Shown in pieces: positions 1 to 64,000 of a stretch of 64,000 nucleotides of DNA (its first letter is position 1; each line of letters begins with the position of its first letter). Where the stretch lies: assembly GCA_001730015.1 (NCBI GenBank), contig MDLA01000115.1, positions 1 to 64,000 on the forward strand, given 5' to 3'. This DNA is from Chromatiales bacterium (ex Bugula neritina AB1) (GTDB taxonomy: Bacteria > Pseudomonadota > Gammaproteobacteria > Granulosicoccales > Granulosicoccaceae). The translations under genes were made by a program, and so were the position numbers. Below the pieces are notes generated by a model. The model saw only the letters and a list, made by a program, of their open reading frames with translations, ran no database searches and was not told the DNA's origin.

Positions 1-59
1 ATTTAATCTAGCCACCGTCAAATCGCAAAATTCAGGTCTTTATGGACGGAAACTAACTA

Positions 60-524
60 ATGAAAACTACTCCCAGCCATACAATGCGAAAAGCAAAAAT
101 TACCAATCTGGTGATGATTGTCTTATGGCTGTTTTCATCGACGGCAGTTTTCTTTTCGCCAGTGCATGCGCAAGCCCCATTTCTTGCGCATGATGTGGCC
201 GATGGGTCAGATCACAGCACTCACACCATCGGTGAAAATGGTTCGGACCACGCTACTGGCCACAAGCAGCATCCTTGTCATAATCAACAAAAACAGCCAG
301 CTCAAATACACGCCGACGCTGCTATGCACGCCGCTCATTCTGCTGATGCCGCGAGCGATTGCGAGCTCAAATGCGCTATGACCAGATGCGGCAGCTGCGT
401 TTCGTTGCTGACGCAAGCATCGTTTGTCAACACTGCTCTGAAGCACGAGACGCACCGTCCGTTGCCACAGCAGAACCTGCCTCATCTTCCACCCGACTCG
501 ATTTACCGCCCACCCTCCATTTGA
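60..524 (+). CDS. His/Cys-rich exported protein (possible copper-binding, CopL/DUF2946-like)
   Basis: A 154-residue protein with an N-terminal hydrophobic segment ending in a signal-peptidase-like VHAQA site (about residue 38), so it is probably periplasmic. The mature part is rich in His (HSTHT, HATGHKQHPCH, HAAH) and ends with clustered Cys (CELKCAMTRCGSC), a composition expected of a soft-metal-binding protein. It sits directly upstream of a copper/silver efflux operon in the same direction, which supports a metal-handling role. A second in-frame ATG nine codons in (84) could be the true start, giving a more normal signal peptide. The resemblance to CopL or DUF2946 proteins is one of composition only; function is inferred. 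Confidence 0.6.
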   Translation: MKTTPSHTMRKAKITNLVMIVLWLFSSTAVFFSPVHAQAPFLAHDVADGSDHSTHTIGENGSDHATGHKQHPCHNQQKQPAQIHADAAMHAAHSADAASDCELKCAMTRCGSCVSLLTQASFVNTALKHETHRPLPQQNLPHLPPDSIYRPPSI

Positions 525-659
525 TATGTAACGCCTGCGTGTAAACGCGGCTTCTGGCGCTTTAGCAGCGCCAACAACCTCCTGTCTGCGCAACTAGGTC
601 AGCGGCTACTCGCCCTGCGGACACGGGGAATTGGTTACTACGTATTAACTGGGAATTTC

Positions 660-2051
660 ATGAGCAGATTTATACCGGCTGCCGCGAGATGCACGATAGC
701 GCCCGTCTCGGTCGCAAAGCTTGCAGCCAATGTATTAGTGGGCGTGTTGGGCGCTATGCCGGTGATGGCATCAGAGGTCAGCTGGAGCGAGTATCCACAG
801 ACACCTGACAACGCCGTTGAAATAGAGCTCAAAGACAGCGCAATCAGTGCAACCAAAAGCACAACCATCACTGAGCCCGCGGTCAATCGTGACGTTATTG
901 AATCGATACGGGCAATGCTGCGGGATCATCCGGCACTGCTTGCACTGGAAAATCGAAAGCAGGCTCTGCTGGAACGTAGTCAGGCAACGCTTGCGTTACC
1001 GGATCCGACTGTCTCACTGGGCATCAATAACATTTCTATTTCGAGCCCATCGTTTGATGAGTTTCTCCCGACTAATAAACTCATTGGCATTCGACAAGAG
1101 TTTCCCAGTCGCAAAGGTCGCAGTGCAAGAGCTGATCAGGCGCTGGCGCAGTCCGAAGCTATCGATCTTATGGTCACGGCAAAGCGCGAGTCTTTGGTAG
1201 CGGAGGTAGTCGAACATCTCATTGAAAAACGTCGAATCAATCAACAGATCGACCTTGCCCGTGAACGCCTGCTGAAATACGACCAGCTGACCGAGGTTGT
1301 GCAGAGTGAAATAGAAGCGGGTAATCCGTCTGTTTTTCGACTGCCCGAAATAGATGCTGAACGGGCACGGGTGTCTGGACTGATTAATAACCTGAATGCA
1401 CAAACCCTCGAGCACGACGCGAAGCTAATCGCGCTGACCGGTGACGTACCCGGGCTTAACGTACCCGCGATGTCCGCTATCGACTGGTCAGGTGCATACG
1501 AACAATTTCACGCCGTACGCATTGCACAGGCAGAACTTAAAAGCGTTAGCGAGTCTTTAACGATCGCCGACGCGTTACGCTTTAAACGCTGGGGTGTGCA
1601 ACTGGCCTATCAACAACGCGAGTCCGGTGAAAACTTCAAAGGTGATGACTGGGTATCCGGCCAGGTGTTTTTTAGCGCACCGCTATGGTACCGGCAAAGC
1701 CAGGCACCGGAACAGCGGGCAGCTGAGGCGTCTGTTGAAGCCGCGCGTCAAAGCTTGTTGCTGGCACAGCGCGACGCACTGGCAAACTACACCGCTTTCA
1801 ATGCACGCTTGCAGGCATCTGTCGAGAATATCAATTTACTGCAACAGGAAGTCAATGCGATACAGGACAAAATAGAAACGCAGATGATCAGCTATGAAGC
1901 CGGCATCGGCTATTTTGCGCCGATTGTCGATGGCGATATCGCGTTGCTGAAGCTGCGTGCGGAACTAATTGCTGAACACACGACCGTAGATATCTATGCC
2001 GCCCGTATCAATTCACTGCTTGCAGACCCAAATGGTGAAAGTCATGAATAA
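660..2051 (+). CDS. cusC: TolC-family outer membrane factor of a heavy-metal efflux pump
   Basis: A 463-residue outer membrane efflux protein. The N-terminus has a signal-like hydrophobic stretch followed by long amphipathic helices with the Ala/Gln/Arg/Glu-rich pattern of OEP domains (for example around the EIDAERARVSGLINNLNAQT region), two helical-hairpin repeats as in TolC. It would form the outer-membrane channel of the tripartite pump encoded by the next two genes. Its 3' end overlaps the adaptor gene by eight bases, a sign of translational coupling. The length fits the CusC/CzcC group. Assignment to Cu/Ag rather than Co/Zn/Cd rests on the adjacent adaptor, pump and CusF proteins. Confidence 0.85.
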   Translation: MSRFIPAAARCTIAPVSVAKLAANVLVGVLGAMPVMASEVSWSEYPQTPDNAVEIELKDSAISATKSTTITEPAVNRDVIESIRAMLRDHPALLALENRKQALLERSQATLALPDPTVSLGINNISISSPSFDEFLPTNKLIGIRQEFPSRKGRSARADQALAQSEAIDLMVTAKRESLVAEVVEHLIEKRRINQQIDLARERLLKYDQLTEVVQSEIEAGNPSVFRLPEIDAERARVSGLINNLNAQTLEHDAKLIALTGDVPGLNVPAMSAIDWSGAYEQFHAVRIAQAELKSVSESLTIADALRFKRWGVQLAYQQRESGENFKGDDWVSGQVFFSAPLWYRQSQAPEQRAAEASVEAARQSLLLAQRDALANYTAFNARLQASVENINLLQQEVNAIQDKIETQMISYEAGIGYFAPIVDGDIALLKLRAELIAEHTTVDIYAARINSLLADPNGESHE

Positions 2052-3804
2052 TTCGCCAGTATTTAAAACCTGTTGTAACGATCCTGCGAAATCAGCACTG
2101 AAATTACTGACCGTTGGCGCCATCGCCTGGCAACTGGCCATGGTAAATAGTTATGCACAAACGGAGCAGTCAGATACGGGCAGTCAATCGCAAACCATTG
2201 ATGAAGGCAGCGGGCAATATACCTGTCCAATGCATCCACACTTTCTAGCCACTGATCCTGCTGGAATCTGTCCTATCTGTGGTATGGATCTGGTTCCGGC
2301 ATCATCAGGTGGCGGCAACAGTGGTGTCACTGAGGTGGCGGTGTCACCTGAGATGATACAAACCATGGGTATTCGCACAACGACTGTAGCTCGAGAGCAG
2401 ATAAACGAGTCACTGCGGTTGTTCGGTACGGTTGAAACCAATGAACGACTTGAAAACGTATCGGTATCCAAGTTTGAAGGCTGGATAGAAGGATTATCGG
2501 TCAATGCAGAAGGAGATACGGTTAACCGCGGAGACTTGTTGTTCCGTGTGTACAGCCCCAATCTTATCGCGGCACAAAAAGACTATATCAATTCAATGCG
2601 CATCGGTAATAAAAAACGTATCGATGCCGTCAAGCAGCGCCTGCGATCACTGGGCATGCAGAACAGTACCATTCACAGCATTTCACACAGTGGCCAGGTG
2701 GTTGAGCGAGTACCGGTGTATGCAGAAACCGGTGGCACAGTAGCCAAGCTGCTGGTGCGGGAAGGTGACTACATCAAACCGGGATCAGAGATATTGCGTT
2801 TGCAGTCTTATGACGATGTGTGGGTGATCGCGTCAATTGCAGAGCGTGATTTGCCGCTGATCAGAACCGGGCAATCAGTCAGCCTGACATTTCCCAGCGC
2901 CCCAAATGCTGATCCTGACGGTGTGGTGGACTATATCTACCCGACTATCGATACCACAACCAGAACAGCCAGGGTCAGAATAGAAGTGGATAATGCTGCC
3001 GGGGATTTGCGCCCGGGTGCTTACGCCGATATTGATGTGTCTCTGCAGAGTGATTCGTTACTGGTTATCCCGACCGAATCTGTCTTGTATAGTTCGCTTG
3101 GTGCGCATGTGATTGTCTCACTCGGTGATGGACGCTTTAAAGCCAAGCAAATAGAAGTCGGTATGGCGGCTGCGCAATACACGCAGGTAACCGGCGGACT
3201 TGAAGAGGGAGAGCGCGTGGTGTCGAGCGGGCAATTTATGCTCGACAGTGAAGTGAATCTGCGCGAAGGTTTCTCCAAGATGGAGGCACCGAATAAGATT
3301 GACGCCACGCCGGACACACCGCTGCAGGAGTTACCGGTGGACGCCACCACATTAGCTGGTATTGATCACTTCACAGATATGGCTTTGTACTTTCACGAGG
3401 CGCTGATCGATGGTTACGAGATCGACGTGTACTTTGTTGATCCAGCGTTGCAGTATGGTGAAGGGCTAATCGCGCAGTTCGATAATACTCGGCTGGTGCC
3501 GATTATAGAAAGTGCATCGGATGCATTACGCAATGCCAAACAAAGCCCGGATGGTGAGGGCTTGGCGCAGGTACTGGCTGACCTTGTGGGTGCGATGGAA
3601 CCGTGGTTTATGCAGGGTGCACCCATTCGCTACCGTGACGCGGGCGTGGCCTATTTCACTGACAATGCGAGTGGTCGAGCCTGGATTCAGGAAGGCGATG
3701 ATCCAATCAATCCCTACGGTGATGGCGACGCCACTCGAACACCTTGGCCTGATCCGATGGCCGGCATTGAGACCGAAACAGCCATGCTAGATGGAGATGA
3801 GTAG
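2044..3804 (+). CDS. cusB: RND efflux periplasmic adaptor with N-terminal heavy-metal-binding domain
   Basis: The membrane-fusion adaptor links the inner-membrane pump to the outer-membrane channel. From the start at 2044 it has 586 residues. After a signal segment comes a heavy-metal-binding motif of the YTCPMHP...CPICGMDLV type, then barrel-sandwich, hairpin and beta-barrel segments typical of CusB. The last 140 or so residues are an extra domain resembling a divergent DUF3347 (ends GRAWIQEGDDPINPYG). The ATG at 2044 lies inside the cusC stop region and is preferred to a start further upstream inside cusC. The Cys/Met/His motif indicates Cu(I)/Ag(I) delivery. The C-terminal extension assignment is tentative. 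Confidence 0.88.
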   Translation: MNNSPVFKTCCNDPAKSALKLLTVGAIAWQLAMVNSYAQTEQSDTGSQSQTIDEGSGQYTCPMHPHFLATDPAGICPICGMDLVPASSGGGNSGVTEVAVSPEMIQTMGIRTTTVAREQINESLRLFGTVETNERLENVSVSKFEGWIEGLSVNAEGDTVNRGDLLFRVYSPNLIAAQKDYINSMRIGNKKRIDAVKQRLRSLGMQNSTIHSISHSGQVVERVPVYAETGGTVAKLLVREGDYIKPGSEILRLQSYDDVWVIASIAERDLPLIRTGQSVSLTFPSAPNADPDGVVDYIYPTIDTTTRTARVRIEVDNAAGDLRPGAYADIDVSLQSDSLLVIPTESVLYSSLGAHVIVSLGDGRFKAKQIEVGMAAAQYTQVTGGLEEGERVVSSGQFMLDSEVNLREGFSKMEAPNKIDATPDTPLQELPVDATTLAGIDHFTDMALYFHEALIDGYEIDVYFVDPALQYGEGLIAQFDNTRLVPIIESASDALRNAKQSPDGEGLAQVLADLVGAMEPWFMQGAPIRYRDAGVAYFTDNASGRAWIQEGDDPINPYGDGDATRTPWPDPMAGIETETAMLDGDE

Positions 3805-3806
3805 CG

Positions 3807-6800
3807 GTGACTGAACCCGGTGATAATGCGCTGACCTCGCACGATCCGTCTACCTCCTGGGTTGCGTCGGTGATTCGATGGTCAGTAAAAAACCAGTTAA
3901 TCGTTTTAATACTGACACTCGCACTGACGGTCAGCGGCTCTATAGCAGTGCTGAACACGCCCCTTGATGCGGTACCGGATCTGACCGACACACAGGTGAT
4001 TATCCGCACCGACTTTGCTGGGCAAAGTCCGCAGATTGTTGAAGATCTGGTGACTTATCCTTTATCGACCACACTGCTTGGGCTACCGCGCACTAAAGAT
4101 GTTCGTGGCAGTTCGATGTTCGGTACCAGCTTTGTTTATGTGATCTTTGAAGATGATGTCGATTTGTACTGGGCTCGTTCAAGAGTGCTGGAAGCCTTGT
4201 CGAGTCTCGGCTCGCAGCTGCCCGAAGGTGCAACACCTCAGATCGGGCCGGATGCTACCGGTGTCGGATGGGTGTATCAGTATGCACTGATAGATCGCTC
4301 CGGTAACACTGATCTGGCCGAGTTGCGCTCTATTCAGGACTGGTTTCTATCGCTCGAGCTGGCCGGGGTAGAAGGTGTCGCAGAAGTGGCCTCTGTCGGC
4401 GGCTTTGTCCGTGAGTACCAGGTGCTAATTGACCCCGATAAATTGCGAAGTTTTGATGTAACGATTGCACGAATACGCGATGCTGTCAGGCAGGCATCCT
4501 CTGAGGTTGGGGGGCGGGTACTGGAGCAGGCCGAGTCGGAGTATGTGATCCGATCATCGGGTTATATCAGTGAACGTGCTGACCTTGAAGCAGTCGTGGT
4601 CAAGGCCGCCGATGGCACTCCCGTATTGCTGCGTGATGTCGCCAGAATCGTAGAAGGCCCAGCATTGCGACGAGGTGTAGTCGATCTCAACGGTGAAGGC
4701 GAAACCGTAGCTGGCATTGTGGTAATGCGTGATGGTGAAAATGCGTTACGTGTGATCGAGCGTGTCAAAGACAAGCTTGATGATCTGAAAAATGGTTTAC
4801 CGCCTGGTGTCGAGATAGAAACGGTTTACGATCGAGCGCCCCTGATTCAGGGATCTGTCAAATACTTGATGCACAAACTGGTAGAAGAAGGTGTTGCCGT
4901 GTCACTGGTGGTATTTATTTTTCTGTTGCATGTACGCTCTTCTCTGGTGGCATTGATTACATTGCCGCTGGGAGTGCTGGGCGCTTTTTTGATCATGTCA
5001 TGGCAGGGTGTGACGGCTAATATTATGTCTTTGGGAGGTATTGCCATCGCCATTGGTGCGATGGTCGATGCGTCTATCGTGCTGGTAGAAAACGCCAGTC
5101 GCAAGCTGTCGGAGTTGCCCCGCAGGCACAGTCATAAGGAACGTCGGGAAGCGCTCCTGGCGGCGGCCACCGAAGTGGGGCCGGGCATCTTCTTTTCATT
5201 GTTGATTATTACTGTGTCTTTTTTGCCTGTATTCGCGCTCACCGGTGAGAGCTTGAGACTGTTTAGTCCCCTGGCATACACCAAAACCTACGCCATGGCC
5301 TTTGCAGCGTTGTTGTCTGTGACACTGGTGCCGGTATTGATGCTGTATCTGATGCGGGGCCGGTTTAAACGCGAGGAAGCCAATCCGCTTAATCGTTTCT
5401 TTGTTGGCATGTACAAGCCGGTGCTGCATGTTGCGCTGCGTATCAAGTGGGTTACCTTGTTTCTAGCCGTCGTGATGACGCTGAGTCTGATTTACCCGTT
5501 GCAGCGTCTGGGAAAGGAGTTTATGCCTGCGCTGTATGAAGGTGAATTGTTATATATGCCAACCACGTTGCCGGGTGTGTCGGTCACGAAAATGCGGGAG
5601 GTGCTGGGCCAGACCAATCGACTGATGCAGACGGTACCCGAGGTGGACAATGTATTCGGCAAAGCCGGCAGAGCCGATACAGCCACAGACCCGGCGCCTC
5701 TCACGATGATAGAAACCTGGATACAACTCAAGCCAAAGGATGATTGGCGTGTTGGGATGACGGTGGACGATATCATCGCAGAGCTGGATGCGAAACTGAA
5801 AATGCCGGGCTTGGTAAACTCATGGGGTTATCCGATTAAAATTCGGATGGATATGGTATCCACCGGTGTCCGGACGCCGATTGGTATCAAAGTCACGGGT
5901 GATGATCTGGCAGAGCTGGAACGAATTGCTAGAGAAATCGAATTGGCGATTACCGATGTGCCAGGCACGCGTTCAGCCTTTGCTGATCGTGTGCTCGGTG
6001 GAAAATATCTTGATCTCGTTCCTGATCGCACTGCACTGGCAAGACACAATATTGATATGGGTACCTTTCAGTCTGTGGTGCAAACGGCCCTCGGCGGGAT
6101 GCAGCTGGCCCAATCGGTAGAGGGCCGCGAACGCTATAACATCATGCTGCGTTACGATCGCAGATTTAGGGAAAGTTCACAGGACTTGCAGGATATTCTG
6201 GTACCGGCACCGAGTGGAGCACATATACCACTGGGCGATTTGGCGAGCATTCAGTACGTAGAAGGTCCTCCAATGATTCGCTCTGAGAATGCGCGTCTGA
6301 CCGGCTGGGTGTTTGTGGATATTGATGGTCGAGATATGGGTGGCTATGTCGATGAAGCCAGACAGATCGTCGCGGAACAAGTCACTTTACCACCGGGCTA
6401 TGCGGTCACATTTTCAGGCCAGTATGAACAACTACAGCGTGCCAACGAACGACTGCGAATTGCCATACCGGCAACTGTTTTGCTGATACTTGTGTTGTTG
6501 ATGCTGCATTTTGGCAGACTTGACCGTACATTGATGGTCATGGCCTGTCTGCCGTTTGCGTTAGCTGGCGGCCTGTGGGCAGTACACCTGGCCGGATATA
6601 ACTTCTCGGTTGCGGTGGCCGTCGGCTTCATCGCACTTGGCGGTATCGCCGTTGAAACCGCAGTGATCATGTTGTTGTACATCGACGGCGAAGTGCGTCG
6701 GGTCAAACCGGTTAGTCGCCATCAGCTGTTCGGTGCCATTAGCCGGGGGGCCGCGATGCGAGTGAGGCCGAAGTTAATGACCGCCATCACTATTTTTGCT

Positions 6801-7031
6801 GGCCTTGCGCCTATTTTTCTTACCGATGGACTGGGTTCGGATGTCATGCGCAGAATCGCGCTGCCAATGATCGGTGGCATGGCATCAACCGTAGTGTCCA
6901 CTTTGTTTGTTATCCCCGTGCTGTATTTTGTGTATACCGCATCTCAGCTTTCAAAACACATCGCGCAACCACGTGATGACTATTCACAACGTCAAGCAAG
7001 ACTAAAACCTGTAAGAGGCTATTATTCATGA
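3807..7031 (+). CDS. cusA: Heavy-metal RND pump CusA/CzcA family
   Basis: The 1074-residue inner-membrane proton-driven transporter, full length for the HME-RND family. It shows the N-terminal transmembrane helix followed by the TPLDAVPDLTDTQV segment characteristic of CusA/CzcA, the GGIAIAIGAMVDASIVLVENA helix pair, and Met-rich periplasmic stretches including MDMVSTGVRTPIGIKV, which contains a methionine position used for Cu/Ag in CusA. The start is GTG, three bases after the adaptor stop. The 3' end overlaps the first cusF by ATGA. It exports Cu(I)/Ag(I) from the periplasm or cytoplasm through CusBC. Metal specificity is inferred from the Met-rich sites and neighbours. Confidence 0.93.
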   Translation: MTEPGDNALTSHDPSTSWVASVIRWSVKNQLIVLILTLALTVSGSIAVLNTPLDAVPDLTDTQVIIRTDFAGQSPQIVEDLVTYPLSTTLLGLPRTKDVRGSSMFGTSFVYVIFEDDVDLYWARSRVLEALSSLGSQLPEGATPQIGPDATGVGWVYQYALIDRSGNTDLAELRSIQDWFLSLELAGVEGVAEVASVGGFVREYQVLIDPDKLRSFDVTIARIRDAVRQASSEVGGRVLEQAESEYVIRSSGYISERADLEAVVVKAADGTPVLLRDVARIVEGPALRRGVVDLNGEGETVAGIVVMRDGENALRVIERVKDKLDDLKNGLPPGVEIETVYDRAPLIQGSVKYLMHKLVEEGVAVSLVVFIFLLHVRSSLVALITLPLGVLGAFLIMSWQGVTANIMSLGGIAIAIGAMVDASIVLVENASRKLSELPRRHSHKERREALLAAATEVGPGIFFSLLIITVSFLPVFALTGESLRLFSPLAYTKTYAMAFAALLSVTLVPVLMLYLMRGRFKREEANPLNRFFVGMYKPVLHVALRIKWVTLFLAVVMTLSLIYPLQRLGKEFMPALYEGELLYMPTTLPGVSVTKMREVLGQTNRLMQTVPEVDNVFGKAGRADTATDPAPLTMIETWIQLKPKDDWRVGMTVDDIIAELDAKLKMPGLVNSWGYPIKIRMDMVSTGVRTPIGIKVTGDDLAELERIAREIELAITDVPGTRSAFADRVLGGKYLDLVPDRTALARHNIDMGTFQSVVQTALGGMQLAQSVEGRERYNIMLRYDRRFRESSQDLQDILVPAPSGAHIPLGDLASIQYVEGPPMIRSENARLTGWVFVDIDGRDMGGYVDEARQIVAEQVTLPPGYAVTFSGQYEQLQRANERLRIAIPATVLLILVLLMLHFGRLDRTLMVMACLPFALAGGLWAVHLAGYNFSVAVAVGFIALGGIAVETAVIMLLYIDGEVRRVKPVSRHQLFGAISRGAAMRVRPKLMTAITIFAGLAPIFLTDGLGSDVMRRIALPMIGGMASTVVSTLFVIPVLYFVYTASQLSKHIAQPRDDYSQRQARLKPVRGYYS

Positions 7032-7381
7032 AAAAACTACTTAGACACCTCGCCGTAATTGCCAGTTTTGGCGTGGGCACGATTGCCAGTGCTGACACCA
7101 TGCTGGTTGAGAACCTGCCAAAGAAAATGGCTGCAGCCACAGGCGTGGTGAAAGGAATCGGCGAGAAGCAACTGATCATTGACCACGGCCCGATACAGGG
7201 TTCTACGATGGGTGCAATGACCATGGGGTTTAACTTTCTTAAGAGTGTTGATGTCAGCGAACTAGCCGAAGGTGATGAGATTGCTTTCTTGATGAAAATT
7301 GGACGTGACGGATCGTTCCGGATCTCGGCATTGTGTAAGCCATCCAGCGACGGCGATGACTGCCTCCAGGGTTTACTGTAA
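7028..7381 (+). CDS. cusF: CusF-like periplasmic copper/silver-binding protein (copy 1)
   Basis: A 117-residue exported protein with a signal peptide ending near ASAD. The mature part matches the CusF OB-fold: ATGVVKGI, then IIDHGPIQG followed by MGAMTMGF, where His and the MxxMxM Met residues correspond to the CusF Cu(I)/Ag(I) site. It starts inside the cusA stop codon (ATGA), so it is translationally coupled to the pump. CusF acts as a periplasmic metallochaperone feeding metal to CusB. C-terminal Cys residues (LCKPSSDGDDCLQ) are an addition also present in the next paralogue. Confidence 0.85.
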   Translation: MKKLLRHLAVIASFGVGTIASADTMLVENLPKKMAAATGVVKGIGEKQLIIDHGPIQGSTMGAMTMGFNFLKSVDVSELAEGDEIAFLMKIGRDGSFRISALCKPSSDGDDCLQGLL

Positions 7382-7437
7382 ATAAGCATGCTGATAAGCG
7401 CAGAAATAACCTTTGAATTTGGATTGACGAGTAATAA

Positions 7438-7833
7438 ATGAGACTAATATTTAGTGCCTTTGCATTGTCTACACTGCTCATCGGTTGTGGTGATCATAAC
7501 CACGGAGATCACGGCGATCATCAGAGCGGTGATCAGAAAAGTAGTGATGTAAAACTGGTGGATAATCTGCCTGAAAACATGGCGGCCGCTAAGGGTAAGG
7601 TTACCGGCTTTACCGACGATATGGTAATGATTGACCATGGGGCTATTCAAGGCACCACCATGGGGGCGATGAACATGGGGTTCGGCTATGTGAATGAGGT
7701 AGATGTCAGCACGCTCAAGGAAGGTGATGAAATTGGTTTTCTGATGAAAATTGGACGTGACGACTCCCTGCGTATTGTTGGATTTTGCAAACCAGCTGAA
7801 GCGGGAAATGATTGTTTACAGTCTTTGCTGTGA
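7438..7833 (+). CDS. cusF: CusF-like lipoprotein (copy 2, tandem duplicate)
   Basis: A 131-residue paralogue of the preceding protein. The core (VDNLPENMAAAKGKVTGF ... MIDHGAIQGTTMGAMNMGF ... FCKPAEAGNDCLQSLL) is nearly the same, but the N-terminus is a lipoprotein signal (LLIGCGDH) and the mature start carries a His/Asp repeat (GDHNHGDHGDH). It is therefore likely anchored to a membrane and may hold extra metal. It arose by tandem duplication of the 7028 gene. A strong terminator follows directly, so this is probably the last gene of the pump operon. Confidence 0.83.
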   Translation: MRLIFSAFALSTLLIGCGDHNHGDHGDHQSGDQKSSDVKLVDNLPENMAAAKGKVTGFTDDMVMIDHGAIQGTTMGAMNMGFGYVNEVDVSTLKEGDEIGFLMKIGRDDSLRIVGFCKPAEAGNDCLQSLL

Positions 7834-7837
7834 AGCA

Positions 7838-7868
7838 CGGCGGGGCAGATTAAAGCCCCGCTGTTTTT
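7838..7868 (+). terminator. Rho-independent terminator after the cus operon
   Basis: A GC-rich stem of nine pairs (CGGCGGGGC against GCCCCGCTG, with one G-T pair), an eight-base loop and a run of five T. It sits five bases after the second cusF stop and separates the pump operon from the cytochrome genes. Confidence 0.85.
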
Positions 7869-7896
7869 CATGTGTTATGTAATAAAGGGGTCTGTT

Positions 7897-8355
7897 ATGG
7901 CTAAATATTTTTTCATGGCTGTTACCATTTTCATCGTGGGTGTCACCGCGCCAGTCGCGCATCAGGGAGCGACCGGGATTGTCAAAGAACGTATGGATGC
8001 AATGAGTGACATGAGCGACCGGACTAAATTGATCGCAAAAATGTTTAAAGGTGAAAAAGAGTTAGACAGAACCTATATTCGTCAGGCGTCTGAGTCATTT
8101 GCCAGTCATGGCGAGGCGTTGTTTACTCAGTTTCCGGATACGCATGAAAGTCGTATGGGATCCGATACCGAAGCCTTGCCATCAATCTGGGACGACTGGG
8201 ATGGATTTGAAGAACAGATCAATCAATTTATTGCTGTCAACGGTGAGCTACAGACAGCGCTCGATGATCAGGTCAGCGACAAGAAGCTTCGAAAAACCTT
8301 TCTTACAGTTGCCCGTAGTTGTAAGTCCTGTCACAAGAACTATAGACAAGAGTAG
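7897..8355 (+). CDS. Cytochrome c'-like / c-556 family protein
   Basis: A 152-residue exported four-helix-type cytochrome. It has an N-terminal signal segment (MAKYFFMAVTIFIVGVTAP), a helical body with the RMDAMSDMSD pattern of cytochrome c', and a C-terminal haem motif CKSCHKNYR, where c'/c-556 proteins place it. The start at 7897 is preferred over one nine codons upstream because AAAGGGG lies just before it. Located between the copper pump and another cytochrome, it may help electron transfer or copper/NO stress tolerance; that role is inference. Confidence 0.8.
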   Translation: MAKYFFMAVTIFIVGVTAPVAHQGATGIVKERMDAMSDMSDRTKLIAKMFKGEKELDRTYIRQASESFASHGEALFTQFPDTHESRMGSDTEALPSIWDDWDGFEEQINQFIAVNGELQTALDDQVSDKKLRKTFLTVARSCKSCHKNYRQE

Positions 8356-8413
8356 TGAATTGCGGGAGATTCTAGGACGTGAGTATCAACTTAGACAAGC
8401 GACCGTGTATTGG

Positions 8414-8647
8414 ATGGAAACTGATAATCACTTTTTTCCTCGTGTGCTGAGAGCCACTAATTTACCTCGGTGCGAGGGGGTTGAATTAGAGAATTGTCTA
8501 CTCACAGATCGCGCCGCCGATCAGTTCAAACTCAAATGTGCCTGTGTCGGGGGAGACAGCCGTGTGCCATTGGGCTTTGTATCTCTGACCGAAAATATCA
8601 TGATGATACAGATGGGTAGCTATACCTTATATCGTTTGATTGCTTAG
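8414..8647 (+). CDS. Small Cys-containing hypothetical protein
   Basis: A 77-residue reading frame filling the space between two cytochrome genes. It contains four Cys (RCEGVELENC, KCACV) and no signal peptide or transmembrane segment. It ends 13 bases before the next start. I do not recognise it. The fit between neighbours and the Cys pairs suggest a real gene in a metal operon, but there is no family support and no strong ribosome binding site. Confidence 0.35.
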   Translation: METDNHFFPRVLRATNLPRCEGVELENCLLTDRAADQFKLKCACVGGDSRVPLGFVSLTENIMMIQMGSYTLYRLIA

Positions 8648-8659
8648 GAGACACTCGAG

Positions 8660-9193
8660 GTGAAACAGACTATTTCCAGCGCACTCTTTTTATTACTGCT
8701 TTTATCAGCTGGTCACGTACCTGCTCAGGACCTCGGTACAGATGGGGTTGAGACGCGATTGCAGGCAGAAGACATGGCGGTAGTTGCTAGGGGCGAGGAA
8801 GTCTACAACCTCCATTGCGCTACCTGTCATGGGGCAATGCTGGAGGGTCAGCCAGATTGGCGCCAACGGGATGCAGAAGGTTATTTACCCGCACCTCCAC
8901 ACGATGAGACGGGTCACACCTGGCACCATCGAGATGATCTACTGTTTGAAATCACAAAATACGGAGCTTCGGTGGTCATTCGTGACGAAAACTACAAAAC
9001 ACGCATGCCTGCTTATAAAGGCGTTATCGTCGACACTGATATTGTTGCGGTGTTGTCTTATATAAAGAGCCGCTGGCCTGAGCAGGAAAGGGAATATCAG
9101 GAGTTACTTAACGGTAACGATCCCAATGTTTTTAGACCGGTTCAACCAAAAAAAGAATCATCTTTAATCGAAAAATTATTTAATCGAGATTAA
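8660..9193 (+). CDS. Monohaem cytochrome c
   Basis: A 177-residue exported class I cytochrome c. GTG start with AGGAGAC seven bases upstream. A signal peptide (cleavage near VPAQD) is followed by EEVYNLHCATCHGAMLEGQ, the haem-binding CxxCH, and later a Met that could be the distal ligand (RMPAYKGV). The segment VIVDTDIVAVLSYIKSRW matches the C-terminal helix of cytochrome c. It would carry electrons in the periplasm. Its presence in a copper-resistance cluster suggests a link to periplasmic redox or copper oxidase activity, which is inference. Confidence 0.85.
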   Translation: MKQTISSALFLLLLLSAGHVPAQDLGTDGVETRLQAEDMAVVARGEEVYNLHCATCHGAMLEGQPDWRQRDAEGYLPAPPHDETGHTWHHRDDLLFEITKYGASVVIRDENYKTRMPAYKGVIVDTDIVAVLSYIKSRWPEQEREYQELLNGNDPNVFRPVQPKKESSLIEKLFNRD

Positions 9194-9196
9194 ACA

Positions 9197-9703
9197 ATGA
9201 AAATATTGATCCCTTTATTGTTAGGTACATTGCTCACCGTTGCCTGCGGTCAACAAGAGCCAAATGCTCCACAGGTTTCGCAGGACATAGTGACTTCTGC
9301 AGATAAGTCGGCCCTCGCCAGTGAAAACCCGATGCGAATGACCGTTTATAAAAGTCCGACCTGCGGGTGTTGTGCAGCCTGGGTTGATTACCTTGAAGAG
9401 GAAGGGTTCTCTGTAACCTCTGAGAACAGAGATGATATGGACTCTGTCAAAACTCAACTCGGATTGCCATCGTCAAAGTTGGCATCCTGTCATACGGCGA
9501 CAATAGGTGACTACTTGATTGAGGGGCATGTTCCAGTGACGGATATCAAAAAACTGTTAGCTGAGAAACCAGAAGACATCAGAGGTCTGACGGCCCCGGG
9601 CATGCCCGCATTGTCACCTGGCATGGGAAGCCGTGAGCCGAATGATTACGATGTATTGTCGTTCACGTCGACCGGTGAATCAGAGGTGTATTCAAGTTAC
9701 TAA
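9197..9703 (+). CDS. DUF411 lipoprotein, putative metal-binding
   Basis: A 168-residue protein with a lipoprotein signal (LLTVACGQQ). The body matches DUF411: MTVYKSPTCGCCAAWVDYLEEEGF, later SKLASCHTATIGDYLIEGHVP and a GLTAPGMPALSPGM segment. DUF411 proteins are commonly found beside copper and silver resistance genes and carry conserved Cys that suit soft metal binding. It starts three bases after the cytochrome c stop, so both are co-transcribed. The exact function of the family is not established. Confidence 0.85.
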   Translation: MKILIPLLLGTLLTVACGQQEPNAPQVSQDIVTSADKSALASENPMRMTVYKSPTCGCCAAWVDYLEEEGFSVTSENRDDMDSVKTQLGLPSSKLASCHTATIGDYLIEGHVPVTDIKKLLAEKPEDIRGLTAPGMPALSPGMGSREPNDYDVLSFTSTGESEVYSSY

Positions 9704-9719
9704 CACAAGGAACCAATCC

Positions 9720-10307
9720 ATGAAAGCGCGTTTTATATTGCTAGCCACTGGTCTGATATTTTTAACCAACCTATCTTTTGCAGAAAGCGAACACCATTCG
9801 CCTTACGCTGGTGAACAGCACCGTAGCATCAAAAGCCTGTCCGCTGCAGATATTGCTGATCTGAAAGCCGGTGCTGGGTGGGGGCTGGCTAAATCTGCTG
9901 AGCTTAATGGGGTGCCTGGTCCTTTGCACTTACTGGAAATGCGCGACGAAATCAGCTTATCAGAATCACAAGTAATGCAGATTACCGATGTTTTTAACCA
10001 AATGCGGTCCTCGGCAAAGCTGCTCGGTGCACAGCTGATTGATCAGGAAAGTATACTAGATGAAAGGTTCAGCAACGATATACCTGAAACAGTCGAACTT
10101 CGAGCGTTGCTCAATAAAATCGGTACTATCCGTACCGAACTGAGGTTTGTCCATCTGTCTGCACACTTAAAGATGCCAGAAATTCTTTCTGAGGATCAGA
10201 TTGACACTTACAATCGTATACGTGGTTACACCAGCACTGATCCATGTAAGAATGTACCAGAAGGACATGATGAAAGTATGTGGAGGAAACACAATGGCTG
10301 TGGATAG
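9720..10307 (+). CDS. Spy/CpxP-like periplasmic protein
   Basis: A 195-residue exported protein with a clean signal peptide (LIFLTNLSFAES). The mature part is all-helical and contains SLSESQVMQITDVFNQMRSSAK, which resembles the LTxxQ motif of Spy/CpxP/CnrX-type proteins, plus His residues at the N-terminus (EHHSPYAGEQH). Such proteins act as periplasmic chaperones or metal sensors. It follows the DUF411 gene by 16 bases with AAGGA before the start, so it is the last gene of the second copper operon. Family assignment is by motif and context. Confidence 0.65.
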   Translation: MKARFILLATGLIFLTNLSFAESEHHSPYAGEQHRSIKSLSAADIADLKAGAGWGLAKSAELNGVPGPLHLLEMRDEISLSESQVMQITDVFNQMRSSAKLLGAQLIDQESILDERFSNDIPETVELRALLNKIGTIRTELRFVHLSAHLKMPEILSEDQIDTYNRIRGYTSTDPCKNVPEGHDESMWRKHNGCG

Positions 10308-10357
10308 TCGTTACAATCTCGCGGCTTCGTGACTCAAAATAAACGGGCATCTCTAAA

Positions 10358-10390
10358 GCTGTCGTTCGCGCAATATGTGCGAAGGACAGC
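10358..10390. repeat. Imperfect inverted repeat after the copper operon
   Basis: GCTGTCGTTCGC and GCGAAGGACAGC pair at 11 of 12 positions around a nine-base loop. It lies 50 bases after the Spy-like gene and could end transcription of the copper operon, although no T-run follows. Confidence 0.45.
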
Positions 10391-10465
10391 AAAGGGCACA
10401 TTCTCCCCGTTCGCAGCCACACACCATCGCAATAGCCGTGGTAATTAGAGGTAATCTTACGATGT

Positions 10466-10493
10466 GTGAAGGCAGAGCGAACACTGCCTTCAC
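10466..10493. repeat. Perfect 10-bp inverted repeat at the end of the ICE operon
   Basis: GTGAAGGCAG and CTGCCTTCAC form a perfect stem with an eight-base loop, 14 bases past the stop of the last minus-strand gene. It probably terminates or protects the 3' end of the conjugation transcript. It lacks a clear U-tract. Confidence 0.5.
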
Positions 10494-10506
10494 GAGTTTA
10501 TCGAAC

Positions 10507-10704
10507 CTACTTCGTTCCGACTTCGGCCTTCTTCTGATAAGCCTGTGCATCTACATACATCTCTTCAACTCGGGAAACGAATTCTTCGATCTCCGGGTCA
10601 AATCCACCAATGAGTCGTAAGTGTGCAGTTTCAGCATCGTATTTATCAGCGAAAATATGATAGTCCGGATCGGCATCAAGGATTGCCGCGTGTTTTCGGT
10701 GCAT
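10507..10704 (-). CDS. Small hypothetical protein, distal end of conjugation operon
   Basis: A 65-residue soluble acidic protein (HAAILDADPDYHIFADKY, then GGFDPEIEEFVSRVEEMY). I do not recognise the family. It lies in the same direction as the conjugation genes, 165 bases past the previous one, and is followed by a perfect hairpin. The composition and clean boundaries suggest a real gene; function unknown. Confidence 0.5.
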   Translation of the reverse strand: MHRKHAAILDADPDYHIFADKYDAETAHLRLIGGFDPEIEEFVSRVEEMYVDAQAYQKKAEVGTK

Positions 10705-10869
10705 GTGTGTCTCCGCTAGGTGTATCGCAGAAACACACCCCGATACGGGAAGCGAATTCCCGCGACGGTGGGTTAGTTGTTGGCACCTTTTCGTTTAAAG
10801 GTTATCCGGATCTCAGCCAACGTAAACCGGATTTTGGCAAATCGACACCACTAGCGAAGTGGTACAGCT

Positions 10870-11121
10870 CTATTTGTTTTCTTCGAACATTTGATTACCT
10901 ATTGCTACATCATCGTTGTCAAATATCCACGTACGATGACCAAATACGTCGTCTTCCTCTTCGTGTACATGTTCGGTTGTTTCCTTTCGACCCACTGAGC
11001 GCTCATCTATATCAGACTCTTCGGGATATTTTTTTCCAAGTAACTCACAGAAGGCATTGACGCGACTTTCCAAGGCCAGAATAAATCTCATGACCTTTCC
11101 TGCATCACTGTTTACGCGCAT
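10870..11121 (-). CDS. Small acidic hypothetical protein next to TraG
   Basis: From the ATG at 11121, with AGGAG eight bases upstream, this is an 83-residue soluble protein overlapping the end of the TraG gene by 17 bases. It contains LALESRVNAFCELLGKKYPEE followed by an acidic tail (HVHEEEDDVF). No family is recognised. The good ribosome binding site and overlap support translation as part of the conjugation operon. Confidence 0.5.
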   Translation of the reverse strand: MRVNSDAGKVMRFILALESRVNAFCELLGKKYPEESDIDERSVGRKETTEHVHEEEDDVFGHRTWIFDNDDVAIGNQMFEENK

Positions 11122-12718
11122 TACTAAGACTCCTGTAGGTATTGCTCGAAACATTACCGATGACACGACCGGCACCGCTGGCACCAGCCGTACCGACGTT
11201 GGGACTTCCAGCATTAACAGAATAGAAACTATGCCCCGCAGTCATCATCACCCATCCGGCGACAGTTGGCACCAGTATATACAGGCCTGCAGTGATCATG
11301 GAATGTAAGAGTTTCATGTTGATCATTTCGAGGCTGTTTTCGTGTTTGCCAAATCCCATAATGGCACCCATGATGCCATCGCCTTCGTCCCAGAGGGCAT
11401 AGGCCAGGCTTTCATCTGCCCAGGCGCACAGTGCCCACAGCGCTGACCAGAACGTGATGAAAAAGATCAGCGCCGAGGACTTAATGACGAAGTCCCAGCT
11501 GTATCCTGACAGAATCAAACCAAACGGCAGCATAACGTAGATAAACATCAACAGGTAGGCCTGGATTAGTGGCAGTGCTTTTTTTAAGGCATCGCTGACG
11601 AACATGGATCGGAACGAGAGTTTGGTGAGTTCGGTACTGGTGAAGGCGTCCTGCAGAATGTTACCGATGAACGAAGTCCCGTCGAGATTGGCGATCTGCT
11701 CAGTGGTGTAGCTTGGAACATACTCGGTATTGGTCAGATACATTTTCACGACTTTTTCGCGATTGTCGGTACCGAACCAGAGGATAGCGGCCTGTAGTCG
11801 TTGGAGTTTTCCGGCGCGGTTGTCACCTGCGATATCACTGGTGGCTTCGGTATAGACGCCCTCTTCTATTGCCTCGTAGAACGTTGAACAGAGTACCTGG
11901 CTTTTGCCTTCGGTTTCTGTAGATGGGGCATAACTCGGATCGCGGTTGGGGGTTTCACCGCCGGGGAACGCGACTTCATCGCGGGTGCGTCGTTCCGGGT
12001 AATCGTTTTCAATAAAGTAAGGTGCACCGATCCAGTCGAGTTCGCGTCCTCGTCTGTCGGTATCCGAATCACCGATTTGCCTTGATCGTTCGATGTAGGC
12101 GGACATCGCTGGTTGATAGCACTGTTTAACGAAGTCATTGATGGCGAGCTTGAGGTTGGTGTCCTGTACAACGGCACCCTGGTTGTAGGCGACCAGGGCT
12201 CTGAAGCTATTGTTATTGACCTGCCCCACTTCATTGACGACAACGCCTGCCAGTGCGTTAGAAACCCGCATGACAAGATACCACCACAATGGCATCACGG
12301 ATTGTTCGCCGCAGATGGATCCGCTGCCGGTATAGGGGGCGGTGATGTCATCCAGTGTGGATCTGCTGTCACCACAGGTGGATGAGGTGGCGATGCCCGG
12401 AGGTGATCTTAAGTCGTTGGGACTTTCGGTGGCGCGGATGGAGTTGGCATCGAGGGTCACATTGTTCCAGGGCATTACGACAAAGAACATCACGATAAGC
12501 AGGCGTATGATCTTGCCTTCGATGGCGGCAATCAGATCATCACTTCTTGTGGACGTGAGAAACGAACCCTGTTCTTTTCTCGATAACACCACATCAAAAA
12601 ATACAAACAGGATCGGCACCAGTACCATGCCACTGGCCACCAGTACCGACCACATGAGGCTGTAGTATTTCCAGCCAATGACGGCGGTGTAGACATGCAG
12701 GGAGCTGTCGACAAACAT
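11105..12718 (-). CDS. traG: Conjugal transfer protein TraG, N-terminal-domain type
   Basis: A 537-residue inner-membrane protein with several transmembrane segments near the N-terminus (SLMWSVLVASGMVLVPILFVFFD; LLIVMFFVVMPWN) and a further cluster around residues 380-500. It matches the TraG_N family found at the distal end of PFGI-1/SXT-type conjugation modules, implicated in mating-pair stabilisation and pilus assembly. It lacks the long periplasmic C-terminal half of F-plasmid TraG, as is usual in these elements. It begins directly after the stop of the preceding small membrane protein (TAGATG). Confidence 0.85.
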   Translation of the reverse strand: MFVDSSLHVYTAVIGWKYYSLMWSVLVASGMVLVPILFVFFDVVLSRKEQGSFLTSTRSDDLIAAIEGKIIRLLIVMFFVVMPWNNVTLDANSIRATESPNDLRSPPGIATSSTCGDSRSTLDDITAPYTGSGSICGEQSVMPLWWYLVMRVSNALAGVVVNEVGQVNNNSFRALVAYNQGAVVQDTNLKLAINDFVKQCYQPAMSAYIERSRQIGDSDTDRRGRELDWIGAPYFIENDYPERRTRDEVAFPGGETPNRDPSYAPSTETEGKSQVLCSTFYEAIEEGVYTEATSDIAGDNRAGKLQRLQAAILWFGTDNREKVVKMYLTNTEYVPSYTTEQIANLDGTSFIGNILQDAFTSTELTKLSFRSMFVSDALKKALPLIQAYLLMFIYVMLPFGLILSGYSWDFVIKSSALIFFITFWSALWALCAWADESLAYALWDEGDGIMGAIMGFGKHENSLEMINMKLLHSMITAGLYILVPTVAGWVMMTAGHSFYSVNAGSPNVGTAGASGAGRVIGNVSSNTYRSLSNARKQ

Positions 12719-13036
12719 CTACCACCCTCCTTTGAGTATTTGCATGAGAATGACGGCTTCGATTAACAGATAGAAGATGGCCCAGCGTTTTCTGACTCGA
12801 GTCAAATCGATTGCATGATGCTGAATGAAGTAGTGGTTCGTGAATCTCCAACCGATGGTAAAGAGCAGTCCAACTACAATGACTCTGACGCACAGGAAAC
12901 CCAGTGCAAAGCGGTTAAACCGATCGATGTTGTGATCGAGTATTTCCGGTGAGTCGGGCGTGATCAGTGGCATGATGATGACCATGCCAAGGCTGACGAT
13001 GATCAGCAGTGCTATCTTGACGATCGATGACACCAT
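12719..13036 (-). CDS. Small membrane protein of the conjugation module
   Basis: A 105-residue protein with about three hydrophobic helices (VKIALLIIVSLGMVIIMPLI; FALGFLCVRVIVVGLLFTIGW; WAIFYLLIEAVILMQIL). It sits between the TIGR03755-like protein and TraG, a place where PFGI-1-type elements carry a small conserved membrane protein. It is abutted on both sides. Its role in mating-pair formation is unknown. Confidence 0.7.
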   Translation of the reverse strand: MVSSIVKIALLIIVSLGMVIIMPLITPDSPEILDHNIDRFNRFALGFLCVRVIVVGLLFTIGWRFTNHYFIQHHAIDLTRVRKRWAIFYLLIEAVILMQILKGGW

Positions 13037-14466
13037 CAGTCACTGACCGGTCGATCGTAAAAAGTGTTTTGGCCGGTATCAAAAGGCATATTACCGATCT
13101 GTTGTGCACCGACCAGGGTGCGTCTTGCGTCATAGCGCAGGATAGCACCGGCGGCGGTGCTGGCCAGTCCCTTTTCAGTGTTGACGGACCATAACAGGTC
13201 TTCCACCTCGTCCTTGATTCGGTCAGTGAGTGCTTTGGCGACTTCGGCGGCCTGTACATAGCCCTGCACGATGGGAGATCGTGAGCTGGTGCTGATCAGT
13301 TTGCGGATCGCCATGGCACGCTCCACGGTTCTTGCCAGTGCCACATCGGAAATCAATCGACCGATATAGACATCCTGATCCTGTGTTTCAAAACGCATCA
13401 GTGCCTGATAGACCTTGGGCGTGATCATGACTTCCTGACTGGAGACTTCACGCATATTGGCAACAGTCGGAATCGCGTCAGTGCTGATGAGGTCCTGCCA
13501 TGCCGTGACCAGTGCAGTGGCCTCTTCCTGTGCCAGTAAAGACAGACCGACACCGGCATCCATGGATGAATTACAGGCAAGTGTTTCGCAGGTATAGACG
13601 GTTTGTTCACCGAGAAAGCGGGTGGCCCATTCGACCGCGGCTTCACTGGATGGCCAAAGGGAGGCAAGACGTGTTTCTATTTCCTGATCACCGAGAATAG
13701 TGGTGGGTACGGTGGCGGTGCTGCCAGCGGCATTACTGTTGGCAGCCAGATCACTGGAACCTTGCTCCAGGTTATAACCGGCAGTGACGAGATCGGCGAC
13801 TACTTGTATTGGTCTTTCTTCTGAACCTGCCTCTCCTCCAAACCAAGGGATGGGTGCGGTGGTACCACGTTCAGCAATATCACGTTGTGCGCTTAAGATA
13901 CTGGGGGCGGCACCATTGTCTGTCTGGTTCTCATCACTGTAGGCTTCGGTGAGTGTGCTGCGCCATCCTACCGCGACCCCGATGCGCTTCCATGGATCAA
14001 GCGGGTTGATGCCCTGATTGATATCACTGACCACCTGTTCACAGGAGCGTTTGGCGATATCAATTTTGGCCGTCAGTTGTGCCTGTAGATTTTGCGAGTA
14101 GTCATAGATACCAGGTAGTGCCCGTTGCAGGGCGGCGACCGCAATACCGGTGCCAAGTTCACCAAGCTGCGCGACAATGGCCATACCCAGTTGATTGATC
14201 TGACCTTCGGCATAGTCGAGGATGATTTCCCCCCAGACGTCGGGGTCGAGGTGTTTGCCATCCCAGATATCACACGATAGGGGTAACCGAAGGTCGGCAC
14301 CGACACCGATTTCGACACCGGTGGTGTTTTCTTCGTTTAAGGGTCGTGAGAACGACTGACCACCCCCCATCTCGTAGTACAGAGAACCGGACAAGGGTGA
14401 CTTCTGTTCCTGTGCGTATAAAGTGTTGACGGCCAGACCGAGTAACAGCAGTACGGTGAATCGCAT
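13036..14466 (-). CDS. Integrating conjugative element protein, PFL_4711-like (TIGR03755)
   Basis: From the ATG at 14466 (GAGGT upstream) this is a 476-residue exported protein with a signal peptide (LLLLGLAVNTLYAQE). It shows YYEMGGGQSFSRPLN near the mature N-terminus and a long Ala-rich helical region with the paired Cys (CDIWDG, CETLACN). It resembles the TIGR03755 proteins that follow the TIGR03756 gene in ICE modules. It is likely a periplasmic component of mating-pair formation, comparable in place to F TraH. The family call is from order, size and the signal-bearing architecture. Confidence 0.75.
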   Translation of the reverse strand: MRFTVLLLLGLAVNTLYAQEQKSPLSGSLYYEMGGGQSFSRPLNEENTTGVEIGVGADLRLPLSCDIWDGKHLDPDVWGEIILDYAEGQINQLGMAIVAQLGELGTGIAVAALQRALPGIYDYSQNLQAQLTAKIDIAKRSCEQVVSDINQGINPLDPWKRIGVAVGWRSTLTEAYSDENQTDNGAAPSILSAQRDIAERGTTAPIPWFGGEAGSEERPIQVVADLVTAGYNLEQGSSDLAANSNAAGSTATVPTTILGDQEIETRLASLWPSSEAAVEWATRFLGEQTVYTCETLACNSSMDAGVGLSLLAQEEATALVTAWQDLISTDAIPTVANMREVSSQEVMITPKVYQALMRFETQDQDVYIGRLISDVALARTVERAMAIRKLISTSSRSPIVQGYVQAAEVAKALTDRIKDEVEDLLWSVNTEKGLASTAAGAILRYDARRTLVGAQQIGNMPFDTGQNTFYDRPVSD

Positions 14467-14477
14467 GGTGACCTCGC

Positions 14478-16331
14478 TTACTCCAGTATTGTAATGGTCG
14501 GGATGACCAGGTTGCCGAGATGCCGGACCGTGCCAAATCGTGGCTTGCGTGGTTCCGGTGCACAGCGGTAGCGTCGCCATAGATTGAAGACATAAGCGCC
14601 ATCTTCACTGCGGCGATTGTCTGTCCACTGCGTGGCGAAGGCTGAATCGTCGTTGTTAGTGAGTGGGTTGGCGCTATTGATGTTGTCTTGTATTGGAGGA
14701 TTGACGTCGGGCGCTCCGAATCGATGACACTGGGTATCCTCCTGACCACCCTTCGTGTAGATCAGTTGCCAGCGCCCGGTTTCCTGTAGATAGGGTTCCA
14801 GTTGCATGGTGCTTTCAGCACGACTGTCGAGACTGGAATCAAGCGCGATATAGGCCGCATCCATCTCACGCAGGCGAGATCGATTCCTCGGTGCAGCATA
14901 CCGATAGACATGTGCCTGATTGCGGCGCGTGACGACATGGGCAGCACGGAAGGCCGTGACTGCCGCGGCCTTCACCGGATCTGCCTGCAGCAGGTAACCG
15001 TTGCGTGGATACACACTGCCGTAGTTCTGAACCTCGGCTAATCCTTCCAGTAACTCACGTGGTCCACCCACGGTACCCGGAAAAAACTCACCGACGGTTG
15101 TGCGTTTTGAAAATGGAATATAGGTTCTGGGATCGGCAATCTCCGGAATATTGAAACGCCAGGCAGGCACATTTAAACCGGATAGATAATAAGGCGAGAA
15201 CATCGTGGTATCGGAGGGACACAAGCCACGCCAGGTCATCAATTCAGCAGAGACACCAAAGCCCAGTGATGAAATCTCACCCTGCAGATCACTGAGATCA
15301 CGGGTGGATTCAAACAGTGACTGTACCTGTTCGGCCATCGCCAGTGTCTGACCGTACGCCGGTGGTGCCAGTGAATCGATAATGGATGCCGGGGTCAGAT
15401 CGGCCAGTGACTGGCGCAAGGTATCGACCACATCACCAGGCAGTCCGGCAACGTCGATGCGGGTGAGATCATTCAAGCCAACCTCTTGCCCAGTATCGTT
15501 GGGTTCGTCTATGCCCAGGTCTGTGATGGTGTCATTGGCTTGTGAGACACCGGCATCGAGCAGTCGAGTTAACAACGTTTGTTCACCCTCGTTAACCTCC
15601 CCTCGATCTATCGCCTGCTCAATACCACCGGACACTGCCGGGTCATTGGCAAGGCGGGCCAGATTCCCGGTGATGGCATTGGCGGCGACCAGTCGCGGAT
15701 TAAAATCGACGCCTTCGTTCCAGCTGTCACCGAGACGCGTACTGGCATTGGCGATGACATCCACTGCCCTGTCCGCGTTACGGCTTAGCTGTTGATTCAT
15801 CGCTCTGAAAGCGGTGCTGCCCAGTTCACCCATGTCGGGTACGCGGTTGATCTTTTGTACTCGATCAGAGACCAGTGTGAAGATATTACCGGGATGACCG
15901 AACACTTCCGTCTCAAAGTATTGCAAACCCGTGCGTTGGGTTTTCATGCCTTCGGATTGCTGACCGGACCATAGCGACACATCCCGATAGGTCTCGGGGG
16001 CATCGCGTCCGGTCAGTGCTTCAAGCACCGGTTGTGAGATCAGGTTTTGCGCCGGCCCAAAGCCAACCACACTTTCAAGGATCGGGCTGTTGCCAAGTCT
16101 TGGATAGGCAGACACCACAAAGTCAGGGTTATATTGCGCGGTGATCGGGCTGGCATAAAAGCGGATGCCTGACAGCGACAATCGCGCAAATAACGCAAAG
16201 CCTTCCAGTTGTAATTCGACACACTGTGGCTCGTTGCTTTTGGCAAAGACTTCCAGAAAGTTGGTGCGAGCCGTTGCCTGGTGTGGTAACAGGCTCAAGG
16301 TCAGTGCCGTAGCGATGATGGGTTTTGTCAT
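14478..16331 (-). CDS. Integrating conjugative element protein, PFL_4710-like (TIGR03756), enlarged
   Basis: A 617-residue exported protein (signal peptide LLPHQATART). The N-terminal part (LSGIRFYASPITAQYNPDFVVSAYPRLGNSP) and C-terminal part (CPSDTTMFSPYYLSGLNVPAWRFNIPE ... GSVYPRNGYLLQADPVKAAAVTAFRAAHVVTR) match the TraU-like TIGR03756 family. Between about residues 170 and 360 lies a hydrophilic, Asp/Asn/Ala-rich stretch that seems extra, since I recall family members at roughly half this length. ATGA overlap with the gene before it; 11 bases before the next. Confidence 0.75.
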   Translation of the reverse strand: MTKPIIATALTLSLLPHQATARTNFLEVFAKSNEPQCVELQLEGFALFARLSLSGIRFYASPITAQYNPDFVVSAYPRLGNSPILESVVGFGPAQNLISQPVLEALTGRDAPETYRDVSLWSGQQSEGMKTQRTGLQYFETEVFGHPGNIFTLVSDRVQKINRVPDMGELGSTAFRAMNQQLSRNADRAVDVIANASTRLGDSWNEGVDFNPRLVAANAITGNLARLANDPAVSGGIEQAIDRGEVNEGEQTLLTRLLDAGVSQANDTITDLGIDEPNDTGQEVGLNDLTRIDVAGLPGDVVDTLRQSLADLTPASIIDSLAPPAYGQTLAMAEQVQSLFESTRDLSDLQGEISSLGFGVSAELMTWRGLCPSDTTMFSPYYLSGLNVPAWRFNIPEIADPRTYIPFSKRTTVGEFFPGTVGGPRELLEGLAEVQNYGSVYPRNGYLLQADPVKAAAVTAFRAAHVVTRRNQAHVYRYAAPRNRSRLREMDAAYIALDSSLDSRAESTMQLEPYLQETGRWQLIYTKGGQEDTQCHRFGAPDVNPPIQDNINSANPLTNNDDSAFATQWTDNRRSEDGAYVFNLWRRYRCAPEPRKPRFGTVRHLGNLVIPTITILE

Positions 16332-16774
16332 CGTGATGCTCCGGTATTGGCTATGCGGTTGTGATCTGCGTTGATGTCGAACCTCAGTTGATCGACATGG
16401 GTGAAGGATGGCCAGGTGTTGACGACTGTGCCGGACTCATCCAGCCATACCGCTGATGGCACTTGTTGCAGTCCGTAGTGCGCCATCTTCTCTCTGGCGG
16501 AGAATGTCATCGTCCACAGGGCAATCCATACTGAGGGATCGATTTGATTGAACTGTGCTTCAAGCTGTTGTTGCCCCTCGATACCACCGATGGTGTTTGC
16601 CTGAGCTAACAGGGGTGCGGTACCGAAGGTCAATGCATCCACATGCCAGACGGTATGTTTGATCGGGAATTGACGTGTACCGATGTCGTCAGACAATCGC
16701 TTAAAGATCAGTAGCTCGTCTGCGTGTATCGAAGTAGTGGTGCATAACAGCATAAATATCGTCAGTGCTTTCAT
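16328..16774 (-). CDS. Integrating conjugative element protein, PFL_4709-like (TIGR03757)
   Basis: A 148-residue exported protein (signal near TSIHADE). The body reads like a TrbC/thioredoxin-related fold seen in TIGR03757 proteins (VWHVDALTFG, then LQQVPSAVWLDESGTVVNTW, a cis-Pro-like loop without a CxxC pair). It lies between the VirB4-like ATPase and the TIGR03756-like protein, its usual position, with ATGA overlaps on both sides. It probably acts in the periplasm during pilus assembly; this is by analogy with TrbC of F-type systems. Confidence 0.75.
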   Translation of the reverse strand: MKALTIFMLLCTTTSIHADELLIFKRLSDDIGTRQFPIKHTVWHVDALTFGTAPLLAQANTIGGIEGQQQLEAQFNQIDPSVWIALWTMTFSAREKMAHYGLQQVPSAVWLDESGTVVNTWPSFTHVDQLRFDINADHNRIANTGASR

Positions 16775-19563
16775 TCGGTACTCCCTAACCGTTGGCGACG
16801 GATGCGTTCACTGATTTCAATTGCAGCATCGAGCTCAGCCTCCTTACCGGTTAACTCCAACTCGCGACAGATATCCATGCGGGCGGCCTTTTCATGTTTC
16901 TCGGTTTGGGCGAGTGCCAGTGGTAGCGACGGCGGTACATTTCTGAACAACATTTGCAGCCGTTCCGACAGCACTACACCTTCGACATACTTGTTCGGGT
17001 TCTTCACACAGTTGAGCATCATCTGGCGCTGCTCTTCATTCAGTTCTTTAAACCGTGAAATCTTGTCGACTTCATCTTTCGGCATCGCCAGACACAGCCA
17101 CCACTCCATCATGTTCAACATGCGCTCTGCAGTACCCGGCATGTCATCGACGTTTTGGGTCGCCAGCCAGTACCAGCCACCGAGCTTGCGCCACATCTTG
17201 GTGGCCTTGATGACAAACGGCGGCAATAAATCGTTATTGAAGATCAGATGGCCCTCGTCGGTCAGCACAATGGTGTGCCGATCACTCATCTGTTCACGTT
17301 CAAGCAGCGCGTTGACGTTTTGCAGCAGTGACACGTAAGCCACTGCCAGGGTTTCTTCGTTGCCGTCTTCCGTGGCTTTGGCAAGATCGACAATGGTGCA
17401 ATCGACCTCTTCCCATAACTGACCCTCACGACGGTTGAAGAGATGGCCGTTTAAGCCATCACAAAAGAGTCGCATGGCATAGGACATCTCCAGTATCTCG
17501 CGGGAGTGATGGTGGTAGGCTTCCTCTGAGGACATCGCTTCCATCTGATCGGCCACATCCGCAGGGATCACGATGCCGTCACTGCCATATTCCTGGTAGA
17601 CCACTTCAGCGGCACGCACCAGTGCTGATCGAATGGCCAGTCGTTGTGCTCGACTTAACCGTTCTGCACCGGCACCGGAGACCATGATCTGACTGGTCAG
17701 TTCCATTTCACCGAGGTAGTCACGGGCGGCATCACCCTCTTCTTCCTGATCAATCAGTTCATCTTCAAACTCGGTGATGACTTTTTCACGGTCCTTTAGA
17801 TCCAGCAGTTTCATCGCATTGATAAACGGAGGAATGCTGATGTCTTCATCCATCGACAACCGCCTTTGATTGACGGAGACATTGAGTCGTCGCAGCCACT
17901 GACCAAACAAGCCAAACGAATTGCCCGCCTCGATAATGAACAGTCGCGGTCGATGCATGGCAAGCATGGTCGTTAACACCCATAGCAGCATCGATGATTT
18001 ACCCGCACCGGTCGGACCGAACACCAGCATGTGAGCGCTTTTGGTGCGATCCTGATAGTTCAGTGGATCAAACACCGCAGGCTCACCGGTACGGTTGAAG
18101 AAGAACATCGATGCATGGCCGGTACCGCGGCTGCGACCATAGACCGGTGCGAGGGCGGCGGCATGCGACACAAAGAACGGTTTGGATTTACGGCGGGATT
18201 TTCGGTCGTAGTACGGTGAATAGACGGCAGGTAGATTCTTCATGTAGTTATCAATCGGAATCACTTCTTTGGAAACCGGCACTGACATTAACCCCGACAT
18301 CGTCAGTTGTGTTTGTATGCGATCAAGGCGTCGCTTTAAAGTGCGGTCATCCTCGGCTCTGGCATAGATGGCCAGTTCCAGTGCGTAGATTTTGTCACCA
18401 CCGGCCTGGTGTTCGAGCACTTCTTCTGCGGTATCGCGTTTGATTTTACTGTCGGCGGTGTCTCCGACAGCACGATCACGGATGGCGGTGACGTGGTTGC
18501 TGACTTCATCTTGTGCCACCATCGTCAATGTATATGACAGCACGGTACCCTCGGGCAATTTATCCAATAGCGTACTGCCCTTGTCACGTTCACCGGTTAA
18601 GTGTCCGGGTTTTGGTTTGGTTCTGGCCGAGATCACCTGCAGTACGGCATGGGGCATATCATCAAAATACACATAGCCCTTCTCGTCATCGAAATAAGGC
18701 CGGTTCAGACACAAGAGTTCTGACAGGTCACTGCCGATGGGCAGGTCATCGTCTCCGGGGTACGGACACGCTGCTCGTAACTCATCGAGTCGTCCGCCAG
18801 TCACAGACGGACTGGGATTGAACCAGAACAGCATCCAGTAATAAAAATCCTCACCGGTCATGCGACGAAAGCGAATGCCCATCGTGTCCATGTTCGCTTC
18901 CAGGGTTTCGGTCATATCCTGCAGTTCGAGCGCGGGATCCTCGACCGGTGTGGACTCGTTGTACTTGCGGTAGATCACCATGCGTATACGCGAGGCACAA
19001 CCACCCCACATGGAACCGGTCACCATGTCATCTTCAAAGTAACCATCACCGGTGGTGACATCACGCAAATGTTCGGCATATAAATTCAGGAAGGCTTCGG
19101 TAAACTCGCTGCCTCTGGCATTGGAAGAAACATAATCGCGGACTTGTTGTAAGTGGGTATCGAGCGCCTTTTCGTTATTCACATAGAACTGCAGTACCCA
19201 CGGGTCCTGCTTGTATTCGCTAAAACTCTCGGCGAGCATGGAGGCGATACTCTCGACCGCGTTATCCATGTACTCACGGGTTCGACCTTCGGTTGGAAAC
19301 GGGTGTAATTCATAACAGGCCACCCGGGAATGACCGTCCATCAACAGCAGTTGCTGGCTGTCAGGCAGGTACTCAAGCCACGGCAACATGTCGGTAAAGC
19401 TCGGGCCACTGTCATAGGCCTGCTGCAGTCGGCTGACGGTGGGTGGAATTCTTTTTCTGTTCGTGGTGGCGGCGACCGGTGCTGTGCGTTGTGTGCTGTA
19501 GGTGGCATAGCCAAACAGCAGCACACCGCTTAAGGCGATACCGATCAGTATCATCGTCATCAT
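16771..19563 (-). CDS. Conjugative transfer ATPase, VirB4/TraC-like (TIGR03744)
   Basis: A 930-residue ATPase that powers pilus assembly and substrate transfer. An N-terminal hydrophobic helix (ILIGIALSGVLLFGYA) is followed by the TraC/VirB4 N-terminal domain and the motor domain with Walker A GPTGAGKSSML near residue 515 and Walker B VLTDEGHLIF near residue 770. Size and motifs fit the PFL_4706 family of MPF-G systems. It is coupled by ATGA to the lipoprotein before it and to the next gene. It acts at the inner membrane, cytoplasmic side. Confidence 0.92.
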   Translation of the reverse strand: MMTMILIGIALSGVLLFGYATYSTQRTAPVAATTNRKRIPPTVSRLQQAYDSGPSFTDMLPWLEYLPDSQQLLLMDGHSRVACYELHPFPTEGRTREYMDNAVESIASMLAESFSEYKQDPWVLQFYVNNEKALDTHLQQVRDYVSSNARGSEFTEAFLNLYAEHLRDVTTGDGYFEDDMVTGSMWGGCASRIRMVIYRKYNESTPVEDPALELQDMTETLEANMDTMGIRFRRMTGEDFYYWMLFWFNPSPSVTGGRLDELRAACPYPGDDDLPIGSDLSELLCLNRPYFDDEKGYVYFDDMPHAVLQVISARTKPKPGHLTGERDKGSTLLDKLPEGTVLSYTLTMVAQDEVSNHVTAIRDRAVGDTADSKIKRDTAEEVLEHQAGGDKIYALELAIYARAEDDRTLKRRLDRIQTQLTMSGLMSVPVSKEVIPIDNYMKNLPAVYSPYYDRKSRRKSKPFFVSHAAALAPVYGRSRGTGHASMFFFNRTGEPAVFDPLNYQDRTKSAHMLVFGPTGAGKSSMLLWVLTTMLAMHRPRLFIIEAGNSFGLFGQWLRRLNVSVNQRRLSMDEDISIPPFINAMKLLDLKDREKVITEFEDELIDQEEEGDAARDYLGEMELTSQIMVSGAGAERLSRAQRLAIRSALVRAAEVVYQEYGSDGIVIPADVADQMEAMSSEEAYHHHSREILEMSYAMRLFCDGLNGHLFNRREGQLWEEVDCTIVDLAKATEDGNEETLAVAYVSLLQNVNALLEREQMSDRHTIVLTDEGHLIFNNDLLPPFVIKATKMWRKLGGWYWLATQNVDDMPGTAERMLNMMEWWLCLAMPKDEVDKISRFKELNEEQRQMMLNCVKNPNKYVEGVVLSERLQMLFRNVPPSLPLALAQTEKHEKAARMDICRELELTGKEAELDAAIEISERIRRQRLGSTE

Positions 19564-19970
19564 GGCTGTTTCTCCGTTGCAGCCTGGTCTATTGATAACG
19601 TGTCTTCGGGTAACGCGTACTCATCCCGTGGATACAGCGTGACCGATGTGGTGTAACCCGGCACCGGCGCGTTGTCGCTGGTTGCGAGGTGCGGAAATAC
19701 ATAGATCGCGATCTTCGGGTTCGGTAATACCTTGAAGAGTTGTGACTGTTCGTTTAATGCATGGCGGGTATAGCCGCGATAGGCATCGGCGTCGATAGGC
19801 TGCAGTGTCGATTTTTCTGTGTACGGCCTTTGTTGACCCTGTTGACGGTGTTGCCGGTACAGCTCGCGGGATTCAATGCCGTCGGTGCGCATCGCATCCG
19901 CTACGCGCTGACTGGAACAGCCCGTGAGCAACAAGATGAGGCTAATCCAGATCAGGTTGATGTTTTGCAC
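19560..19970 (-). CDS. Conjugation lipoprotein, PFL_4707-like (TIGR03751)
   Basis: A 136-residue lipoprotein with the lipobox LLTGCSSQ. The mature part (DAMRTDGIESRELYRQH, later FPHLATSDNAPVPGYTTSVTLYPRDEYALPED) matches the small lipoprotein preceding the VirB4 gene in PFGI-1-type modules. It may serve as a VirB7-like outer-membrane core subunit. Its 5' end overlaps the previous gene by 29 bases. Confidence 0.78.
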   Translation of the reverse strand: MQNINLIWISLILLLTGCSSQRVADAMRTDGIESRELYRQHRQQGQQRPYTEKSTLQPIDADAYRGYTRHALNEQSQLFKVLPNPKIAIYVFPHLATSDNAPVPGYTTSVTLYPRDEYALPEDTLSIDQAATEKQP

Positions 19971-20784
19971 GATGGCTGTACCTCACTTGTCGTTGCGATG
20001 GTCGTTTATCAAGCCGCAGTTCCTGTTGAATATGCAGATCGACACGCTGACCGGCGGGGGCATAAATCACATCAGTGCTGATGCGGTAGCGTTGATCGAG
20101 CCATTCAGTGGTCTTATCCGCTGCACCGGACAGTGCCGAGGCGGCGGCAAATCGATTGACATCACCGGTCAGCACACGGTCGGTACCTATCAGGTCACCG
20201 TCTCGGTTAAAGCGATCACGGCTTTGGGTTTCTGCGAGTTTTAATGCCCGTGCATAGGCGGCTGCACCGGATAGCAGAAAGCTTGAGCCCAGATACTCAG
20301 GGGCGTCAGTGATCAAGCGGCCTGACACACAGGGGTTACCGTAGGGGTCTGAGATATAACCAAGTCGTCGCATCGGCTCGGCGTTGCGCTGTGGACGTGT
20401 CCCCGGGTCGCCTGGATAAAAACTCTGCACACTGCCATCGGTGAAGATAAAGGTCGCAGCAATCAGATCACCGTAGACACAGCGTGTGGTGAATTCTCCG
20501 GTGGCAAATCCCTCGAAGATCATGCCCTCGATTTCCAATGGCAGTTCATGAAAGTTGGCCGTGAGGTTTTCCCGACCGACCAGCACTTTAAAGAGGCGTG
20601 GATTCACGATGTCATTATCGAGATAGACCTTACCGACCAGGGAGGTAATGGCGATGGAATTGGCCAGTATCGAGAGATCGGGAATCGTGAACCAGGGAGT
20701 GGCGTCGGGATTGGCCAGTCGTCTTTGTTGCGCCGATGCAGATATTGAGACACACAGCAGTATGGTGAGTATGAGCGTTCTCAT
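19942..20784 (-). CDS. C-terminal half of the VirB10-like ICE protein (TIGR03752), as a separate exported protein
   Basis: A 280-residue protein with its own signal peptide (LTILLCVSISASAQQRR). The mature part (TIPDLSILANSIAITSLVGK ... FKVLVGRENLTANFHELP ... GDLIAATFIFTDGSVQS ... LGYISDPYGNPCVSG) corresponds to the C-terminal periplasmic domain of TIGR03752 (PFL_4705-type) proteins, which are normally one chain of about 470 residues anchored in the inner membrane. Here the chain is split in two genes, joined by an ATGA overlap (20781-20784). It would be free in the periplasm or attached to the outer-membrane complex. The split is read directly; family correspondence is from memory. Confidence 0.75.
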   Translation of the reverse strand: MRTLILTILLCVSISASAQQRRLANPDATPWFTIPDLSILANSIAITSLVGKVYLDNDIVNPRLFKVLVGRENLTANFHELPLEIEGMIFEGFATGEFTTRCVYGDLIAATFIFTDGSVQSFYPGDPGTRPQRNAEPMRRLGYISDPYGNPCVSGRLITDAPEYLGSSFLLSGAAAYARALKLAETQSRDRFNRDGDLIGTDRVLTGDVNRFAAASALSGAADKTTEWLDQRYRISTDVIYAPAGQRVDLHIQQELRLDKRPSQRQVRYSHRAKHQPDLD

Positions 20785-21524
20785 TTTGCCGCTCCCACCA
20801 CGCTCAGGGTTTTATGGACGAGGTTTTTTGCAGGCGTCAGTGGCGTTAACAATCGCGATTGCACCGAATCCTTCGTCACCGCGTCCGTGCTGACACTCAG
20901 TTGCTGGCGGTGATTGATGGACTCATCCAGTGGTTCAATCCAGAACACATCAATCATTTTTTCACCGGAGATAAATTCACCGGACTGCACCCCAAAACCA
21001 AAGCCCGCCGGTAGTGCGGATGCTTCCTTCGAAGGTTCATCGATCTGTTGTGCGCTGATCAATGAGGCAGCATCGCGCTCGATGCGCTGGTTCATTACGT
21101 GATTGAGTTTGTTTAGCAGCACATCCATTTTTTCTTCATGGGCCTCGCGCTGCAGGGCCAGGGTTTCTTGTTGCTGTTGCAGGGTCTCATCGAGCATCGT
21201 CTGATACCTGGCCTGCATATCCGTCACGGTATCTTCCGCATCATCTCGCTGTTGCTTAAGGGACTCATTCAGTTGCGTGACACTCGACAGCCTGGCGTTC
21301 ATCTTTTCGTACTGGCCACGCAGCGCCCGTATCGTGTCGTTGGGCGTGTCGGCATCAGCGGTCTTCGGGATTGGTGCTCGCGACATGAATCTGCCGCTAT
21401 CCGCCACCACACGCTGAGCACCCTTTTCATCTTTTTTGACGATAAAAAATACGCTCGACGCCATGGCGACAAAGACACTGGCCAGGATCGGGATGAGACG
21501 ATTGGTCTTTAGCGCTTGAGCCAT
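20781..21524 (-). CDS. N-terminal half of the VirB10-like ICE protein (TIGR03752)
   Basis: From the ATG at 21524 (an alternative ATG lies five codons upstream at 21539) this is 247 residues. A single N-terminal transmembrane helix (LIPILASVFVAMASSVFFIVKK) is followed by a long coiled coil (residues about 60-140, rich in Gln/Glu/Arg heptads) and a short domain (GFGVQSGEFISGEKMIDVFWIEPLDE). This matches the first half of TIGR03752 proteins. The stop directly overlaps the start of the next gene, which carries the missing C-terminal domain. It likely spans the inner membrane and reaches into the periplasm as the energy-sensing arm of the channel. Confidence 0.78.
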   Translation of the reverse strand: MAQALKTNRLIPILASVFVAMASSVFFIVKKDEKGAQRVVADSGRFMSRAPIPKTADADTPNDTIRALRGQYEKMNARLSSVTQLNESLKQQRDDAEDTVTDMQARYQTMLDETLQQQQETLALQREAHEEKMDVLLNKLNHVMNQRIERDAASLISAQQIDEPSKEASALPAGFGFGVQSGEFISGEKMIDVFWIEPLDESINHRQQLSVSTDAVTKDSVQSRLLTPLTPAKNLVHKTLSVVGAAK

Positions 21525-22384
21525 GGGTAGTCCGTCCATTGTTGATGAGAGATCACGACCAGACCGGTGCGTTCACCGGGTTGATTGACCGGGGATAACC
21601 AGTCACGAATTAACGCGGCGCTGAGCCAGAACTGTTTGCCGCGCATGGCGCGCGGATCGAGATGCACTGATTGATCACTGTGGTTATGCAGCACGATGGC
21701 AGTGACGAGGTGATCCACATTGCGCCACTGACCCAGTACGTGTGCAGAGATGCGGGCCCCCGGCACCAACGCGTTTAACGTCTCTCTGGTGACATTGACC
21801 GTGACCAGATCATCGAGTGGTGTGATCAAACGCGCCGGCGCATAGAGTTGTTGCATCGCATAGCGAGTTAATGCGGTGTAGGGATGGGTGACTGGTGTGG
21901 TGTCTTCATGCGCTGCTGACTCATCGGCGTCCTCGCCGCCAGCCGGTATGCGGTTGGTATCTGCTAAAGCAGACCAGGTCGGGTCAGTCGGTGGGTTGAT
22001 GTCAGTCGCCGGGTGGTTCGGGACCGACGGTGCACTCATATCATCGACAATACGTACCGGCTGAAATGCACCGCCCTCACGGGCACTCACATCGATGGCA
22101 TAGATCCGTCCGGTTTCCTTGTCTCTGAAACGGAACCGCTTCTGCTCAAACGGCCGGGCCGCACGCAGATACACAAAGCCGTTGTTGGATTCCGCACTGG
22201 CGATACCGGCCAGATCACGCGGGATGCCCACCTGCATCTTGTTCGCATCGAAGCGGATCACCCGTTCGACGCCGACAGGAATCTGGAGGGTTAAGGGCTC
22301 ACCACGCCATTGCAGTGTAGTATCGGCGATGGCGGTCGACAGGAGACTGATGCTCAGTACCAGCAGGATGATCAGCGCTTTCAT
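21509..22384 (-). CDS. Integrating conjugative element protein, PFL_4704-like (TIGR03749), TraK-like
   Basis: A 291-residue exported protein (signal peptide ending near TAIADTTLQ). The sequence LQWRGEPLTLQIPVGVERVIRFD near the mature N-terminus and the C-terminal segment (GARISAHVLGQWRNVDHLVTAIVLHN ... LSAALIRDWL) match TIGR03749, which occupies the TraK/VirB9 place in MPF-G systems. ATGA overlap with the upstream gene. It is likely a periplasmic or outer-membrane core component. Confidence 0.78.
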   Translation of the reverse strand: MKALIILLVLSISLLSTAIADTTLQWRGEPLTLQIPVGVERVIRFDANKMQVGIPRDLAGIASAESNNGFVYLRAARPFEQKRFRFRDKETGRIYAIDVSAREGGAFQPVRIVDDMSAPSVPNHPATDINPPTDPTWSALADTNRIPAGGEDADESAAHEDTTPVTHPYTALTRYAMQQLYAPARLITPLDDLVTVNVTRETLNALVPGARISAHVLGQWRNVDHLVTAIVLHNHSDQSVHLDPRAMRGKQFWLSAALIRDWLSPVNQPGERTGLVVISHQQWTDYPWLKR

Positions 22385-23022
22385 GAGTCACGCTCCGACA
22401 CAGCCTCTTCTATGATGCTTTCCTGCATACCCACCGGATAGCCATCGATGGCGAGCCCCCAGACATTCTTGGTCGGGCTGATGTTCATCTTTAAGACGCG
22501 CAACGGGTAGTGCACACCCACGCGTTTCACCTCGACCCGGTCAACGCGCTCGACAATAATCAGCCGGACATGCACCAGCCAGGAGCCGTCATCGAGTGAC
22601 TGCACATTGTCTTCATCGTAGGTGGTACCACCAATCTCAAGCGTGTAGCGCTCGCGTCCGTTGAGTTCGCCGGCGGCCGCCTTGTTCTCAATATCATCGA
22701 GCAACCACTGCCGATAGCGCGGTGTCAGATACGCCTGCAGATGAAAGAGCTTACGGCCATAATCCACCGCACCGTCTTCCTCCCACCGGTGCAGTTCGCG
22801 GAAGGTACTCTTGGCAAATGCTTCAATGGTCGCGGCGATATATTCACCGGGTTTGACCACGGCACCATGACGCAGATCGGGAGGTATGGTGATGCGCAGG
22901 TTCTCGGGTGACTTCTGCCGGCCGTACCACAACCCCAGACATCCCGTGAGTAATACCAGGATCGCGAAGTACAGGGTTTTGATGTGCGCGTCCTTGGCAT
23001 CGCGCTCGGCGGCATACTTCAT
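22381..23022 (-). CDS. Integrating conjugative element protein, PFL_4703-like (TIGR03746), TraE/VirB8-like
   Basis: A 213-residue protein with a short cytoplasmic N-terminus, one transmembrane helix (TLYFAILVLLTGCLGLWYGRQ) and a periplasmic domain (TIPPDLRHGAVVKPGEY ... TFRELHRWEEDG ... DGSWLVHVRLIIVERVDRVEVKRV). Its layout and place match TIGR03746, a TraE/VirB8-type scaffold of the secretion channel. Both ends overlap neighbours by ATGA. Confidence 0.8.
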   Translation of the reverse strand: MKYAAERDAKDAHIKTLYFAILVLLTGCLGLWYGRQKSPENLRITIPPDLRHGAVVKPGEYIAATIEAFAKSTFRELHRWEEDGAVDYGRKLFHLQAYLTPRYRQWLLDDIENKAAAGELNGRERYTLEIGGTTYDEDNVQSLDDGSWLVHVRLIIVERVDRVEVKRVGVHYPLRVLKMNISPTKNVWGLAIDGYPVGMQESIIEEAVSERDS

Positions 23023-23372
23023 CGCTCACCCGCCTTGTTGCGCCCGAGTGACAGCTCACCATGATGCAGAATAAAACCGCTTTTTCTGATCTTATGTTTA
23101 CCGAGAAAACGCTGAATCACTAACTGATAATGTCCCTCCGGTTTATCCCGCTTTACCCACTGCACGACGGCTGAGGCTATAAACACCGTGATGATGGTCA
23201 TCACCAGCACCAACCCGAGGCCCATCATCACGCTGCCCAGCACAACGATGCCCAGAGTGGCCATCAGTGGTGTCCAGATCACGATGGATATAATGATGAT
23301 AGTGATCAGCTCGGTGGAGGTACACCCTCTGAACACATCCGCTTCCGTATCCACTTCCGATGCCATGACCAT
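23019..23372 (-). CDS. Small membrane protein, TIGR03750-like (PFL_4703 region)
   Basis: A 117-residue protein with two adjacent transmembrane helices (LITIIIISIVIWTPLMATLGI; MGLGLVLVMTIITVFIASAVVQW) and a basic cytoplasmic tail containing GHYQLVIQRFLGKHKIRKSGFI, typical of the TIGR03750 (TraL-like) proteins of these elements. A second ATG two codons in is equally possible. It probably sits at the base of the secretion channel in the inner membrane. Confidence 0.8.
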   Translation of the reverse strand: MVMASEVDTEADVFRGCTSTELITIIIISIVIWTPLMATLGIVVLGSVMMGLGLVLVMTIITVFIASAVVQWVKRDKPEGHYQLVIQRFLGKHKIRKSGFILHHGELSLGRNKAGER

Positions 23373-23483
23373 GGTTTAACTCCTGCCAGCGCCTGATGTC
23401 TTGTTGAGTAAGCGATCCGCCGGGGTCCTATCGACTTTGTTAGTGGTTTTCAAAGCATTACGATAGGCCCCGGCACAGATCAC

Positions 23484-23831
23484 TTAACCTGTAGCACCCA
23501 AACTTTCGATGGCGGTTTGTCCCTCGGTGTTAAGCCACCCGACAAAGGCGAGTACCACGGCACCGGCGATAAAAGGCACCACCACTTCACCCCAGTCGGA
23601 GCGACCGCGTCTGGCATCGTTGAATTTGGTGATGATGGCCCAGGCGATAATCACAAAGACGGCGGCACTGACGAGGTTAAGTATCAGGGTCATGCCCTGC
23701 GTCAGGCCTTCAGTGACAGTGTTTAATGCCTCGGTGGCCACTTCCTGTGCGTATAAAGTGCCTGGCAACGCGTATAGCGCTGCAAGTAAAGCGGCGAAGA
23801 GATGAGAGGTACGACGGGTAATGCGTTTCAT
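23484..23831 (-). CDS. Small membrane protein, TIGR03745-like (PFL_4702), pilin-like candidate
   Basis: A 115-residue protein with a cleavable signal (LYALPGTLYAQE) and two hydrophobic helices (LILNLVSAAVFVIIAWAIITKF; VVVPFIAGAVVLAFVGWL) separated by a short basic loop. The size and two-helix form after signal removal are like conjugative pilins (TraA/VirB2), and it occupies the TIGR03745 position. No cyclisation or acetylation signal can be judged. Separated from the upstream gene by 230 bases. Confidence 0.72.
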   Translation of the reverse strand: MKRITRRTSHLFAALLAALYALPGTLYAQEVATEALNTVTEGLTQGMTLILNLVSAAVFVIIAWAIITKFNDARRGRSDWGEVVVPFIAGAVVLAFVGWLNTEGQTAIESLGATG

Positions 23832-24061
23832 GAGTGATCCCCATAACGTGGTGTATAAAAAGTGACAACACGAAACAGTCTCAAGGCACTGAAGTATCAG
23901 TGTGATGATTGCTGTTGGTGCTGTGCACTTTCACCACTAGGGGACGGCACTGGCGACGCCCGACTAGAACGGTCTTGGCGTGTGTTGAAGTGATCGGTTA
24001 CACGTGATGCTTTGTATAACCGCGAAGTCAGTCTAGCAAATTATTGTTCACAAACAAACCA

Positions 24062-24280
24062 TCAATTGATCGTTAGTGAGGTAATTAACAATCCTCCGAG
24101 TAATAAGATAATACCCAGACGTACCAGACCCCACATCGAATGCAGTACGCTGCCACCCTGTGATATCTCTCGATACAACGCTATCGCGCCATAGACAGAG
24201 GCGATGATGAACAACCCCATTAACACATCGGATAGCCATGCCATTCGATAACCACCGAGTGCGGTATAAAGATCAATCAT
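24062..24280 (-). CDS. Small membrane protein, TIGR03758-like (PFL_4701)
   Basis: A 72-residue protein with two hydrophobic helices (WLSDVLMGLFIIASVYGAIA; LGIILLLGGLLITSLTIN). It overlaps the RAQPRD-family gene by ATGA and lies in the order expected for TIGR03758. It may be another pilin-like or channel-associated subunit. Confidence 0.75.
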   Translation of the reverse strand: MIDLYTALGGYRMAWLSDVLMGLFIIASVYGAIALYREISQGGSVLHSMWGLVRLGIILLLGGLLITSLTIN

Positions 24281-24558
24281 CGTGAATACCCTTCATTGGT
24301 CAGCTGACGACGCGGTTGCACGCTCATCAGTGCCAGGTGTTTTTCGATATCAACAATGAGGGTATCGATTCGATGTTCCACCAGATCATAGCGAAACACG
24401 ATACGTTGACCATCACTATTAGCCACCTTCTTCTGCTGAGCCACCATCTTTTTGATGTGCTGAAGCTCGGTGATCAGATCCGTTAGATTGCCATTGGCGG
24501 ACACCTTCATCGGCATCAACATGGCTAACAGTAAGCAGACGATAGATAGTCTTTTCAC
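24277..24558 (-). CDS. RAQPRD-family conjugation protein (TIGR01690)
   Basis: A 93-residue exported helical protein (signal LAMLMPMKVSANG). The mature part shows LTDLITELQHIKKMVAQQKKVA and ends with VQPRRQL, a variant of the RAQPRD motif that names the family. It is encoded between TIGR03747-like and TIGR03758-like proteins, its normal place in these modules. Periplasmic; function unknown. Confidence 0.78.
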   Translation of the reverse strand: MKRLSIVCLLLAMLMPMKVSANGNLTDLITELQHIKKMVAQQKKVANSDGQRIVFRYDLVEHRIDTLIVDIEKHLALMSVQPRRQLTNEGYSR

Positions 24559-24567
24559 ACTCCCCTC

Positions 24568-25230
24568 CTACATATACTTTTTATAGCGATACGTCATCGC
24601 CATGATGGTGCCGCCAAAGAACATCGCGAACGGCAATACCACCACGTTGGGATTAATCGACCAGGGCCAGGTCAGATACACCACCCAGGAGCCGACAAAG
24701 CCCATCGGTACCAGCCGCATAAACAGATGAAAGAGCCCGGAACTCTCGCGCCCGCCACCCCATTTTCTTAACTCCCGATTCACCAGTCCCCGGGTCGCCC
24801 CGACACAGGCAAAGAACACATACACCGGCATTGAGAACAGCATCACTGCCAGTCGCAACATAAACACCATGATGATGTTCAGCGTGGCATCGATATAGGC
24901 ACCCATCACCACGAAGTGCTTCGCCAGAAATCCTAAACCGAGGTCGATCAGGAATACTCGGATCACCGACACGCCATCCAGCACCCATTCATCCATGTGA
25001 CCGATCATCGGGTTTAGCTCGCGATGCCGATCTAAGTAAACGAGTTCTGTGGCGACCATCTGCCGACTCTTCTCTGCGCCCTGCTCTGCCCAGAAAAATG
25101 TCATACCCAGCCACTCAATCACAATAGACAACGCCAGTGCCGTGATCAGTACACCCAACAGCCTGACCACCGTACTGGCCACTGCATAGACCAGTCCGTG
25201 AGCGGGGGCACTGACCGGATGCGTACTCAT
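24568..25230 (-). CDS. Integrating conjugative element membrane protein, TIGR03747-like (PFL_4697)
   Basis: A 220-residue protein with four hydrophobic segments (VVRLLGVLITALALSIVIEWLGM; VFLIDLGLGFL...; LRLAVMLFSMPVYVFFAC; VVLPFAMFFGGTIMAMT). It matches the membrane protein encoded directly after TraD in PFGI-1/SXT-related elements. The start overlaps the traD stop by ATGA. It is thought to be a coupling-protein partner; its exact role is not known. Confidence 0.8.
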   Translation of the reverse strand: MSTHPVSAPAHGLVYAVASTVVRLLGVLITALALSIVIEWLGMTFFWAEQGAEKSRQMVATELVYLDRHRELNPMIGHMDEWVLDGVSVIRVFLIDLGLGFLAKHFVVMGAYIDATLNIIMVFMLRLAVMLFSMPVYVFFACVGATRGLVNRELRKWGGGRESSGLFHLFMRLVPMGFVGSWVVYLTWPWSINPNVVVLPFAMFFGGTIMAMTYRYKKYM

Positions 25231-27263
25231 GCGTCATACCACTCCGCACGGCTTTGATAGCGACGACGCATTGCATCACCCATCTGCCGGATGGAATCCG
25301 GGAAGTCACCATAGTTTCTAACCCGCCACGGGAAATTCAGCTTGATGATTCGACCCCCCTCAATGGACGCAAAGGCATGACCAGTCGGTAGTGACATCAC
25401 CATGTTGGGTGTGATCATGTCAGTCTCGACACTGGTGACACGATCTTCATTGCTGCTGACAAACACCGAGCCGTCGAGCATGTTGTCGGTGTCTCTGGCT
25501 TGCGTGATATTGATCATGCTCACCGTTTTGACTTTCGGGACCTGATCAGTCAGCAGGGAGGCCGTTTCGGTATTCTTGATTCTAAACATCACCAGGCTGT
25601 TGAAGTTGGAGGTGACGACATCTCGCTTTGCGCGATTGCCCAGGGCCACTTCAAAGTCTTGTACGGTTTGTGAATAGGCCGCCACCCCGACACCGGCACC
25701 GCGTATCTTGTTGACCATCGGGATGAACTCATCCCCCATCAACGCATCCACCTCATCCATATGCAGCCACACGTTAAACGACTCGTCCGGGATGCCACCG
25801 GGGATATCGCCCAGTACCCCTTCCTTGTAAATGCGTGAGGCGGTGGCGACGAGATCGGATAACATCGCCTTACCGGTGGCCTGTGCCACCATGTGTTCTG
25901 CCATCGCATCGAGACCGACGTAGACGATTTGTCGTCGGCGAATCACCTGCTCCCAGTCGAGTAACTGACGACCACTTTTAATGGCTTCTGTACTCGGACT
26001 CATGATCAGATCCAGTTGTCCAGAAGTCATCTTGTCCAGCAACGGCCTGACCGAGGCAACCAGCTTGCGGTAGTAACCGGGATCCATCCGTGCGGTTTCA
26101 TAAAGATCGCGAAGGATGTCATTACCATCGAGCAGATCACTCCCCTCACCGGCAAGGACTGCGAGCATGGCAACCTCCTCACGCGTCCTGCCCCGGTCTT
26201 CCTTCGCCTTGTTCAATGCGGTATCGAACAGAGACAAGCGCTCACTTTTCCGCAATTGATGCTTGCCGTAGCGGCACATGAGCCCACCCATATCCGAGAT
26301 GTAGCGTTTAATGGCGTTGAGATTCGCAGGCTCCCCCATCGCATCACAGACACGAACAATCAGGTTGATGAACTGCCAGCCGAATTCTCTGAATACCGCA
26401 GACTCACCATCGCCCGGTAACTGTCTTGCCAGTCGCGAGGCAATCTCGGTAATCCGGGTGTAGTTGCCGGTCGCATCGTACATGGCTGAAACGTCCGGAA
26501 ACCCGAGATGAAAGATCACCAGATCATCGCCCCGACCGGCGCGGTGGGCTTCGGCATACATGGTTTGCATCAGTGAGGCAGAGCCCTTCGGATCAAACAC
26601 GATCACGACATCTTGTGAGGATCGATGAATATCCTGCATGACCAACATTTCGAGCGCTTCGGTTTTACCGGTGCCGGTGGTACCGGCAAAATACATGTGC
26701 TGCCGACGTTCGCGCAGACCGATACTCTGTGCCCGTCGCCTACCTTCCACCCCGTGCAGACAGCTGTCACCAAACAAGGTGGATCTCGGTGGCCATGGAT
26801 TGAACATGGAGTAACTGCCGGTAAACCGGGTCAGCAGCTTGATGACTGGCAGTTTTTTGAGCCCCTTTTCAATCTTTCTGACCGTGTAATATTCCTCACG
26901 CTTGATATAGTGTTTGTATTGATTATCGAAGGTGTCGATGTATCGTTGCGTGTGTTTCTGGCCCCACTCGAAACCTTCACCAAGATACAGCCGATCATCG
27001 TAGACAGGTACGCGTTTGTTGTTGATCTGCAGCGGTTTCTCACGACTCATGCGCCGGCGGTAACGGAGGATGCGGCAGCCACGCCAGACATCATAGAGAC
27101 CGAGTAGAATAAAGAATGCCGCACAACCGCCCGCCACCACCGGCGGCATCATCAATACCTGTGGCAGTTGCAGCAGAATAAAGGCCGCAGCAAAGGTCAC
27201 AATCGCCGCATAGAATTCCACCGCCGGACGCAACAGCACTTCGATCTGATACTTGTCACTCAT
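25227..27263 (-). CDS. traD: Conjugative coupling factor TraD (SXT/TOL type)
   Basis: A 678-residue type IV coupling protein that delivers the DNA-relaxase complex to the channel. Two N-terminal transmembrane helices (FYAAIVTFAAAFILLQLPQVL; VVAGGCAAFFILLGLYDVW) precede the ATPase domain with Walker A AGTTGTGKTEALEML, VVIVFDPKGSA (Walker B-like) and a second acidic motif WLHMDEVDALMG. The start at 27263 is chosen because it overlaps the previous stop (ATGA). Length and motifs fit the SXT/TOL subfamily. No relaxase partner is present in the window. Confidence 0.92.
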   Translation of the reverse strand: MSDKYQIEVLLRPAVEFYAAIVTFAAAFILLQLPQVLMMPPVVAGGCAAFFILLGLYDVWRGCRILRYRRRMSREKPLQINNKRVPVYDDRLYLGEGFEWGQKHTQRYIDTFDNQYKHYIKREEYYTVRKIEKGLKKLPVIKLLTRFTGSYSMFNPWPPRSTLFGDSCLHGVEGRRRAQSIGLRERRQHMYFAGTTGTGKTEALEMLVMQDIHRSSQDVVIVFDPKGSASLMQTMYAEAHRAGRGDDLVIFHLGFPDVSAMYDATGNYTRITEIASRLARQLPGDGESAVFREFGWQFINLIVRVCDAMGEPANLNAIKRYISDMGGLMCRYGKHQLRKSERLSLFDTALNKAKEDRGRTREEVAMLAVLAGEGSDLLDGNDILRDLYETARMDPGYYRKLVASVRPLLDKMTSGQLDLIMSPSTEAIKSGRQLLDWEQVIRRRQIVYVGLDAMAEHMVAQATGKAMLSDLVATASRIYKEGVLGDIPGGIPDESFNVWLHMDEVDALMGDEFIPMVNKIRGAGVGVAAYSQTVQDFEVALGNRAKRDVVTSNFNSLVMFRIKNTETASLLTDQVPKVKTVSMINITQARDTDNMLDGSVFVSSNEDRVTSVETDMITPNMVMSLPTGHAFASIEGGRIIKLNFPWRVRNYGDFPDSIRQMGDAMRRRYQSRAEWYDA

Positions 27264-27673
27264 TGGCGCACCCGCCCTGCCCGTGCATCGATCAGTATGG
27301 GATACACCGGTCCATAGTGGTCGACCGCCCACGCACCCGGCAGCGCCATCAACGGTATGGAGGAATATTGACGGAGTATTTCAAGCTGTTCGAATGACTC
27401 CACATTGACAACAATGCCAATCGCCCCCAGTGACCGTAGGTAATCCTCGTTAATCGTTAACCATTGTCTGGAAATCTCATCGGCGCCGATAATCGCAATC
27501 GAGCGTAACGGGGCGTAGTCGAGCTTGCGATCAATGACACCAATCGCCGCCTGCATGCCCGGCGTCTCGACGGGAAAGGTCATCTCTGGCGCACTAAAGC
27601 CCTCATAGACTCCCCCTGCCAGTACCTGACAACCGCAGAGCAAAGTGGCGGCTAGAAGACTCGGTCGAACCAT
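27260..27673 (-). CDS. Integrating conjugative element protein, TIGR03765-like (PFL_4695)
   Basis: From the ATG at 27673 it is a 137-residue exported protein (signal LLAATLLCGCQVLAGG). The mature part (MTFPVETPGMQAAIG, LGAIGIVVNVESFEQLEILRQY, PLMALPGAWAVDHYGPVYPILID) matches TIGR03765 proteins encoded between the lytic transglycosylase and TraD. It overlaps the upstream gene by 22 bases and TraD by ATGA. The C-terminal fold is reminiscent of TrbC/thioredoxin-type proteins. Periplasmic; role unknown. Confidence 0.78.
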   Translation of the reverse strand: MVRPSLLAATLLCGCQVLAGGVYEGFSAPEMTFPVETPGMQAAIGVIDRKLDYAPLRSIAIIGADEISRQWLTINEDYLRSLGAIGIVVNVESFEQLEILRQYSSIPLMALPGAWAVDHYGPVYPILIDARAGRVRQ

Positions 27674-28179
27674 CGTTTTACCTTGTCGATGTAACGTTGT
27701 GCTCTGTGTGGTGTGGGCGAGTGATAGGCACCGACCGCACACCACCAATCCCCGTGGCAACGGCGGAATTCGTCGTACAGAATCTCAGCGGCAATATTGA
27801 GGTTGTCCTCCGGTCGCATCAGATCGTTGAGGGAATAGGATCGATGCAGGTGATACTGAATGTTGATTTGCATCAATCCGATATCGATGTTAGTCACACC
27901 CAGGTTGATCGCCTGTGTGACGGCTTGCTGCATCTCCGCACGGGAATCGAAGTAACGGCCTTGACCTGCGATATTCAGCGTCCATGGCCAGGGTCTAATC
28001 GACCCATCCGATAGCTGCTTCTGTGTTTCGGTCAATGCAATACAGTAGAGAAGTCGTGCTGGTACAGCGTGGTAGTGGGATACCGTCTTATAGGCCGTTG
28101 GCACGACGTAATCATTGGCTTTTGAGGCACCGGGTATCACCAGAACAAAGCACAGTAATGACGCTATCCTGTTGATCAT
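27652..28179 (-). CDS. Lytic transglycosylase (SLT domain) of the conjugation module
   Basis: A 175-residue exported peptidoglycan-cleaving enzyme (signal VIPGASKAND). The SLT domain shows LLYCIALTETQKQL, with the likely catalytic Glu, and GVTNIDIGLMQINIQYH, the diagnostic GLMQ motif, then DNLNIAAEILYDEF and WWCAVGAYHSP. It opens the cell wall for the secretion channel, like VirB1. ATGA overlap with the TIGR03759-like gene. Confidence 0.9.
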   Translation of the reverse strand: MINRIASLLCFVLVIPGASKANDYVVPTAYKTVSHYHAVPARLLYCIALTETQKQLSDGSIRPWPWTLNIAGQGRYFDSRAEMQQAVTQAINLGVTNIDIGLMQINIQYHLHRSYSLNDLMRPEDNLNIAAEILYDEFRRCHGDWWCAVGAYHSPTPHRAQRYIDKVKRWFDRVF

Positions 28180-28925
28180 GGTTCAATCACTCGAGGCACA
28201 TCGTCTGAAGTCCTGAGTGCACGCCAGTGCTGACTGTCCAAGTGCAATTCAACGGAACCATCGCGCAGCAACCCGGTATTTATCGCTTGCGTGTTTACCC
28301 AGTCGATAATGTCATTCTGATCCTTCGCCTCACTCCCGATAAATACAATATCGAGCTTGTCTTTGAATCCCGCCAACACTTGCCTTGATAACTTACCAGC
28401 CAAATCACCACAGGGTGCTTCGCAGGCAAGAGACACAAACAGGGTGGTTGCAGATTGCTGAGATGTTTGACGGCGTTGATACAGCGCACGGGTGGCATCG
28501 GTGACGGGTGGACGGATACCCAGCCGATCTAGTCCGGCTTCTATCTGCGGCGTCGAGTCCAGCACTTCCCGGGCGAGGTCGCGCTCCTGAGCCACCTTTT
28601 GTATCGCCAGTGCCCACGCCTGACTACGACGCATTTGATCGATGGTGACGGCGGTATAAAGGCGTGCATATCGCTCCCGATCTGCATCGGTCTCTGCATA
28701 CTTGCCCAGCAGTTCAATCGGGGACAGGTTATCACCGAAGTGACGGTCTACTGCCGAAAGATACAGCACGCGATCCCACTCGTTTTCATCAAGCCCATAA
28801 CGTTCTGTGGCGATCTCACGATCTATCGCTGACAAAGTAGCGTATGTGACCTCCGGTTGGTGAGCAGATTCAGCCGCGACCATTGGACTCATCATTAAGG
28901 CTATTAACAGAGCTACAATCGGCAT
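28176..28925 (-). CDS. Integrating conjugative element protein, TIGR03759-like (PFL_4693)
   Basis: From the ATG at 28925 it is 249 residues with a signal peptide (LIALMMSPMVAAES). The segments EIATERYGLDENEWDRVLYLS and DRERYARLYTAVTIDQMRRSQAW are characteristic of TIGR03759. The C-terminal half (LFVSLACEAPCGDLAGKL ... DKLDIVFIGSEAKDQNDIIDWV) has a thioredoxin-like look with a CxxxC pair. It starts within the end of pilL and is followed by the transglycosylase gene. Periplasmic, function unknown. Confidence 0.8.
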   Translation of the reverse strand: MPIVALLIALMMSPMVAAESAHQPEVTYATLSAIDREIATERYGLDENEWDRVLYLSAVDRHFGDNLSPIELLGKYAETDADRERYARLYTAVTIDQMRRSQAWALAIQKVAQERDLAREVLDSTPQIEAGLDRLGIRPPVTDATRALYQRRQTSQQSATTLFVSLACEAPCGDLAGKLSRQVLAGFKDKLDIVFIGSEAKDQNDIIDWVNTQAINTGLLRDGSVELHLDSQHWRALRTSDDVPRVIEP

Positions 28926-29839
28926 CGCTTTTCCCTCACACGGCAATAGCCTGTGGTCGGACTTTCCCACTCGACAAACCCGAGTTCAAAACATCCGGGT
29001 AACGCGGATTCGGCTTCACCCAGCGCCTTGATGTAATGGGCGATTTCACGCTTGCGATGATCGACCACGACAAACATCCCGGCCCCACCAATGATCTCGA
29101 AAGCTGTTTGCACTTTGAGGTGCCGAACGACTCGATGCACATACGGCAGCGGCATGGCATACACCGCGTTCACCTGCTGTGATGCCTCACCGACTTGGTA
29201 CCCGATAAACGCGGCAAGACGGCGAACCGCCTCCCCGACGGTGGTGCCCGGTGTAAATCGCCAACTGACCGGTGTCGTAAACGGGTCTAAGTCGGCTTTA
29301 GTCCAGGGGCGATATTCGGTGAGCGCGTGACCGGCACTGACGGAGGAAATGCCTACGTCCCGAAAACCGGTGAGTGGACTCTCACCATGCTCATTCCGAT
29401 GCCGGGATACCGGTAACGGGTCGGGCGTAATCACACTTTGATGGAAACTCGAGTTACCCTGTGCTGATTCAGTTTGAACCACGAGCGGGGATTCGAGTTC
29501 CATCGACTCAATCTCCTCCAGACTGACCTGCTCACCCTGATAAAGACGCTGAATACCACTAACGGAGTTCGGCGGTCTTACCCAAGGTTTTGTTTGCGAT
29601 GGCGCGGACTCCCGGCCTCCAACAGTTGCCATCACCACAAAGTCATCCGGTATCTCGACGATACGTCCGTGGATGTTTACGACGTGCTCGACGCCGATGG
29701 TTCGCGTCGGTGATATTTGAGGCGGTGTATTGTGTACCTCGCCTTGTGTCGAGTCATCATTAATGACCGCCGGATCAGTTGTGAAGGCCACTGCCGACAC
29801 CGGTATCCAGAGTAAGAACAACAGAAGTGATGTTTTCAT
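28913..29839 (-). CDS. pilL: PilL-type protein of PFGI-1-class elements (PilL N-terminal domain)
   Basis: A 308-residue exported protein (signal LLLWIPVSAVAFTT). The C-terminal part PVSWRFTPGTTVGEAVRRLAAFIGYQV ... VHRVVRHLKVQTAFEIIGGAGMFVVVDHRKREI matches the PilL N-terminal domain of ICE-encoded type IV pilus-like systems (TIGR03748). The central region is Ser/Pro-rich and probably unstructured. It heads the conjugation operon. No other pil genes are present in the window, as in many ICEs where PilL alone remains linked to the tra genes. Confidence 0.8.
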   Translation of the reverse strand: MKTSLLLFLLWIPVSAVAFTTDPAVINDDSTQGEVHNTPPQISPTRTIGVEHVVNIHGRIVEIPDDFVVMATVGGRESAPSQTKPWVRPPNSVSGIQRLYQGEQVSLEEIESMELESPLVVQTESAQGNSSFHQSVITPDPLPVSRHRNEHGESPLTGFRDVGISSVSAGHALTEYRPWTKADLDPFTTPVSWRFTPGTTVGEAVRRLAAFIGYQVGEASQQVNAVYAMPLPYVHRVVRHLKVQTAFEIIGGAGMFVVVDHRKREIAHYIKALGEAESALPGCFELGFVEWESPTTGYCRVREKRCRL

Positions 29840-30258
29840 CTCTTACCGCTCTGTTTGCGGGCATCCCAGGGACGACCAGTTTCATCGAAGTGATGTCTCA
29901 GCACGGTACTCATGATCGCTTCCGCTTCGATAAACGACGTACGATTCAGTAAGATGGACTCGGCAGATCGCCATTCTTTACTCAGCAATCGTTGCCTGGA
30001 AACGTCAGTGACAATTTGCCGAAACCCATCCAGGTCAGTGGTGTCGAATATGCGCTCAATACAATGACTCAGCACCGTGATGATGGCTTTCTTTTCCCCC
30101 TCATCGAATTTGTTATCGATGCGAGCATACGCCTCGTAGAGATTATCTCGATGGAAATCAAGGGCCACATTGGAATGTCGGGACGGACAACCATGGTCAT
30201 TCATAAACGATGTATTCTCATGGCTGAAATACACGTTAATTCGGCGACGTTTAATCAT
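29836..30258 (-). CDS. Hypothetical soluble protein upstream of pilL
   Basis: From the ATG at 30258 it is 140 residues, basic at the N-terminus (MIKRRRINVYFSHE), mostly helical and without signal or transmembrane segment. It includes DEGEKKAIITVLSHCIERIF and ESILLNRTSFIEAEAIMSTVL. I do not recognise the family. ATGA overlap with pilL and an eight-base overlap with the gene before it show it belongs to the same operon. Confidence 0.6.
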   Translation of the reverse strand: MIKRRRINVYFSHENTSFMNDHGCPSRHSNVALDFHRDNLYEAYARIDNKFDEGEKKAIITVLSHCIERIFDTTDLDGFRQIVTDVSRQRLLSKEWRSAESILLNRTSFIEAEAIMSTVLRHHFDETGRPWDARKQSGKR

Positions 30259-30523
30259 GGCGATCACCCTTGATACTTGCGTTCTGACGCTGTTGGCCCA
30301 GCTCACGTTGCTCTTGTAATCGGCGCTCCTGATCTTCGCGGCGCAAGCGTTCTCGCTGATCGTGCTCCTCCCTCAGACGATCACGTTCGTCTTCATCGCG
30401 GAGTCGTTGTTCTTCCTCCCGACGCCGCCTGACTTCATCCTGCTTGCTACGGGCTTTTTCTCTGGCTTTAGCGACACGATCTTTATTCTCAGTACGTGCC
30501 CGGCCAATACTTCTGAGTATCAT
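30251..30523 (-). CDS. Highly charged coiled-coil protein
   Basis: From the ATG at 30523, preceded by AGGGGGAG, this is a 90-residue protein almost wholly made of Glu, Arg, Asp and Gln (for example RRRREEEQRLRDEDERDRL). It is predicted to be one long charged helix. It is the first gene of the conjugation transcript after the recombinase. No family can be assigned from such low-complexity sequence; the strong ribosome binding site makes translation likely. Confidence 0.55.
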   Translation of the reverse strand: MILRSIGRARTENKDRVAKAREKARSKQDEVRRRREEEQRLRDEDERDRLREEHDQRERLRREDQERRLQEQRELGQQRQNASIKGDRHD

Positions 30524-30646
30524 CTTAGCTCCCCCTGGCAAAACACCATGAATCAAATGAAAACACTGATTCACAGCTTTAAATTATCAATTCATTATTT
30601 TGATGTAAAAACCTGATACGGTATTTTTGTGAAGACATTCTCACCA

Positions 30647-31510
30647 TTACCCACCAAGATAAACGGATACAATCTGTTTTCTTTCATGTCCTAACTCACG
30701 AGAGATAACTTGTCTTGCCGCTTCATCTTTCTGACGATCAGCATCATGCATCTTTGAGGGTGGTAAACCGCCGTTGGCCACACACTGAAAGCCGGTTAAC
30801 TGTTCATAGCGCATCTGTGCATAGTGATGTCTTGCCCCATGTGATTTGCCAAGACCAGCAGCTAACATTTCTTTCTCGAAGATTTTGACAAACTGTCTGT
30901 AGGTCTTATCTGCTGGAATTAAGCTGCCACTTCCTGCAACCGCATGGGCTTGCCTTAGCGCCTCTTCCTGTGATTTAAAAAGGATGGGCACCTCACGCCC
31001 TCGCCCACCTTTCGCCCACGACGGATATATTTTTATATGCGTGGCATGATGAGCCATTGAGGGTTTGAACTTCAGCGCCTCTTCACGTCTGAGCCCGAAT
31101 TCACGCTGCAACAAAGCCGCACAACGAACGTGCTCGTGCTGAATTCGATTCATCTTCTCGTCAGTGAATTCGAGGCTGCGGTTATGTCCGATATACTCTC
31201 GTCGAGCAATGCCGTAGTCGTCGTTGCGCTTCACCAGAGATCGGTTGTTGGTTTTTTCGGCCAGCCACCGTAAATGCGACAAACGATTCTTCATGGTTGC
31301 ATTAGACAAACCCTGATCTGACCAATGCTGCACCAACGCGTAAACATGTTTGGGCTTGAGATTATTCGCGTTTGAAATACGACGATAATTGAGTTCGTGC
31401 AACTGATTAGCCACCAATTGCAGCACTCTTCTACGTGCCGCCTGTGTCGCGTATGCCCCGTCTTTATTCCGATCACACAATGCCTTCAAGCTCCAGTTTA
31501 ACTTTCTCAT
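30647..31510 (-). CDS. Tyrosine recombinase/integrase of the Integrase_1 type
   Basis: A 287-residue DNA recombinase. The N-terminal part (residues 1-115) is a SAM-like core-binding domain and the rest a catalytic domain of the Integrase_1 (PF12835) kind common in PFGI-1 islands. Catalytic residues can be read: Arg in EFGLRREEALKF, HGARHHYA (His-x-x-Arg), LGHERKQI (His) and a Tyr in VSVYLGG at the very C-terminus. It lies upstream of the conjugation operon in the same direction. It may be the element integrase or an internal resolvase; no att site is assigned. Confidence 0.85.
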   Translation of the reverse strand: MRKLNWSLKALCDRNKDGAYATQAARRRVLQLVANQLHELNYRRISNANNLKPKHVYALVQHWSDQGLSNATMKNRLSHLRWLAEKTNNRSLVKRNDDYGIARREYIGHNRSLEFTDEKMNRIQHEHVRCAALLQREFGLRREEALKFKPSMAHHATHIKIYPSWAKGGRGREVPILFKSQEEALRQAHAVAGSGSLIPADKTYRQFVKIFEKEMLAAGLGKSHGARHHYAQMRYEQLTGFQCVANGGLPPSKMHDADRQKDEAARQVISRELGHERKQIVSVYLGG

Positions 31511-32397
31511 GTCGACGCCAGATATCGATTAAAACAAGGGTTATTGGCGCAGTGGGGCGACACTCAGGAACATCAGTTCGGTAAGTGTTAATCACCAACC
31601 GCCGATCTGGCCGACGTTTCCCTTACGGGACTCAGGGTGACTAAGCGTCGCATGGCTAAAGAGCCGATCCGGATGCATCTCCGAATTCCTCAAGTAAGCA
31701 CTGCCTTTTTTTCCGCGCCATCTGGCATTTTCGTGACCGCTAAGGAACCCCTGACGGCGAACGATAGACACGGATCTTCGGTGCACAAACCCGAAGCACA
31801 CCAAAGCGGACGTAAGATGTCTTAAGCAGTCCGAAGCCTGGCTAATAGGTATCAGCGATGAGGTACGACTTATTGGCGTTATTGAAACGTTAACGGAGGT
31901 AAACGTTTTTTTAAGACGTTTAAGTGCTGGCGGACCAGAAGGTCTGAGTGCGCATTATGTGCCAGCGGGGGCGCACTGCTTACAACAGTGATTACGCTAC
32001 CATCACTCACGTATCACGTCAAGTAAACGTGCGCAGAGCGCGCTAATACGTAGCCTGCGGCATACGTCACTACCCCAATCACTCGCGGTAGTGACGTATG
32101 CCTGTTGTCTTTCGTCGTTAATTTCTATTACCGTGAAAACGAATGCAATTCTTACGAGCATCGTGGATTCCAATTGGAATCCATGTTGCTGACCAGTTTA
32201 GCGGGAATAAATAGCGGACATATAGAAGGGACTTTAGCTTTCAGGTTGGTGATCGCACCCTTCTGTGTCTGTCTATTGAACGACCCCGATAACATTAAAA
32301 CGCCGGTAATCGACCGAGTTGAAGATGACCAACCAGATTAAACAGTACCTACTTGTTTTTCATGAATGTAAGCACGGTACTCAGAAAAGTTAGACTC
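31511..32397. other. Non-coding right edge of the conjugative element
   Basis: No convincing gene. Small frames exist (a TTG-started 78-codon frame at 32105-32341) but none has family features. The stretch includes the AAACGTTaacggaggtAAACGTTT near-repeat around 31885-31910 and the perfect inverted repeat at 32059-32102. It probably holds the promoter of the integrase/conjugation operon and perhaps the element end. Confidence 0.45.
32059..32102. repeat. Perfect 16-bp inverted repeat
   Basis: GGCATACGTCACTACC and its exact reverse complement are separated by 12 bases. The long stem has no T-run on either side, so it need not be a simple terminator. The place, at the border between the conjugative element and the chromosome, fits a recombination, transfer-origin or regulatory site. 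Confidence 0.7.
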
Positions 32398-32678
32398 CGG
32401 CAATTGCGCTGATTTGTGATGGTGGCGCAGAAAAAGAGTTTCGTACTGGCTGCCGAAAATCTTGGGCTTACTCAACCGGCAGTCAGTTGGAGCGTTCGAT
32501 AGCTGGAACAGTTGCTCGGGCACGATCTTTAAAACGCTCAACACGAAGGGTAGAACAAACGGATCAAGGCCGTGTGTTTCTGCGGTCCGCAGAGGCAGCC
32601 ACGTTGCAGATTGCACAAGGTGTGCGATTATTGGTTGGAGAGATGGGGGCTAATGTGAGCCGGGCTATGCGTCTATAG
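32398..32678 (+). pseudogene. LysR-family regulator, N-terminal remnant
   Basis: The frame beginning at 32398 reads RQLR-stop-FVMVAQKKSFVLAAENLGLTQPAVSWSVR-stop-LEQLLGHDL and then continues after a one-base shift as LKRSTRRVEQTDQGRVFLRSAEAATLQIAQGVRLL. This is the winged helix-turn-helix and linker helix of a LysR regulator. It has in-frame stops at 32410 and 32500 and a frameshift near 32530, and no effector domain follows. It is clearly dead. It may have controlled the neighbouring catabolic genes. Confidence 0.75.
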
Positions 32679-32969
32679 CAAAATTGAGTACCCCCAAAAG
32701 GCGGTCCCCACGGGGAAATACCTTGCATGGGCCGGCTTTTTCGATAACCGGACGATCATCCGTGTTCCTGACGCGTGTCCAGTCCCTCGGGCAGTTGTAT
32801 GGAGCCAGTGCAATAATCCGGTCATTGTATTCCTCGGGAAGCGTAGAAAGCGTCACAAGATCTCGAGTCCAAGATGAGTTGCGACTAAATTTGCAATCTC
32901 AGGTACACAATAGACGGGCATCGAGATCAGCACAAGCAAGGATCAGGCATCCAGGCTGTATAGTAGACA

Positions 32970-33827
32970 TTAGGAATTCAGATAATCTGCGATCTGGGGA
33001 GTACGGTATCCATCTTCTCGCCACAGTATCGGAAAATAATTCTCATCCAAATGGTTGTCACCAAGTCGCTTGTAGCGACTGTATATTGGTCCGATTCCCT
33101 CATTGAAATTCAAGGGATCATACTCTACAGCCGCTTGCATTGCGTGAAGCACTAGCGCACGTCGGGGTTTTAATCCAGAATTCTGTCCTGAACCGTGCCA
33201 AGTCCAGCCATGATGGAAAGAACCACCACCAGCTGGCACTTCAATATGTACGATATCGGGTTTAACACCGGCTTTCGCAGCTGCTTCCCGCATGGGTAGC
33301 CTATAATCCTCCGGTGCGTGAAAGTCTCCTGCTGGTTTCGATTCTGCCCACCGATGTGAACCTCGGACGAGTTCCATTGTACCGCCGCCAGCGCTGGTTT
33401 CGTCGAGTGCAATCCAGCAGGTTAACAGATCAGACGGTGTAAACCATGACAAGTAGGCGGAATCCTGATGGTAGCCGAGCGATTTCACTCCGACCGGCTT
33501 CCACAGTACGTTATCGATCATGATGCGTACGCCAGACCATCCTGCCAATTCTGCAATGGCACGGGCAATATTCTCATCCAACACGACACTGGCTATTTCC
33601 CGGTTTGCCTTCCAGCCATTGGAAATCTGTCGGGTCAGGCTCGGATCGCCATCGACATTTTGCCAATTAACTTCATCTGGACGAACGCCGGTTTCGAAGC
33701 GTCCAGAAAACAATTCATCAAACGCACGGTGCAATGCAGGCAGGCGATCTGTATCGACTATACGATCTATCACCAGTAAGCCATCACGCTGAAATGTGGA
33801 TTCATCTTCTACGGATATATCTATCAT
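32970..33827 (-). CDS. Phytanoyl-CoA dioxygenase (PhyH) family protein
   Basis: A 285-residue Fe(II)/2-oxoglutarate-dependent oxygenase. The metal ligands are visible as HQDSAYLSW (HxD) near residue 120 and the distal His in FHHGWTWHGSGQNSG, followed by the 2-oxoglutarate Arg in KPRRALVLH. It hydroxylates an unknown small molecule in the cytoplasm. It is the last gene of a leftward group with an SDR and an acyl-CoA dehydrogenase, which suggests oxidation of an acyl or aromatic substrate. Confidence 0.85.
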   Translation of the reverse strand: MIDISVEDESTFQRDGLLVIDRIVDTDRLPALHRAFDELFSGRFETGVRPDEVNWQNVDGDPSLTRQISNGWKANREIASVVLDENIARAIAELAGWSGVRIMIDNVLWKPVGVKSLGYHQDSAYLSWFTPSDLLTCWIALDETSAGGGTMELVRGSHRWAESKPAGDFHAPEDYRLPMREAAAKAGVKPDIVHIEVPAGGGSFHHGWTWHGSGQNSGLKPRRALVLHAMQAAVEYDPLNFNEGIGPIYSRYKRLGDNHLDENYFPILWREDGYRTPQIADYLNS

Positions 33828-33875
33828 TAGCTGAATTGAAGTTAAACAAGTGAATTAGGGTGGAAAGAAATCTTG

Positions 33876-34640
33876 CTACTTCGGTGCCATTCGAATTGCA
33901 CCGTCCATTCGAATGACTTCTCCATTTAGTAATTGATTGCGACAAATTTCTAAAACCAATGATGCATACTCATCAGGATGGCCAAGTCGTTTTGGGAACG
34001 GCACTTGCCCTGCGAGACTTACCTGTGCTTCTTCAGGAAGACCAAGCAACATCGGCGTAGCCATTAGACCTGGAGCGATAGTCATTGATCGAATTCCGAA
34101 GCTTGCGAATTCTCTGGCGGCCACAAGATTCAACGCTACGATGCCGCCTTTAGATGCACTATAAGCAGCTTGTCCTATCTGTCCATCATAGGCTGCAACC
34201 GAAGCAGTGTTGACAATTACTCCTCTCTCACCATTTTCATCCAGCGCGTCAGCCGGTATTAGCTGCTCAGCAAATAGCCGAATCATGTTGTAGGTGCCGA
34301 CAAGGTTGATATCGATAATTTTCTTGAAATCAGACAGCGGACTTGCACCATCGCGAGATACGATCCGCTGTGGTACCCCGATACCAGCACAGTTAACGAG
34401 CAACCGTGCAACCCCGTGCTGCTTCTGCGCCCTGGATAAAGCTTCCATTGGCGAATCTTCATCCGCTACATCGCATAGCAGCCCGAGCGCACCCGTTTCT
34501 GAGGTGATTGCATCCAGTGCTTGCTGATTAACATCAAGTGCCGCCACTTTCATGCCCTGTTCGCACAGACTTTTTACGGTTGCGGCCCCAAGACCAGAGC
34601 CGCCACCAGTCACTATTGCTGATAGACCAGATACATTCAT
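33876..34640 (-). CDS. SDR oxidoreductase, 3-hydroxyacyl-CoA dehydrogenase type
   Basis: A 254-residue short-chain dehydrogenase. The Rossmann motif VTGGGSGLGAATVKSL is at the N-terminus, a cofactor-choosing acidic residue in ALDVNQQ suggests NAD, and the catalytic Ser, Tyr and Lys lie in NTASVAAYDGQIGQAAYSASKGG. It resembles HSD17B10-type 3-hydroxyacyl-CoA dehydrogenases. In the CouN-like step of hydroxycinnamate degradation it would oxidise the 3-hydroxyacyl-CoA made by the crotonase. The pathway role is inference from neighbours. Confidence 0.85.
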   Translation of the reverse strand: MNVSGLSAIVTGGGSGLGAATVKSLCEQGMKVAALDVNQQALDAITSETGALGLLCDVADEDSPMEALSRAQKQHGVARLLVNCAGIGVPQRIVSRDGASPLSDFKKIIDINLVGTYNMIRLFAEQLIPADALDENGERGVIVNTASVAAYDGQIGQAAYSASKGGIVALNLVAAREFASFGIRSMTIAPGLMATPMLLGLPEEAQVSLAGQVPFPKRLGHPDEYASLVLEICRNQLLNGEVIRMDGAIRMAPK

Positions 34641-34681
34641 AAATTATTCTCTTTTAGTTCGTTTTTTGTAGCGATTGATGT

Positions 34682-36223
34682 TTACGACGAATATTTACTG
34701 TTTTTATGAAACGCTATCAACGCTTGCATCTTATCCGAATCAGGGTGTTGACCGGCTGCGCTCTCGATTCTTTGCCAAAGAGACTGTTCGAAAACTTGGA
34801 GTGTTGCTTCTACATATTTGCGTGAGTGTGAAAGTGGATCATTACTGTGCATCAATCGCGTGCCAAGTTTCTTCCAGTTTTCAATCTGCAGTTTCGCTTC
34901 CTGATCTGCATCTGCCAACTCGACCAGTAACTCTGCGAATGCGTCTGCCCCACCATTTTTTCTCAAACCCCGTGTCACCAGTGACTTTGCATGAATGCCG
35001 TTGGTGCCCTCGTAAATTGCAGTGATTCTTGCATCACGCCAGATCTGACTGATTCCGTATTCTTCCAGATAGCCATAGCCACCCAGTATCTGGATACCGA
35101 GATCTGCTGACTCTATGCCAGCTTCTGAACCTGCGATCTTGCAAAGCGAGGTCATAAATTCAACCAGAGCAGCTTCGCTGCCCATTTCTGCATTTACCAG
35201 TGCAAGATGACACAACGAGCGCGCTGTGATGGCAAGGGTTTGCTGCTTACATAACATACGGTGAACATCTGAATGCTGATGCAGATAACTGCCAGACTGT
35301 TGCCTCTGGCAAGCATATTCCGAAGCGATTTTCCAGGCATGTGCGGCATGAGCAACCCCTTGCAGGGCCACATCTATTCGCGCATGGTTCATCAATGCGA
35401 ACATGACTTGTATGCCTTGACCGCGTTCACCAATTAGTTCAGCCGGTGAATTTTCAAAACGCATTTGACAGGTTGGTGAAGCGTGCAGGCCTAGCTTCGA
35501 TTCTATTCTTGTGATTTTTACCGAAGGATCTTTGCACACCAAAAACACAGAAAGGCCCTTGATACCGCTTGCGCCACCCTCGGTTCGAGCTAAGACGACG
35601 TGAAGAATATCTTCTGAAATGTTCTGGTCACCACCGGAGATAAAGATCTTCTCGCCGTTGATAACCCATGATTCAGAAACCACATCACCACGACAGGCGA
35701 TAGCCGATAAGTCTGAACCCGCAGCGGGTTCTGTCAGACACATGGTCGAGAGTGTTTGGCCACTCGCGAGTTGCGGTATCCAACGTTGCTTTTGTTCTTT
35801 ACTGCCAAATCTATTGAGTATCGTTATGGCGCCAGGCACCAGATTACACACCATTTGAAGCGAATGGTTTGCGCCTGAAAATATTTCGGACACTCCCGAA
35901 GCGATTACCGGGCTGACATCCATGCCACCATAATCATCAGGCGCAGTGAGCCCTTGCCAACCGGCTTCAGCTAATTGTCTATAAGCAGACTGGAATACAT
36001 CAGGTAACTTGACCCGGCCATCTATTAACCTAGCACCCTCCACGTCTCCTACTCGGTTTGTCGGTGCTATGACTTGTTCTGCAAAGCTTGCAAAGTGCGC
36101 TAGCAGATCACGAGTGGTGTCTTCATCCCAGTCAGAAAGCTGTTCCGCTTTTGCGATGTACTTTAACGAAAATAGTATATCGTCGACGGGCGCTTTAAAT
36201 TCGGTAAAGGAGTCAGCTTGCAT
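34682..36223 (-). CDS. Acyl-CoA dehydrogenase
   Basis: A 513-residue FAD enzyme of the acyl-CoA dehydrogenase family. It shows LSTMCLTEPAAGSDLSAIA (FAD/substrate loop), INGEKIFISGGDQN, and the catalytic Glu in ITAIYEGTNGIHAKSLV. The length and the extra C-terminal domain fit the larger acyl-CoA dehydrogenases. It would introduce a 2,3-double bond, for example turning a dihydrocinnamoyl-CoA into the cinnamoyl-CoA. The 5' end overlaps the monooxygenase gene by 11 bases, so the two are coupled. Confidence 0.88.
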   Translation of the reverse strand: MQADSFTEFKAPVDDILFSLKYIAKAEQLSDWDEDTTRDLLAHFASFAEQVIAPTNRVGDVEGARLIDGRVKLPDVFQSAYRQLAEAGWQGLTAPDDYGGMDVSPVIASGVSEIFSGANHSLQMVCNLVPGAITILNRFGSKEQKQRWIPQLASGQTLSTMCLTEPAAGSDLSAIACRGDVVSESWVINGEKIFISGGDQNISEDILHVVLARTEGGASGIKGLSVFLVCKDPSVKITRIESKLGLHASPTCQMRFENSPAELIGERGQGIQVMFALMNHARIDVALQGVAHAAHAWKIASEYACQRQQSGSYLHQHSDVHRMLCKQQTLAITARSLCHLALVNAEMGSEAALVEFMTSLCKIAGSEAGIESADLGIQILGGYGYLEEYGISQIWRDARITAIYEGTNGIHAKSLVTRGLRKNGGADAFAELLVELADADQEAKLQIENWKKLGTRLMHSNDPLSHSRKYVEATLQVFEQSLWQRIESAAGQHPDSDKMQALIAFHKNSKYSS

Positions 36224-38135
36224 TGGTACGTGTATGATCCGGCTTGTTTAAGATTCCAACGAAGAATTCACTTAGCCTCTGAAAATCCGTGAGCGGCATA
36301 ACATCAGCGACAAACTGATCCGGCCTTACAACAACCACACACCCCGTCCGACTAATCTTACGCGCATCATAAATATTTCTGTGGTTTCTAACTTCAGCGC
36401 TAAACACCTTGTTGATATCCTGAACGCCGAGTTTGCCTTTAGTCGGCATTGTCACCGGGTGACACTCGTGAATATTCACTTCATGATGCGCCTGTTGAAA
36501 AACAACATTGAAATCGATAACTGAATCTGGGTCCGCACCTGCGGGATTGTACTTTTGCAGCGGAGAGTCGGCGTCTGTTGCCAGAAAATCACAAAGCTGC
36601 CAAACCGGAGATTGTTTAGATGACGGGTAGTCGTGACTTGCAAATGCGAACAAACGCCATCTGCCATCCGCTTCAACGGTATGGCCCAGCTGTAAAGCCT
36701 CAGCGTCGGCAACACGGGTTACCAATGCCGAGTGAAAACGCATACCAATGATAAGCCCAGCGGCCAGTTTTTGGTGTTCATCACTTGCCACTAAAACAGA
36801 AGCGGGATATTTGACAGACACACCCGCCGTATAGCGGCCGTGCTGAGTAAAGTAGTTTTGAAACTCTTCTGCATCCATACTCTTAGTTTCACCTTCATCG
36901 GATTCTTTGGTGGTTTCACTAAAGCGCGCCGCCCAATGACGATCAAATTCGATCAGCTCTTTAGCTATATGCTGCCGTTCTGCCGAATACGTCTTTAGCA
37001 ATGCCGGTGGTGACAAACCTCTGAGCACCGAGGCGAGTTTCCAACCAAGATTAAAAGAATCCGCCATCGAGACATTCATGCCCTGTCCGGCTTTTGGACT
37101 ATGGGTATGACATGCGTCTCCAGCTATAAAAACGCGCGGCTGATCAACGTTATTCTGATCCGAGTTATCCCGGCCTGCGTTATCAAAGTGATTGCATAAA
37201 CGCTGTCCTATTTCATAAGCCGACCACCATACGACGTCTTTCACTTCAAAAGTGTAAGGCTTAAAGATCCGCTGCGCGGCATTAATCAGGTTCGACACGT
37301 CGAGTTCTTTCGAAGACACGCGCTCATCAGGTGCGAGTTTCTCAAGCTCTATGTAGAGTCGAACCAGATAGCCGCCCTCTCTGGGTATGATCAATATATT
37401 GCCTTCAGATGATGACCTTATCACCGATTTAAATCGAATATCTGGAAAGTCGGTGTTGACCAGAACATCCATCACGCCCCATGCCTGATTCGCGGAATCA
37501 CCTTCCAGTGCAAGGCCGATTGATTGCCTCACTTGACTTCTCGCACCATCACAACCAATCACATATTTTGCTTTGATTGCCTCTCGAGCGCCGTCAGCTT
37601 GTTCTAGCACAACAGCCACTTTGTCTTTCTGTTGTTCCAGCGATATAAATCGGTGGCTATAGTCTGGCTGCAATCGACACGGCGAATGGACCATCTTCTG
37701 AAGAAACATATCGTGCACACGCGCCTGGCTCAGTATCAGATGCGGAAACTCAGACAGATCGTCCTCAACATCCTGAATACGGCCGGACCGGGTGATATGT
37801 TGTGGCGTTGCGGGGTCCGGGCTCCAGAATACCGTTTCAACCACGTTGTAAGCTTCACGTATCACACGATCACTGAAGTTAAACGCTTCGAACATCTCAA
37901 GCGTTCTGCAGGCCAGCCCGTCAGCCTGCCCCATTTGTAGTGGCCCGTTCTTGCTGTCGATGACTCTCGTATTGATATCGGCAAACGCTGAAAGCTGAGC
38001 TGCCAGTGTGAGGCCTGCAGGACCACAACCCACAATCAGAACATCAACGTTTGATTTACTCCATTTTTCACGTTCAGGGGATTCTGGCGCTATGAATGGA
38101 TCACCGGGTTTAAAACCATCCATATAAAATTGCAT
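36213..38135 (-). CDS. FAD-dependent aromatic monooxygenase (phenol 2-monooxygenase type)
   Basis: A 640-residue flavoprotein hydroxylase. The FAD-binding GxGxxG motif is GCGPAGLTLAAQL, the DG motif is VIGCDGARSQVRQSIG, and the ribose-binding GD motif is FIAGDACHTHSPKAGQGMNVSM. The C-terminal 170 residues look like the thioredoxin-like dimerisation domain of phenol hydroxylase and MobA-type enzymes. It would hydroxylate a phenolic ring, using NAD(P)H and O2. The exact substrate cannot be read; the cluster suggests a phenylpropanoid. Confidence 0.88.
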   Translation of the reverse strand: MQFYMDGFKPGDPFIAPESPEREKWSKSNVDVLIVGCGPAGLTLAAQLSAFADINTRVIDSKNGPLQMGQADGLACRTLEMFEAFNFSDRVIREAYNVVETVFWSPDPATPQHITRSGRIQDVEDDLSEFPHLILSQARVHDMFLQKMVHSPCRLQPDYSHRFISLEQQKDKVAVVLEQADGAREAIKAKYVIGCDGARSQVRQSIGLALEGDSANQAWGVMDVLVNTDFPDIRFKSVIRSSSEGNILIIPREGGYLVRLYIELEKLAPDERVSSKELDVSNLINAAQRIFKPYTFEVKDVVWWSAYEIGQRLCNHFDNAGRDNSDQNNVDQPRVFIAGDACHTHSPKAGQGMNVSMADSFNLGWKLASVLRGLSPPALLKTYSAERQHIAKELIEFDRHWAARFSETTKESDEGETKSMDAEEFQNYFTQHGRYTAGVSVKYPASVLVASDEHQKLAAGLIIGMRFHSALVTRVADAEALQLGHTVEADGRWRLFAFASHDYPSSKQSPVWQLCDFLATDADSPLQKYNPAGADPDSVIDFNVVFQQAHHEVNIHECHPVTMPTKGKLGVQDINKVFSAEVRNHRNIYDARKISRTGCVVVVRPDQFVADVMPLTDFQRLSEFFVGILNKPDHTRTNAS

Positions 38136-38138
38136 CGC

Positions 38139-39032
38139 TCAGCTGCCTCCAGTCTCGCCCAGTAATCGCAATGCGTTCTCCTTAAGGATTAATGGCCGAA
38201 CCTCATCTTTAAACGGTGCTTTTTCAAAGTCTGCCAGCCATCTGTCGGGGGTAATCGCTGGCCAGTCCGAACCGAATAACATTTTCTTTTTCAAGATTGA
38301 GTTTGCGTAACGAATGAACGTTTCCGGAAAATACTTGGGCGACCAGCCAGACATATCGTAATAGACGTTAGGTTTATGTTGCGCCACCGCCAAGCCTTCC
38401 TCTGTCCACGGAAAAGAAGGATGCGCAAGAATAATGGGCATATCCGGAAAATCGACCGCTACATCATCAAGGTGCATCGGGTTGGAATATTTAAGCCGCA
38501 TTCCCATACCACCGCGCATACCAGACCCTACGCCGGTCTGTCCGGTATGAAACAACGTGATCACTCCCTCTTCCGCGCAGGCTTCAAGCACGGTGTAACA
38601 GGCTTCCCGGTCGTTTGGGAAAAAACCTTGCATGGTCGGATGAAACTTAAAACCACGAACCCCAAAATCTTTCACCAGTCTTTTTACTTCTTTTGCACCT
38701 GCCTTACCCTTGTGCGGATCGACAGAGGCAAACGGTATTAAGATGTCATCGTTCTCGGCGCATAGCTCAGCAACTTCTTCATTAGAGTAGCGCTTAAAGC
38801 CGGTTTCACGTTCTGCATCTACCGGGAAGATAACCGCGGCAATGTTTCGCTCGCGATAGTAATTGGCTGTGTCCTGCACGGTTGGCAACATGCCTTTTGC
38901 GCCAGCAGGGTTCTTGAAGTACGCCGCCATTCCTGCCTGAAACTCGTTATAACCATCATCACGACAGTCACTACACGGCTCTTCAGCGTGTGTATGTATG
39001 TCAATAGCTTTGACTTTGGCGAAATCTACCAT
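38139..39032 (-). CDS. Amidohydrolase-family hydrolase, CouO-like
   Basis: A 297-residue TIM-barrel hydrolase of the amidohydrolase_2 group. Metal and catalytic residues fit IDIHTHAEEPCSDC, KFHPTMQ, LFHTGQTG, LAHPSFPWTEE and LFGSDWPAITPD. The Cys-rich start and YFKNPAGAKGMLPT segment resemble the 4-hydroxyphenyl-beta-ketoacyl-CoA hydrolase (CouO) of p-coumarate degradation as I recall it. It would cleave the beta-ketoacyl-CoA side chain. It starts the leftward operon, three bases before the monooxygenase, and is divergent to the crotonase gene. Confidence 0.75.
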   Translation of the reverse strand: MVDFAKVKAIDIHTHAEEPCSDCRDDGYNEFQAGMAAYFKNPAGAKGMLPTVQDTANYYRERNIAAVIFPVDAERETGFKRYSNEEVAELCAENDDILIPFASVDPHKGKAGAKEVKRLVKDFGVRGFKFHPTMQGFFPNDREACYTVLEACAEEGVITLFHTGQTGVGSGMRGGMGMRLKYSNPMHLDDVAVDFPDMPIILAHPSFPWTEEGLAVAQHKPNVYYDMSGWSPKYFPETFIRYANSILKKKMLFGSDWPAITPDRWLADFEKAPFKDEVRPLILKENALRLLGETGGS

Positions 39033-39075
39033 GCAGTCTCCTCTGATCCAGGCAAGTTACATCACAACGAAAACC

Positions 39076-39090
39076 GTTATACAATATAAC
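39076..39090. promoter_or_regulatory. Candidate operator between divergent catabolic operons
   Basis: GTTATACAATATAAC is a perfect interrupted palindrome (GTTATA-caa-TATAAC) in the 84-base space between the amidohydrolase and crotonase starts. AT-rich palindromes of this size are typical of MarR-family binding sites. Assignment to the MarR regulator at 47 kb is a guess. Confidence 0.4.
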
Positions 39091-39116
39091 AAATAATTCT
39101 GCCATGCGAGACCACT

Positions 39117-39890
39117 GTGCCCGACACCGCAGCAACGATAAAGACCACCATAGAAGATGATATTGCGACGGTAACCTTTGACCGTCCGGAAAAACGCAAT
39201 GCCATGAATGATCAGCTGATTGATGAGCTCGATCAGTTCTTTGGCAACCCGCCTGATGGTGTGAACGCGGTGATACTGACAGGTAGTGGTGGCCACTTCT
39301 GTGCCGGGCTGGACCTCGCGGAACATGAACATCGCGAGCCGGTACCCGGCGTCTATCACTCGCGTAATTGGCACCGTGTGGCCGACAGTATCGAATACGG
39401 TGGCCTGCCGGTGGTCGCAGCCCTTACCGGTGCAGTGATTGGCGGTGGGCTTGAGATTGCAAGCTCCGCTCATGTGAGAATTGCCGAGCCGAGTGTGATA
39501 TTCCAGCTGCCGGAAGGACGCAGAGGTATCTTTGTTGGCGGTGGTGCAACGGTCAGAGTCGGCCGGATTCTGGGCGCTGATCGAATGCGGGAGATGATGC
39601 TGACCGGCCGCAAGTACAATGCTGATGACGGCGTACAACTGGGTCTTGCACACTATTCGGTCGGTGAAAATGAAGCGCTGCCTTTGGCGAAAAAGCTCGC
39701 GAGAAAAATCGCAGACAACGCACCGTTTTCAAACTACCTGATGATACAGGCACTACCACGAATTAATGATATGTCCCGCAGTGACGGACTCTTTACCGAA
39801 AGTTTAGCGGCTGCTATGTCGCAAACCTCAGATGGCGCTAAAGAGGGTTTGCGTGCGTTCCTTGAAAAGCGGCCGCCAAAATTCCGATAA
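39117..39890 (+). CDS. Crotonase (enoyl-CoA hydratase/isomerase family)
   Basis: A 257-residue enzyme with a GTG start. The oxyanion-hole and active-site segments are intact: GHFCAGLDLAEHE, then ALTGAVIGGGLEIASSAHVRIAE and FQLPEGRRGIFVGGGATVRVGR, with both catalytic Glu positions kept. It is similar in kind to CouM/Ech proteins that hydrate hydroxycinnamoyl-CoA, and the cluster also has a feruloyl-CoA-synthase-like ligase. A 3'-end copy of a closely related gene remains at 42296. Activity as hydratase versus hydratase-lyase cannot be decided. Confidence 0.85.
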   Translation: MPDTAATIKTTIEDDIATVTFDRPEKRNAMNDQLIDELDQFFGNPPDGVNAVILTGSGGHFCAGLDLAEHEHREPVPGVYHSRNWHRVADSIEYGGLPVVAALTGAVIGGGLEIASSAHVRIAEPSVIFQLPEGRRGIFVGGGATVRVGRILGADRMREMMLTGRKYNADDGVQLGLAHYSVGENEALPLAKKLARKIADNAPFSNYLMIQALPRINDMSRSDGLFTESLAAAMSQTSDGAKEGLRAFLEKRPPKFR

Positions 39891-39983
39891 AAATACTGCT
39901 AAAAATCGGAAACGGCTCCACTCACTGTCGATAAACCGGAAACGGACAATTGACCTACACTTCGCAATGAACGGAGGTGATCA

Positions 39984-40454
39984 ATGCAAGTTGTAACGTA
40001 CAAAACAGACTTCTATTCAGACGAATTTATCAAAGATCCGATTCCTCACTATGCAGAGATGCGCGAGTTGGGCCCGGTGGTTTGGCTGCCAAAGCAGAAC
40101 TCCTATGCAGTAGCACGTCATGCTGAAGTGGTGGAGGTTTTACGCAATCCGGATGTGTTTATCTCCGGCCGTGGAATTTCAATCTCTGATGACGTCAACA
40201 AAATGTTAATCGGCTCCACTGTGAATTCGGACGGAGATGTTCATCGCAAGCGTCGATCACTCACTGCAACGCCGCTGCGTCCAAAAAACATTCAGCCGCT
40301 GGAAGACTTCATCCGTTTGTCTGCCCAAAATTTAGCCGAGGCGTTGGTGAAAAAAGGTGAGTTTGATGGCGTCACCGAGTTTGCGCAGATCTTGCCGCTT
40401 TCAATCGTAATGGACCTTGTTGGTCTCGATGACAGTGGTCGAGAAAATATCTGA
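39984..40454 (+). pseudogene. Cytochrome P450, N-terminal fragment
   Basis: A 156-codon frame matches only the first 40% of a bacterial P450: DPIPHYAEMRELGPVVWL, the C-helix VHRKRRSLTATPLRPK, and FAQILPLSIVMDLVGL. It then stops. The I-helix, ExxR and haem-Cys regions are missing and are not found downstream before the sulfatase. A P450 without its haem ligand cannot work, so this is a truncated gene. It differs from the full-length P450 at 44040. A ribosome binding site (GGAGGTGA) precedes it. Confidence 0.8.
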
Positions 40455-40559
40455 ACCGTTTTTATGCAGCCAGTTGAAGATTAGATCAGAGACGAATACA
40501 TGGCAGTACATCCTGTGCTAACGCGTTCAATATTTGAGTGACTAGAGAGTCTAAAGCGA

Positions 40560-42125
40560 ATGAGTATCATGAGGCAGCCGAATTTTCTATACATTATGAC
40601 TGATCAACACCGTGCTGATTGGCTGGGTTGCTACGGTCATCCGATTGTAAATACGCCGAATATCGACCAAATTGCACAACAAGGCGCGAAGTTCACAAAC
40701 TTCCATGTGGCCTCCCCTGTGTGTATGCCAAACCGGGCGTCATTTCTCACAGGACGTATGCCGTCTGTGCACGGTCTTCGCTACAACGGTTGCTATTTGT
40801 CCGAGCGTGCTAATACGTTTGTAGATGTACTGGCGGCCGGCGGCTATCGAACGGCGAGTTTCGGCAAGAGTCATTTGCAGCCATTTCTTGCCACACCGCC
40901 TTTGCGAGCTGAGTCCAATGAGTCGTTACTCATTGAAGAGGCCTGGAGAAGTGGCTACCTCGATCCGGATCAGGAACAACCGGAACACTATGCAGGTGCC
41001 GAAAAATTCAACATCCGCACACCGTATTATGGTTTTCAACACGTAGATATGGTCACCGCGCACGGTGACCGGTGTGGCGGGCACTACCAACAATGGTTTA
41101 GGGAACAGTGTGCGGATTGGCAGGTTATGCATGATGACAGCAATCAACTAAGCCATAACTACAGTTGTCCACAAGCATATCGAACACCAATTCCAGAAAC
41201 CCTATATCCCACTCGTTATATTGCTGACCGCACCGTTGAGTGGCTACAGAATTACCAACATCATCAGCCGTTTTTCGCATTTGTAACGTTCCCGGATCCA
41301 CACCATCCATTCAATCCTCCTGGAAAGTACTGGGATATGTACTCACCTGATGAATTTGACATTACTCTGCCGTTTGATGAACACAAAAACCCAACACCGC
41401 CTATGCAGTGGCTCACGGATAATTGGAGGAATGGAGGTAAACAATTAACACAACAGACCGCAATGCGGGTTGATAATCAGCACATTAAAGAGGCAATGGC
41501 GTTAACAGCCGGAATGATCACAATGGTAGATGATGAGGTGGGCAGGATCGTTGATGCATTGAAAGCCACTGGGCAATTTGACAATACTGTTATCATTTTT
41601 AATTCGGACCATGGCGATTACCTGGGCGACTTCAATCTGCTATTGAAAGGGCCAATGCCTTTTAAATCGATAACGCGTGTGCCGATGTTATGGTCAGACC
41701 CACAAAGCCGTTCAGCCACCTCTCATAGCTCTCTTGCCTCGACAATTGATATTGCTCCGAGCGTGCTTGAGCGCGCCGGACTACAGCCGTATCGAGGCGT
41801 TCAGGGAAGGAGCTTTCTAGCAACCCTGCGTAACAGTACTCCGCAGCGTGAAGACTTACTGGTCGAATACAACGATGGTGCCGTACGTCTGGGACTTCGC
41901 TCGGCGGCGAGAGTGCGATCGTTGCATACAGTGCGGTGGCGCTACACCGTCTATGGTGGCGAGTCCTGGGGTGAGTTGTACGATTTACAAAACGATTCCG
42001 ATGAGACACACAATTTGTGGGACAGCCCCGCACACCAGGATACTAAAGCTGCACTTTCTCTACAGCTTAATCATCAATTGATTGCGCAAATGGATGAGAG
42101 CCCTGTGTCAACGCGATTAGCGTAG
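40560..42125 (+). CDS. Type I sulfatase
   Basis: A 521-residue alkaline-phosphatase-fold sulfatase. It starts with TDQHRADWLGCYGHP (metal-binding Asp), has the formylglycine signature CMPNRASFLTGR near residue 57, a mid-protein DPHHPFNPP and the metal-binding NSDHGDYLGDF near residue 350. The Cys in CxPxR would be oxidised to formylglycine. It hydrolyses a sulfate or phosphonate ester; no signal peptide is seen, so it is cytoplasmic. Substrate unknown. It sits inside the aromatic cluster and may release an aryl or alkyl sulfate. Confidence 0.88.
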   Translation: MSIMRQPNFLYIMTDQHRADWLGCYGHPIVNTPNIDQIAQQGAKFTNFHVASPVCMPNRASFLTGRMPSVHGLRYNGCYLSERANTFVDVLAAGGYRTASFGKSHLQPFLATPPLRAESNESLLIEEAWRSGYLDPDQEQPEHYAGAEKFNIRTPYYGFQHVDMVTAHGDRCGGHYQQWFREQCADWQVMHDDSNQLSHNYSCPQAYRTPIPETLYPTRYIADRTVEWLQNYQHHQPFFAFVTFPDPHHPFNPPGKYWDMYSPDEFDITLPFDEHKNPTPPMQWLTDNWRNGGKQLTQQTAMRVDNQHIKEAMALTAGMITMVDDEVGRIVDALKATGQFDNTVIIFNSDHGDYLGDFNLLLKGPMPFKSITRVPMLWSDPQSRSATSHSSLASTIDIAPSVLERAGLQPYRGVQGRSFLATLRNSTPQREDLLVEYNDGAVRLGLRSAARVRSLHTVRWRYTVYGGESWGELYDLQNDSDETHNLWDSPAHQDTKAALSLQLNHQLIAQMDESPVSTRLA

Positions 42126-42295
42126 AACTTTTTAACATTGCTTGTGTCGTCAGCTTTTGTTGAAGAGTTTTCGCTCAGTAGGCGCAACATGTAGAATAGG
42201 CGCAGTTATTCGCATAAGACAGTAGATCAGATATAAAGTCGAGGTCAAACAACATCCTTTTCTTCAAAATTGAATTGGCATAACTGGTGTTTCAA

Positions 42296-42442
42296 AGGAT
42301 CAACGATATGTCACGCGGCGATGGTCTGTTCGCTGAAAGTCTGGCCGCTGCAATGTCACAAACCTCTGACGGCGCTAAGGAAGGTCTGCGCGCCGCTCTG
42401 GAAAAAAGACCACCTAAGTTTAGAAAGCAGCTGACTCAATGA
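42296..42442 (+). pseudogene. 3'-terminal remnant of a second crotonase gene
   Basis: The frame encodes RINDMSRGDGLFAESLAAAM and then SQTSDGAKEGLRAALEKRPP before its stop. This matches the last 40 or so residues of the crotonase at 39117 almost residue for residue, but there is nothing crotonase-like before 42296. The stop overlaps the DUF3237 start as ATGA, so this was once an intact gene coupled to it. Confidence 0.85.
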
Positions 42443-42903
42443 AACTACCCGCCCCTACCCTGGACCACGTCTGTGATCTCAACATTGACCTCGCCCCGAT
42501 AGAAGAATTGGGCATCGGTCGCGGTGGCAAGCGAAGAATCATACCGATTATCGGCGGCACGGTGAGCGGCCCTTTACTGAATGGAAAAATACTCAACATC
42601 GGTGCAGACTGGCAAACGGTGTTTAACGATGGCCTGGCTGAACTGGATACCCGGTATGCGATGCAAACTGACGATGGTGCCACCATTGAAATTATCAACT
42701 ATGGTTTCCGGCACGGCCCCGACGATGTGTTGGACGCCATCGCTCGTGGTGAGCGTGTTCCACCAGATAGCTACTACATGAGAACGCAGGCGAGACTGGA
42801 AACCGGCGATCCAGCATACGGCTGGGTAAACCGCACTTTGTTTGCCGGGGTCGGCCACCGGGAAAAATCCTCCGTCAAGGTCAGCCTATATGCCCTTCGC
42901 TAA
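42439..42903 (+). CDS. DUF3237 family protein
   Basis: A 154-residue beta-rich protein. It shows IEELGIGRGGKRRIIPIIGGTVSGPLLNGKILNIGADWQ and ARLETGDPAYGWVNRTLFAGVG, both typical of DUF3237 (UPF0311). No enzymatic residues are established for the family, but it recurs in aromatic degradation clusters. The start overlaps the stop of the crotonase remnant (ATGA), and the next gene follows by 21 bases. Confidence 0.88.
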   Translation: MKLPAPTLDHVCDLNIDLAPIEELGIGRGGKRRIIPIIGGTVSGPLLNGKILNIGADWQTVFNDGLAELDTRYAMQTDDGATIEIINYGFRHGPDDVLDAIARGERVPPDSYYMRTQARLETGDPAYGWVNRTLFAGVGHREKSSVKVSLYALR

Positions 42904-42924
42904 CCCAATCAGGTACAAATTGTT

Positions 42925-43998
42925 ATGAAAACTTACAAGATTGCAGCTATACCTGCCGACGGTATTGGTCCGGAGGTGATTAATGCAGGGCTTGAAGTGT
43001 TACAGGCGCTTGAGAATCGCTACGGTAGTTTTAAGTTTGAAGTCGAAACCTTTAACTGGGGATCAGACTACTACAAAGCTCATGGCATGATGATGCCGGA
43101 AAATGGTCCTCAGCTGTTGCAAGGCTTTGATGCGATCTATTTCGGTGCTGTCGGCGCACCAGACGTACCGGACCACATTACGCTTTGGGGTGTGCGCCTT
43201 CCGATTTGCCAGGGCTTTGATCAGTATGCCAATGTCCGACCGACTAAAATCCTGCCCGGTATAAAAGCACCACTGGCCTCGGTGGGTCCTGGTGATCTGG
43301 ACTGGGTGATTATTCGCGAAAATTCTGAAGGGGAATACTCGGGTGCCGGTGGCAGAGTACATCGTGGCCTGCCTGAAGAAGTTGCCACCGAGATCTCTGT
43401 TTTTACGCGCGTGGGTGTTGAGCGAATAATGCGCTACGCTTTCCGCACGGCACAAGACAGACCCAGAAAGCTATTGACCGTGGTGACCAAATCCAACGCA
43501 CAGCGACACGGTATGGTCATGTGGGATGAGATTGCCGAACAGGTAGCCACGGAGTTTCCCGATGTTACCTGGGATAAGATGCTGGTCGATGCAATGACCA
43601 CCCGCATGGTACTGCAACCTCAAAGCCTGGACACAATCGTCGCGACCAATCTGCACGCAGATATTTTGTCTGACCTGGCAGGTGCGCTGGCCGGTTCGCT
43701 CGGGGTTGCTCCGACTGCCAATATTGATCCGGAGCGACGCTATCCGTCGATGTTTGAGCCCATTCACGGTTCGGCGTTCGACATCACCGGGAAAGGAATT
43801 GCCAATCCGGTGGCGAGCTTCTGGACCGCTGCGCAAATGCTTGAGCACCTCGGCGAACAGCAGATTGCGGATCGACTTACCGACGCTATCGATCAGGTTT
43901 GTGCGTCCGGCATCATGACACCGGACGTTGGCGGAAACGCTACAACCGCAGAGGTTACCAGCGCCATGGTGGAGGCTATCCGCGGTGCAAATCAGTAG
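42925..43998 (+). CDS. Tartrate dehydrogenase-like NAD-dependent beta-decarboxylating dehydrogenase
   Basis: A 357-residue member of the isocitrate/isopropylmalate dehydrogenase family. The segments EYSGAGGRVHRG (substrate loop), TKSNAQRHGMVMWDE, the metal-binding NLHADILSDLAGAL and the NAD-binding EPIHGSAFDITGKGIANP are all present. The pattern fits the tartrate dehydrogenase/decarboxylase group (TTC) that oxidises D-malate or tartrate-like 2-hydroxy acids. Its place in the aromatic cluster suggests processing of a side-chain-derived hydroxy acid. Substrate is inferred. Confidence 0.85.
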   Translation: MKTYKIAAIPADGIGPEVINAGLEVLQALENRYGSFKFEVETFNWGSDYYKAHGMMMPENGPQLLQGFDAIYFGAVGAPDVPDHITLWGVRLPICQGFDQYANVRPTKILPGIKAPLASVGPGDLDWVIIRENSEGEYSGAGGRVHRGLPEEVATEISVFTRVGVERIMRYAFRTAQDRPRKLLTVVTKSNAQRHGMVMWDEIAEQVATEFPDVTWDKMLVDAMTTRMVLQPQSLDTIVATNLHADILSDLAGALAGSLGVAPTANIDPERRYPSMFEPIHGSAFDITGKGIANPVASFWTAAQMLEHLGEQQIADRLTDAIDQVCASGIMTPDVGGNATTAEVTSAMVEAIRGANQ

Positions 43999-44039
43999 TT
44001 CAAAGGCATGCTAATGCAGGCGATGACTCTGGAGGATAA

Positions 44040-45227
44040 ATGACCAGCACCAAGACAATCCCGGTAGACGAGGAGATTACGCTCGCCCAGCTGGACACCG
44101 ACCCCTATCCGATTTATCAACGTCTGCGCAAAGAGAATCCCGTGCTGCATGTCAAAGCAGCGCGGCGCACTATGCTGACAAAAGCGGAAGATACCCGTTT
44201 TGTTAAAGCGACTCCTGATCTCTTCAGCACCAACGACCCGTCAACGCCAATGAAGCGCGCGATGTGGTCGCACACTCTAATGCGTAAAGACGGTCAGGAA
44301 CACAGACGCGAACGCATGGCAATGAACGGCGCATTCAGTCCCAAAGTTATCGCCAACGACTGGTTACCGCACTATGAGAAGGTCGCCAGGGAATACGTCG
44401 ATAGACTGCCTAAGGGCGAGGTAGTTGATTTGTTCGATGCACTCTCCGGACCTTACGCTGCCAGAGGACTGGCTATTCTGCTGGGTATGGACGAAGCCAC
44501 CGACGAACAGATGCAGGAATGGTCACAGGCGTTAATCGAAGGGGCCGGCAACTTCGGATGGCAGGACAAACTGTTTGAACGATCAGACCTTGCCAACGAA
44601 CAAATACATGCGCTGTTGGACAGCATCACCGATCGTCATTTGGCCCAGCCTAATAATTCAGCATTTTCATTAATGCTAAACGCAGAAAATCCGATCCCGA
44701 AAAAACAAATGTACGCCAACATCAAGATCGCGATTGGAGGTGGCATCAACGAACCCCGGGATGCGCTAAACACCATTATCTATGGACTGCTAACCAATCC
44801 GGACCAACTCGAAGCAGTCACCCGAAACAATGATTGGGATAAGGCGTTTGAAGAAGGCATACGATGGGTGGCACCGATTCAGGTCTCTTCCCGCGTTGCC
44901 AAAGAAGACGTGGAAATTCGCGGTTACCATATTCCCAAGGATGAAGTGGTCATGACGATACAGGCCAGTGCCAACAGAGACGAAGACTTGTACCAGAATG
45001 GTGAGGAGTTTGACGTCTACAGAACCGACCCCGGTCCGCACCAGGCATTCGGCATCGGCCCACATCTGTGTCAGGGAAATCGGGTAGCCAGAAAAGCGGT
45101 TGGTGAAATCATGTTGCCAATTCTGTTTGAGCGATTTCCTAACATGCGCATCCCCGACCTGGACCAGGTAGTATGGAAAGGATTCGGGTTTCGCGGCACT
45201 ACACAATTGCCAGTGTTGCTGGCGTAG
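44040..45227 (+). CDS. Cytochrome P450 with unusual I-helix, GcoA-like
   Basis: A 395-residue soluble P450. The haem motif is FGIGPHLCQGNRVARK with the Cys ligand near residue 347, and an ExxR-like EGIRWVAP precedes it. The I-helix reads AIGGGINEPRDALN, with Glu-Pro where most P450s have an acid-Thr pair. GcoA (CYP255, guaiacol O-demethylase) has a similar QEP there, and the C-terminal KGFGFRGTTQLPV also resembles GcoA. It may O-demethylate an aryl ether. No reductase or ferredoxin gene lies nearby. The GcoA comparison is from memory. Confidence 0.82.
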   Translation: MTSTKTIPVDEEITLAQLDTDPYPIYQRLRKENPVLHVKAARRTMLTKAEDTRFVKATPDLFSTNDPSTPMKRAMWSHTLMRKDGQEHRRERMAMNGAFSPKVIANDWLPHYEKVAREYVDRLPKGEVVDLFDALSGPYAARGLAILLGMDEATDEQMQEWSQALIEGAGNFGWQDKLFERSDLANEQIHALLDSITDRHLAQPNNSAFSLMLNAENPIPKKQMYANIKIAIGGGINEPRDALNTIIYGLLTNPDQLEAVTRNNDWDKAFEEGIRWVAPIQVSSRVAKEDVEIRGYHIPKDEVVMTIQASANRDEDLYQNGEEFDVYRTDPGPHQAFGIGPHLCQGNRVARKAVGEIMLPILFERFPNMRIPDLDQVVWKGFGFRGTTQLPVLLA

Positions 45228-45299
45228 TGTGACCTAGCCACGGTATTTCACGCGCACAATAGTCGCTGCTTATCCAATACGCTGCAACATACTGCTGTA

Positions 45300-47058
45300 T
45301 CAATTGGTTGGTGAGTTAAACAACATTGTGGCCGTGTCTGAATCATCATAAAGGCGAGTGAGCAGCCGCTGCCTGCAACTTAAAATTGCGCTGATGTTCA
45401 GGCTCCCTTTGGCAGTAATCTCAGCATCTTTAATGGATGGCGGCTGTGCCATAACCAATGCCCTTGCGATTCGATTCGATGAGCCGGTAGTCGTCGCAGA
45501 CAGTTGCTGAAGCTTTTCAGAAACAGTGCTCAAATAGTCAGCATCTGTAATGACTTCATTGTCTCCAGTGGGTGCAATAGACGGTGAAGGAAACACAAGC
45601 AACCCGATATCATGACGATCTGCACCGGTCACAACCACATCCTGCACCAGCCCTTCAAGCTGCTTGAGTACCTGCAAACGAAGCTCGGCCGCCTGCACCC
45701 AGGTGCCGGACAATAGCTTAAAGTCCTCGGTGATACGCCCGGCAAAGCGCACCCCCTGGTCAAAGTCATCGGGATCAACAAATCGAATAGCATCGTTGGT
45801 GATGAAGTAACCTTCATCATCAAATGAAACCGCGTCTTTTTCAGGCTCGTCGAAATAGGCAGTGATGACATTCGGGCCCTTCACTCGAATTTCAAATCGA
45901 TCATCCTGATACGGAATTAGTTTGGCACTGAGCTCGGGAAACGGCACGCCAATCATGCCGGACTCCGCACCTCCCTGATAATGCATAAGACAGGCGGGCG
46001 CTGTTTCAGTCAAGCCCCAGCTGGATGTCATCATTGGCACTTTACCCGTCACCTCGATTGACATTCTTTTTAGCGTATCCCACACATCAGGTGGCAATGA
46101 AGCACCGGCGTAGAAAATCATATCAAGATCGGCAAAAAAACGTTGCCGCAACAATTTGTCGCGGTGGAATGCATCAATCAGCATCGTATAGGCGATGGGT
46201 ACGTTAAAACTTAAAGTACCCACCTGCATCGACAGGTTTTCCAATGTTCGGTCAAATAAACCCTTCACCGGTTTACCGTCATCAAGTACCAGTGTGCCGC
46301 CGTTAGATAAAATCATGTAGAAGTTCGAGTTGCCAGCGAACACGTGATTCCATGGCAACCAGTCGACAATCACTGGCGGCCGCTCGGCAAGCATCGGCAG
46401 GCAACTCAGGTACTGGGCCTGATTTACCGTAATCATCTGTTGTGATTGAGGTACTCCCTTTGGATTACCAGTGGAACCTGAAGTGAACAGAATCTTTGCC
46501 AAAGTTTCCGGCCCTACCCGGGCCGCTGCTGCATCGAGAGCGCCACAGGGTGATGTCTTTAGCAACTCATCAAACGAAACACCCCGACCACCTGCATTGG
46601 TTGATATGAGTTTTGTTACATTCGCCAGAGACTCTGCATTCAATGCGTTGCCAAACCTTTCTCCGTCCACAGCATAGGCAATTGCAGGTTTGATTTTATG
46701 CACGCAGTAGTTAAGCCGTTCACGGGCTTCAGGTATCAGTGAGTATTGCTCTGCGAGTGGTGCGATAGGCACGCCGATGTAGTGCGCAGCAAGCATCAGC
46801 GTAGAGGCTTACATTGCAGGTAAGTGTTTTTGGAAGAACAATATGTTCCATCATCTTGCATGTAATTTCACGCCAGCCCTTTCCCGACCTCTCCTTTAAA
46901 AATATTTGATCGGGAGTCGTGTTAGACCAGTGGTGCAACCATTCACTGGTATTGCGCGCGACCGGCCCCAGCGACCAACCGGAAGACAACAGGAGTTCCC
47001 CATTATCCCGAAATTCACTGACTACCTTGTGTCGAACATATCCATTGGATGATGCCAT
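45300..47058 (-). pseudogene. Feruloyl-CoA-synthase-like AMP-dependent ligase, frameshifted
   Basis: The N-terminal frame starts at 47058 (RDNGELLLSSGWSLGPVARN, DQIFLKERSGKGWREIT) and stops making sense near 46850. The adenylation domain resumes in another frame before 46796 (MLAAHYIGVPIAPLAEQYSL) and runs to 45300, with LFTSGSTGNPKGVP, SSWGLTETAP and EDFKLLSGTWVQ. A short span between the two (normally around GNSxxHALLMLAAHYIG) is also missing. This looks like a deletion plus frameshift in a feruloyl-CoA synthase. A 498-residue product from ATG 46796 would lack the N-terminal part. It is coupled to the MarR gene by TAATG. Confidence 0.8.
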
Positions 47059-47537
47059 TACGCTTCACCTGCAGAAGTTTCTATTTTATCCAGAATAGAG
47101 AGAAGATGATTGAGTTCCCCGGCACTGAGAGATCCGGCCACCTGTGTTTCATAATCGGAGGTGACAGTCACCGCCTGATGGTAGGTTTCCTGTCCTGCTT
47201 TGGTGGCAAATAGTGCAAATGCACGCCGATCCGTTGGCATTGCTTTTCTTTTTATTAAGCCTTTGTTTTCCAGATCATCAACAATCGCCACCATGTTTGA
47301 GCGTTTAATGTCCAGCGCGCAAGCCAGCTCCGATTGCCTGAGCCCCGGATTGTCCACAATCAGGACCAGGGCTGAAAAAGTGGTAATGCGCAGCCCGAGG
47401 GGTTCAAGCCGTTGGAGTATTTCAGCACGGATGCTAGTGAAAGCGCGTTTTAGGCGATAGCCCAGAAAACGTCGGAGCGTCTCATCAAGCATCACGTTAG
47501 AGGTTTCCCTGGACAATCGAGCGGGTCTGGTGGGCAT
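47058..47537 (-). CDS. MarR-family transcriptional regulator
   Basis: A 159-residue winged helix-turn-helix repressor. The DNA-binding part is LRQSELACALDIKRSNMVAIVDDLENKGLIKRKAMPTDRRAFALF, with the wing Asp-Arg-Arg. A start at 47492 (MLDETLRRF) is also possible and would give a protein of normal MarR size. It overlaps the ligase start by TAATG. MarR proteins next to feruloyl- or coumaroyl-CoA ligases (FerR, CouR) respond to the CoA ester, so the same is likely here. Effector and operators are inferred. Confidence 0.88.
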   Translation of the reverse strand: MPTRPARLSRETSNVMLDETLRRFLGYRLKRAFTSIRAEILQRLEPLGLRITTFSALVLIVDNPGLRQSELACALDIKRSNMVAIVDDLENKGLIKRKAMPTDRRAFALFATKAGQETYHQAVTVTSDYETQVAGSLSAGELNHLLSILDKIETSAGEA

Positions 47538-47571
47538 ATTCTATAAACTCTGCCAATTTGTACATGATCTT

Positions 47572-47601
47572 CTGCACGTGCAGGTTGCTATACGAGTGTA
47601 T
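47572..47601. promoter_or_regulatory. Candidate operator pair in the marR-dctP intergenic region
   Basis: CTGCACGTGCAG (47572-47583) is a perfect 12-bp palindrome, followed six bases later by ATACgagtGTAT (47590-47601). Both lie in the 190-base divergent region between the MarR gene and the TRAP transporter. They could be binding sites for the MarR protein. No promoter boxes are assigned with confidence. Confidence 0.4.
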
Positions 47602-47727
47602 TGCTATGTATCATAACTATAAGGTGTCTGGTCGCAAGTTGTAAAGAGAGGCTTGATACCCCTTTAATTAACCACTCCGGTCTGATTAATTCAGCCCGGC
47701 GGGTACACCACTACAGAGAGGAACACC

Positions 47728-48771
47728 ATGTTTGCACGCAGAATTGTACTGGCTGGACTTTGCGCCGGTTTGATGAGTGCGCTGGCACCGCTGAATGCTA
47801 TCGCTCAGGAACACACACTTAAACTGCAGCACTTCCTGCCACCTCAGGCAAATGTGCCAAAGCTGGTTCTTGATGTGTGGGCCGACAATGTAGAAAAGGA
47901 CTCGGAAGGAAGAATAAAAGTTGAACGCTACGCGGGCATGGCGCTCGGTGGTAAGCCGCCCGAATTATACGATCAGGTGGCTGATGGCGTTATCGACATT
48001 GGCTGGACAGTAGTGGGTTATACCCCCGGTCGATTCCCTTCTACGGAAGTGTTTGAACTGCCTTTCATGGTAGATGACGCCAGAGCCGCTTCATATGCGT
48101 ACTGGGTTATGTACGAAGAAGGTATGCAGGAGCAATTCTCCGACGTCCACATGCTGGGCACATGGGTTCACGGCCCGGGACTGTTTCATACCGCCGACCC
48201 GGTAGAATCTCCGGAGGATCTCGAAGGTATGAAAATTCGTGGTGGATCCAGACTGGTCAATAAACTACTTGAAGCCACAGGAGCAACACCCGTCGGTATG
48301 CCGGTACCGGCAGTAGCTGAAGGTCTGGCCAAAGGTGTTATTGACGGCACCACCATTCCGTGGGAGGTCACACCAGCGCTAAAAGTACCGGAGCTTGTGG
48401 AAAACCACACTGAGTTCGAAGGCACAGCACTTTACACATTGACGTTCGTTTTTGTAATGAATAAAGATGCATACAACGCCTTGCCAGCAGACCTGCAACA
48501 GGTGGTGGACGATAACTCAGGGTTAGAATTCTCAATCTTTGCCGGCGGTACGCAGGCCGATGCCGATGGTCCCGCTCGGGAGGTTGCCGTTGACGCGGGG
48601 AATAACATCATCACCATTGATGCGGATACCGCAGCAAGTGTTTGGAGACCTGTGGTAGAACCCATTTATGCAGACTGGGTAGCGGACTTAAAAGAAAAAG
48701 ATATCGATGGTGAAGCCCTGATTGCACGTGCCCGTCAGTTGATTGAATACTACAACGAAAACGTTAAATAG
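47728..48771 (+). CDS. dctP: TRAP transporter substrate-binding protein (DctP family)
   Basis: A 347-residue periplasmic solute receptor with a signal peptide (LAPLNAIAQE). It has the DctP fold markers: HFLPPQANVPKLVLDVWADNVEKDS, EVFELPFMVDDARAAS, GPGLFHTADPVESPEDLEGMKIRG and IDGTTIPWEVTPALKVPELV. The Arg in KIRG typically binds the carboxylate of the ligand. A good ribosome binding site (GAGAGGAAC) precedes it. It likely brings aromatic or other organic acids to the DctQM membrane pair. Confidence 0.93.
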   Translation: MFARRIVLAGLCAGLMSALAPLNAIAQEHTLKLQHFLPPQANVPKLVLDVWADNVEKDSEGRIKVERYAGMALGGKPPELYDQVADGVIDIGWTVVGYTPGRFPSTEVFELPFMVDDARAASYAYWVMYEEGMQEQFSDVHMLGTWVHGPGLFHTADPVESPEDLEGMKIRGGSRLVNKLLEATGATPVGMPVPAVAEGLAKGVIDGTTIPWEVTPALKVPELVENHTEFEGTALYTLTFVFVMNKDAYNALPADLQQVVDDNSGLEFSIFAGGTQADADGPAREVAVDAGNNIITIDADTAASVWRPVVEPIYADWVADLKEKDIDGEALIARARQLIEYYNENVK

Positions 48772-48824
48772 CGATATGAAGCGCTGTGGTGTCATTCGGC
48801 ACCACAGTGTTGAATAACTAGCCC

Positions 48825-49409
48825 GTGTACCACTTTTTCAATAGTCTCTCACGCCTCATGGCATACCTTGGTGGTGCTATGCTATTGGCTTTGATTGTTC
48901 TGACCTGCGTCTCAGTCATTGGCAGATCACTAAACGGCTTCTTTCACACCGATTTCATGGAATCTTTAGCACCGGGTTTTGCTGCCTGGACGCTGGACTC
49001 AGGTGTTGGTCCGGTTAACGGTGATTTTGAATTAATTGAGGCGGGTGTGGCTTTTGCGATATTCGCTTTTCTTCCGCTTTGCCAGATTACCGGAAGCCAC
49101 GCATCGGTAGAGCTCTTAGCCAGGGCAATGTCTCCAGCAGTGAACCGCATTTTGCAATTTATTATAGACGTGCTGTTCGCACTGGTATTGCTGCTAATCG
49201 CAGTCCAGCTTTTCAGCGGAATGCAATCCAAGATGCGCTCTGGTCAAACCACACTGTTGCTCGAATTTCCGATATGGTGGGCCTACGCCGTGTGCCTGAC
49301 CGGGGCGGCAGTAGCCGCTATTGTTGCGATCTACATCGCCATAGTTCGAGCCGCCGAACTTGCTGCCAGTAAAGCTATTCTGCCGTCGGATCAGGGCGAG
49401 CTGAGTTGA
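48825..49409 (+). CDS. dctQ: TRAP transporter small permease (DctQ family)
   Basis: A 194-residue membrane protein with four helices (LMAYLGGAMLLALIVLTCVSVIG; VAFAIFAFLPLCQI; ILQFIIDVLFALVLLLIAVQL; YAVCLTGAAVAAIVAIYIAI), as in DctQ. GTG start. Its stop overlaps the next gene's TTG start, so the two are coupled. It pairs with the large permease. Confidence 0.9.
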   Translation: MYHFFNSLSRLMAYLGGAMLLALIVLTCVSVIGRSLNGFFHTDFMESLAPGFAAWTLDSGVGPVNGDFELIEAGVAFAIFAFLPLCQITGSHASVELLARAMSPAVNRILQFIIDVLFALVLLLIAVQLFSGMQSKMRSGQTTLLLEFPIWWAYAVCLTGAAVAAIVAIYIAIVRAAELAASKAILPSDQGELS

Positions 49410-50902
49410 CAGACTTTACTATCGGCATACTGTCGTTCCCGGCTGTACTTGTCCTTATATTTCTAAGGGTACCAATAGGGCTGACGATGTTTCTGGTCGG
49501 ATTGGTCGGGTTAGTCATAGTTACCGGTGAAACGACAATACCGTTTGCACGTCTTAAATCAGAGACGTTTACCACGTTCTCCAGTTACTCGCTTTCAATA
49601 GTTCCCATGTTTCTGCTGATGGGGCAGTTTGCCACTGTTGGCGGTATGTCGGGTTCTTTGTTTAAGGCAGCAGAAAGTTGGCTGGGCCACCGCAAGGGCG
49701 GCATAGCAATGGCAGCGGTTGGCGCTTGTGCGGGCTTCGGTGCCATTTGTGGTTCGTCACTGGCTACCGCTGCAACAATGAGTCGTGTGGCCCTTCCGGA
49801 AATGCGCAAGTACGGCTATGCCGGCGGATTCTCTACTGCGACTCTGGCGGCCGGCGGCACACTGGGCATACTCATACCGCCGTCTGTAGTGCTTGTTATC
49901 TATGCCATCTTAACTGAACAAAATATCGCAAAACTTTTTCTCGCCGCTTTTATTCCCGGTATGTTGGCTGCTGTCGGTTATGTCATAGCGATATCCATTT
50001 ATGTAAGGCTGAACCCGGCTGCTGCGGGTACTAAAGAAAGAATGCCATACCGGGAAAGATTCATCGCATTGCTGGGGGTATGGCCGGTGTTGCTGGTGTT
50101 CCTGCTGGTAGTCGGCGGGATATACCTTGGGTGGTTCACCCCCACCGAAGGCGCTGCTGTCGGCGCTTTTGGAACAGGACTTATCGCCTTTTTTAATGGC
50201 GGATTAAATCGCCACACTCTGAGTGAAAGTTTCCTGGTCACTGCACGCTCAACTGCGATGATTTTTTTCATTGTACTGGGCGCTGGATTTTACAACGGGT
50301 TTCTTGCGCTTACTCAGGTACCGCAGGAACTGGCGTTATGGGTAGGTGATCAGGGTTTTAATCCGATCACGGTACTAATAGTGATCCTGGTTTTCTACCT
50401 GATCCTCGGTTGTGTTATGGACAGCTTGTCTATGGTGCTGCTGACTATCCCGATCTTCTGGCCAATCGTCATGGAGCTCGACTTCGGCATGGTGACGATG
50501 GCTGAGCTTCACGCTAAACGAGCAACTGCAGCATTAAAGCAAGGCGTTGACCTTGCTCCGGAGATGCTTCAAAGCATTAAGGCGAGTCTTGCAGAAGGCG
50601 CGGAGTTAACGCGCGAACAAATTAAGGCTATGAAACTGCGTGGTGTCAGCAAAGGCGCACTCGCCCGAGTGAACATTGAACAAGTGGGTATCTGGTTTGG
50701 TATTCTGGTACTGATCGTTGTGGAAGTGGGCTTGATCACTCCACCAGTGGGCATGAACTTATTTATTATTAACGCAATGGATAAATCAACCCCGATCGTT
50801 GCCACCTACAAAGCGGTGATGTTTTTTGTTTTCAGCGATTTATTCAGAGTGGTGTTACTGGTACTTTTTCCGGCAATTACACTCTTTCTTATACCCTGGT
50901 GA
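49406..50902 (+). CDS. dctM: TRAP transporter large permease (DctM family)
   Basis: A 498-residue polytopic inner-membrane protein, TTG start. It contains GAICGSSLATAATMSRVALPEM, GGTLGILIPPSVVLVIYAILTEQ, the C-terminal GCVMDSLSMVLLTIPIFWPI and LIVVEVGLITPPVGMNLFIIN, all signatures of DctM. A hydrophilic loop of about 65 residues before the last helices is longer than in many members. It moves the substrate into the cell using a sodium gradient. Confidence 0.93.
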   Translation: MTDFTIGILSFPAVLVLIFLRVPIGLTMFLVGLVGLVIVTGETTIPFARLKSETFTTFSSYSLSIVPMFLLMGQFATVGGMSGSLFKAAESWLGHRKGGIAMAAVGACAGFGAICGSSLATAATMSRVALPEMRKYGYAGGFSTATLAAGGTLGILIPPSVVLVIYAILTEQNIAKLFLAAFIPGMLAAVGYVIAISIYVRLNPAAAGTKERMPYRERFIALLGVWPVLLVFLLVVGGIYLGWFTPTEGAAVGAFGTGLIAFFNGGLNRHTLSESFLVTARSTAMIFFIVLGAGFYNGFLALTQVPQELALWVGDQGFNPITVLIVILVFYLILGCVMDSLSMVLLTIPIFWPIVMELDFGMVTMAELHAKRATAALKQGVDLAPEMLQSIKASLAEGAELTREQIKAMKLRGVSKGALARVNIEQVGIWFGILVLIVVEVGLITPPVGMNLFIINAMDKSTPIVATYKAVMFFVFSDLFRVVLLVLFPAITLFLIPW

Positions 50903-51634
50903 TCCGTTCAACGCCGCTGTGTTGAGTAGAAAACCAACTCTCTTTCTAGCGTGGGATGGAGAGTTTGATACTTTATAACACCCTAACGCGAAAATGTTGG
51001 CCGTCTAAGCACTAAAACTACTTTTGAGCAAGAGATACTGAGTTATAACGTCCCGCAGTTTTTTATCGTCTTTAGTCTAACTTTGAACAGACCTGATCGT
51101 GCTTCCAATCAAGGGGATGACTAATTGCATGCGAGTCGTATCCGTCAGTTAAATATGAATGCAGCTTTAGGTAGATGGCCTCATCGATTTCCCAAGAAAG
51201 CGGACTGTCATGAGTTGGGCACTGACAGACGGGATTTGGTAAGCGTTTGATGATATCAGCCACCACACCGATACCTGCACCAACCGCAGAAATCTGCCGG
51301 CAGGTGTAATCAAACGCATAATGGAGAAAACCGCGGGCTCTGGGTCACAGACCTCTGCCGAATTGCGTTATGGGGATTGTATTTCGTCGGAGCCATGCCG
51401 AAAACTTACTCGCCAGTCTCACGTTTTGTTTGCGAATGAGGATCGCTACCATCTCAATCTCACGCATGCTGAGTTTCTGTAAAATTATTCTCACATTCCC
51501 CAAATGCGCAGTACTGATAAGGTACAAGCAATAGTCCAGCTTCCTCTGTGTTAATCCCCCCGCCCGGCACTATACAAGCTGATTAAAATACACTTAGACT
51601 ACGAAAGCGGTATATACCCAGACAGCGACTAATA
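50903..51634. other. Spacer between TRAP operon and integrase, with a weak hairpin
   Basis: No intact gene. An inverted repeat AACTCTC/GAGAGTT (50936-50965) with a 16-base loop may end the TRAP transcript. The rest contains a single minus-strand frame interrupted by one stop (see 51072-51527) and nothing else I can support. Confidence 0.5.
51072..51527 (-). pseudogene. Possible interrupted gene of unknown family
   Basis: Frames at 51527-51345 and 51266-51072 are in the same phase and are joined by readable sequence across one TGA (GRGL-stop-PRARGFLHYAFDYTCRQISAV). Together they give about 150 codons, with a start-like MYLISTAHLG and a segment ISAVGAGIGVVADIIKR. I do not recognise it. It could be a decayed regulator or chance. 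Confidence 0.25.
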
Positions 51635-52630
51635 TTAATCTCTCAAACGCCGAGCGAGCTCACTTGCGGTTGGCGCATAATAATCTTGAGCCATCTTCGG
51701 ATCTCGCCAGCCCATCACAGCACACAGCTCCATCAAATTGTATTTGTTATCGCGAACAAACCTGCTGGCAGCTTCATGTCGGCTGTCGTGAAATCTAAGG
51801 TCTTTGATGTTGAGTTTGTCCCGTGCATTTCGATAGATAGTGTCAACAGATTTTGATCGGACTCGGAACACCCGATCCCCGCGACCCGGCACAGAATTTA
51901 TAATCTCGATTGCACGTGGGCTTAATGGAACATCTCGTTCGTCGCCATTTTTCGTTTCCTCCAGATGAAGATAGTAATCTTCCAAAAATAACTGGCGTTT
52001 TTCCAACGTGGTGATTTCTGAACATCGCATACCGGTCTCTATCGCGAGCAACCACACTAAGCCGACTTCCTGGTAAACATATTTACAAGGCAGGTTGACT
52101 TTCAGCTCTGCACAGATTGCCTCGATTTCCTGATTAGAGATCCGCCGTTTTCGCGGCTTGCTGTTTTTGGGCTTCTCTACTAACTCGGTCGGGTTGTGCG
52201 TCATCCATCGCCATTTCCGGCACATTCGACATACCTGGCACAACACGCCGAACTCTCGCCGGATTGATGCATCCTTTAAACCCTTGGCACGCTCACGCTC
52301 AATCCAGTCTTCAAAATCCTCGTGGGACAAGGCTGCGAGTTTTATGCGCGCAATTTCATCGCGCTGGACTTTCCTCATTCGGATATCTTCCCAGCGAGCG
52401 CTCTTTTTTCTAGGAGAGATTTCCAGGCGATATCGTTCCATCGCGTCCCCGAAGGTGTGGGTAAGATCTACCCCGCCTTTGGACGCCTTGCTTAGAATTT
52501 CTCGCTCATATTGACGGGCTTCAGCAGCGGTATTGAAGGTTCTGGAACCTAGCCGTCTGCCTTTGAAGATGGGGTCAATCCGGTAGCGAACTGCACCCTT
52601 TTTGGTGACGTATTTTGTGGGTTTTGCCAT
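51635..52630 (-). CDS. Phage-type tyrosine integrase
   Basis: A 331-residue site-specific recombinase. An N-terminal arm-binding segment (AVRYRIDPIFKGRRLGSRTF) is followed by a core-binding SAM-like domain and the catalytic domain, with Arg in ETGMRCSEITTL, HDSRHEAASRF (His-x-x-Arg), the late WRDPKMAQDYYAP bearing the active Tyr. It lies 150 bases from a tRNA 3'-end fragment, the typical target for such enzymes. It is the integrase of the small phage-like element to its right or left. Confidence 0.9.
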   Translation of the reverse strand: MAKPTKYVTKKGAVRYRIDPIFKGRRLGSRTFNTAAEARQYEREILSKASKGGVDLTHTFGDAMERYRLEISPRKKSARWEDIRMRKVQRDEIARIKLAALSHEDFEDWIERERAKGLKDASIRREFGVLCQVCRMCRKWRWMTHNPTELVEKPKNSKPRKRRISNQEIEAICAELKVNLPCKYVYQEVGLVWLLAIETGMRCSEITTLEKRQLFLEDYYLHLEETKNGDERDVPLSPRAIEIINSVPGRGDRVFRVRSKSVDTIYRNARDKLNIKDLRFHDSRHEAASRFVRDNKYNLMELCAVMGWRDPKMAQDYYAPTASELARRLRD

Positions 52631-52777
52631 GACAGTATCTTCAAAAAATTTCGCACGTTTTTCGCACGTTTATGTCAAAACGTGCTTGAAGATACATGGA
52701 CAGAAAAAGACAGATCAAGCTAAGTGCTTGTTATGGCAAATAATTTCCACTTCTGTCAAAGAGTCCCGGACAGGGCT

Positions 52778-52805
52778 TGGTACCGAGGGAGAGACTCGAA
52801 CTCTC
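52778..52805 (-). repeat. tRNA-Leu-like 3'-end fragment, candidate attachment site
   Basis: Read on the minus strand this is a complete T-arm (GAGAG-TTCGAGT-CTCTC) followed by CCTCGGT-A-CCA, the last 28 bases of a tRNA; the acceptor sequence is that of bacterial tRNA-Leu(GAG) as I recall it. The remainder of the tRNA is not there. It lies 150 bases from the integrase start, so it is probably an att site left by integration into a tRNA-Leu gene. Confidence 0.65.
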
Positions 52806-52844
52806 AGGGTTATTCGCCATCGTCAAGTCGATAGGCGCCTCCGT

Positions 52845-53177
52845 TCAATCGCGCTTAAGCATCTCACTAATGTACTCCTCTTCGTTGACGCCCAAGATAC
52901 GCGCATGCCCTCGTAACACTGCCTCCGTGCTCACTCTCGGTGGCTCCAGCACCTTCGGCCCTGTTCTGCGAATCACCGCTTGAGCCAGTTCACGTAGCTC
53001 ACACACCCGTGGGAAACTGCGGTTTGCATTCACGTGAGCCACAACCGCCTCCGAGAATGCACTATCCGGCAAGTTGCCGAGTTGATGCCAGTAAACGGCA
53101 ACACGCTCTTTGGTGATTGTGCACTCATAGGCGGCTGACAAGTAAGCCATCTGCTTTGCGAACGTGGTTTTCTCCAT
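52845..53177 (-). CDS. Possible phage replication protein (helicase-loader-like)
   Basis: From the ATG at 53177 (GGAG five bases upstream) it is 110 residues, overlapping the end of the O-like gene by 53 bases. It is helical with YECTITKERVAVYWHQLGNLPDSAF and ANRSFPRVCELRELAQAVI, the shape of small phage helicase-loader or P-like proteins that load DnaB. The position after an O-like initiator supports this, as in lambda O-P. The family call is by context more than by motif. Confidence 0.55.
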   Translation of the reverse strand: MEKTTFAKQMAYLSAAYECTITKERVAVYWHQLGNLPDSAFSEAVVAHVNANRSFPRVCELRELAQAVIRRTGPKVLEPPRVSTEAVLRGHARILGVNEEEYISEMLKRD

Positions 53178-54018
53178 CGGTATCTCCAAACAGTAGATTC
53201 AAATTTTCAATCGTTTTCGCGCAAGCCTCGCTCTCGGTTGACGTTGAATGGATGTCCACAACAAATTGATCAAGCCAACCCTGAGCACGCAACCAGGTGG
53301 CCGGGTACGGAATGTACTGCCCCCTCGCCTTCTGCCAGTCAGGTGATTTTTTCGCTACCTCGGTAGCAACGATCATTTGCGCCGTCAGTTCTCCATCCGG
53401 CTTTATCAATTTCCAAACTTTCAGCGCCTGCCCTCGATTGCGTTTTTTCGGATAGCATTGCCACCATGAGTCGAACCGTTGCTCAAGCGCTTTCGCGCGT
53501 TTGTCTTTAAAACTGTCTTTAGAAATGTCTTTACTGTCTTTTGTGTGTCCCGTTTTAGGACTATTTTTGGTCCTGTTTTGGGACTCATCTAGTCCTGAAT
53601 CGGGACTTGAGTAGTCCTGTTTCGGGACTGTCCCATTTTGGAACTCTGGTCCTGATTCGGGACTAATATGGTCCTGTTTTGGAACAGTCCTGTTTCGGGA
53701 CCCTGATCCCGAATTGGGACTACTAAGGGACCATTGCTCATGGTCTTTTTGCACACCGAGCTGACTACCGGATCGGCGCAGAATTTTCATCTCAGTGAGT
53801 TCCGCCACCGCGACGCTGCAATGGTTTCTCCGGAGGCCAGTAAGTACGGCAATCTGACTGCCGCTGATGCGATCAGATTTCCGGTTATACCCATAGGTCT
53901 GGCGAATTACTGCCAACACTACCATTAACTGACGCTTGCTTAGATTCGCCAGCAGTAGCGCCTCCAGCAGCTCATTGGCGACACGCGTGTAGCCGTTCTC
54001 GATCTGAGGATTAGCCAT
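53125..54018 (-). CDS. Phage replication initiator, lambda O-like
   Basis: From the ATG at 54018 it is 297 residues. The N-terminal domain (MANPQIENGYTRVANELLEALLLANLSKRQLMVVLAVIRQTYG) is the phage replication protein O DNA-binding fold. The middle (residues about 100-160) is built of repeated SPxSG/VPKQD units caused by an iterated DNA sequence underneath. The C-terminal part (FDSWWQCYPKKRNRGQALKVWKLIKPDG) is a domain common to phage replisome organisers. An in-frame GTG at 54138 would add a Pro-Val repeat and is less likely. It would bind its own gene and recruit the helicase loader. Confidence 0.82.
   Translation of the reverse strand: MANPQIENGYTRVANELLEALLLANLSKRQLMVVLAVIRQTYGYNRKSDRISGSQIAVLTGLRRNHCSVAVAELTEMKILRRSGSQLGVQKDHEQWSLSSPNSGSGSRNRTVPKQDHISPESGPEFQNGTVPKQDYSSPDSGLDESQNRTKNSPKTGHTKDSKDISKDSFKDKRAKALEQRFDSWWQCYPKKRNRGQALKVWKLIKPDGELTAQMIVATEVAKKSPDWQKARGQYIPYPATWLRAQGWLDQFVVDIHSTSTESEACAKTIENLNLLFGDTDGENHVRKADGLLVSRL
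53547..53721. repeat. Nine 16-bp iterons within the O-like gene (candidate replication origin)
   Basis: Nine copies of the near-palindrome GTCCTGWWTYGGGACT begin at 53547, 53570, 53592, 53614, 53630, 53649, 53671, 53687 and 53706. Spacings of 16 to 23 bases are never multiples of three, so consecutive copies are read in different codon phases; conservation is therefore at the DNA level. Lambda-type initiators have iterons in the same place. Confidence 0.8.
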
Positions 54019-54084
54019 CGTGACTTTGCCTCGCGTCGTCACAGCAAATTTGAGAGAGCGAGTATTCATACGACATAGAGTTTC

Positions 54085-54138
54085 TGGCACTCGCACCGGC
54101 ACCGGCACCGGCACTGGCACTGGCACTGGCACTGGCAC
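54085..54138. repeat. GGCACY hexamer tandem repeat
   Basis: Nine hexamers (six-base units of the form YGGCAC, one altered to TCGCAC), first C-type then T-type, directly upstream of the O-like start. On the minus strand it encodes a Pro-Val run in phase with the initiator. Length changes would not shift the frame. Confidence 0.8.
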
Positions 54139-54618
54139 TCATTTCAACAATTTTCATAGGTGGTCTCCAGACAATTCACACAACATGCGAAATAAGCTCA
54201 GGCGCAGCAGCAACGCAGATCGCAGAGATCGCAAGTTTGCGCTGATCAAGTCGCTGGGTTTATTGAGCGGGACCTTTAGCTAACCCAAAGTTCCGGTTGA
54301 GCAGATTGACTGCATCCGCAGCTCAGTAAAGAAACTTAGTGAGACCTTTCGCGGGGGAGATACCTACGTGCTGAAGGAAGAGACCGCCGAATTATCTTTT
54401 GTTCGGCTTCAGCGAAGAATTTGATCGACTTGGTAACAGCGGCCCGAATAGTCGGAAAGGCCTAGGGCTTTTGCGAAATAGTGCGACGTGCCTGTCCCGA
54501 TGTCAATTCTAAGCTGTAACCACAGATGCTTGAAAAACAATTGGTGGGCTTATTGGTGGGCCATATTCTTCGCTTGGAATTATTTTACTAATAATAACAA
54601 CAACTTAGCTGAATTCAA
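54139..54618. other. Non-coding stretch between the O-like gene and tRNA-Ser
   Basis: No gene supported. It includes a short direct repeat of GGTGGGC around 54542-54562. As it adjoins the 3' end of tRNA-Ser it could hold an old integration boundary, but I found no second copy of the tRNA-Ser 3' end in the window. Confidence 0.45.
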
Positions 54619-54708
54619 TGGCGGAGAGGGAGGGATTCGAACCCCCGGAGGGTTTAACCCCTCAACGGTTTTCAAGACCGCCGCATTCGACCACTCTGCC
54701 ACCTCTCC
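54619..54708 (-). tRNA. tRNA-Ser (anticodon TGA)
   Basis: A 90-base class II tRNA. The acceptor stem GGAGAGG pairs with CCTCTCC, the anticodon loop is CTTGAAA (anticodon TGA at 54672-54674 on the other strand), a long variable arm is present, and the T-arm contains GTTCGAATC. CCA is encoded. It reads UCN serine codons. Confidence 0.96.
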
Positions 54709-54889
54709 GGTGAATTTCGTTATCGTCGAATTCAGCCGCTAAGTATAAACAATAAATCGCGATTGTGCCAATTTCGGTGCAATTTTGAGATATTGAAATA
54801 TTGTCACTTACACCCTATTGTTAATTGTTGATGCGCGGATAGCATGTATCTGCGAGAATGTATCACCTTGATTAAGTGGAGTTTAAAAA

Positions 54890-55546
54890 TTGGCTATTCA
54901 AACCGTTGATCGCGCAAGCGAGTTAACCACAAACAAAGTTCTGCGAGATACCTACCGGCTACTTTCGCTGACGCTTCTTTTCAGCGCATTTACAGCTACC
55001 GTCTCCTACTTCTTACAACTGCCTCACGGCGTTTCACTCATCTGCAGCCTGGCCGCAATGGGCCTGTTGTTTTTCGTGTTACCGAAGGCGGCACAGTCTG
55101 CCAATGGAATCTGGATTGTATTTGCGGTTACCGGACTACTGGGTGTTGGTCTCGGTCCGACGCTAAATCACTACCTCGCTACCTCTAACGGCACCACCAT
55201 GGTGGCAACCGCCCTCGGTGGCACCGGTGTTATTTTCATGGGCTTATCGGGTTACGCTCTGGTAAGCAAGAAAGACTTCTCATTCATGGGCGGCTTTCTG
55301 ATGGCCGGGTTTATTGTTGTGCTACTGGCAATGATCGCCAATATTTTCATGCAGATGCCAGCCCTGCAGATAGTATTGTCAGCGGCAATCATCCTGTTGA
55401 TGAGCGGTTTCATACTATTCGACACCAGTCGCATCATCAATGGCGGTGAGACCAATTACATAATGGCAACAGTCAGTCTTTTCCTGTCAATCTACAACAT
55501 CTTCCAAAGCCTGTTGCTGCTGCTAGGCATCGCTGGCGACGACTAG
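54890..55546 (+). CDS. Bax inhibitor-1/YccA family membrane protein
   Basis: A 218-residue protein with seven hydrophobic helices and a TTG start (preceded by GTGGAG). N-terminal TNKVLRDTYRLLSLTLLFSAFTA and the C-terminal LFDTSRIINGGETNYIMATVSLFLSIYNIFQSLLLLLGI are signatures of BI-1/YccA. In enterobacteria YccA limits FtsH degradation of membrane proteins. A clear terminator follows the gene. Confidence 0.93.
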   Translation: MAIQTVDRASELTTNKVLRDTYRLLSLTLLFSAFTATVSYFLQLPHGVSLICSLAAMGLLFFVLPKAAQSANGIWIVFAVTGLLGVGLGPTLNHYLATSNGTTMVATALGGTGVIFMGLSGYALVSKKDFSFMGGFLMAGFIVVLLAMIANIFMQMPALQIVLSAAIILLMSGFILFDTSRIINGGETNYIMATVSLFLSIYNIFQSLLLLLGIAGDD

Positions 55547-55585
55547 TCCCGACACTGTTCTGCATATTTAAGCTGTATTGTTAAG

Positions 55586-55614
55586 AAAAACCCCGGTAAT
55601 CCGGGGTTTTTTTT
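55586..55614 (+). terminator. Rho-independent terminator after the BI-1 gene
   Basis: CCCCGG-taat-CCGGGG flanked by five A on one side and eight T on the other, forming a strong hairpin with a U-tract, 40 bases after the stop. The flanking A run makes it partly bidirectional. Confidence 0.93.
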
Positions 55615-55653
55615 GACTTGATTTCAACCATAAACTCGTAAACAGGATTTCAT

Positions 55654-55842
55654 GTGGAAAGCGGAATAATCTGGAAACTTCTCGCCGCAGGAATGATGCT
55701 TTTTTTTGTAATCAGGCTGTGGCCCGCTGCTAAAGCATGGATGGCTGATGGACCCAAAGGCAGCAGCAGCGACTGGATGACAGCAGCAGCACTTTTAGGC
55801 GGTGTGATGTTATTTGTCTGGGTGTTACTTAAACTTGTGTAA
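55654..55842 (+). CDS. Small membrane protein, unknown function
   Basis: A 62-residue protein with a GTG start and two hydrophobic helices (IIWKLLAAGMMLFFVIRLWPAA; WMTAAALLGGVMLFVWVLLKLV) joined by a short polar loop (MADGPKGSSSD). Short two-helix proteins like this are common in gammaproteobacteria but I cannot name the family. It stands alone, 40 bases after the BI-1 terminator. Confidence 0.6.
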   Translation: MESGIIWKLLAAGMMLFFVIRLWPAAKAWMADGPKGSSSDWMTAAALLGGVMLFVWVLLKLV

Positions 55843-56417
55843 CTGCACAAACCGGGGTCGGTTGAATTGCTTTTGCAACCCGACTGCCCAAGCCAGTTTC
55901 AGTTAAACGGGGATTGTTTCTTACACAAGCAAGTGCGTTTACATAAGCAAGTGCGTTTTACTTCGGAAGATACGGCGATTGTGAAAGCAGTCGCCATCAT
56001 TGTCTTTCCACCTGTTGCAGCTTGTAGACAACAGGCGCTTCTTGCAAGATCGACCACTTCAAGCCGAACCGGCCTTCAGCCCTCCTCCTTTTTTCAGATA
56101 AATACGTTTCCGGGGATGTCTGGCCCCTTCCATCCGGAATCGGGCAAAAAGCGCCCGAGGCATCCACTTTATGATATTCAGAATACCACGTGCCCAATTG
56201 ATCGCGAAGCCTCCGAGCTTGCGACCTTGTGATGTTTTTACGGAGGTAACGCTAATAAAAACCGACCTGAAGAAACTGAACGCTGTGATGCTAAAACATC
56301 GGCTCATCATTCATATGACGTTAATTTGACTGACGTCACACTTTTGGCGACCGAGCGTCAACTTATCGACACTCGGTGATCGCAGCAAACGAGCGATCAC
56401 CAGCAGGTATCGATAGC
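55843..56417. other. Spacer downstream of rpoS, with hairpin and short direct repeats
   Basis: No gene supported. Two copies of AAGCAAGTGCGTTT lie at 55927-55957. A perfect nine-base inverted repeat (GGTGATCGC 56375-56383 / GCGATCACC 56393-56401) lies 17 bases after the rpoS stop and may terminate or stabilise the rpoS mRNA. Small minus-strand frames here have no recognised features. Confidence 0.6.
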
Positions 56418-57452
56418 CTATTGCCCTTCCAGCAGTGCTTCCCAGGTATATCCAGATCCCTCGAGAATACGTCGCAGCTTTTTCAACGCTTCCATCTGGA
56501 TCTGACGGACTCTTTCTCTTGTAACACCAAGCTCTTTGCCTACATCTTCAAGCGTTGTTCGCTCATATCCGTGTAATCCGAAGCGACGGACGACAACCTC
56601 ACGGTGCTTACTCTCGAGCTTCATCAGCCAGTTGTTGATTTGCTTATGGATATTGTCGTCCTGAAGCTTCCACGCTGGATCAGGGTTGTTATCGTCGGGG
56701 ATAATATCCAGTAGCGGACGATCACCATCAGGCCCCATAGCCACATCAACTGAAGAGACACGATCTCTCAGACCCAACAGGCGCTTTACATCAGCAACCG
56801 GCTTTTCGCACTCTGCAGCTATATCTTCAGCGGTAGGTTCTTTGTCCATTTTCTGCTGCAGACGACGCTCAGCTTTCAGATAGACGTTCATTTCTTTAAC
56901 GACGTGAATCGGCAACCGAATCGTTCGCGTCTGGTTCATCAACGCACGTTCAATAGTCTGACGGATCCACCATGTGGCATAAGTAGAGAACCTGAATCCC
57001 CGTTCCGGGTCAAATTTCTCAACCGAATGAATCAAACCCAGATTTCCTTCTTCTATCAGATCCAGAAGTGTCAATCCACGGTTCAGATAGCGTCTGGCTA
57101 TTTTGACTACTAATCGAAGGTTACACTCGATCATCTTGGCACGAGCTTTTTCATCGCCCTTTTGCGCCAATCGTGTATAAGATTTTTCTTCGTCTGCAGT
57201 TAAAAGCGGTGAGTGCTCAATCTCTTTAAGGTACAGGCGCGTGGCGTCCATATCGCGTGAGCGCGCTTTGTTACTTGGTGATTTCTCTTTGGTTCGCGTC
57301 AGTTGCGCTGCAAACGTTTCTTCGTCCTCTTCATCTAACTCCTCCTCTTCAACTTCTTCTTCCGAAACATCTTCTACGCGCGTATCGTGCACAGTTGCAC
57401 GATCTTCGCTATCTTCACTTGAATCCCATGTTGCTAGTTGACTCTGGCCCAT
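56418..57452 (-). CDS. rpoS: RNA polymerase sigma factor RpoS
   Basis: A 344-residue stationary-phase and general stress sigma factor. Region 1.2 ([21 protein letters not shown]), region 2 ([30 protein letters not shown] ... [20 protein letters not shown]) and region 4 ([31 protein letters not shown]) are all clear. The [12 protein letters not shown] segment separates RpoS from RpoD. The N-terminus is unusually acidic (residues 25-46, [19 protein letters not shown]). It follows nlpD by 162 bases, the usual gammaproteobacterial layout, where the main rpoS promoter lies inside nlpD. Confidence 0.96.
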
Positions 57453-57614
57453 TGATAAATCTCCGCTATACTAGAAAAATTGTTATTTTATTTTTGTAAT
57501 TTCAGCGAAGTTGTTATTTATCAGTCTCACCCGGAAAACCCGATTGCGCCAACTCCGTGGCGCACAATAACAACTTCGGGTTCTGGATAAGCAAAAAACG
57601 TGCCAAAGACTAAA

Positions 57615-58703
57615 TTAGAGTGACGGAAGATAGTCCACCGGATTGACCGGCTCACCATTTCGTCGGATTTCAAAGTGCAGTTCTGTTCCATCTGATTGCT
57701 CACTACCAACAACTGCAATCAAATCTCCTGCCTTAACTGTTTGATTTTCCTTGACATAAATATCACTAACTTTCGAATAAGCCGTTAGAAAGTTATCTTT
57801 ATGCCGCAAGATTACCAAATTTCCATAACTCGCCAGATCTCTGCCACTATAAACCACCTCGCCATCAGCCGCTGCCTGAACACCAGCACCAGGCCCTGCG
57901 TCGATGTCGAGTCCTTGTCGATTTATTTCACGTAAATCAAATTCCCGGGTTATCTTACCCAACGCCGGCCAGTTCCAGCCGTCAGCATCGGGGGCCACTG
58001 TCACACGTTTGACTGCAGCAGGTACATTGATGTCGTCCTGAATAGCAACCGTATCGGCCAATGGAATAATTGGCGGGCTGTCTGCATCGCCGCTCTGACC
58101 GACAATTGTTTCCATTCCTTCTGGTCGTTCCACTTTTGCAACTGTCTGTTCTACACGTATATCATCGATCAGTGTGGGATCAGGGAGGTTCGCCAGAGGT
58201 TCAGCAATATCACCGGATGGCGGTAACGATGGTAACTGAGATACAAAAACCGGCTCATCATTCAGCAGGACATCGCCACCCGTGGTATCACGTATACCAA
58301 TAACCTTTTCAGATCCATCACTACCGGATTTCAGAATAGCGTCTCCTGAACTTACCGCCGGAACCAAAACCAGCTGTTCGGCGGCTACCGCATCGCCCAC
58401 TGCCATTTGCTCAAACGTGTCTTCATCACGTACCAGGATCAATCGCTGCCCGGGAATGAGTTCATCGCTGGTAAGCGCATTAACAGCGACTAGCGAATCA
58501 GAATCAATCTGATAGCGATTGGCAACAGACTTAAGCGTGTCACCCGGCTGCACTATATAAGTATTCGAATCAAATCGAATGTCCGGCAGACCAATGCTCG
58601 GCAAATTGATACTGGGTAACTCAACCGTTTCCAGTACGCTACAGCCGCCCAGTGTTAGCAGAGAGCTAGCACATACCAGGGTGCTTAACCTTTTGTAATT
58701 CAT
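57615..58703 (-). CDS. nlpD: NlpD-like LysM/LytM lipoprotein, activator of cell-wall amidase
   Basis: A 362-residue lipoprotein (lipobox LTLGGCSVL). A LysM domain (TYIVQPGDTLKSVANRYQIDSDSL) binds peptidoglycan; a long Asp/Pro-rich linker leads to a C-terminal LytM domain (GLDIDAGPGAGVQAAADGEVVYSG ... YGNLVILRHKD ... TELHFEIRRNGEPVNPVDYLP). The first metal His of active LytM enzymes is absent, as in E. coli NlpD, so it likely activates an amidase instead of cutting itself. It precedes rpoS. Confidence 0.93.
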   Translation of the reverse strand: MNYKRLSTLVCASSLLTLGGCSVLETVELPSINLPSIGLPDIRFDSNTYIVQPGDTLKSVANRYQIDSDSLVAVNALTSDELIPGQRLILVRDEDTFEQMAVGDAVAAEQLVLVPAVSSGDAILKSGSDGSEKVIGIRDTTGGDVLLNDEPVFVSQLPSLPPSGDIAEPLANLPDPTLIDDIRVEQTVAKVERPEGMETIVGQSGDADSPPIIPLADTVAIQDDINVPAAVKRVTVAPDADGWNWPALGKITREFDLREINRQGLDIDAGPGAGVQAAADGEVVYSGRDLASYGNLVILRHKDNFLTAYSKVSDIYVKENQTVKAGDLIAVVGSEQSDGTELHFEIRRNGEPVNPVDYLPSL

Positions 58704-59069
58704 ATTCGACCTTTCTGATGCAGTGATGACTCACGCTCAATCGGGGGTACGAAGGCTCGCGTGAGGGGAATTTCGCGAACGATCTCTAGCCAATCTGGCG
58801 ATCGGGTTACGGACCTGGCCTAATGAGCAAGCGATGAGCAGTAGCTGTGCGTGCAGACTACTTGTCTCTTGCTGTGAACTTTAAACATTGGAATAAAAAA
58901 CTGCAATAAAAACAGGAAGGAAGAGTGGGTAGTTAATGCAGTTACTACTTACTTGTAACATAACTGTCGCATTCGACCAGCGATTAATAAAACGCACCAA
59001 TCATCAAATGCCCAAAAACCTTACGCGGCCATCAACAGGACACCATTCCATACTCGGGCCAGGAGTCAA
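58704..59069. other. Intergenic region between pcm and nlpD
   Basis: No gene. It should hold the nlpD promoter, read leftward, but no clear boxes were identified. A small inverted repeat GTTAC...GTAAC is near 58940-58960. Confidence 0.5.
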
Positions 59070-59753
59070 CTAGCACTTGCCCGAGAGAAACGGTACAAAT
59101 CGAACTTCTTCTATTTTCTGAAGCTGCGGCGCCTGACCTGCACGACACCGCATGGTGGCCAATTGCTGGGTCCCCTGCTGTGCCCCCACGGGTCCGACGA
59201 GCACCCCGCCATCAGCCACCTGACCCAGCAAGGCCTGCGGTACCGTTTCCATCGCCGCCGTTACGATTACCGCATCGAATGGACCGTTCTCAGACCAACC
59301 TTCAACGCCATCGGTGTAGCGCGTTCGAATGTTACGCAGGCCCAGTTGACGCAGGCGATCTCCGGCTCGATGCACCAGCGTTCTTACCCGCTCAAGGGTA
59401 TACACAGTTGGCACCAGTTTTGACAATACCGCCGCCTGATAGCCCGAGCCGGTTCCAATTTCCAATACTTTGTTGATTTTCTTACCGTTAAGGCCACTGT
59501 TGACTACAAGTTCCGTCATCAGGGCAACGACATAGGGCTGCGATATTGTCTGCCCTTCGCCGATCGGTAAAGAGCAATCATCGTATGCCCTGCTTGCCAT
59601 CGCTTCATCGACAAAGCAATGCCTGGGAACATCGGCCATAGCCTGCAGCACCGATTCGTCCTTAATGCCTGAGGCTCGCAGCCGATCCACAAGACGCAAC
59701 CGGGTTCGTTGCGAGGTCATGCCGATACCCCGGATTCTAGCTTCCATATTCAT
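59070..59753 (-). CDS. pcm: Protein-L-isoaspartate O-methyltransferase
   Basis: A 227-residue SAM-dependent repair enzyme that methylates isoaspartate in damaged proteins. It shows VPRHCFVDEAMASRAYDDCSLPIGEGQTISQPYVVALM, the classic Pcm active-site and substrate part, and VLEIGTGSGYQAAVLS for SAM binding, then LVGPVGAQ near the end. Length is usual. It overlaps surE by ATGA, so both are translated together. Confidence 0.96.
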   Translation of the reverse strand: MNMEARIRGIGMTSQRTRLRLVDRLRASGIKDESVLQAMADVPRHCFVDEAMASRAYDDCSLPIGEGQTISQPYVVALMTELVVNSGLNGKKINKVLEIGTGSGYQAAVLSKLVPTVYTLERVRTLVHRAGDRLRQLGLRNIRTRYTDGVEGWSENGPFDAVIVTAAMETVPQALLGQVADGGVLVGPVGAQQGTQQLATMRCRAGQAPQLQKIEEVRFVPFLSGKC

Positions 59754-60499
59754 GCAGCGGACCCAGGCAACCAGTCATCGAGCATTGAGACACGATGATG
59801 GTGAGTCATGTCAACATCCAGCGGTGTCACCGAAACTCGATTGCTGTGAATTGCGTGAAAATCTGTACCTTCGGCATCATCCAGCGCTTCTCCAATTCCA
59901 CCAATCCAGTATATCGGCTCTCCGCGCGGGTCCAGCTGCCGTATGGCATTTTGCGATGGATGTCGACTGCCAAGGCGTGTCACTTCGCGACCCTGCAGTT
60001 GCCGGTACGGCACCGAGGGAATATTCACATTAAGAATGCTATGTTCCGGCAAGGGATACTCTATGCAGCGCTTAATAATCTCCGCTGAGATTCGAGCCGC
60101 AGTCTCATAATGCCCGGTAAAACCGGCGAGCGAAAATGCCACCGCCGGAACCCCGTGAAATCGCCCCTCCATGGCGGCCGCCACAGTACCTGAATAGACT
60201 ACGTCGTGCCCCAGGTTCGGCCCGTTGTTTATGCCGCTGACAACCAGATCCGGCGTCCAGTCAAAGAGTCCGTTTAGCGCCAGGTTGACACAATCAACCG
60301 GCGTACCCTCTGCAGAGTAGACGCCTTCCCCGTGGTCGGTGATGCGAATGGGCCTTGATAAGGTCAGTGAATTACTCGCCGCACTTCGATTTCTGTCCGG
60401 TGCGACCACCCTCACATCTGCAAGCTCACGCATAGCCTCGGCTAATGCCAGAATACCCGGCGCGTGCCAGCCGTCGTCATTGGACACTAGAATTCTCAT
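59750..60499 (-). CDS. surE: 5'/3'-nucleotidase SurE
   Basis: A 249-residue survival phosphatase. The N-terminus MRILVSNDDGWHAPGILALAEAM holds the metal-binding Asp-Asp, followed by VVAPDRNRSAASNSLT and VVSGINNGPNLGHDVVYSGTVAAA, all hallmarks of SurE. It removes phosphate from nucleoside monophosphates under stress. First gene of the surE-pcm pair; divergent from the YheT-like gene, with an 84-base shared promoter region. Confidence 0.96.
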   Translation of the reverse strand: MRILVSNDDGWHAPGILALAEAMRELADVRVVAPDRNRSAASNSLTLSRPIRITDHGEGVYSAEGTPVDCVNLALNGLFDWTPDLVVSGINNGPNLGHDVVYSGTVAAAMEGRFHGVPAVAFSLAGFTGHYETAARISAEIIKRCIEYPLPEHSILNVNIPSVPYRQLQGREVTRLGSRHPSQNAIRQLDPRGEPIYWIGGIGEALDDAEGTDFHAIHSNRVSVTPLDVDMTHHHRVSMLDDWLPGSAA

Positions 60500-60583
60500 T
60501 GCTAATCTTCTTTTTTATTGTTTTAGCTGCAGTAACTGCATATATAAGTCTACCCAAAGCCATCCACTGGTATGCTTTCCTGA

Positions 60584-61573
60584 ATGATAATAAAGAGCCG
60601 TTTTCAGCCCGCATGGTGGCTTCGTAATCCACACCTGCAAACGCTTTGGGCCGCTAAAGTTCAACAACTACCCTCACCGCAAATGCGCCGGGAACGAGTC
60701 GACACTCCAGACGGTGATTTTCTCGATCTCGATTGGAATCAGTGCGATCCAGATCAGCTGCCCGGCACGTTGGTCGTCATCTTTCACGGCCTTACCGGAT
60801 CATCGAATTCAAGCTACGCACGCTCCCTGATGCAGTCGCTGTTCGACTCGGGAATACCCGCAGTGTTAATGCACTTCAGAGGCTGCAGTGGCGAGCCGAA
60901 CCGAACTCGCGGGTCATACCACTCCGGTCATACGACAGACATTAAATTTATCATTGATACGCTAGCGCATCGATTCAGCCAGCGCTCGCTCGCGGCAATA
61001 GGCTTTTCTTTAGGCGGTAATGCGTTACTTAAATACCTCGCAACACACCCTGCAACGCCATTGCGATATTCAGTGTCTGTGTCTCCACCACTGGTGCTGG
61101 AAGAAGGCGCAAAACGTATGAGCAAAGGATTTTCACGTCTGTACCAATGGGCGCTGATTCGACAAATGAAGCGCGCGATACGAAACAAGGACAAACGCTA
61201 TCCCGCGCTAGGTCTCAGCGATTTAAACTACGAGAAGGTGGGTGATTTTTGGGAGTTCGATGACAAAATCACCGCCGTTTTGCACGGATTCGACTCAGTC
61301 CACGACTACTACGAAAAAGCCAGTACACTGGATGATCTGGCTAATATAAACACACCTACGCATATTATCTTCGCGCGGGATGACCCGTTTTTCAGTGAAG
61401 CATGCATTCCGAAGAGTAACGAGGCGTTGAGTCCTGCGGTAACATTCGAACTCGCCAGACATGGCGGGCATGTCGGATTTATCGGGTCTGAAAAATTGTT
61501 CAGTGGATATCCCTGGCTACCAACTCGACTAACGGCACTACTAACGAAAAACCTTCCAACAAGCACAAACTAG
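60584..61573 (+). CDS. YheT-like alpha/beta hydrolase
   Basis: A 329-residue hydrolase of the UPF0017/YheT family. The start PAWWLRNPHLQTLWAA is diagnostic. FHGLTGSSNSSYARSL gives the oxyanion region, GFSLGGNALLKYLA the nucleophile Ser, and HIIFARDDPFFSE plus RHGGHVGFIG the Asp and His of the triad. The substrate is not established; related proteins act on esters of lipids or carboxylates. Confidence 0.93.
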   Translation: MIIKSRFQPAWWLRNPHLQTLWAAKVQQLPSPQMRRERVDTPDGDFLDLDWNQCDPDQLPGTLVVIFHGLTGSSNSSYARSLMQSLFDSGIPAVLMHFRGCSGEPNRTRGSYHSGHTTDIKFIIDTLAHRFSQRSLAAIGFSLGGNALLKYLATHPATPLRYSVSVSPPLVLEEGAKRMSKGFSRLYQWALIRQMKRAIRNKDKRYPALGLSDLNYEKVGDFWEFDDKITAVLHGFDSVHDYYEKASTLDDLANINTPTHIIFARDDPFFSEACIPKSNEALSPAVTFELARHGGHVGFIGSEKLFSGYPWLPTRLTALLTKNLPTSTN

Positions 61574-61639
61574 ATTGCACTCGAACGCGTAGACAAATCC
61601 GATCAGCTCAGCTCATCAGCGATAGCACAGCTCTGCAAC

Positions 61640-62080
61640 TTACGCTTTGTAGACTAACTTTACTGCACCACCAAAAGATCGTCGCACTATCGAATCAATG
61701 TGCTGCAGCAGAATATCTCTGGATTCATCACTTAAATTTTTGAATGCCAGCCCGGCAAAGAAGCGATCTTTCTGACCACCGCTGGGCAATTCGCCATAAT
61801 TAACCACAGTTGCTTGCAGTTCCAGCCGCGTTTGTTCGGGGAATAACATCATACTCAGTGCTACTGAATCCTGATCATTAAATGGCTCAGAGTGATAACA
61901 CTTCAGTCCTGACGGACTCAGGTTAACAACATGTGTTGGGTGATCCGGAAGTTCCGGAAGCTCAAATCGGGCACTATTCGCCACGGCAGGATCAACAATC
62001 TCGATATACAAAGCCACGGCGTCCGAGATGCGACGATAACTGCGTTTTTCCGTCATATCTATCTGTGCGCTAGCGCCCAT
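61640..62080 (-). CDS. PilZ domain protein
   Basis: A 146-residue soluble protein. It contains EKRSYRRIS (the RxxxR-type c-di-GMP motif, here RSYRR) and VVNLSPSGLKCYH, equivalent to the D/NxSxxG motif, followed by beta strands (SVALSMMLFPEQTRLELQATVVNYG). PilZ domains bind cyclic di-GMP and control motility or exopolysaccharide. It stands alone, convergent with the YheT-like gene. Confidence 0.85.
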   Translation of the reverse strand: MGASAQIDMTEKRSYRRISDAVALYIEIVDPAVANSARFELPELPDHPTHVVNLSPSGLKCYHSEPFNDQDSVALSMMLFPEQTRLELQATVVNYGELPSGGQKDRFFAGLAFKNLSDESRDILLQHIDSIVRRSFGGAVKLVYKA

Positions 62081-62248
62081 ATTTTACCCACCATTCATCA
62101 AGTACACGAATACCTCAACAATAGCGAACATTGGATGTGTACTACTGTTGCTAGCGACTTTAGCGGCTGTATCAGTAATTAATTGAGACATCGGCAACGA
62201 CCAGCGCTGATTGTAGTTTTAGGCTGACACGCTTAAACTAGCAGTTCG

Positions 62249-62325
62249 GCGCCCCTAGCTCAGCTGGATAGAGCGTGCCCCTCCTAAGGGCGAGGTCGCA
62301 GGTTCGAATCCTGCGGGGCGCACCA
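62249..62325 (+). tRNA. tRNA-Arg (anticodon CCT)
   Basis: A 77-base tRNA. The acceptor GCGCCCC pairs with GGGGCGC, the D-arm is AGCTCAGCTGGATAGAGC, the anticodon loop CTCCTAA gives CCT, the T-arm is GCAGGTTCGAATCCTGC and CCA is encoded. It reads AGG arginine codons. Confidence 0.97.
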
Positions 62326-62409
62326 GACCGTTTTCAATGACAACGCCGGCTTTCAGGCCACAAGTCATTGAGATCACTTACACCCAAATCTCTTTAACGA
62401 AGGATAAAA

Positions 62410-63519
62410 ATGGAATCGAGAGCAGCAATTGCAGTGAAAGCCGGTGAGCCACTGGAAGTTGGTACAGTTGAGGTTCAAGGCCCCAAGGCAGGAGAGGTTC
62501 TGGTTGAAATAAAGGCCACCGGCATCTGCCATACAGATGAATTCACGCTGTCCGGCGCTGATCCGGAAGGAATATTTCCGGCAATTCTCGGTCATGAGGG
62601 AGCTGGTGTCGTCGTTGAAGTTGGTGCCGGTGTCACTGGCCTGAAAAAGGGAGATCATGTTATCCCTCTCTACACACCCGAATGTCGCGTTTGCGATTAC
62701 TGCACATCAGGCAAGACCAATCTATGCCAGCAGATTCGTGAAACTCAGGGCCAGGGTGTCATGCCTGACAGCACGAGTCGCTTTTCCCGTGGCAACGACA
62801 AAATATTTCATTACATGGGCACCTCCACTTTCTCGAACTTCACTGTCGTGCCGGAAATCGCACTGGCAAAAGTTCGCGAAGATGCACCTTTCGATAAAAT
62901 CTGCTACATCGGCTGTGGTGTTACTACCGGTATTGGAGCCGTAATCAATACCGCACAAGTTAAACCGGGTGACAACGTTGTGGTTTTCGGTTTGGGCGGC
63001 ATAGGGTTGAATGTGATTCAGGGAGCTCGACTGGCCGGGGCCAATATGATTGTCGGCGTAGATTTGAATCCAGCCCGAAAAGAAATGGCTGAGCGCTTCG
63101 GGATGACCCATTTCGTCAACCCTTCTGAAGTTGAAGAAGAACTGGTTCCCTATCTGGTTAACTTAACTAAAGGCGGAGCGGACTATTCTTTCGAGTGCAT
63201 TGGCAATGTTGAGGTAATGCGCCAGGCACTGGAATGCTGCCATAAAGGCTGGGGTACATCGATCATCATTGGTGTCGCACCGGCAGGTGCAGAAATTTCC
63301 ACCCGTCCCTTTCAACTGGTAACCGGGCGCAACTGGCGTGGAACTGCTTTCGGTGGGGCCAGAGGTCGTACCGATGTTCCAAAAATTGTTGACTGGTATA
63401 TGGACGGAAAAATTGAAATCGACCCCCTTATTACGCACACCATGGGGCTGGATGATATAAATACTGCTTTCGACCTGATGCACAAAGGCGAATCAATCCG
63501 ATCAGTAGTTATGTTCTAG
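62410..63519 (+). CDS. adhC: S-(hydroxymethyl)glutathione dehydrogenase / class III alcohol dehydrogenase
   Basis: A 369-residue zinc-dependent dehydrogenase that oxidises the glutathione adduct of formaldehyde. The catalytic zinc site is GICHTDEFTLSGADPEG and GHEGAG, the structural zinc site is PECRVCDYCTSGKTNLC, and the NAD-binding motif is FGLGGIGLNVIQGARLAG. The sequence is that of a typical FrmA/AdhC. It follows tRNA-Arg and stands alone. It would detoxify formaldehyde, including any released by O-demethylation of methoxy-aromatics in the island described above. Confidence 0.96.
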   Translation: MESRAAIAVKAGEPLEVGTVEVQGPKAGEVLVEIKATGICHTDEFTLSGADPEGIFPAILGHEGAGVVVEVGAGVTGLKKGDHVIPLYTPECRVCDYCTSGKTNLCQQIRETQGQGVMPDSTSRFSRGNDKIFHYMGTSTFSNFTVVPEIALAKVREDAPFDKICYIGCGVTTGIGAVINTAQVKPGDNVVVFGLGGIGLNVIQGARLAGANMIVGVDLNPARKEMAERFGMTHFVNPSEVEEELVPYLVNLTKGGADYSFECIGNVEVMRQALECCHKGWGTSIIIGVAPAGAEISTRPFQLVTGRNWRGTAFGGARGRTDVPKIVDWYMDGKIEIDPLITHTMGLDDINTAFDLMHKGESIRSVVMF

Positions 63520-63714
63520 AGCGACTAGATTTTACCTGTCAGCGTGTTGATCTATCTATATTATCCGCAATATTCCAGGGCATCAGCCTGAACACTCAGG
63601 CTGATACAAAGCAAAGATGTAATCCGGAAAATAGAAGCACAGACTCACTCTATTGCCAGTACTGTATCCAATTTATATTCAGTCTATCTATATCCGGACT
63701 GTCGGAATCAGAAT

Positions 63715-64000
63715 TCAGGCAGGCACCTTTGCCGTAACACTCTGCACAAGCGCTCGGCGAATAGCTCCTAGTGCATCAATAATTCTTAAAAATATTCCAG
63801 GCTGCTCGGCTTCCTCTACGGGTAAAAATTCACTCGCATCAATTTTCCCATAGCTAGATGGCCCCGGAACCTTATCTGGTTCAGCGAGATCTGAATCGGG
63901 TGCCACACCACCGATTCTCATCAGTGCTCCGCGCAGCGACTGCACACGCACATCGCGAACAGGTTCTTCTATATTTTTCTGTACGCTGGTGGCGTAACTA
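63715..64000 (-). CDS. C-terminal part of a protein cut by the window end
   Basis: An open minus-strand frame runs from the right edge to a stop at 63715, 94 codons within the window. It reads NIEEPVRDVRVQSLRGALMRIGG and then an acidic part ending FLRIIDALGAIRRALVQSV. No signal or transmembrane segment is seen and the family is not recognised. The frame is open to the edge, so the true start lies outside. Confidence 0.45.
   Translation of the reverse strand, partial: SYATSVQKNIEEPVRDVRVQSLRGALMRIGGVAPDSDLAEPDKVPGPSSYGKIDASEFLPVEEAEQPGIFLRIIDALGAIRRALVQSVTAKVPA

Follow-up and report, generated by a model that had tools for sequence, protein, structure and literature searches.

A TraB/VirB10-like protein of an MPF-G-type secretion system that is encoded by two overlapping genes and probably acts as two chains

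Introduction

VirB10 has been described as the only known T4SS subunit that bridges the complex in the inner membrane and the core in the outer membrane (reviewed in PMC12857230). It has been described as an ATPase sensor (PMC12624023, PMC4182333). VirB10, TrwE and F TraB are alike in having an inner-membrane anchor, a periplasmic stalk and a C-terminal domain. In VirB10, the I-layer part and the C-terminal domain, which lies in the O-layer, are connected by a long linker, and the two layers touch each other at few points (PMC6362355). In the R388 system, VirB9 contacts VirB10 in both layers: its N-terminal domain grips a helix of VirB10 in the I-layer, and its C-terminal domain packs against that of VirB10 in the O-layer (PMC9259494).

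Among the GI-T4SS, or MPF-G systems, TraB/VirB10 is represented by the TIGR03752 family, which includes PA14_59920 and p1056.43/lgiL of ICEHin1056, the latter listed as traB/virB10 (PMC3864950). Members are encoded between TIGR03749 and TIGR03751/TraC. In one H. pylori genome, the VirB10-like protein ComB10 is listed as a pair of adjoining genes under two accessions, NP_206842-NP_206843 (PMC2653234), a break that may be a simple frameshift or may carry a signal sequence. In a literature search that covered mostly open-access papers, no account was found of a VirB10 split in two and having a signal sequence.

Results

The window, that is, the whole stretch of 64,000 nucleotides that was analysed, contains the conserved gene set of MPF-G/GI-type T4SS in the conserved order: TIGR03754, TIGR03747, RAQPRD, TIGR03745, TIGR03750, TIGR03746, TIGR03749, the two halves of TIGR03752, TIGR03751, TIGR03744, a gene for a 148-aa protein, TIGR03756, TIGR03755 and TraG_N. 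Several of the matches fall under the family cut-offs, as expected for a divergent element. The features used below are as follows.

25227..27332, minus strand: TraD coupling protein TIGR03754 (profile match)
22381..23022, minus strand: TIGR03746 (PFL_4703) integrating conjugative element protein (profile match)
21509..22384, minus strand: TIGR03749/DUF3438 protein, weakly TraK-like (profile match), proposed scaffold for both halves
20781..21539, minus strand: N-half of the TraB/VirB10-like TIGR03752 protein
20781..20784, minus strand: ATGA stop/start overlap
20731..20784, minus strand: predicted signal sequence of the C-half, MRTLILTILLCVSISASA (from hydropathy)
19942..20784, minus strand: C-half of the TraB/VirB10-like TIGR03752 protein
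19560..19970, minus strand: TIGR03751 lipoprotein (profile match), overlapping the end of the C-half
16771..19563, minus strand: TraC/VirB4-type ATPase TIGR03744 (profile match)

The TIGR03756/TraU-like protein (14478-16331, minus strand) is predicted to carry a large extra region, because it is 617 aa long against a model of 298 positions, and its match is divided between two stretches, of which residues 364-591 give the better one. The transfer genes are adjoined by a metal efflux set at 660-7031 on the plus strand, consisting of an outer-membrane factor, a CusB-like adaptor and a CusA/CzcA pump, and these three genes are possibly cargo. Elsewhere in the window are a phage replication protein O match and two integrase-type genes, one matching Integrase_1 with an N-terminal SAM-like domain and the other Phage_integrase (together at 30647-31510, 51635-52630 and 53125-54138, all minus strand), as well as a catabolic-type block at 32970-50902 with genes for a phenol 2-monooxygenase family protein, an acyl-CoA dehydrogenase, an amidohydrolase, an arylsulfatase, an acyl-CoA synthetase and a TRAP transporter.

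A sequence-only reading of this DNA had proposed that a VirB10-like protein is split here into two genes, and the family profile bears this out. Two overlapping minus-strand open reading frames, 21539..20781 (252 aa) and 20784..19942 (280 aa), match consecutive parts of TIGR03752, a model of 471 positions with a curated cut-off of 241 bits. The N-half covers profile positions 1-190 (62.4 bits, 4.6e-17) and the C-half positions 221-471 (244.5 bits), so that the C-half exceeds the cut-off by itself. The N-half consists of a transmembrane anchor, a coiled coil, a conserved GFG..W-I-E-P-L-D segment and a tail of 47 residues, and the C-half of a signal sequence followed by the C-terminal (TrbI/VirB10-type) domain; of these parts, the same reading had named the anchor, the coiled coil, the signal peptide and the C-terminal domain. 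The N-half would be 247 aa long if translated from the second ATG at 21524, and this is the more likely start since it agrees with that of a single-chain relative (L005, MAAIRVNK...). In place of a single chain inserted in both membranes, which is a trait of VirB10/TrbI proteins, the sequence predicts that the anchor and the C-domain are two proteins, the latter exported on its own.

The likeness of the C-half to VirB10 is modest by profile. PF03743 matches it with 17.6 bits (E 0.0035), below the gathering score of 35; among the TIGR03752 family members scanned, three of 11 match this profile at E<=0.01, the best at 1.6e-5. In hhalign comparisons, the last part of the C-half domain aligns with the C-terminal domain of F TraB (score 29.5, with shuffles reaching at most 21.8, over 104 columns and at a probability of only 10.8%), and the comparison with R388 TrwE (13.7) stays within the shuffled range. 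Sequence searches of the PDB found no VirB10 relative, and an AlphaFold2 model of the C-half built from two sequences was unusable (pLDDT 36). Homology of the C-half with VirB10 thus appears modestly supported. For the TIGR03749 protein, hhalign gave 22.2 against F TraK (shuffled maximum 20.6) and nothing above the shuffles against R388 VirB9. The sequence support for its proposed role as a TraK/VirB9-like scaffold is weak, below that for the VirB10 homology of the C-half.

The genome has one other TIGR03752 locus, which belongs to a diverged second element on contig C145, which is 19.9 kb long and breaks off within TraC. It shows the same split, with halves of 252 and 285 aa, the same ATGA overlap and the same type of signal sequence; at both loci, profile positions 1-471 are covered by two open reading frames and by no one continuous protein. 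Between the two copies, the N-half has a dS of 1.31 and a dN/dS of 0.112, and the C-half a dS of 1.09 and a dN/dS of 0.086 (0.061 for the mature part and 0.38 for the signal part). Judged by these ratios, which are similar to those of the neighbouring transfer genes (0.04-0.18), both halves are under purifying selection in two diverged elements. The occurrence of the split in the second element argues against both chance and a base-calling error, and a sequencing error or decay is very unlikely because the junction has persisted at a dS of 1.1-1.3 with a dN/dS of 0.11 for the N-half and 0.06 for the mature C-half.

The C-half begins with MRTLILTILLCVSISASA|QQ, that is, with a basic residue, a hydrophobic core and an A-S-A cleavage-type site. 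The assignment as a Sec-type signal sequence, with cleavage probably after ASA, was made from hydropathy and from the motif by eye. The core reaches a 12-residue Kyte-Doolittle mean of 2.77 in the window and 3.35 in the C145 copy. Among the 34 single chains with a locatable start of the C-domain (eight others lacking this mark were left out), the strongest 12-residue stretch between the coiled coil and the C-domain is 1.75. The signal sequences of the two copies agree in 10 of 23 aligned residues, compared with 88% identity for the mature domains, and in both the start is basic, a hydrophobic core follows and A stands at -1; together with the dN/dS of 0.38, this is the pattern of a segment that would be kept for its type and not for its sequence. 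LLC is common to both and the surrounding DNA is similar, which in these two copies points to a single gain of the signal sequence, earlier than the separation of the elements. Upstream of the second start, the VVGAA codons of the N-half gene contain a G-rich, Shine-Dalgarno-like stretch in both copies (GGGAG or GGGGG); in the window it is GGGAG, 7 bases before the C-half start.

Single chains of the family contain the same N- and C-terminal regions as the two halves. Between the W-x-x-P-L-D motif and the C-domain, they have a linker of 42-95 residues (14 members in which both marks were found), which varies freely and is Gly/Ser-rich in the nearest relatives. The split N-half lacks the Gly/Ser stretch and stops 47 residues past the motif. 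In the mature C-half, about 14 residues lie between the predicted cleavage site and the conserved TIPDLS. The break lies in, and removes, the variable linker that joins the I-layer and O-layer parts in VirB10; a stop/start and a signal sequence stand in its place.

That relatives are single chains, as the sequence-only reading had stated, holds for all of those gathered. Homologues were sampled from up to 1298 genomes, some of them searched repeatedly, and they form a sample and not a full census (L005-L059, with a twice-fetched locus counted once and L036, whose match runs off a contig end, left out of the counts). All 42 other homologues that lie wholly inside their loci are single open frames of 433-558 codons, and the split was found again only on C145. 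These single chains include one from the same genus (L009, genome G013), two from the same family (L008 and L010), one from a Robiginitomaculum metagenome-assembled genome (MAG) (L005, 2116-3768), and those of ICEHin1056 and four other plasmid records. In ICEHin1056, the gene at the place of the two halves, as matched here by gene order, is p1056.43, a frame of 475 codons. The possibility that the TIGR03752 model was built from two proteins is ruled out by the 42 single frames.

The C-domain is 51-53% identical to its closest homologues, and the two closest relatives of the split pair, L005 and L009, are both single chains. A tree was built from 43 C-domains, those of the two split copies and of 41 single chains, with one near-copy left out. 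In it, the split pair forms one group (100/98) that is sister to L005 and L009 (joint clade 100/99), and this joint clade sits inside a clade of single chains. Because the split pair is nested in this way, a single origin of the split would be the simplest history. A scan of a genome contig collection for relatives found L005 alone, and a search of viral contigs found none. Robiginitomaculum is an alphaproteobacterial genus, and L005 is the closest relative outside the genus of the window, its sister L009 being from that genus; horizontal transfer or binning could account for its presence in this MAG.

Discussion

In this MPF-G (GI-type) secretion system, the two genes most likely encode a TraB/VirB10-like protein of the outer-membrane complex that functions as two chains, and comparison of the two copies with each other and with the single-chain relatives gives good support to the working two-part design that the earlier reading had suggested. 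We propose that the ancestral chain was cut once, in the variable linker, and that the C-terminal part acquired its own Sec signal sequence. The N-half would remain in the inner membrane, with its coiled coil and W-I-E-P-L-D segment extending into the periplasm, and the C-half would be exported separately and form the outer-membrane ring. Coupled, near-equal synthesis of the two halves would be favoured by the ATGA overlap. Both proteins would act in one machine and be connected non-covalently, and the likeliest joint is the TIGR03749 (TraK/VirB9-like) protein, with each half bound to a different domain. R388 VirB9 binds both parts of VirB10, and if the TIGR03749 protein is the VirB9/TraK counterpart, it could keep the two halves together non-covalently. 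VirB10 bridges both membrane complexes (PMC12857230), whereas no single chain can do so here. It is fairly probable that this conjugation-type secretion system has no chain reaching from the inner to the outer membrane, and that a non-covalent contact, perhaps made by way of the TraK/VirB9-like subunit, carries the VirB10/TraB link and any energy signal.

Energy transfer by protein-protein contact, also part of the earlier reading, may take place through such a joint. The halves could instead be parts of the same machine that do not communicate, the C-half serving only as outer-membrane channel and the N-half only in the inner-membrane complex, with the bridging and energy-sensing role lost or moved to another subunit. 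The linker is gone, any contact between the halves is hypothetical, and the N-half is least conserved in the tail that follows W-I-E-P-L-D (64% identity, dN/dS 0.19), all of which would fit such a loss of coupling. However, the W-I-E-P-L-D segment itself is identical in both split copies and almost unchanged in L005 and L009, and this sequence argument suggests a retained periplasmic contact. We regard uncoupled halves as unlikely.

It is rather improbable that the secretion system is heading for loss, or serves a role other than conjugation, with the split as one tolerated change. In the draft, incomplete assembly, no match to a MOBH relaxase (PF07514) was found, nor one to a MOBF relaxase of the TrwC type (PF08751), and the sole PF03432 relaxase match lies on another contig (C168:93072-93446), with none near the element. 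The element may therefore be incomplete or dependent on another element, and conjugative transfer is only putative. As the assembly is a draft, this absence is weak evidence for loss, and the transfer genes that were measured are intact, with dN/dS values between the window and C145 of 0.04-0.18 at a dS of 0.76-1.87, and of 0.053 for the coupling protein.

A fused chain could also arise by programmed -1 frameshifting at the overlap, since the junction in the window reads GCA AAA TGA, and a tRNA could slip one base back on A AAA TGA into the second frame. At C145, however, the junction reads GCA CAA TGA and lacks the A run, so that the two copies have no slippery site in common, and fusion would place a signal-type hydrophobic segment in the middle of the periplasm; we consider this very improbable. 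Adjacent frames that cover one family model in order could also come from what is normally one gene, interrupted by a frameshift, a premature stop or an error of assembly. The same junction in a second copy at a dS of 1.1-1.3, the missing linker and a signal sequence of some 18-24 residues, which is absent from single chains, leave this next to no probability, and with the dN/dS values the second copy rules out a sequencing error or pseudogene.

In this sample of homologues, the split form of TraB/VirB10 is confined to one draft genome of 207 contigs with a contamination estimate of 5%. VirB10 is regarded as a sensor of ATP use at the inner membrane that acts on the gate in the outer membrane (PMC12857230, PMC12624023), hence the interest of a split between these two ends. 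If the proposed arrangement is true, the covalent bridge would be dispensable in at least one lineage, and a natural, selected split would mark a cut point for asking whether the parts of VirB10 must be joined.
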